From a virus: a stretch of 22,171 nt of DNA. Of the stretch, positions 1 through 22,171 are shown piece after piece. Where the stretch lies: IMG/VR virus record IMGVR_UViG_3300042898_006867, positions 1 to 22,171 of that record; one strand, 5' to 3'. Both the position numbers and the translations under genes were made by a program. The notes beneath the pieces are model-generated. The model made no database searches and was not told the DNA's origin. It saw only the letters and a program-made list of their open reading frames with translations. Each line of letters starts with the position of its first letter. Position 1 is the first letter of the stretch.

Positions 1-112
1 TCATGGCGACGCCAAACAGCAGGCTGCAAACGATGACGACGAGCACGAGACGCAGCAGCAGGCGGGCGGCGAGCACGCGCAGCAGTCCACCACCGCCCTG
101 AGCGGCGAGTAG
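1..112 (+). CDS. Possible C-terminal end of an unknown plus-strand protein
   Basis: One plus frame is open from the window edge to a TAG at 110-112 and encodes a very polar tail rich in Gln, Asp, Glu and Ala. Nearly all its third codon positions are G or C. The stop lies where the minus-strand S49 protease gene loses recognisable sequence, so a foreign gene end may abut the phage module here. The opposite strand of the same stretch reads as a hydrophobic Leu/Val-rich peptide, so either strand could be the coding one. No family recognised; weakly supported. Confidence 0.22.
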   Translation, partial: HGDAKQQAANDDDEHETQQQAGGEHAQQSTTALSGE

Positions 113-360
113 GGGCAGCACGCCGAGTTGTCGGTCGCGCCGAAGAGCAGCGAGGAGATCAGGTCCGGCTGGCGCATGAGGGGTCCATGCAGATCAATGA
201 TGCCAATACCGTCCACCACGGAGAGCAATGCGTTGCGTGTGGGCTCAGGCAGTTGAATGCGGGCATCAAAAAACGCCACGGCCTGCGCCACCATGCCTTG
301 CATAGCATCGGTGGTGATGAGCCAGGGTTGGCGGGAGAGAAGAGAATCGAGCGCAGTCAC
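1..360 (-). pseudogene. Truncated S49-family phage capsid protease (N-terminal fragment)
   Basis: The first ~78 residues resemble the N-terminus of phage S49/SppA-type head proteases, which process the prohead: a PWLIT motif near the start, then a GIGIIDLHGPLM segment and LISSLLFGATD. Family members run on for 200 or more residues with the catalytic Ser/Lys region. Here the resemblance ends at about position 125, a Cys/Ser-rich low-complexity tail follows, and a TGA lies at 1-3. The start is a GTG that overlaps the portal stop (GTGA), the usual translational coupling in this module. The gene has lost its catalytic part by rearrangement or frameshift and is probably non-functional. Confidence 0.6.
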
Positions 361-1796
361 GCTCCGGCGGGAGTGTCAACAACGGGCGGTTGAATCAAAG
401 CGCCGCCACTCGGCTTCCACAGCATTTCAAGTGGCACGCCGTATTTGGTGGCCGTCTCGAGAATCATCTTCGCATCGCGGGCGCGGCGCTCCAGTTCCTC
501 GCCGAAGTCTGCGCCCAGTTCTTCATAGTGATCGCTGATGGTCTTGAGGCCCATTTCCACATCCGAGCGATTCTGCTGCGCCTCACGACCTGCATCGACG
601 CTGAGCTTGCGTGGTGTCACACAACTGATTTTCCACCATCCCTGGACGGCCGGCAGTTCGCCACGATCAATGGCATCACCGATCACGTAGAACCATACGG
701 GCTTGATGAAGCGCTGAATGAGGATCATCTGGCGATACGAAAAACGTCGGTCCGCTTTGGCCACCACCAAGCGCACGCCTGCACCGCCCACTTTGGACGA
801 ATCCGCAGCAAACTCATACGGAAGAACGCCGAGCGCGGCATCCCGGCGCAAATGCTCCAGGAACCCGGTGAAGGTGGGCGATGGTCGCTTGGGCTCAAAC
901 GAGTCGAGCGATTCGTTGGTCTTGAGTGCCACGAGTTTGCCGCCGGTGATCTGCTGAAGGGAGGTCGGGTTGGTGCCTTCGCCCGACTCGGCCTGCTCGC
1001 CTTCGATGGCGAAGTCGGAGTCATCGCCAAGATCGCCCGTCTCGGTTTTGAGCACGCGCGTCACATCGCAGTTGTCCTTCACGGCGTGCTTCTCAAGAGC
1101 GAGCAATTCCATCTCATCGAGGATGTGATTGATGGAATGCTGAATGGTTGGGGCGTTGCGCACCGACGTGGCTTGCTCCGGTTCAAACACATGTAGCACG
1201 CTTCTGGCTGGCAGTTCACGCGCGGATTGGTCTTCCAGCACACGGTAGGACACTGGTGCGCCCCAGGCATCCAATGTGATGCCATGGAACGACTGCATGG
1301 AAGTGTTGCCCTCACCGATGCGGTGCGATTCGATCAATTGCAGCGCGGCGATGCCGAGACGGTTGCGGGTGAGATGGATAAAGTATTCGCCGTCCACGTC
1401 CATGCCACGGCAGAGCAACGACTGCACTTCCTCGAAGCTGAACCGCCCAGTGATTTCACAGCGCGTGGACCAGGCGCGAAAGTAAGACTCCGCCTGACGG
1501 TTCCAAGTCACTTCGTCTGACTGCGCTTGCGGGCGAATGCCATCCCCCGTGGAATAGATCGCCATGTTGTTGACCATCTCGCGCACGAAGCCGGAGTTCT
1601 TGACGAGGTAGCGAGATCGGCGCACCAACTCACGGTGAATGTGGGGTGTGAGATCATGCTTGGCATCGCGGGGAACTGCGCCTGGCACCGCGCCACGTCG
1701 GTGTGAAGCGTTGGCGGATTCGTAAACGGAAGTCCACGCCTTGGGGAGTAGGGCAGGGGGCAGCCATTGGGTCGCCCATTGTTGAAGACCGTTCAT
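357..1796 (-). CDS. Phage portal protein, lambda family
   Basis: A 479-residue protein of the size expected for lambda-type portals, the dodecameric ring at the capsid vertex through which DNA is packaged and to which the tail attaches. Visible family traits are the N-terminal RRSRYLVKNSGFVREMVNNM segment, the STGDGI motif, and DGEYFIHLTRNR followed by LQLIESHRIG in the middle. A Pro/Val-rich C-terminus ends in VVDTPAGA. Its ATG overlaps the stop of the gpW-like gene by 4 nt (ATGA), and its stop overlaps the GTG of the S49 fragment, so it sits inside a translationally coupled operon. A diverged inverted copy of its last codons is found at 6166-6197. The family call is firm; the gene itself appears intact. 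Confidence 0.9.
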   Translation of the reverse strand: MNGLQQWATQWLPPALLPKAWTSVYESANASHRRGAVPGAVPRDAKHDLTPHIHRELVRRSRYLVKNSGFVREMVNNMAIYSTGDGIRPQAQSDEVTWNRQAESYFRAWSTRCEITGRFSFEEVQSLLCRGMDVDGEYFIHLTRNRLGIAALQLIESHRIGEGNTSMQSFHGITLDAWGAPVSYRVLEDQSARELPARSVLHVFEPEQATSVRNAPTIQHSINHILDEMELLALEKHAVKDNCDVTRVLKTETGDLGDDSDFAIEGEQAESGEGTNPTSLQQITGGKLVALKTNESLDSFEPKRPSPTFTGFLEHLRRDAALGVLPYEFAADSSKVGGAGVRLVVAKADRRFSYRQMILIQRFIKPVWFYVIGDAIDRGELPAVQGWWKISCVTPRKLSVDAGREAQQNRSDVEMGLKTISDHYEELGADFGEELERRARDAKMILETATKYGVPLEMLWKPSGGALIQPPVVDTPAGA

Positions 1797-2050
1797 TTGG
1801 CGAGGTGGTTGATGGAGGAGGTCGCGACACGGCGACGTCGGCCATAGGTGGCGGGATCAAGAGCGCGCAGCGCATGAGCGCATTCCTCCAGCGTTTCTTT
1901 GACGGTCATAGGAAACTGCTTGGTGGCGTTCGATCCGCTGTCGGCCCAACTCATGAGAGTCTTGCCCTCCATGAGCATCTCTTTGGCTCTCGCCTGAATG
2001 CGGAGAACTTCTGCGACGGTGAAACCGACAGTGAACAAACCTTGCGCCAT
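1793..2050 (-). CDS. gpW-like head-tail joining protein
   Basis: An 85-residue protein immediately upstream of the portal gene, where lambda-like phages carry the small head-completion protein gpW. It has a short hydrophobic start, a helical segment (EVLRIQARAKEMLMEG), then a SWADSGSNATKQFPMT stretch like the conserved W/S region of such joiners, and a basic C-terminus (YGRRRRVA). gpW homologues are 65-90 residues, so the length fits. It would bind the portal after packaging and make the surface for tail attachment. Its stop overlaps the portal ATG. Position and size support the call more than any diagnostic residue. Confidence 0.65.
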   Translation of the reverse strand: MAQGLFTVGFTVAEVLRIQARAKEMLMEGKTLMSWADSGSNATKQFPMTVKETLEECAHALRALDPATYGRRRRVATSSINHLAK

Positions 2051-2065
2051 GAGCGGGGGCGGCTG

Positions 2066-2338
2066 TCAACGCCCGGCATCCTTCACGTCACGTTTGATCT
2101 CATCGACGGTGAGGCGAATGTAGTTGACGTCGGTTTTGACCACGTCGGTTGCGCGTTCCAGTAGATTGATCTTCACCTCGTGGGATTCGATGCGCTGGCG
2201 GTCCTCGTTGCGCAACAGTTCCAGGTGACGAAGCGTGCTGGTGTGAACGCCCCAGGCTGTGGCTCCGGCAATGACGAGCGAGAGGATCTGCACGAGATGC
2301 CCGAGGCTGATGGTGGAATCAAAGCGTGGCTGGGTCAT
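2066..2338 (-). CDS. Small membrane-anchored coiled-coil protein (spanin- or holin-associated?)
   Basis: Ninety residues. A hydrophobic stretch at about residues 12-30 (HLVQILSLVIAGATAWGV) is followed by a long charged helical region rich in Glu, Arg, Lys and Asp (residues ~35-90) typical of a coiled coil. Its ATG overlaps the endolysin stop by 4 nt, so it belongs to the lysis cassette. One N-terminal membrane helix plus a periplasmic coiled coil is the usual layout of i-spanins, and similar small proteins are annotated as holin-like. I see no lipobox partner gene nested in it. The topology is visible; the lysis role is inferred from its neighbours. Confidence 0.55.
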   Translation of the reverse strand: MTQPRFDSTISLGHLVQILSLVIAGATAWGVHTSTLRHLELLRNEDRQRIESHEVKINLLERATDVVKTDVNYIRLTVDEIKRDVKDAGR

Positions 2339-2916
2339 ACACCGATGAGTTTGAGGATGGCTGCGGGTGTGATGAACCCGAGCGTGTTGAGCGTGCCGCT
2401 GCCTTTGAGGAAGCGGATGCGGTTGGTGATCCAGTCGCCTTCGCGTTCTTTGGCGTCTGAACTCGGATCGAGGGACGTGTTGCCCTCAATGGTGGCCATG
2501 CTCATCCCACGCACGGCGGTGACGATGCCGGCATGACCGTTGCTTGTGCTGCCATGGCGTGCGAGCCAGATGGCACCAGGAGCCGCCATTGGTGAAAGCA
2601 GACCGAGCTTGGTAAAGTTACCTGCACTGGTGACGCAGTGTGGTGTCATCGTTGCCTGCCAGCGTTTGATTTGCTCAGGCGTGGCCGCCAGTGAACGCAA
2701 CGCTGCCAGCACCATGCTTTCAGCGAAAGCCGCGCAATAGGCCCAGCCGGGTTCCCATGGCGACTGGCGCATCAGTGCGCGCAGTTCATCAACGAGGGGG
2801 CGGTCAGGTCCAGACGTGTTGGGGTTGTCCCAGTCTGCATTGGGTTTGACCTCGCGCAGACCGATGAACCGGCTTGCCTGCCGAATGATGCCTTGGGCCA
2901 GTTGGTCGCTGGTCAT
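2335..2916 (-). CDS. CHAP/NlpC-like endolysin (peptidoglycan amidase or endopeptidase)
   Basis: A 193-residue protein with the layout of phage CHAP-like cell-wall hydrolases. It has an opening ASRFIGLREVKPN segment, a Cys in WAYCAAFAESMV (C61) as candidate nucleophile, and a His in SNGHAGIVTAV (H128) followed by IEGNTS, the usual Cys-His-Asn/Glu arrangement of papain-fold peptidoglycan hydrolases. There is no obvious signal peptide, so export would need the adjacent holin-like gene. Both ends overlap neighbours by ATGA (2335-2338 and 2913-2916). The lysis genes lie between the terminase and the portal rather than after the tail genes. Cutting specificity cannot be read from sequence. Confidence 0.75.
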   Translation of the reverse strand: MTSDQLAQGIIRQASRFIGLREVKPNADWDNPNTSGPDRPLVDELRALMRQSPWEPGWAYCAAFAESMVLAALRSLAATPEQIKRWQATMTPHCVTSAGNFTKLGLLSPMAAPGAIWLARHGSTSNGHAGIVTAVRGMSMATIEGNTSLDPSSDAKEREGDWITNRIRFLKGSGTLNTLGFITPAAILKLIGV

Positions 2917-3131
2917 GGCTTCCTCCAGTTGATGCGTAGGCGGCCGTAGGCGGCGGTGGCGAGACCGCCGAACTGCGCGAGCGTGTCCCAGTTGGCGGCC
3001 ACCAGATCGACCATCCCCTGTGCCTCGTTGGTGGGCAGATGGAGGCCGAAAATGCGGCCGATGGCCCCGATGGCCGAGATGAGAATGCCTGCGTAGGTGA
3101 GCTTGCCTTGGAGAGTTTGGGGTGGGTTCAT
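2913..3131 (-). CDS. Small holin-like membrane protein
   Basis: With the ATG at 3131 the product is 72 residues: an N-terminal polar stretch, a hydrophobic segment at ~11-29 (YAGILISAIGAIGRIFGL), a middle region and a second mildly hydrophobic stretch (LAQFGGLATAAYGRLR), ending in basic residues. The frame is open further upstream to 3188, but the earlier part overlaps the end of the large terminase and is Arg-rich, so I prefer the internal start. The gene directly precedes the endolysin with a 4-nt overlap, the classic place of a holin that releases the lysin. The holin role is inferred from size, hydrophobicity and position; no motif proves it. Confidence 0.55.
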   Translation of the reverse strand: MNPPQTLQGKLTYAGILISAIGAIGRIFGLHLPTNEAQGMVDLVAANWDTLAQFGGLATAAYGRLRINWRKP

Positions 3132-3147
3132 GCCCACGGCGGCCGTG

Positions 3148-4971
3148 TCAATCTGCGGCCGGCTCAGTCTCCTCTTCAGGCTCGGCACCAGTTTTGACCG
3201 ACTCCTGCCCCACGAGCTTGAGCATCACGGCGGCAGCCACCTGCATCGCCTCGCAGTCCCAGTAATGATTTGGACGTTTGCCAATGCGTTCCCACAGCCA
3301 CTTGCCGCCTTTGCGCACGCGCTGCTCGCTCTCCATCTGCGTGAGGTAGTCGTCGCCTGCATCCTCGGCGATTTCCCAGGTGGCACCGCGTTCCGGGTCT
3401 TGATTGCGGCGCAGGCGTGCGAGCATGTCTTTGATGTTCAGATTGGACCAGTAGAACACCGAGCAGGTCTGGCCACGGCCCAGCACCACCTTGCGGCGCG
3501 GTGAGTAGAACCGATGCACGCTACGGCCATCTTTGGTGCGGTGAACGTAGGTGGCACGGCGGTCGCCCATGAGCGCCACCCAGCCGTGCTTGGCGCATTC
3601 GCGATACACATCATACGTCGCGTGACCGGCATCGACGAACACGAGATTGGCGTGGATGGAGAACCGCTCCTGCAAACTGAGCACCTCATCCCAGGTGGGC
3701 ACGCGTTCGCGCCACACCAAGCGCGATGAACCATCGAGGGACCAGCCGCGCACGATCACAAAGAAGTGATCCATCTGGCAGTCCACCGTCATGAAGCGCA
3801 GCGGAGCCGCCGCCTGGGCCGGATCGAAAGGTGGCGTGAGGAACTTGCCGTGCTTGCTGACGGCGGCCTCATCGTCCCACGTTTCACCCAGGCGATAGCC
3901 GCTGGGCATGATCTCCAGTTTGAAATCTTCCAGATAGTCACGCCACGGCAGCGCGAGGCGCTTTTGATAAAACTGCCGTAGTGGTTCCAGATCACCTTGC
4001 TTCGCCGCTGCCTTGGCCCGCAGATACAATTCAGCGAGTCGTCCCCAGCTCATCGCGCACAGCGCGTTCCAATGGAAGCCCACGTTCTCGGAGGATGCGT
4101 TCAGATTGGTGCGCACATAACGACCCGTGGTGCTGAGCACGCGTCGCGTGCGGTCGCTGTCATCAAACGCATGGCCACAGCCCTCACAAGTCAGCGAGGC
4201 GGTTTCGCGCACGCGGGCGAAGTTCCATTCGCCCTCCTCATCGCGGGCGTCCTTGCTCCATTCCACGTTCTCCCATTTGAAAGGCTGGCGTAGGTCACAA
4301 TGTGGACACGCAAAGGTCCACTCGCGCATGTCAGTGGTTTCAAACTTGCGGTGCGTGTCGTCGTTCTCCTCGCCGCCCTGGCTCATGAACAGGCACTTGC
4401 CCAACCAGCCGAAGGCGGTGACGCGTGCTTCGGCTTCAGCCATGTGCCCAGTCGGCCAACGCCATGTTTCATCGCCGATGAGCCAGCGAATGGATCGCCG
4501 TTGCAGGTTAGTCTTGTTGTGGGCACCAAGCACCCACAGCGTCATGCCGTTGGCAAAATGCTTGGTGGTCGTCTTGAGCTTGTGGCGGTCGCGCGGGTAG
4601 AGCGCCTGCACGGCTGGGCACTCATCAAAGATGCGTCCGAGTCGGCTTTCGGCCTGGTCACGCGCATCATCATCCGTTTGATCCAGCCACAACGCCGGGC
4701 CGGGCAGGTTGGCGATGATGTAGCAGAGGCCGATCTCACCGATCGTGGTCTTGCTCGATTGAATCGCGGCGATGATCGAGACGATGCGTGCCTTGGGATC
4801 AACCAATGCTTCCAGCGGTTCCTTCAACCATGGTGAGTTGTCCGCGCGAAACCGACCCGGCACCGGCGAATAGGGGATTGAATGAATGTGTTCCTCCGCC
4901 CAGGCCCAGGGTGGACGGCGGTCAGGTGGACGCCAGATCCGGCGTCCGATCTCTGCCAGTAGGTCATCCAT
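3148..4971 (-). CDS. Phage terminase large subunit, gpA family
   Basis: A 607-residue ATPase-nuclease that packages phage DNA. The start chosen is the ATG at 4971, which overlaps the small-terminase stop by 8 nt; the longer open frame upstream is Arg/Ser-rich shadow sequence. Visible in order: a Walker A-like loop AAIQSSKTT (residues 68-76), Walker B IRWLIGDETW (D167/E168), and a zinc-ribbon insert with CPHC (222-225) and CEGC (262-265) as in lambda gpA-type enzymes. The nuclease region has Asp residues in MTVDCQMDHF and LVFVDAGHATYD, and C-terminal YWDCEAM. It is full length with no frameshift. It would work with the small subunit at 4964-5569 and the portal at 357-1796. Confidence 0.93.
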   Translation of the reverse strand: MDDLLAEIGRRIWRPPDRRPPWAWAEEHIHSIPYSPVPGRFRADNSPWLKEPLEALVDPKARIVSIIAAIQSSKTTIGEIGLCYIIANLPGPALWLDQTDDDARDQAESRLGRIFDECPAVQALYPRDRHKLKTTTKHFANGMTLWVLGAHNKTNLQRRSIRWLIGDETWRWPTGHMAEAEARVTAFGWLGKCLFMSQGGEENDDTHRKFETTDMREWTFACPHCDLRQPFKWENVEWSKDARDEEGEWNFARVRETASLTCEGCGHAFDDSDRTRRVLSTTGRYVRTNLNASSENVGFHWNALCAMSWGRLAELYLRAKAAAKQGDLEPLRQFYQKRLALPWRDYLEDFKLEIMPSGYRLGETWDDEAAVSKHGKFLTPPFDPAQAAAPLRFMTVDCQMDHFFVIVRGWSLDGSSRLVWRERVPTWDEVLSLQERFSIHANLVFVDAGHATYDVYRECAKHGWVALMGDRRATYVHRTKDGRSVHRFYSPRRKVVLGRGQTCSVFYWSNLNIKDMLARLRRNQDPERGATWEIAEDAGDDYLTQMESEQRVRKGGKWLWERIGKRPNHYWDCEAMQVAAAVMLKLVGQESVKTGAEPEEETEPAAD

Positions 4972-5569
4972 GACCTTGGCTGAGGAGTGTGAGCACCTCG
5001 TCGATGGCCTTGCGGTTCTCTTCCTGAATGCCGGTGGCGTCGAGACCCGAGCAGATCGGCGGCAGTTCGTTTTCAAACTTGTTGCGCAACAAGCTCGTGA
5101 CGCGTCCCGCCACACGCGTCCACTCCTGCCGCACATCTTCCACCGCCACATATAGTCCTTTGCGAACGGCCACCTTCAGTTCCCGTTCCTCCACCTCGGC
5201 GAGTAGTTTGCGGGCACGCAGGGCGGTGTCGAAGTCTGTGCCTGGCTCGGCCCCCTTCAGGTCATGCCGTTTCATGAACTCGCGCCATGCGGCCACATCA
5301 TGTAGGCCGTTGGCGGCGGCTTGCGGCGCGTCCTTGCGCTTCTTCCACGTGGTGATCGACTGACGCGTCGCTCCGAGGAATTCGGCCAGTTCAACGAAGT
5401 TGCGGGCGAAGGCGGGGCCGGTTCCACCCGGCGTGCTGCTGGCGAGATTTTGCAGCATGGAGCGCTCCGCCCGGGTCAGCTTGCCTCCCTTGTGAACGCG
5501 TTGAACGAGGTTGGCGAGATCCTTGTTGAGGAGTTTGCGAGCGAGGTCGGGCGGGAGCGAGGATTCCAT
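4964..5569 (-). CDS. Phage terminase small subunit (Nu1-like, HTH)
   Basis: A 201-residue protein directly upstream of the gpA-like gene, with an 8-nt overlap. The middle (LAEFLGATRQSITTWKKRKDAP, roughly residues 66-88) reads as a helix-turn-helix of the kind that binds the packaging site. A later acidic/basic helical region (ARKLLAEVEERELKVAVRKGLYV) is typical of terminase small subunits of the Nu1/gpNu1 type, followed by a C-terminal part likely to contact the large subunit. The ATG at 5569 has a weak purine-rich GGAG just upstream. It is the first gene of the minus-strand operon, so the packaging promoter should lie in 5570-5659; I see no convincing sigma70 match there. Confidence 0.85.
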   Translation of the reverse strand: MESSLPPDLARKLLNKDLANLVQRVHKGGKLTRAERSMLQNLASSTPGGTGPAFARNFVELAEFLGATRQSITTWKKRKDAPQAAANGLHDVAAWREFMKRHDLKGAEPGTDFDTALRARKLLAEVEERELKVAVRKGLYVAVEDVRQEWTRVAGRVTSLLRNKFENELPPICSGLDATGIQEENRKAIDEVLTLLSQGHG

Positions 5570-5659
5570 GCTCCGCAGGTTGCGAAGTCAACTCAGATGC
5601 AGTGCGGAATCACTTAATTAGGCGCGATCTCTGAAATGCACCAACCCTAGATAATGAAT

Positions 5660-6100
5660 TTAGCGCGTTGTGAAGGTGTGAACCTTACGAATGATCACAG
5701 GAGGAAACAGCGACATTGAAATCTCTGGCCTGCAGCATGGTGCAGTCTCATAAATTGCCCCGGGAATAGACTTGATATCATCTGGATTGTCGAAGCGATA
5801 AGCTACTCCTTGAACAACTGGCACGGCCCAAGAAAACGGTGATGGACGGTGATAGCCCGTTACGCCGAGCACTGCGTTGGCTCCAATGGCTCTCGCCTGA
5901 TCGGCAAGATTGCCGTATACTAAATGACACTTCCGGTAGCCATAGACATCACTGTAACGCAGTTCTCCCAGATTGGTCGACTTCACTCCAGTTGGAGGCT
6001 TTGCGGTGGAGACAAGAACAGGTGCAACTTTTGCCGTATTTGTCTGGCAAGAGCATAGCGATAAAACAGCGAGGAAAAGGGGAGCAATAAGGTAGCGCAT
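5660..6100 (-). CDS. Small secreted lipoprotein of unknown function
   Basis: The 146-residue product begins with a clear lipoprotein signal peptide: MR, a hydrophobic core (LIAPLFLAVLSL) and a CSC lipobox at residues ~17-19. The mature part has one recognisable stretch, ADQARAIGANAVLGVTGY. This resembles the Gly-Ala-Asn-Ala-Val-Gly strand of small lipoproteins and YbjQ/DUF4156-like domains, but I do not claim membership. There are two adjacent Cys late in the protein (APCCRP). It stands alone between the terminase operon and the divergent ParB-like gene, has its own promoter, and its base composition is less GC-rich than the neighbours. It is probably a lysogenic-conversion or host-derived gene. 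Confidence 0.7.
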   Translation of the reverse strand: MRYLIAPLFLAVLSLCSCQTNTAKVAPVLVSTAKPPTGVKSTNLGELRYSDVYGYRKCHLVYGNLADQARAIGANAVLGVTGYHRPSPFSWAVPVVQGVAYRFDNPDDIKSIPGAIYETAPCCRPEISMSLFPPVIIRKVHTFTTR

Positions 6101-6117
6101 AATGGGATTCAGGAGAA

Positions 6118-6146
6118 AGTATAAGAATCAGGAGTCAAGTCAGCAA
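6118..6146 (-). promoter_or_regulatory. Sigma70-like promoter of the lipoprotein gene
   Basis: On the minus strand, TTGCTG (6146-6141) and TATACT (6123-6118) are separated by exactly 17 nt, with the lipoprotein ATG about 18 nt downstream of the -10 box. The match is good for a primary-sigma promoter. No Shine-Dalgarno sequence is visible before the ATG. Confidence 0.5.
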
Positions 6147-6165
6147 TTTGATTATTCAGCGAGAG

Positions 6166-6197
6166 TCAACCGCGTTGACACTCCTGCCGGAGCGTGA
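6166..6197 (+). repeat. Vestigial copy of the portal gene 3' end, inverted relative to the intact copy
   Basis: Positions 6174-6197 match the minus strand of 357-380 in 23 of 24 bases and encode the same portal ending (VDTPAGA, then TGA). The preceding 8 bases (6166-6173) match 386-393 once a 5-nt gap is allowed. In both places the TGA overlaps a GTG start (GTGA): the S49 protease at 360 and the ParB-like gene at 6194. This is homology, not chance. It marks a recombination junction at the portal end and puts two copies in inverted orientation about 5.8 kb apart. Confidence 0.75.
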
Positions 6198-6970
6198 GTA
6201 TTCCCATTTACTGCGCCCATACGCGCGTGATTGATCCCAACACCCTGAAGCCCAATCCGGCGAATCCAAACCGGCACAGTGCGCATCAGATCCAACTGCT
6301 CGCCTCGATCATTCAGGAGCAGGGCTGGCGCAATCCTATCACACTCTCCAAACGCAGCGGCCTCATCGTGCGTGGGCATGGCCGGCTGGAGGCCGCGCTG
6401 CTCATCGGCTGTGACGTCGTGCCGGTCGATGAACAGGACTACGCCACCGAAGCTGAAGAGCTGGCTGATCTTCTGGCGGACAATCGCCTGGCGGAACTGG
6501 CCGAACTTGATGAGGACGAACTCAAGCGCCTGCTCAAATCCATCCAGGAGAGCGATCCCGCCTTCGATCTCGAACTCACCGGCTTTGCCGAGGATGAAAT
6601 TCGCAAGCTGTTCGACGCTGAAGACCCTGCGGAGGATTTGGAAATCATCCCCCGCATGGAGTGCCAGGCTTTCGAGCACCACGACTACCTCGTCTTCATG
6701 TTCCATGATCTGCGCGACTGGATGCAGGTGCTGCAACTCATGGGCGTGCGCGAGGTGAACTACTCCATCACACGAACCACCAAAAAACTCGGCATCGGCC
6801 GCGTCCTCCATGGAAAACGCCTCATCCAACTCTGCCAACGGGCCGCAATGGCCGGAACTCCAACCGCTGAGCCTGCGCTTGGTCATCCTGAGCCGCAGCC
6901 GGGCACGAACGATGACCAGTCACAAGCTGTTCCCGAGCGCCACGCTGCTGGTGCCCGAAAGCGAGCTTGA
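6194..6970 (+). CDS. ParB/Srx-domain protein with an element-specific C-terminal domain
   Basis: A 258-residue protein whose residues ~10-100 form a ParB/Srx-type domain: NPNRHS, then IIQEQGWRNPITL, the signature LIVRGHGRLEAA (57-68), and an acidic helical segment ending in DNRLAELAELD. This version is common in phage proteins, often fused to DNA methyltransferases, but no methylase motif follows. A second block (EHHDYLVFMFHDLRDW, then NYSITRTTKKLGIGRVLHGKRLI, ~155-210) looks like a conserved partner domain I cannot name. The GTG start sits in the portal-end remnant. The last ~53 residues overlap the glycosyltransferase frame and look unstructured, so the true C-terminus may be shorter or the overlap real. 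The domain binds nucleotide or DNA in known relatives; its role here is inferred. Confidence 0.8.
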   Translation: MSIPIYCAHTRVIDPNTLKPNPANPNRHSAHQIQLLASIIQEQGWRNPITLSKRSGLIVRGHGRLEAALLIGCDVVPVDEQDYATEAEELADLLADNRLAELAELDEDELKRLLKSIQESDPAFDLELTGFAEDEIRKLFDAEDPAEDLEIIPRMECQAFEHHDYLVFMFHDLRDWMQVLQLMGVREVNYSITRTTKKLGIGRVLHGKRLIQLCQRAAMAGTPTAEPALGHPEPQPGTNDDQSQAVPERHAAGARKRA

Positions 6971-7605
6971 GCAGTATGCGCACATCCCACTGGAGAAGGC
7001 CAAGGTGCCCGATGCCGTGATGGGCATCTCATCGTTGCGCAACTGGGTGCTCAAGCACTTCAAGGATGACGCCATCATCATGCTCGATGACGACATCAGC
7101 GCCTGCGTTTGCATGGTTTCTCTGCGCTGTCGCAAGCTCTCGATTGAGGAGACGTTGCAAATGCTCTCTAACTCGGCCTACAACGCGCGCGGTGCCGAAG
7201 CCCGTCTGTTTGGCTGGCATCAGCGCAGCGATCCACGCCTGCTGCAACGCAATGATCCCTTTTGGCGTGAACCACTGGGTGGGCGGAGCGGTGGGGGTGG
7301 TGCGTGATGCGAATGGAGGCATTCCCAAGTGGGACGAGTTGCTGCGCTGCAAGTGCGACATCGACGCCACACTCCAGGAGTTGATGGACAACCGCCTTGT
7401 TTGGAATGAAGCCCGGTTCTGCTTTGTGCAGGAGCGCGACAAGAACCTGGGCGGCAATTCATTGTTCCGCAGCGCAGAGCGCATCGCCACGGAGAAGCGG
7501 CATCTGAAGCGCAAGTGGAAGGCCCACATCGACTTCGGTGACTACAAGAGCCAGGAGCGCGTCGCAATGAATGCCCCGCGCCGTCAGAGCATCGCGCTCG
7601 GCTAA
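6810..7605 (+). pseudogene. GT-A-like glycosyltransferase (phage TAGT-like), interrupted by a frameshift
   Basis: The first frame (6810-7307) gives LRLVILSRSRA (nucleotide-sugar-binding start), SSLRNWVLKHF, then AIIMLDDDISACV with a DDD motif (residues 93-95) typical of metal-binding GT-A enzymes. The natural continuation (GVNHWVGGAVGVV, CDIDATLQELMDNRLVWNEARF, NLGGNS) lies in another frame and ends at 7605. The two join cleanly if one T is skipped in the TTTT run at 7260-7263, after a CCC codon. This may be a disabling indel, a sequencing error or a programmed +1 shift. It resembles the TET-associated glycosyltransferases of phage DNA-base hypermodification loci, and the ParB neighbour fits that. 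The substrate is unknown and the family call rests on motif memory only. Confidence 0.6.
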
Positions 7606-7658
7606 CGTACCCCACGGCACCTTCCAAACCCTGCGACCTAATCAAACCTCACGGCATC

Positions 7659-7706
7659 ATTTGGTGATGCAAACGGATGGAATCCCGAAGTCACGGTGAC
7701 GAGGCC
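7659..7706 (+). repeat. 48-bp upstream repeat, copy 4 (most diverged)
   Basis: It aligns without gaps to the copies at 10110, 11104 and 16551. About 35 of 48 positions agree with the copy at 11104, and the last 15 (CACGGTGACGAGGCC) are identical. It lies between the glycosyltransferase stop and the RarA-C-like gene, with the ATG 7 nt beyond its end. GAGG at 7701-7704 could serve as a ribosome site, 9 nt from that ATG. Confidence 0.7.
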
Positions 7707-7713
7707 TCCATTC

Positions 7714-8295
7714 ATGGACCTCCCAGATCTTTTTCCCGCCAACCCAATGCAACTGCGCACGATTCGTCATTACAACTTCAGCGAGGTGTCCTCCGCCATG
7801 CAGAAGGCCATCCGCCGGGGTGATGCTGCGTTGGCCGGATACTGGGCCTTGGAACTGTGGCAGAGCGGCTTCGGCAAGTATGTGTGGAAGCGTCTGCTCA
7901 CCATCAGCGCGGAAGACTGCTGGGGCATCCTCACGCAGGAGGTGAAGGCACTGCATGACAGCTACCTCGTCATCAATGACGGCATCCCACCCAAGCAGGC
8001 CAAGGGCCGCATCTTCATTAGCAAGGCGGTCATCTTGCTGTGTTTGTCGAAGAAGAGTCGCGATCCCGATCATCTGCAAAATTACGTTTATGATCAGACG
8101 GCGGGTCTTGATCCTGACACGCTGGCGCTGGAGTTGCGCAACAGTGGTGATTACATTACCATCCCCGAATATGCGTATGACTGCCACACGCGCGAGGGCA
8201 AGAAGCGCGGCAAGACGAAGGCGGACTTCTTCAAGGCAGAACAGGCGGCGCTGGAGCCATTGCAGCCGGGGTTGTTCGATCACTTGATTGATTGA
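7714..8295 (+). CDS. Stand-alone RarA/MgsA C-terminal-like domain protein
   Basis: A 193-residue protein whose block SEVSSAMQKAIRRGD, YWALELWQSG and LLTISAEDCWG (residues ~18-70) matches the helical C-terminal region of the RarA/MgsA replication-associated recombination ATPase. There the same pattern (S-A-h-x-K-S-I-R-x-x-D, A-x-Y-W, h-h-x-I-A-S-E-D-I-G) forms the tetramerisation and clamp-loader-related part. The AAA+ core is absent. A separate AAA+ clamp-loader-like protein is encoded at 13618-14280 and might partner it. The C-terminus is basic then acidic and ends in PGLFDHLID. A second possible start is the ATG at 7747. A role at replication forks is inferred from the family. Confidence 0.65.
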   Translation: MDLPDLFPANPMQLRTIRHYNFSEVSSAMQKAIRRGDAALAGYWALELWQSGFGKYVWKRLLTISAEDCWGILTQEVKALHDSYLVINDGIPPKQAKGRIFISKAVILLCLSKKSRDPDHLQNYVYDQTAGLDPDTLALELRNSGDYITIPEYAYDCHTREGKKRGKTKADFFKAEQAALEPLQPGLFDHLID

Positions 8296-8297
8296 GC

Positions 8298-8320
8298 CTC
8301 GGCGATACCCGAGCCGTTTT
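8298..8320 (+). terminator. Weak hairpin with a short T run between convergent genes
   Basis: CTCGG (8298-8302) pairs with CCGAG (8309-8313) across a 6-nt loop, followed by CCGTTTT. The 5-bp stem and four Ts make a weak intrinsic terminator for the plus-strand gene ending at 8295, just before the convergent hipA stop at 8323. Confidence 0.3.
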
Positions 8321-8322
8321 CA

Positions 8323-9546
8323 TCAAACATGCTCTTGCGCTTCCTTGACGAAGTCATTCTCAAAGGCGCTGGCATAAGCGTTTAACTGTGAGGCATTGAG
8401 GTGCAGCCGTTGTCCAAGCTTTCTCCAATTCTGAACAACGGTCGTAATCTCATGCAGAATGCGGACAGCCTCGTCTGTCTTCAACCCAAAGCGGGGCGAA
8501 GCCTTGATTGCCAGCTCGATGGACGGCTCATTGCCATCCTCGGAAATACTGGTTTTGTTGATGGTTGCTCGTTCGATTTCCGGAACCGGGTTTACATCGT
8601 AAGCGGGCGATAGTGACCAGCGCCCCGAACGATGCATCAGAAAGCCGTGATTCCGAAGGTGATCGTCATAGTTGCTTGCGAGCAGCGAGAAGACCATGCG
8701 CCGCCATAATTCTCGCAGGTCACCTGAGACATCGTCACCAAACTGGCGGATTACATCCGCAAGCATGGTATAGCTGCCCGCTTCGCCAAGCGGCAAACCA
8801 AGGAGACTAGACGCGGAGATAAATGGAATGCGGCATCCTTGATCTCGATCAAATCGCTTGATCACTGCGACAGCATGGCCGCCCACGGGCACAAGCTGAT
8901 GATCGGCAGTCCGAATACCCGAAGCGCGAGCCAAACTCAGGGCGAGAATTTCACCGGCAGCAATGTCACGCACGTCGTCGGGCTTTGGGAACTTCGCAAT
9001 ACCGAGGCTTCCGTCTGGCAGGGCCACGGCTGATTTAGGCCGCGCGCCTCCAAGAGGTGAACCCTGTCCCAGCAGGAACCTCAGATCTTTTGCTGTTTCC
9101 GTTTCGCTGTGAATCGCCTCGGTGGCACGGAGCAGCGCTGGCAACTGGACGACAGGGGGCATTTTCCCAGTTCCCTGCGCCAAAAAGGCCTCGTCATCAC
9201 CCCTCCTGAATCGGAGTGCGCCTATGCGGGAGTTATCGTCCAAAGCTAAAACGTAATCGATCTCCTGAAAGGGACGCTGCTCTAGAACTCCCTTACGAAC
9301 CGCCCTCTCGATGAGAATTTTCCCCCAGCGATCCGGGCCGCAATCCTGAATGGCACCAAACAGGACGGGACTGTGCATCACACCGCGTTGCATCGGTATC
9401 GACGTAGGGTCGATGGCAAAGGCTGATTGTCCCGCCAGCCATTCGGCAGAATACTCAAAGGACACAGCCTGCCCCCGTCCCGCAGAGTAAAGGCGTCCAA
9501 CCAACTGAGTCGTCCTCTCCCATTCGATGTGCACTTCAATGCTCAT
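8323..9546 (-). CDS. hipA: HipA-family serine/threonine kinase toxin
   Basis: A 407-residue protein of normal HipA length. HipA toxins phosphorylate glutamyl-tRNA synthetase (or another synthetase) and cause growth arrest and persistence when not held by HipB. Visible: an N-terminal subdomain with IDPTSIPMQRG and FGAIQDCGPDRWGK, a loop SPLGGARPK (163-171), the Lys in LGIAKF (K185), the catalytic YDDHLRNHG (293-301) and the Asp of AYDVNP (D317). All kinase residues appear kept. It overlaps the hipB stop by ATGA (9543-9546), and both are transcribed against the surrounding plus-strand arm, as an inserted module. Confidence 0.92.
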   Translation of the reverse strand: MSIEVHIEWERTTQLVGRLYSAGRGQAVSFEYSAEWLAGQSAFAIDPTSIPMQRGVMHSPVLFGAIQDCGPDRWGKILIERAVRKGVLEQRPFQEIDYVLALDDNSRIGALRFRRGDDEAFLAQGTGKMPPVVQLPALLRATEAIHSETETAKDLRFLLGQGSPLGGARPKSAVALPDGSLGIAKFPKPDDVRDIAAGEILALSLARASGIRTADHQLVPVGGHAVAVIKRFDRDQGCRIPFISASSLLGLPLGEAGSYTMLADVIRQFGDDVSGDLRELWRRMVFSLLASNYDDHLRNHGFLMHRSGRWSLSPAYDVNPVPEIERATINKTSISEDGNEPSIELAIKASPRFGLKTDEAVRILHEITTVVQNWRKLGQRLHLNASQLNAYASAFENDFVKEAQEHV

Positions 9547-9857
9547 CTTTGGCGTGGCCTCCGAATTCGCTTGGGCAGACGTTGTTCGTCGAGTTCAAGC
9601 GCGAGAGCGTCGCTTGAGGGAGCGGCCAAGTCGCCCAGTCGCTGGTGCAGTTGAAGTACAAAGGCAGCCGTTGCCAAAGTTCCCATTGAGACACTTGGAT
9701 CCCCCTTCTCCAGTCGCCAAAGAGTGTCTTTGCTGACGAACAGCCGCGACGCCATGTCGGCAGTCGATATTCCCCGCTTGCGCCTGGCTAGGGCGAGATC
9801 ACGCCCTAGCTTTCGAAGCGTGTGGACCACGGGCAATGGCTTTGAAGCAGTATTCAC
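9543..9857 (-). CDS. hipB: HipB-like antitoxin, Xre-family HTH repressor
   Basis: A 104-residue Xre-type DNA-binding protein. The segment LGRDLALARRKRGISTADMASRLFVSKDTLWRLEKGDPSVS (split here for reference: ISTADMASRLF then SKDTLWRLEKG) is a standard five-helix HTH at residues ~17-60. The acidic, Arg-rich C-terminus would contact HipA. The start is a GTG at 9857; no better ATG lies upstream in frame. The gene is followed directly by hipA. In this family the antitoxin both neutralises HipA and represses the operon, and a palindrome sits in the promoter (9866-9881), as autoregulation requires. Confidence 0.88.
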   Translation of the reverse strand: MNTASKPLPVVHTLRKLGRDLALARRKRGISTADMASRLFVSKDTLWRLEKGDPSVSMGTLATAAFVLQLHQRLGDLAAPSSDALALELDEQRLPKRIRRPRQR

Positions 9858-9860
9858 TCT

Positions 9861-9891
9861 TATATATCTGATAAATCAGATGTTAAGTCAA
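9861..9891 (-). promoter_or_regulatory. hipBA promoter with an operator palindrome between the boxes
   Basis: On the minus strand TTGACT (9891-9886) is followed 18-19 nt later by an AT-rich -10 (ATATAT/TATATA, 9867-9861). A perfect inverted repeat, ATCTGAT-AA-ATCAGAT (9866-9881), fills the spacer and is the likely HipB operator. The GTG start at 9857 is only about 3 nt from the -10, so the transcript would be nearly or fully leaderless, or the true start of transcription lies elsewhere. Confidence 0.5.
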
Positions 9892-10109
9892 TTATTATCA
9901 GGTATAACAGTCTTTATTTGAATCACTTTGTTAACTAAAAAGACACCCGTCAATCTCAACAAGCGCGTTGATGGTCGCAACAAGTGCATGTCGGGGGTCG
10001 GCATACTCTCATACCTTGCGGAGCCTCTGAGCCTGTAAAACGCCTCCTACGCGGCAACAACGGCGGTTAATCTACGCGTCTCTTTCTTCAAGGCAGCAGT
10101 GAGCCTGAA
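9892..10109. other. Gene-free spacer between hipB and the ligase unit
   Basis: Together with the hipBA promoter on its left and a 48-bp repeat on its right, this makes up a gap of just over 300 bp without a convincing gene. It changes from AT-rich on the hip side to GC-rich near the repeat, which fits a module boundary. There is a second TATCAG half-site near 9896 that could be an extra HipB contact. I see no RNA gene and no strong terminator. Confidence 0.4.
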
Positions 10110-10157
10110 AAATGGTGATCAAAACGGTGCGACACACGCAGCCACGGTGACGAGGCC
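10110..10157 (+). repeat. 48-bp upstream repeat, copy 1
   Basis: It differs from the copy at 11104 at one position of 48. It ends 6 nt before the first possible ATG of the DNA ligase gene. The 3' end contains CACGGTGACGAGGCC, whose GAGG (10152-10155) is spaced 8 nt from the ATG at 10164. No clear -10 box is visible inside it. Confidence 0.85.
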
Positions 10158-10163
10158 CACAGA

Positions 10164-11093
10164 ATGCCCACATGGGCACTCCAAGCCATGAACACCACTA
10201 CCACCGCCTCGTCCCCCATCACCAAACCCATGCTCGCCGACAAATGTGAGCGTCTCAATGCCCTCAGCTTCCCGCTGCTGGCCACGCCCAAACTCGACGG
10301 CATCCGCTGCCTCAAGATCAATGGCCGCGCCCTGACGCGCAGCTTCAAGCCGGTGTCCAACCGCTTCATTCGCGAGTGGATCGAAGCCAACCTGCCTGAT
10401 GGGCTGGACGGCGAGCTGATCGTGAAAGGCACCACCTTCAACGAAACCGCTGGGCATGTGGGCCGCGAGAGCGGTGAGCCTGACTTCATCTTCGCCGTCT
10501 TCGACTATGTGAGCGACGGCATCGACGTGCCCTATGCCTGCCGAATGCAGGAGTTGGCGCGACTGCCGGACTACGAGCGCGTCGATAAAGTGCTGCCCGA
10601 GGAGATGCACTCGCTGGACGAGCTCATGGCCTATGAGGGGCGCTGCGTGAGCGATGGATTTGAAGGCGTGATGATCCGCACTCCCAGCTCACCCTACAAG
10701 TGTGGTCGCTCCACGGAGCGCGAGGGCTACCTGCTCAAGATCAAGCGCTTCGAGGACGCTGAGGCGGTGGTGATCGACACCTATGAGGGTATGAGCAATC
10801 ACAACGCGGCTGAGAAGGACGCATTTGGGCGCACCAAGCGCAGCATGGCGCAGTCCGGCATGGTAGGGCGCGGCGAACTCGGCGGCTTCATCGTCAAGCA
10901 GGTGGAGACGGGCATCGAGTTCCGGCTTGGTTACAACCATGTCGTCGGGGGTGTGGACCGCGTGTCTCTATGGCAGCAGCGTTCCTCTTTGTTGGGCCGC
11001 ATGGTGAAGTTTATGCACCAACCCAGCGGCGCGAAGGAAGCGCCCAGGTTCCCGAAGTTCATCGGGTTCCGTGAGCCGTGGGATCTCTCATAG
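10164..11093 (+). CDS. ATP-dependent DNA ligase, phage type
   Basis: A protein of 309 residues (301 if the ATG at 10188 is used) with the nucleotidyltransferase motifs of small phage DNA ligases. Motif I is TPKLDGIRC, with the adenylated Lys K43. Motif III is LDGELIVKG, IIIa is FAVFDY, motif IV is FEGVMIR, and motif V is YLLKIKRF. A C-terminal OB-fold part follows (GELGGFIVKQ, then KFIGFRE at the end). It seals nicks in replication or repair of the element. The T7-like length without extra domains fits a phage or element origin. The first start has a GAGG site; the second follows an A/C-rich leader like other genes here, so the start is open. Confidence 0.9.
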   Translation: MPTWALQAMNTTTTASSPITKPMLADKCERLNALSFPLLATPKLDGIRCLKINGRALTRSFKPVSNRFIREWIEANLPDGLDGELIVKGTTFNETAGHVGRESGEPDFIFAVFDYVSDGIDVPYACRMQELARLPDYERVDKVLPEEMHSLDELMAYEGRCVSDGFEGVMIRTPSSPYKCGRSTEREGYLLKIKRFEDAEAVVIDTYEGMSNHNAAEKDAFGRTKRSMAQSGMVGRGELGGFIVKQVETGIEFRLGYNHVVGGVDRVSLWQQRSSLLGRMVKFMHQPSGAKEAPRFPKFIGFREPWDLS

Positions 11094-11103
11094 GAGGCTC
11101 GCA

Positions 11104-11151
11104 AAATGGTGATCAAAACGGTGCGACACACGCGGCCACGGTGACGAGGCC
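11104..11151 (+). repeat. 48-bp upstream repeat, copy 2
   Basis: Nearly identical to copies 1 and 3 (1 and 2 differences). The similarity to copy 3 runs on past the 48 bp with AAGGGGA. It lies 10 nt after the ligase stop and before the amidoligase gene, so each of these two genes has its own copy despite tight spacing. That argues for a regulatory role. Confidence 0.85.
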
Positions 11152-11165
11152 AAGGGGAAGTCCGC

Positions 11166-11213
11166 ATGGACTTCAATCACCCGCACCCATTCCATCCTCA
11201 TGAAAACCGCTGA
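11166..11213 (+). CDS. Possible 15-residue His/Pro-rich leader peptide
   Basis: An ATG 14 nt after repeat copy 2, preceded by AAGGGGAAG, opens a 15-codon frame (MDFNHPHPFHPHENR) whose TGA lies just past the amidoligase ATG at 11200, in a different frame. It could couple translation to the main gene. Four His and four Pro in 15 residues is unusual, but the A/C-rich base composition alone could produce it. Weak. Confidence 0.15.
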   Translation: MDFNHPHPFHPHENR

Positions 11214-12162
11214 TCCTAAAGCCGCCCTCATCCAGTGGGGCATTGAACTCGAAACGCGCCTGCCTGCCACCAGCCAAGTGGCGGTGGGCAGTTACCACGC
11301 CGGGCATCCCGTCACCACGGGTCGCACCACTGCCGGTGCTCTCAGCAACGCTCCCGCCTTCAACGCTGACACGTGGAAGGCCGAGCGCGATGGCTCCATC
11401 CGCTGCGAGGCTGGTCAGATCCCCTGCGAGTTTGTGTCACCCATCCTCCATGGTGAGCGCGGCGTGGAGCATCTGATCGCCTTCGTTGAATGGCTCAATG
11501 CCCTCGGTGCCACGGTGGACCGCTCCTGTGGCTGCCACATCACCGTGGGCATTGAGTCGATCATCGGCACTTCCGACACCAAGGCGGTGAGCGAGTTCAT
11601 CCGCAAGCTTGCTCACATCGCCCGCTGGCACGCGCGCAGCCTCTACGGCCAGACGGGCACGGACCGTCACCTGAACCACTACAGCCATCCTCTTTACGAG
11701 CAGACCGCCGAGCACATGCGCAAGATCGTCACCTGCGAGCAGGAGCGGGTCAAAGCCGAGTGCGCCGAGCAATGCGGGCGCGGCATGGTGAATTTTAGAA
11801 AAGCGTTCAAGCGTGACCGCGATGGCCGGTTCATCGGCGTGGTGGAGTTCCGCGTCTTTGCCGGCACGCTGAACATCGAGAAGATCATGCATCACCTTGC
11901 CAGTGTGCTCGGGCTCTGTCGCCGCGCCTGCGAGGTCCGCTGCCTTGGCGGGTTCGGCAAGAACAAGATCCAAGCCAAGCGCACCGCCACGGCGTCGGAT
12001 GGCCTGCGCTTCCTGTGGGACTACCTCGGGTGGACCGGCAGTGCGCGGCCCGTAGCCCTCGGGCTCTTCGGCAAGCTGCACTCGGAGTTCCGCCACTACC
12101 GCATGAATGCGCATCGGCTCTGCCAGCAGTTCGATGAACGCTACCCCGATGCCAACCTTTAA
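11200..12162 (+). CDS. Amidoligase family protein (COOH-NH2 ligase, glutamine-synthetase fold)
   Basis: A 320-residue protein with the marks of the amidoligase family related to gamma-glutamylcysteine synthetase: an opening GIELE (14-18), CEFVSPIL (76-83), the DRSCGCHITVGI strand (~107-118), and VEFRVFAGTLN (215-224). These acidic and His residues form the ATP/metal site in the family. Such enzymes form amide bonds between a carboxylate and an amine and often pair with class II amidotransferases in phages and mobile elements; the next gene is exactly such a partner. The substrate (peptide, cell-wall or base modification) is unknown. Start ATG 11200 follows repeat copy 2 and an A/C-rich leader. 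Confidence 0.85.
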   Translation: MKTADPKAALIQWGIELETRLPATSQVAVGSYHAGHPVTTGRTTAGALSNAPAFNADTWKAERDGSIRCEAGQIPCEFVSPILHGERGVEHLIAFVEWLNALGATVDRSCGCHITVGIESIIGTSDTKAVSEFIRKLAHIARWHARSLYGQTGTDRHLNHYSHPLYEQTAEHMRKIVTCEQERVKAECAEQCGRGMVNFRKAFKRDRDGRFIGVVEFRVFAGTLNIEKIMHHLASVLGLCRRACEVRCLGGFGKNKIQAKRTATASDGLRFLWDYLGWTGSARPVALGLFGKLHSEFRHYRMNAHRLCQQFDERYPDANL

Positions 12163-12242
12163 GCCTTTGCCCAAACTATACGCAGTCTGCGGATAGCCGG
12201 GCCAAACCAAGAACAACGAACCTGAACCCAACTGAAACTGAT

Positions 12243-12875
12243 ATGTGTGTGATCCTGATATGTCCTCAAAATGTGCGCCCCAAAGCCGAGGTGCTGTATG
12301 CCTGTCATGAAGCCAACCCGCACGGGGCTGGAGTCGCATGGCGGGAAGGTGGCCGCGTGCGCTGGCAGAAGAACCTCAATACCGGCGAGCTTGTGACCCT
12401 GCTCAAGAAGTTGGAGGGCGAAGTGGTCATCCACTTCCGCTGGGCCAGTGTGGGCGGGGTGGATGCGCGGCTGTGCCATCCGTTCCCTGTCACCCCGAAG
12501 GCCTCTACCAGCCTGAGCGGCATGGCGGAAACGGTGCTGTTCCACAACGGCACGTGGAGCGGGTATGAAGATGCGCTCAAGCGGTTGGCGCAGCACCGCA
12601 AGGAACCCCTTCCTGTAGGTCCGATGAGCGACACGCGGGCAGCGGCGCTCGTGGTCCACACCATCGGTCCTGATTCGCTGCACAAGCTGCCGGGGCGCTG
12701 GGTGTGGATGAGTGCTCATGAAACCCGCCTCTTCGGTCCATGGGAGACGTGGGGTGGCATGCAGGTGAGCAACACGTTCTTCGTCCCACGCCTGCGGTCT
12801 GCTCAAGCACGCCGCAAGGCTACGCAGCCTGCGGACCAACGCCCACGCCACCAATCCTGCCTCTTTGCCTGCTAA
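12243..12875 (+). CDS. Class II glutamine amidotransferase-like (Ntn hydrolase)
   Basis: A 210-residue protein that starts MCVI, so removal of Met exposes Cys2 as the N-terminal nucleophile of GATase class II. Further family signs are NPHGAGVAW (25-33), IHFRWAS (63-69), HPFPV (79-83) and VLFHNG (98-103), the glutamine-binding elements. It would release ammonia from glutamine for the amidoligase encoded 80 bp upstream. Their pairing is a known combination in phage and mobile-element biosynthetic clusters. The C-terminus is basic and probably disordered. The ATG follows an A/C-rich linker (12207-12242) without a ribosome site. Confidence 0.8.
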   Translation: MCVILICPQNVRPKAEVLYACHEANPHGAGVAWREGGRVRWQKNLNTGELVTLLKKLEGEVVIHFRWASVGGVDARLCHPFPVTPKASTSLSGMAETVLFHNGTWSGYEDALKRLAQHRKEPLPVGPMSDTRAAALVVHTIGPDSLHKLPGRWVWMSAHETRLFGPWETWGGMQVSNTFFVPRLRSAQARRKATQPADQRPRHQSCLFAC

Positions 12876-12904
12876 ACCAAACCCAAACCCAAAACGAAAC
12901 CGAT

Positions 12905-13468
12905 ATGAAACTGTTCAAACTGATCGCCAGCCGTGCTGGCCAAGTGCTCTTCGATGACCGCGTGGAGGCTGACTCCCCGCGTGAGGCCCGCGAGCAGATG
13001 AAGGCCCTGCTCGGGCTGCAATCATTAACTGGGGTGGTCTATGCGATCACCGAAATCCCCATCGAGCTCATCCAGAGCATTGTGGATGCGAAACTGGCGG
13101 AAGCCCTGCAGCGAGTGCGCAGCGGCCAGCCACCGGCCAGCATGGAGCAGATGATCCGCCCCATTGCGAGTGCGGCAGTCCGGGAGCAACTCGCCACGTT
13201 GCGCACGGTGCAGCCGGATGATCCACCCGCAGGGCCGCAGCGCTTCGACGCGTTCACGCCAGCCGACCTGATCATTGGCACGACCACGATGCCGCAGCCA
13301 CGGCGCAAGCGCGTCAGCGTGACCACCAACGGCACGCTGGTGGATTGGAAGTCGGTGAAGCGAGCGTATCGGCGCACCGGCTCCATCAAGCAGACGGCGG
13401 TGCAATTTGAACTGTCGATCAACTCCGTGAAGGCACGTATCCGCCGGGAGGGCTGGACCCATGAGTGA
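12905..13468 (+). CDS. Unknown protein with C-terminal helix-turn-helix
   Basis: A 187-residue protein. The N-terminal ~55 residues (KLFKLIASRAGQVLFDD, then DSPREAREQMKALLG) look like a small alpha/beta element-specific domain. The middle is low complexity and Pro-rich. The end (DWKSVKRAYRRTGSIKQTA, then FELSINSVKARIRREGW) reads as a helix-turn-helix of the type in which cells skip repeats of similar residues, followed by a basic helix. It could be a transcription factor for this arm, or a DNA-binding part of the following AAA+ complex. The longer open frame upstream overlaps the amidotransferase gene and is rejected as start. The ATG follows an A/C-rich linker. Its stop overlaps the next small gene (ATGAGTGA). 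Confidence 0.7.
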   Translation: MKLFKLIASRAGQVLFDDRVEADSPREAREQMKALLGLQSLTGVVYAITEIPIELIQSIVDAKLAEALQRVRSGQPPASMEQMIRPIASAAVREQLATLRTVQPDDPPAGPQRFDAFTPADLIIGTTTMPQPRRKRVSVTTNGTLVDWKSVKRAYRRTGSIKQTAVQFELSINSVKARIRREGWTHE

Positions 13469-13637
13469 TCGTCTCTCCATCACCAAGTATGGCCAGCGGT
13501 ATTGGGCCGTGTGGCTCGACGGCGAACTGCTCGCAGTGACGCTCTACAAGAAGGGCGCTCGTGCCATCACGGCCGCGATTACGACGCTCTCCACGCATCA
13601 CGGAAAGGAGGTCCATCATGGCATCCAAGCCGCGTGA
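13461..13637 (+). CDS. Small unknown protein between the HTH and AAA+ genes
   Basis: A 58-codon frame whose ATG overlaps the HTH gene stop by 8 nt and whose end overlaps the AAA+ start by 20 nt, a typical coupled arrangement. The product begins MSDRLSITKYGQRYWAVWLDGELLAVTLYKKGA, i.e. YGQRYWAVWLDG then LLAVTLYKKGA. This beta-rich, Trp/Tyr-containing pattern is common in small mobile-element proteins that fill a gap upstream of ATPases. It carries a strong GGAGG for the next gene near its 3' end. No family recognised, but the coding pattern and overlaps support it. Confidence 0.6.
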   Translation: MSDRLSITKYGQRYWAVWLDGELLAVTLYKKGARAITAAITTLSTHHGKEVHHGIQAA

Positions 13638-14280
13638 ACGTGCCCCCAAACAAGCTCCTTCTGCGCAGTCGCCGATGAACTGGCGACCGCGCACGGCGGA
13701 GGATCTGATCGGCCAGGCGCGGCGGGTGGCGCTGGCGCAGGTGAGCAAAGCGAAGCGGCTTGCCAACGATCCCAGCGCCACGATGAAGCTGCTGCTCTAC
13801 GGTCCGCCGGGCGTGGGCAAGACCAGCGTGGTGGAGTTGGTGGCCTTGCAGCTCGCAGGCACACCGCTCTCCATCGAGGACTACAACGGGCGTGAGGTCA
13901 CGGTGGACCTCGTGCGTGAGTGGATGAAGCAGCTTCCTTATGGCAGCCTGTTCAGTGCTTGGTCGGTCAAGATCGTCAATGAACTGGACCGCTGCTCCCG
14001 TGAAGCGCAGGACCTGCTGCTCACTTATCTCGACCGCCTGCCACCGGGCCGCGCGTTCCTCGGAACGAGCAATCTGCAATTGGATCTGCTCACCGAGCGG
14101 TTCCAGACGCGGTTCCAAGCCATCAAGCTGCTGCCTCCGACCACGGAGGAACTCGCCGCGTTCCTGAGCACGCACTGGCTGGTGCCTGCATTTACGGCCT
14201 CACAAATCGCCGTGGGCAGCGGCGGATGTGTGCGGGCCGCGCTCGCCGATCTCGAATCCTACCTCGACCACACACCCTGA
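13618..14280 (+). CDS. AAA+ ATPase, clamp-loader/RuvB-like
   Basis: A 220-residue protein: AEDLIGQARRV (28-38), Walker A GPPGVGKT (62-69), Walker B-like VKIVNELDRC (117-126), sensor 1 FLGTSN (147-152), and a box near TERFQTRFQ (159-167) with candidate arginine fingers. The order and the NELDR spacing resemble RFC/DnaX-type clamp loaders and RuvB, but the Walker B Asp is replaced by Asn (N121), with Glu kept. The protein is short, lacking a C-terminal collar. It has the best ribosome site in the region (GGAGG, 13607-13611). It may act with the stand-alone RarA-C protein at 7714-8295. Family firm, partner speculative. Confidence 0.85.
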   Translation: MASKPRERAPKQAPSAQSPMNWRPRTAEDLIGQARRVALAQVSKAKRLANDPSATMKLLLYGPPGVGKTSVVELVALQLAGTPLSIEDYNGREVTVDLVREWMKQLPYGSLFSAWSVKIVNELDRCSREAQDLLLTYLDRLPPGRAFLGTSNLQLDLLTERFQTRFQAIKLLPPTTEELAAFLSTHWLVPAFTASQIAVGSGGCVRAALADLESYLDHTP

Positions 14281-14300
14281 ACCCGAACCAACGAACGACC

Positions 14301-14720
14301 ATGCAACACATCCAACAAATGATTGATCAACACGGCGGCTTTGAAGCCGTCCTCGCCCGCTACCTCCGTTTTGAGAACCCGCCGTTCATGCGGCTGGTGA
14401 TCGAGGTGATCGGTGGCCCGTATCCCAACGGTGCGTATGAGGTGAGCGTGGCGCACTACGCCGAGCAGAACGGCGATGCGATGCGCGATCCTGAAATCAC
14501 GTTCCTCGTAGTTCCTGCGAAGCAAGGCACGACATGGACGCCGCTCACCTTCGAGAATAGCTACATGGGGACCTACCAAGTCGTGGCAGTCGTCAACGCC
14601 GACGGTGCGCTGCAAGTCCGGCAGCCCAGACAGATGCAGGAGCTTCGGGAGTTAGCCAACCATTTGGACATCAACCTCAAGCAACAGGGGTTTGGGGAGG
14701 TGTCATCCTCACTACCTTGA
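14301..14720 (+). CDS. DUF6908-like protein
   Basis: A 139-residue protein with an N-terminal helix and then a beta-rich core: FENPPFMRLVIEVIG, YEVSVAHYAEQNGD, AMRDPEITFLVVP, and WTPLTFENSYMGTYQ. I recall this pattern (SVAHY-EQNGD-MRDPE) from DUF6908 proteins carried by mobile elements; their function is not known. It follows the AAA+ gene after a 20-nt A/C-rich linker (14281-14300) with no Shine-Dalgarno. It ends the transcription unit: the convergent AbiE-type toxin gene ends 52 bp further on. Confidence 0.7.
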   Translation: MQHIQQMIDQHGGFEAVLARYLRFENPPFMRLVIEVIGGPYPNGAYEVSVAHYAEQNGDAMRDPEITFLVVPAKQGTTWTPLTFENSYMGTYQVVAVVNADGALQVRQPRQMQELRELANHLDINLKQQGFGEVSSSLP

Positions 14721-14772
14721 GATGCGAATTCATCATCCTCAACACGAAGTCCCCTAGCCATGGATCAACCCG

Positions 14773-15687
14773 TTAAAACCTCGTCTCCAGTTCAGCAGCC
14801 TGCCGAACGAATTTATCCGGGTTGGTCTTTTTGAGCCGTGCAAGGTTTTCGAGTTTCCAGCGGATTGCTGGCATCTCCCGAAGGTGTTGGCATTTCATGA
14901 GGCTCCAGTCCGGCTCTCCCTTGACCAGTCCCAGAAGAAAGGCGCGTTGTCGACAGGTTAAGGCTTTGGGAAGTTCATCGAACAACCGTCGCCGGGCATC
15001 GTGTAGATCATTGAGAGACACTGCATGACGAGCCATTCCTTCAAATTCGCCGATGAACACAGGGGTGATATCGATTACATGAGCGAAGAGCACCTCGTGA
15101 ACTGGCCGGTTGTGGCCTGCCAAATAGCAGACAAAACATTCGACCATACCCTCATTCAGTCCGTGTTCCTCAAGCAAGCCGAGCACGTCGAATAGATCGC
15201 GTGGATGCTGCCGATCCATCGCAGCAACGAGCTTGCTTCCATACAGTTCGTCCGTGTGCAAGATGGGCAGCTCAAGTTCGGAGAAGAAGAGGTCCTGCGC
15301 CACTGCGGAGAGTGGGCGATTCTCTGGGGGAAGAAGCGTGCCGCGAAAGACATGATTCACCTCAACCTTGATCCGCGTTCGGCCACGCTCGACGAAAAGC
15401 TTTACCTCGGGTCCCTGGGCCATGGAACCAAGTTCACAACGAACGCCGAGGGTTCCCGTGATCTCGCGACGGATCGATTCTAGCTCCGCAGACACAGCTA
15501 CGAGCGCATCGTCTCGGCTCTGAGAGTGATCAGTGATCACAAGATCAAGATCCACTGAGAGCCGAGGCATATCCCGGACGAAGAGGTTGATCGCCGTGCC
15601 GCCCTTGAGTGCAAACAACGGATTTCGGAAGACTAAAGGAGCAACATCAAGAAGCAATCGCACCGAGTCGAGGTAGATCGGGTTCAT
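14773..15687 (-). CDS. abiEii: AbiEii/AbiGii-type nucleotidyltransferase toxin
   Basis: 304 residues from the ATG at 15687, which shares one base with the antitoxin TGA (TGATG). The frame is open upstream to 15735, but that part overlaps the antitoxin gene. The DNA-polymerase-beta-like signature is clear: FALKGGTAINLF (25-36) and RLSVDLDLV (42-50), with the GG and two Asp residues, then KVEVNHVF (~107-114) carrying the third acidic position. AbiEii-like (MenT) toxins add nucleotides, for example to tRNA, and cause abortive infection or growth arrest. Together with the upstream gene it forms a type IV toxin-antitoxin module that probably protects against other phages. It runs against the plus-strand arm. 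Confidence 0.9.
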   Translation of the reverse strand: MNPIYLDSVRLLLDVAPLVFRNPLFALKGGTAINLFVRDMPRLSVDLDLVITDHSQSRDDALVAVSAELESIRREITGTLGVRCELGSMAQGPEVKLFVERGRTRIKVEVNHVFRGTLLPPENRPLSAVAQDLFFSELELPILHTDELYGSKLVAAMDRQHPRDLFDVLGLLEEHGLNEGMVECFVCYLAGHNRPVHEVLFAHVIDITPVFIGEFEGMARHAVSLNDLHDARRRLFDELPKALTCRQRAFLLGLVKGEPDWSLMKCQHLREMPAIRWKLENLARLKKTNPDKFVRQAAELETRF

Positions 15688-16418
15688 CACGGTTTCAGGA
15701 TCAAGGTTCGTCCATCCTTGAGGCGTTTGACCCATCGACTGCTACTCGTTTTGCCACCTGCGGCTTCCCTCGCCTTCTCCGCCCAGGTCAATCCGAGTTC
15801 TTCCGCCCAAATGACACAAAGACGGACCGCCTTGGTCATGCGGCAATGTGCAATCATGGTAGCCAAATGGCGCGTCCGGAGTTGTCTAAGCGACTCCATG
15901 ATCGCACGAGCCTCCTCGATTGACTGGTGCACGCCGACCTCACTGAGCATTTCCAGCAGGGCACGCTCCGGGGTTGACACTCCAGGACCCTCAGGTGCCT
16001 CAGGTAGCGGAGACAAACCGAAGCCGTCTGGCAGTTCCTCGTCGAAGAGTCTAGCCGAACTGAATCTCGCTGGAAAACGCTCAAGAAACCATTGTGGAAG
16101 AGAGCCTTTCCGGTAGCCCCACAGAATCAGCGATTCCCGGTGCTCCACGTTTTGCCGAAAACCATGCCAGGCGAGCGCAGACTTCGCCGCGACATGAATC
16201 CCCGGCATTTTCCGCTCTAAGAAACGAAGTGTCGTATCACGTTCCAACTTATCCCCGGCGAACATGAAAACACCGCGCCCTAAACGCTCTAGCCAGCCTG
16301 ATTTCACATAGTCATGGGCCAGCGCTGAGGAGATGCCGTGACCTTGTAAGATCGCGGTATCCAATGGTCCTCCCCTTGGCTCAGAAGTCTGAAGCGTTTT
16401 GATTAAACTTGTCGTCAT
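15687..16418 (-). CDS. abiEi: AbiEi-type antitoxin with winged-helix N-terminus
   Basis: A 243-residue protein. The N-terminal region GPLDTAILQGHGISSALAHD then VKSGWLERLGRGVF (~17-52) matches the winged-helix/AbiEi N-terminal layout. The rest resembles the AbiEi core (STPERALLEML, RALL-type segment ~150-160), which neutralises the toxin indirectly and represses transcription. It is encoded upstream of and overlaps the toxin by one base. An imperfect inverted repeat (16418-16440) covers its start, which suits negative autoregulation. Gene order and sizes match known AbiE pairs. Confidence 0.85.
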   Translation of the reverse strand: MTTSLIKTLQTSEPRGGPLDTAILQGHGISSALAHDYVKSGWLERLGRGVFMFAGDKLERDTTLRFLERKMPGIHVAAKSALAWHGFRQNVEHRESLILWGYRKGSLPQWFLERFPARFSSARLFDEELPDGFGLSPLPEAPEGPGVSTPERALLEMLSEVGVHQSIEEARAIMESLRQLRTRHLATMIAHCRMTKAVRLCVIWAEELGLTWAEKAREAAGGKTSSSRWVKRLKDGRTLILKP

Positions 16419-16440
16419 TGTTTAAGTAACACTTGAACAA
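16418..16440 (-). promoter_or_regulatory. Inverted repeat over the antitoxin start, likely AbiEi operator
   Basis: TTGTTTAAGT (16418-16427) and ACTTGAACAA (16431-16440) pair with one mismatch across AAC, directly abutting the antitoxin ATG. AbiEi proteins bind inverted repeats in their own promoter. A second short one, TGATTG-AATC-CAATCA (16510-16525), lies upstream. No good -10/-35 pair is visible. Confidence 0.4.
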
Positions 16441-16550
16441 TCACTCCAAGAAGAAACAAGCGCAATCAAATTGTTTACCGTTGATTGATTAGATCAAGCC
16501 TCACTTGAATGATTGAATCCAATCAAATCAAAACACTCTGAATGGACTGA

Positions 16551-16598
16551 AAATGGTGCTCAAAACGGTGCGACACACGCGGTCACGGTGACGAGGCC
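16551..16598 (+). repeat. 48-bp upstream repeat, copy 3
   Basis: Two differences from the copy at 11104, and the match continues with AAGGGGA. It sits right after the antitoxin promoter region and ends 17 nt before the ATG at 16616. As with the copy at 10110, a minus-strand toxin-antitoxin module ends just upstream of it. Confidence 0.85.
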
Positions 16599-16615
16599 AA
16601 GGGGAGATCGGCTCA

Positions 16616-17008
16616 ATGCCGATTCATGAACCTGAACCCATCCCTCCACCCATGAGCAAGAAAGACATGATCGAACAACTGCGCCTACGCCTTGCCAGCA
16701 ACGACCGCTGGGCCTTGCGCGCGCTAATGCGCATCTACCAGAACCAGACCGACGATGAACAATGCCGCGAGGCCACCATCGAGCGCAATGGCATCGGGTT
16801 CACCGGACCAGATGCCGAGATAATGACCAGCTTCGCCCGTCAGTATCAGCGGCGCGGATGTCTCAGCCCCAAGCAGATGATCATCCTGCGCCGCCGCATG
16901 CCGGCCTATGCGAGGCAGATCTTGCAATGCACCGACACCACCCGCCTTGAACACGCCTTTTGCGGCACCTGCTATACGTACACTGCGGATAGCAAGTCTG
17001 CCGCATGA
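16616..17008 (+). CDS. Conserved-looking small protein of unknown function
   Basis: A 130-residue protein (119 from the ATG at 16651, which follows an A/C-rich leader like those of nearby genes). The core (WALRALMRIYQNQTDDEQ, ERNGIGFTGPDAEIM, FARQYQRRGCLSPKQM and RRRMPAYARQIL) has the feel of a family I have seen in phage and plasmid proteins (N-G-h-G-F, A-x-h-h-x-S, L-S-P-K-Q), with no assigned function. It ends in a CGTC-type Cys pair and a Ser/Ala tail. It heads a unit with the AAA+ gene 21 bp downstream. No catalytic motif seen. Confidence 0.6.
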   Translation: MPIHEPEPIPPPMSKKDMIEQLRLRLASNDRWALRALMRIYQNQTDDEQCREATIERNGIGFTGPDAEIMTSFARQYQRRGCLSPKQMIILRRRMPAYARQILQCTDTTRLEHAFCGTCYTYTADSKSAA

Positions 17009-17029
17009 ACCCACACCCAACGCACCACC

Positions 17030-17992
17030 ATGCCCACACGCAGCCTGACCAGACAAAACCCTGAAATCCAACTTCTGCCCGACGCGGCCACCGCAGACGA
17101 TCATCGCAACCCGCGCCGCAGAAGACGCGAGGCTGAGGAACCCGCCCCCGATGTTGGCCACCTCGTGCAGCCAGAGCCGCGCCATGAACTCGACAAGCTG
17201 ATCCTCCATGCGGATGTGAAGACGGACATCTTGGCAGGCCTGCGGGCGCTGGAGATCCGCGCTGATCTGGACCGCATTTGGAACCTGAGCAGCATCCAAC
17301 CGCAGGAAGGAAAGTGCATTTTGAACTTCTACGGCCCGCCCGGCACGGGCAAGACGCGCGCCGCCCTGGGCATCGCGCTGCGCCTCAGCAAGCCGCTCTA
17401 CCAAGTGGATTACAGTGCAGTCATATCGAAATACCTCGGCGACACCGCCAAGCACATCAAAGCCGCCTTTGCTGCTGCCCGTGAGCACGACGCCGTGCTG
17501 TTCTTCGACGAGGCCGACAGTCTGCTCTCCAAGCGCGTCGCCACCGGCGAATCCTGCTCCACAAGCATCAACCAGAACCGCAACTGCCTGATGCAAGAGT
17601 TGGACCGCTTCGACGGCGTGGTGATCGTGACCACGAACTTGTTCGAGAACTATGACCCCGCACTGCTGCGCCGCATCCAGCGCCACATCAAATTCCGCAA
17701 TCCAGACTCCTCCATGCGCAGGGAGCTCTTCGCCCTTCATCTCCCCAACCCTGATCGGGTGCAGGCTGATTACGCGGTTCTCTCGGAGTTATCCAAGGGC
17801 CTCAGCGGTGGGGACATCCTGAATACTTGCGTGAACGCGATTCATGTGGGCAGCACGGATGCGGATCCGGCGAAGTGGCAGGTGACGCAGGAAATGCTGG
17901 AGAGCGAGATCAGGAAGGTGAAGAAGACGAAGGCGGAGCACTCAGGGGAGAAGGGGAAGAATCGGAGGAAGATTGGGTTTCAGCCGAGTTGA
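17030..17992 (+). CDS. AAA+ ATPase, FtsH/CDC48-like core
   Basis: 320 residues. A basic N-terminal ~50 residues (RNPRRRRREAE) are followed by a helical linker, Walker A YGPPGTGKT (101-109), Walker B VLFFDEADSL (156-165, D160/E161), sensor 1 VTTNLF (200-205), and arginine-finger candidates in ALLRRIQ (211-217). A C-terminal lid domain has LSGGDI. All key residues are present. The class resembles FtsH/spastin/CDC48-type ATPases that remodel proteins; no protease or membrane part is attached. The extreme C-terminus is very Lys-rich. The ATG follows an A/C-rich linker. Its last ~100 residues and 3' flank recur at 19925-20290. Confidence 0.9.
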   Translation: MPTRSLTRQNPEIQLLPDAATADDHRNPRRRRREAEEPAPDVGHLVQPEPRHELDKLILHADVKTDILAGLRALEIRADLDRIWNLSSIQPQEGKCILNFYGPPGTGKTRAALGIALRLSKPLYQVDYSAVISKYLGDTAKHIKAAFAAAREHDAVLFFDEADSLLSKRVATGESCSTSINQNRNCLMQELDRFDGVVIVTTNLFENYDPALLRRIQRHIKFRNPDSSMRRELFALHLPNPDRVQADYAVLSELSKGLSGGDILNTCVNAIHVGSTDADPAKWQVTQEMLESEIRKVKKTKAEHSGEKGKNRRKIGFQPS

Positions 17993-18058
17993 TCGGCGGA
18001 GAAATTGCTTTTTGAGGGGGCTGGGCGAGTTGGCCCTGGACGTAGCGCGGGGACGGGG
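17693..18058 (+). repeat. 366-bp direct repeat, left copy (3' end of AAA+ gene plus flank)
   Basis: The homologous right copy is at 19925-20290, exactly the same length. By hand I count about 27 differences in the 300 coding bases, with only two in the last ~110 of those. The similarity runs ~66 bp past the stop into GGGGAC-rich sequence. Start-to-start distance is 2232 bp. This is too diverged for a fresh duplication. Confidence 0.85.
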
Positions 18059-18231
18059 ACGGGGACTGATCATTCCCCCCGCTCGGCGTCAATTCCGCGG
18101 ACTCCACCATATTGTCAGTGAGGCTTACATGAGTTAGATTTTTTGTAAATAGCTATGAACTAAAGTCCCTGAACTTGAGGTGCATAGGCATTCGTTGATT
18201 GTCGCATGCTGGCATAATGATAATCGTGCAT

Positions 18232-19794
18232 CTAAAATTGCGACGCTTTCTTTGCTGTCGCTGACTTGTCTTCGGCAGCTTTCTTGTCTGCTTCATGCTT
18301 CAGTGCTGCAAGCTTTGCGCTCACCACGGGGCGCATCTTCAGCGAGTAATGATAAATGCGCTTTAATTCCTTGGTGTTACCTAGGGGTTCATACATCACG
18401 ATGGTGCCTCCGTCGGCATCCTCATGGATGAAATGACTTTTACCTACTTTGCCAGGCTTGTCAGTGAATTCGCCGTAACGTTTGGTGAAGTCGGCCATGA
18501 GCGCGTCGATATGCTTGGCTGTGTCGCTCAAGGGTTCGATGTCCATGGCGTAGAACTGGTCGTCGATGAACCACGCGGTGTAGCGTCCAGTGGACGTTGC
18601 GTAGCTCCAGTAGTCGAAGTTTGGTGCCACAGGAATGCCTGTGGTCTCAATGAAATCGGTCAGCATATTGTGTCGCCCTGTGAAGGAATGAGTCGCAATG
18701 GAAATGCCGATTCGCTCGGCCATGTTATCGGTGATCTGCTGCACTTGAAACTTGAGAATAGAGGGCCATAGATCGGATTTGATGGTTTTCGCGACAGCTT
18801 CGGTGGTTGCCAAATGCTTGCTATAAAGCATGATGATATCCGGCGTGAGACGGCTGCTAATGAATGAATCCGGGGCGTCATGCAGAAGGAAGGGCATGAG
18901 TAACTTCGCGGTCTCGTCGAAGTTCGTCCCCCATTTGGCAAAGCGAAAACCGGAATGATTGGTGAGCATTAGCTTGTCTTTCTGCATCGCTTTCGCGATG
19001 CGCGCGCTCAGGAATCGGCGGCACTCGTTTTGCATGAACAATACTTGATCGGTGCGTTTTGGTCGGGTTGCGAAGATCGTCGTGGTCGCTTTCGGCTCGA
19101 TGGAACGGTTGAGAACGAGCTTCACAAAAGACCCAATGATTTCAGTGCCCTTGGGGCCCTTCACGTCTTCAGCGGTATCGTTGCTCAGCGCAAGATCCCA
19201 GAAGCGCAAGACTTCGAGATGCTTTTTCTCTCCATCGAACATGAGGTCAGGAAAGCTCCAGCCATAACTGGTTTTCTCCACCCGTGTCATGCCTCCACCG
19301 TAGCCATTCGCATAAATGCATTCGGTCGTCCAAAGTTCCCATTGTTCACTGACGTCAGCAACAAACGCGAGAATTTTCTCCCCAGGCAGTCCTTTCAGAT
19401 CAGCGAGAATCTTGGTGGCTTCCTGGAATTGCCCGTCATTCATTTGATTAGCAGGCAATCCGATGCCAGGCGCAAGAAATACCTTTGCGCTTCGTCCAGA
19501 CATGAGGCCATTGTGAAGGAAGCTAAGCACACGTTCTTGCCAGGCATCGGCCAAATCGGTATCGGCAAACAAGCCACCTTTGCTAGAGTCAATAATCTTG
19601 AGTATTTCCGGTGATGGTTTGATCTGGCCAATTGCCGATGACCACTGTTTGTCGAATCCCACAAGCCACTCGGTTGGGGCATCGGCAAAGGCCACAGGAC
19701 TCCATATCACACTGCCTATGAATAGAATCGAAAACGTGCAACGAAGAGCCATCTGAAACATAGAGGACAACGTTTGTTTAGAGTAAATCATCAT
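18232..19794 (-). CDS. Secreted protein of unknown function, passenger gene
   Basis: About 520 residues from the ATG at 19794 (the frame is open to 19947, but that part overlaps the repeat and is low quality). A hydrophobic stretch at ~15-33 ending in AFA-DAP is a good signal peptide, so the mature protein is periplasmic or outside. The rest is a single alpha/beta-looking domain with Trp-rich segments (EQWELWTTECIY, YGWSFPDLMF) and no motif I recognise. The C-terminus is a Lys/Ala-rich tail. It is less GC-rich than the phage genes, flanked by the 366-bp repeats and convergent with the AAA+ gene, so it looks like acquired cargo. No function claimed. Confidence 0.75.
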   Translation of the reverse strand: MMIYSKQTLSSMFQMALRCTFSILFIGSVIWSPVAFADAPTEWLVGFDKQWSSAIGQIKPSPEILKIIDSSKGGLFADTDLADAWQERVLSFLHNGLMSGRSAKVFLAPGIGLPANQMNDGQFQEATKILADLKGLPGEKILAFVADVSEQWELWTTECIYANGYGGGMTRVEKTSYGWSFPDLMFDGEKKHLEVLRFWDLALSNDTAEDVKGPKGTEIIGSFVKLVLNRSIEPKATTTIFATRPKRTDQVLFMQNECRRFLSARIAKAMQKDKLMLTNHSGFRFAKWGTNFDETAKLLMPFLLHDAPDSFISSRLTPDIIMLYSKHLATTEAVAKTIKSDLWPSILKFQVQQITDNMAERIGISIATHSFTGRHNMLTDFIETTGIPVAPNFDYWSYATSTGRYTAWFIDDQFYAMDIEPLSDTAKHIDALMADFTKRYGEFTDKPGKVGKSHFIHEDADGGTIVMYEPLGNTKELKRIYHYSLKMRPVVSAKLAALKHEADKKAAEDKSATAKKASQF

Positions 19795-19924
19795 AATATT
19801 TTTGAGAAAATGAGAGCAAGAGTTCGGCGATTTGAAACTACCGAATAAAAGCAGGGATGATCCTTTGTGGCAAGGATTGCAGCTTTTTTGCCCATGCCTT
19901 GGTTGCGGGCAGTGACGATGGTAG

Positions 19925-20290
19925 TTCCGCCTTCCAGACGCCTCCATGCGCCGGGAGTTGTTCGCCCTTCATCTCCCCAACCCAGATCGGGTGCAGGCTG
20001 ATTACGCGGTTCTCGCGGAGCTATCACGCGGTCTTAGCGGTGGGGACATCCTGAATGTGTGCGTGAGCGCGATTCATGCGGGCAGCACGGATGCTGATCC
20101 GGCGGAGTGGCATGTGACGCAGGAAACCCTGGAGAGCGAGATCAGGAAGGTGAAGAAGACGAAAGTGGAGCACTCAGGGGAGAAGGGGAAGAATCGGAGG
20201 AAGATTGGGTTTCAGCCGAGTTGATCGGCGGGGAAATTGCTTTTGATGGTGCCGGGTCGAGTTGATCCTGGACGTGGCGCGGGGACGGGG
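19925..20290 (+). repeat. 366-bp direct repeat, right copy
   Basis: Matches 17693-18058 at about 90% by manual alignment. The left edge of the match is sharp (TTCCGC at 19925); upstream sequence is unrelated to the AAA+ gene. It separates the passenger gene at 18232-19794 from the three-gene operon at 20371-22171. Confidence 0.85.
19946..20224 (+). pseudogene. Truncated 3' fragment of an AAA+ ATPase gene
   Basis: A 92-codon open frame identical in frame and stop to the last part of the 17030-17992 gene (RRELFALHLPNPDRV, LSGGDIL, then a Lys-rich end). The Walker motifs are missing, so it cannot be an ATPase; translation from its internal ATG would give only the lid domain. Many of its differences from the full gene lie in third codon positions or change similar residues, so it likely came from a related element's intact gene rather than from decay here. 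Confidence 0.8.
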
Positions 20291-20370
20291 TGTGAGGAAG
20301 GGGGGCATCGCCGTTTTGAACACCAAATTCTTTTACGCCAGTAGCCCCCCATTCACACTCACTTGGATTC

Positions 20371-21177
20371 CTATTTATAAGAATACGTGCAAGTTGGGCT
20401 TCCTACTGTTGCGCCCTCACGGTAAAGCGATTGCAGATATGGCGGCATTTGAGCAACTCTATGATCAAGCGCTTCTTTGGACTCATGAACGGTTGGAGCG
20501 ACTGCGCCCATTATGTCGGCCACTTCACCCCAGCCCTCGAAGCCCTCAGCAAATTGAGGGTCACAATGCCATTTTCCCTCGTCTACCATTACCATGTTGA
20601 TGAACACGGCATGAAAAAGTCTAACAGCGGCATGTTTGATGGTGTCCCCTTTGGTCTTAGGCGTCCAAGCAACGAGATTACGGCTCACACCAGGAAACTC
20701 ATAATCAACCCGCGTTGCTGTCCAAAGCAGATAAATCCCCGGAAATCGCGTGTCGATGTAGAACTTAACCGTGCCACCAATGCACTCACTGGCCAGAATG
20801 ACGAACGGATGATAGATCTCTCCAAAAAGATGAAGCCTCTTTACATCGAATGGGGCGACGCCTTCCGGCAGCGGGTTTTTGCAGGCATGATAAACTGGAT
20901 GTCCGTCAATGATCCGGTAGGGTTCAGCAACGTTCTGGCCTGTCGCTTTGAGCGTCACTGCTCCATTCTCATCTAGATCCATGCTGAATCCTTGACCCCT
21001 AATCACCTGAGCCGTCACGTCTTTGAGCGTGAATACGTCAGATGTGTTTCCTGATGAGATGTTGGCTTTCATAAATTGATTCATACCACAAAGGACCCAG
21101 GAGACCACAGCAAGCGCCGTTAGTGTTAATGTCTTCTGGTCCGCAAAGCCAAACCCTGTGCTTAAACATTGAGACAA
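20371..21177 (-). CDS. Membrane-anchored protein of unknown function
   Basis: 268 residues from a TTG at 21177, or 237 from the ATG at 21084. With the longer start there is a hydrophobic segment at ~17-33 (LTLTALAVVSWVLCGM) that would anchor it in the inner membrane; with the shorter one the helix is lost, so I favour the longer. The rest is mostly beta-looking, with Trp/Tyr/Phe-rich stretches (GEIYHPFVILASECIGGTV, FPGIYLLWTATRVDYEF) and three or four scattered Cys. Last gene of a three-gene minus-strand operon. No family recognised. Confidence 0.6.
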   Translation of the reverse strand: MSQCLSTGFGFADQKTLTLTALAVVSWVLCGMNQFMKANISSGNTSDVFTLKDVTAQVIRGQGFSMDLDENGAVTLKATGQNVAEPYRIIDGHPVYHACKNPLPEGVAPFDVKRLHLFGEIYHPFVILASECIGGTVKFYIDTRFPGIYLLWTATRVDYEFPGVSRNLVAWTPKTKGDTIKHAAVRLFHAVFINMVMVDEGKWHCDPQFAEGFEGWGEVADIMGAVAPTVHESKEALDHRVAQMPPYLQSLYREGATVGSPTCTYSYK

Positions 21178-21207
21178 GTCCGTGCAAGGCCTCAGTCTTC
21201 AACAAAG

Positions 21208-21708
21208 TCATGTCGCCGGACGTAGCGCTTCGACTTTTTTACGAATCAACCGAATCGCAGCAATCGTCTCCTCAATGACATTAGCATTTTTGAGGTATAG
21301 CCTATTTCCCTCTCCCGATAGCATTCCATCGGTCACAATTTGCGGTCCGGGATCAAAATCGACCATCGCCATCAACGCACGATATGCAGATATATCTGAT
21401 GGATCCAGTGCTCTGAGCTTCGATGTGCCTTTGTCAGTTCTTACGAGCCGAAGAATTTCCATCCAGTTTTTGCCGAGGGATTGTGCCAGTTCTTCGACCA
21501 GTTCTCCCAGTTCCGTCCACTCAGTGCTGAACTCTTCGAATTGATCTGACCAAATGATGTCTCCATCCGAGCAGGATCCAAAAAAGTGGATGCAGGTGTC
21601 GCAGGCCCCGGGGCTATTGAGCCGCTTGCAAATAGGACACCGTTCGACGGCTTCATTGCCATCCGGAGTCAGTAGAGGAGTTGAAAGTTCCGAATCAGAG
21701 TCATTCAT
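21208..21708 (-). CDS. Unknown protein with an N-terminal zinc-ribbon-like Cys cluster
   Basis: 166 residues. After a polar start, CPICKRLNSPGACDTCIHFF (residues ~24-43) plus a further Cys in FGSC gives two CxxC pairs and a fifth Cys, a treble-clef or ribbon-like zinc site. The remainder is helical and acidic (TELGELVEELAQSLGK, VIEETIAAIRLIRKKVE). It lies 28 nt downstream of the gene at 21737-22171 and 30 nt upstream of the membrane protein gene, all on the minus strand. Size and acidity are like immunity proteins, but that is only a guess. Confidence 0.65.
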   Translation of the reverse strand: MNDSDSELSTPLLTPDGNEAVERCPICKRLNSPGACDTCIHFFGSCSDGDIIWSDQFEEFSTEWTELGELVEELAQSLGKNWMEILRLVRTDKGTSKLRALDPSDISAYRALMAMVDFDPGPQIVTDGMLSGEGNRLYLKNANVIEETIAAIRLIRKKVEALRPAT

Positions 21709-21736
21709 AATCTAATTTCCGAAAGGTTATTTTTGT

Positions 21737-22171
21737 TCATGCGCCGATGCTGTCGAGGAACTCTTTGTATGACGCTCGTTCATTATCACTCAGGTCGTAT
21801 CCCCATCGGTCCATCAAGCCTTTGAACATCTCTAGGGCAGCCTCGCCAGAATCGGCAATCCCACGTATCCGAACGTCCGACGTCCACTCATAGCGCCCCC
21901 AGTTGTCGTCCCACGAAATACGGAACATCGCCCAATCATACTCTTCTCCTATCCAGGGAACGATGTAGTAATAGTCTCGTGTCTCCCAGGTCAGGCCGGG
22001 CGAGTGAGCGGTTTCATCGCCTAGCTTTCCAAGAAACAATACGTCGTCAGGAATTTGAGCCTGCATCTGTTCCAATTGACAGTCTCGGGAAAGGTCTTCA
22101 TCTGGCTTTTCTACCGGCTCCACAAAGAAATGGAGTTCAAAATTATCAAAGTTGATCAAAGGTTGCTTCAT
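21737..22171 (-). CDS. Small acidic protein of unknown function, first gene of passenger operon
   Basis: 144 residues from an ATG lying exactly at the window edge; an earlier start outside the window is possible. It is acidic, rich in Trp, Tyr and Phe (ETRDYYYIVPWIGEEYDW, ISWDDNWGRYEW), with a helical C-terminus (AALEMFKGLMDRWGYDLS). No signal peptide or motif. Codon use is less GC-rich than in the phage genes. With the two genes after it, it forms cargo behind the right copy of the 366-bp repeat. Confidence 0.65.
   Translation of the reverse strand: MKQPLINFDNFELHFFVEPVEKPDEDLSRDCQLEQMQAQIPDDVLFLGKLGDETAHSPGLTWETRDYYYIVPWIGEEYDWAMFRISWDDNWGRYEWTSDVRIRGIADSGEAALEMFKGLMDRWGYDLSDNERASYKEFLDSIGA

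Follow-up and report, generated by a model that had tools for sequence, protein, structure and literature searches.

As the 3' end of an AAA+ ATPase gene occurs twice within a 22,171-nucleotide stretch of viral DNA (the window, which is the whole IMG/VR virus record IMGVR_UViG_3300042898_006867), with another gene between the copies and further genes behind the second one, we were interested in how such an arrangement arises. From the sequence alone, a 366-bp repeat of the AAA+ 3' end with a spacing of 2232 bp and about 90% identity had been described, and this was confirmed by repeat search (17693-17992 against 19925-20224, 91% identity, start-to-start spacing of 2232) and by blastn (17693-18058 against 19925-20290, 90.2% identity over 367 columns, E ~1e-139). 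The edges of the repeat are sharp, identity outside both sides being at background (3-9 of 20 positions matching), and the GC content drops from ~61% to ~51% at 18 kb of the window. The 66 bp assigned to the repeat beyond the gene are indeed repeated, but they consist of a spacer of about 8 bp and most of an independent 79-bp element, called R here; 5'-truncated AAA+ 3' ends are called A. The features of the window are as follows.

1-17692: phage region with portal, terminase and endolysin genes (minus strand) and with ParB-like, DNA ligase, amidoligase, clamp-loader-like ATPase and other early genes (plus strand), from PHROGs matches
17030-17992, plus strand: complete AAA+ ATPase gene, 320 aa (Pfam AAA, 8e-26), the last phage gene before the cargo
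17693-17992, plus strand: copy 1, coding part (A), the AAA+ 3' third (repeat search, blastn)
17993-18060, plus strand: copy 1, non-coding part, a short spacer and R with its conserved core from 18001 (R profile, E 1e-13; independent copies in other genomes)
18061-19924: passenger segment (cargo 1), also present in G003:C107 and in G040, G046 and G047
18232-19827, minus strand: passenger gene, 531 aa from that start (531-571 aa by start codon), no Pfam match
19925-20224, plus strand: copy 2, coding part, a 5'-truncated and mosaic AAA+ 3' remnant with an open frame at 19946-20224
20225-20298, plus strand: copy 2, non-coding part, spacer and R (R profile, E 5e-18)
20299-22171: cargo 2 segment, three minus-strand ORFs, the last one running to the record end

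The gene order of the phage region matches that of viral contig L005, whose AAA+ protein is 89% identical to the one in the window, and of about twenty Prosthecobacter/Verrucomicrobiaceae MAG contigs. The left 17.7 kb of the window is a phage region whose hosts, judged from these relatives, would be Verrucomicrobiaceae (Prosthecobacter-like). Two gene pairs, hipBA (8283-9953) and abiEi/abiEii (14703-16550), are absent from the otherwise syntenic L005 and look like further cargo insertions within the phage region, similar to phage morons, accessory genes that lie at defined places of phage genomes without repeated gene ends that also build chromosomal arrays. A direct repeat of 45-67 bp (TGGTGATCAAAACGGTGCGACACACG...GTGACGAGGCC) is present at 7662, 10109, 11103 and 16550, ahead of several phage genes; it is kept in relatives of the region and may be a phage promoter or operator. 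The ParB-like protein lies beside a weak match to a TET-associated glycosyltransferase (6194-7307), and this region and the amidoligase (11200-12162) possibly represent DNA hypermodification genes. A short inverted match at the left end of the phage (GCAATTTC) was seen by eye only and is too short to be claimed.

The last ~58 bp of the repeat belong to R, a dispersed element (consensus CTGCTAGGAAATTGCTTTTGAGGGGGCCGGGTCGAGTTGGCCCTGGACGTGGCGCGGGGACGGGGTGTGAGGGGGGCTG) that stands alone with sharp borders or is fused to A. It is mostly intergenic, its copies differ from each other by 5-25%, and contigs frequently end near it. R was found in 31 of 68 Verrucomicrobiaceae genomes and in only two more among 240 sampled genomes of the order, A in 26 of the 68; 19 genomes carry both and 12 carry R without A (association p=5e-4). 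The 5' truncation points of A are scattered, and no exact R or A+R motif was present in viral contigs. A similarity of R to the tRNA T-arm was noted by eye only and is too short to be claimed. Where two R copies share their right flank, the adjacent third of R is more similar than background and the far third is not, whereas for pairs sharing the left flank the signal of chimerism is weak and a general gradient confounds it.

The passenger segment allowed both versions of the first joint to be compared, as had been suggested as a check. In G003:C107 the segment, at 95.9% identity, follows a lone R with no AAA+ sequence there, so that this locus is the unoccupied counterpart of the window joint at 18001-18058. 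By contrast, the passenger recurs next to an AAA+ remnant in three genomes, namely beside A in G040 and beside A+R in G046 and G047, there on long contigs and in other surroundings, and copy 2 is therefore no plain local duplication, in agreement with the sequence-only reading. The block common to the window and G046/G047 is 93% identical overall, with 95% for the cargo and only 83% for the AAA+ part against copy 2; the idea that copy 2 was carried unchanged with the passenger in these genomes was dropped for this reason, and either recombination or faster divergence could explain the lower value. No relative of the passenger protein was detected in viral contigs, and the cargo 2 segment (20299-22171) has no match among the 68 family genomes.

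The differences between copies 1 and 2 are unevenly spread, as the sequence-only reading had stated, and comparison with G040 resolved them into a recombination mosaic. G040 matches the passenger (from ~19100) and the initial ~75-90 bp of copy 2 at 99-100% identity, and beyond this point similarity falls to ~73%, while the last 108 bp of the copy 2 coding part are nearest to copy 1, with 94.4% identity against 84.3% for the next best sequence. At the best cut, informative sites divide 16:6 versus 0:31 (p=5e-9, with the cut chosen post hoc). From its G040-like start, copy-1-like end and split informative sites, copy 2 is a recombinant within the AAA+ 3' segment, which points to recombination within repeats rather than a simple duplication. 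The proposal that copy 2 came from another element has to be modified, its 3' third being related to copy 1. Copy 2 is a remnant of the AAA+ C-terminus only, with the reading frame kept and without the nucleotide-binding part; as copy 1 is complete and overlaps it, copy 2 does not belong to a full-length AAA+ gene split by an insertion.

In most loci of the family the AAA+ gene is adjoined downstream by unrelated DNA. Across 88 fetched contigs, mostly of draft MAGs and selected for carrying repeats (empty sites are under-sampled), 166 junction elements were counted, 64 with A, in the same orientation, and 102 with R only. Of 81 pairs of neighbouring elements, 79 share their strand (p=3e-21); the median spacing is 1.4 kb (quartiles 0.9 and 2.4 kb), and the segments between the elements hold ordinary accessory genes, one to several per segment and on either strand. 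Further copies of the repeated segment, each followed by different cargo, had been predicted and were seen downstream of AAA+ in G001:C138, L021 and L032; in G001:C138 six more junction elements follow the full AAA+ gene. L005 has AAA+ directly joined to a metal-ATPase segment, whereas L032 has a cassette plus another A piece in between, and relatives do not always carry both copies with the same genes between them. A cassette of ~1.3 kb, which encodes a secreted repeat-type protein, is joined to R on its left in G011, G049, G021, G003 and G002 and on its right in G011, G049 and G002, with differing neighbours; in G021 an A+R stands in place of its right end.

These elements behave as breakpoints of synteny. 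Comparisons sharing one flank outnumber those sharing both by 130 to 2 at R junctions and by 221 to 0 at A junctions, compared with 88 to 70 at control points placed 450 bp or more away from all junctions; the cross-genome comparisons are not independent, and counted per point the effect gives p=9e-7 for R and p=2e-7 for A. No empty site, with flanks collinear without the repeat, was present among the fetched, repeat-selected contigs. R as a simple insertion repeat (MITE, REP-like) was rejected, as no empty site was seen and both flanks were shared in only 2 of 132 comparisons of these contigs. Prosthecobacter-type bacteria carry accessory blocks that are divided by one-way repeats in a cassette-like manner, with neighbourhoods differing by species.

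Such one-way arrays of small exchangeable segments, parted by a recurrent short element, resemble integrons and CALINs. Integron integrases (TIGR02249, over the curated cut-off) occur in 24 of the 68 family genomes, e.g. G068:C1:7221108-7222040, but no significant match to R was obtained at any of 18 fetched integrase loci, and the folding of four R sequences was no better than that of shuffled ones (z -0.44 to 0.18). Because of the missing fold and the absence of R around the 18 loci, R was rejected as an integron attC, and the arrays are no standard integron. They also differ in having genes on either strand and sometimes several per segment. Direct repeats of ~100 bp were observed near some integron integrases of the family, and R and integron integrases co-occur across genomes slightly above expectation (p=0.01), without explanation.

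The origin of the A pieces may be read from related prophages. In G011:C45 the prophage begins with tRNA-Pro and a tyrosine integrase, continues with structural and early genes and ends with AAA+, followed by metal-resistance genes, and L031 and G004:C25 each carry a direct fusion between the start of an integrase gene and the AAA+ 3' part, as expected of an integrated element minus its interior. This layout and these fusions indicate that AAA+ is the cargo-side end and that A pieces can arise by deletion. AAA+ is the cargo-side phage end in the lineage of the window; the relatives L006 and L007 have more phage genes after it. Elements of 8-18 kb in G007:C11, G007:C17 (L191-L198) and G012:C50 (L029) combine a tyrosine integrase, phage early genes and AAA+ with few or no structural genes and are either satellite-like elements or deleted prophages. 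In G007:C17 (L198:157-2595) an in-frame fusion links AAA+ to the middle part of another gene, and the resulting open frame has 833 aa.

We therefore consider it fairly probable that the window shows a cassette-like array of junction elements that starts where the phage region ends, with A and R serving as homology blocks for homologous recombination. Integrated elements losing their interior would leave AAA+ 3' fragments, and the host-dispersed R often lies directly after such fragments. Both, in one orientation and every ~1-2.5 kb, would then act as homology blocks, and recombination within them would add new segments at the AAA+ 3' end without disrupting the gene, or swap segments between arrays. 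In the window, the phage end would have been joined via R to a passenger segment bearing an A remnant (copy 2), which would have recombined with a copy-1-like A+R that brought the cargo 2 segment. Recombination inside A and R would account for AAA+ staying intact, for copy 2 being a mosaic and for segments being exchanged, while prophage decay would explain the scattered 5' ends of A, which may in general be scars of this process. Shared segments suggest transfer between species. Homologous recombination is favoured because the breakpoint of copy 2 lies in coding sequence and no att core connects the integrase end with the AAA+ end, and the joining is probably done by general homologous recombination with no dedicated recombinase. 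Against this reading, the R joints are precise at both ends, as a site-specific enzyme would also give, and RecA acts poorly on a repeat of only 79 bp with 75-95% identity.

A less likely explanation is site-specific accretion, in which a tyrosine integrase of the tRNA-linked kind, acting in trans, would move integrase-less segments into tandem arrays with R or the AAA+ 3' end as the attachment site. Such accretion is familiar from CIMEs and ICEs, where integrase-less segments lie beside integrase-bearing elements at tRNA genes; the layout is alike, but no att core was found for the A/R arrays. The ssrA-specific tandem genomic islands of Dehalococcoides, for which accretion was proposed, likewise consist of tandem accessory segments, some of them integrase-less, with direct repeats of the 3' end of one gene in one orientation; those islands, however, target a host RNA gene, have a 20-bp repeat and a single fixed point of insertion, and come with a serine integrase module (PMC3146451), whereas the A/R arrays repeat as much as 300 bp of a phage AAA+ gene, a 79-bp element or both, with variable 5' ends and breakpoints within the repeat. 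In the present family, tyrosine integrases (Pfam PF00589) beside tRNA-Tyr, tRNA-Leu or tRNA-Pro form the left end of related elements, and in G021:C4 and G026:C77 the array follows a tRNA gene (Tyr and Leu, respectively) and an integrase; the window has none, and many contigs are too short to show one. These nearby tRNA-linked integrases and the exact R joints of cassettes in several genomes keep a site-specific mechanism alive. On the other hand, no direct repeat connects the tRNA/integrase end to the AAA+ end (none of at least 11 bp in G011:C45, none of at least 8 bp in L031), no second copy of the tRNA-Pro 3' end is found nearby, so there is no tRNA-Pro-derived attR at the AAA+ end, and R was not found at integrase-proximal left ends. 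Neither a constant crossover point nor a shared att core was detected at the A and R junctions examined. With these negative results, the scatter of A 5' ends and the position of the copy 2 breakpoint, homologous recombination fits better than the suggested addition of cargo as by integrases aimed at gene 3' ends. An equally tentative variant is that R, either alone or together with the AAA+ 3' end, marks a non-integron cassette system, in which a dedicated or phage-encoded recombinase would move segments across Verrucomicrobiaceae species using a 79-bp non-palindromic site.

It is rather improbable that the sequence on the right side of the window is simply host chromosome, in which copy 2 is what remains of an old prophage and R is an insertion repeat, no cassettes being involved. 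Copy 2 does resemble a decayed prophage end, R is found mainly between genes, and the passenger with its remnant lies on long contigs in G046 and G047, but R and A flanks are almost never collinear elsewhere, unlike control points, the fetched contigs showed no empty site, and the same segments have different neighbours. Still less credence is due to copy 2 being a tandem duplicate of copy 1 that diverged later in the genome of the window: its 3' third and R are nearest to copy 1 (94%), possibly by gene conversion, but for the 5' part this is refuted by the first 75 bp and the adjacent passenger, which are 100% G040-like, and the passenger with an AAA+ remnant exists in other genomes. Assembly chimeras across short repeats, conceivable as contig ends often lie near R and the sources are nearly all metagenome assemblies, are very improbable, since R copies differ by 5-25% and joints are found again in separate assemblies (a 16.8-kb stretch running through A+R is common to G046 and G047 at 98.8%, and G011 and G048 share an R site).

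Homologous recombination within A and R is thus retained as the preferred reading. No description of A/R arrays was found in the open-licence literature, which is weak evidence of novelty. The results point to widespread one-way arrays of exchangeable segments in Verrucomicrobiaceae that have no integron hallmarks and are tied to a phage genome end. They offer a testable case in which gene ends of decaying prophages would have turned into recombination sites, gathering cargo while the gene stays whole. Provided that the segments are mobile, searches for integron integrases and attC sites would be expected to overlook such gene exchange in common freshwater bacteria.
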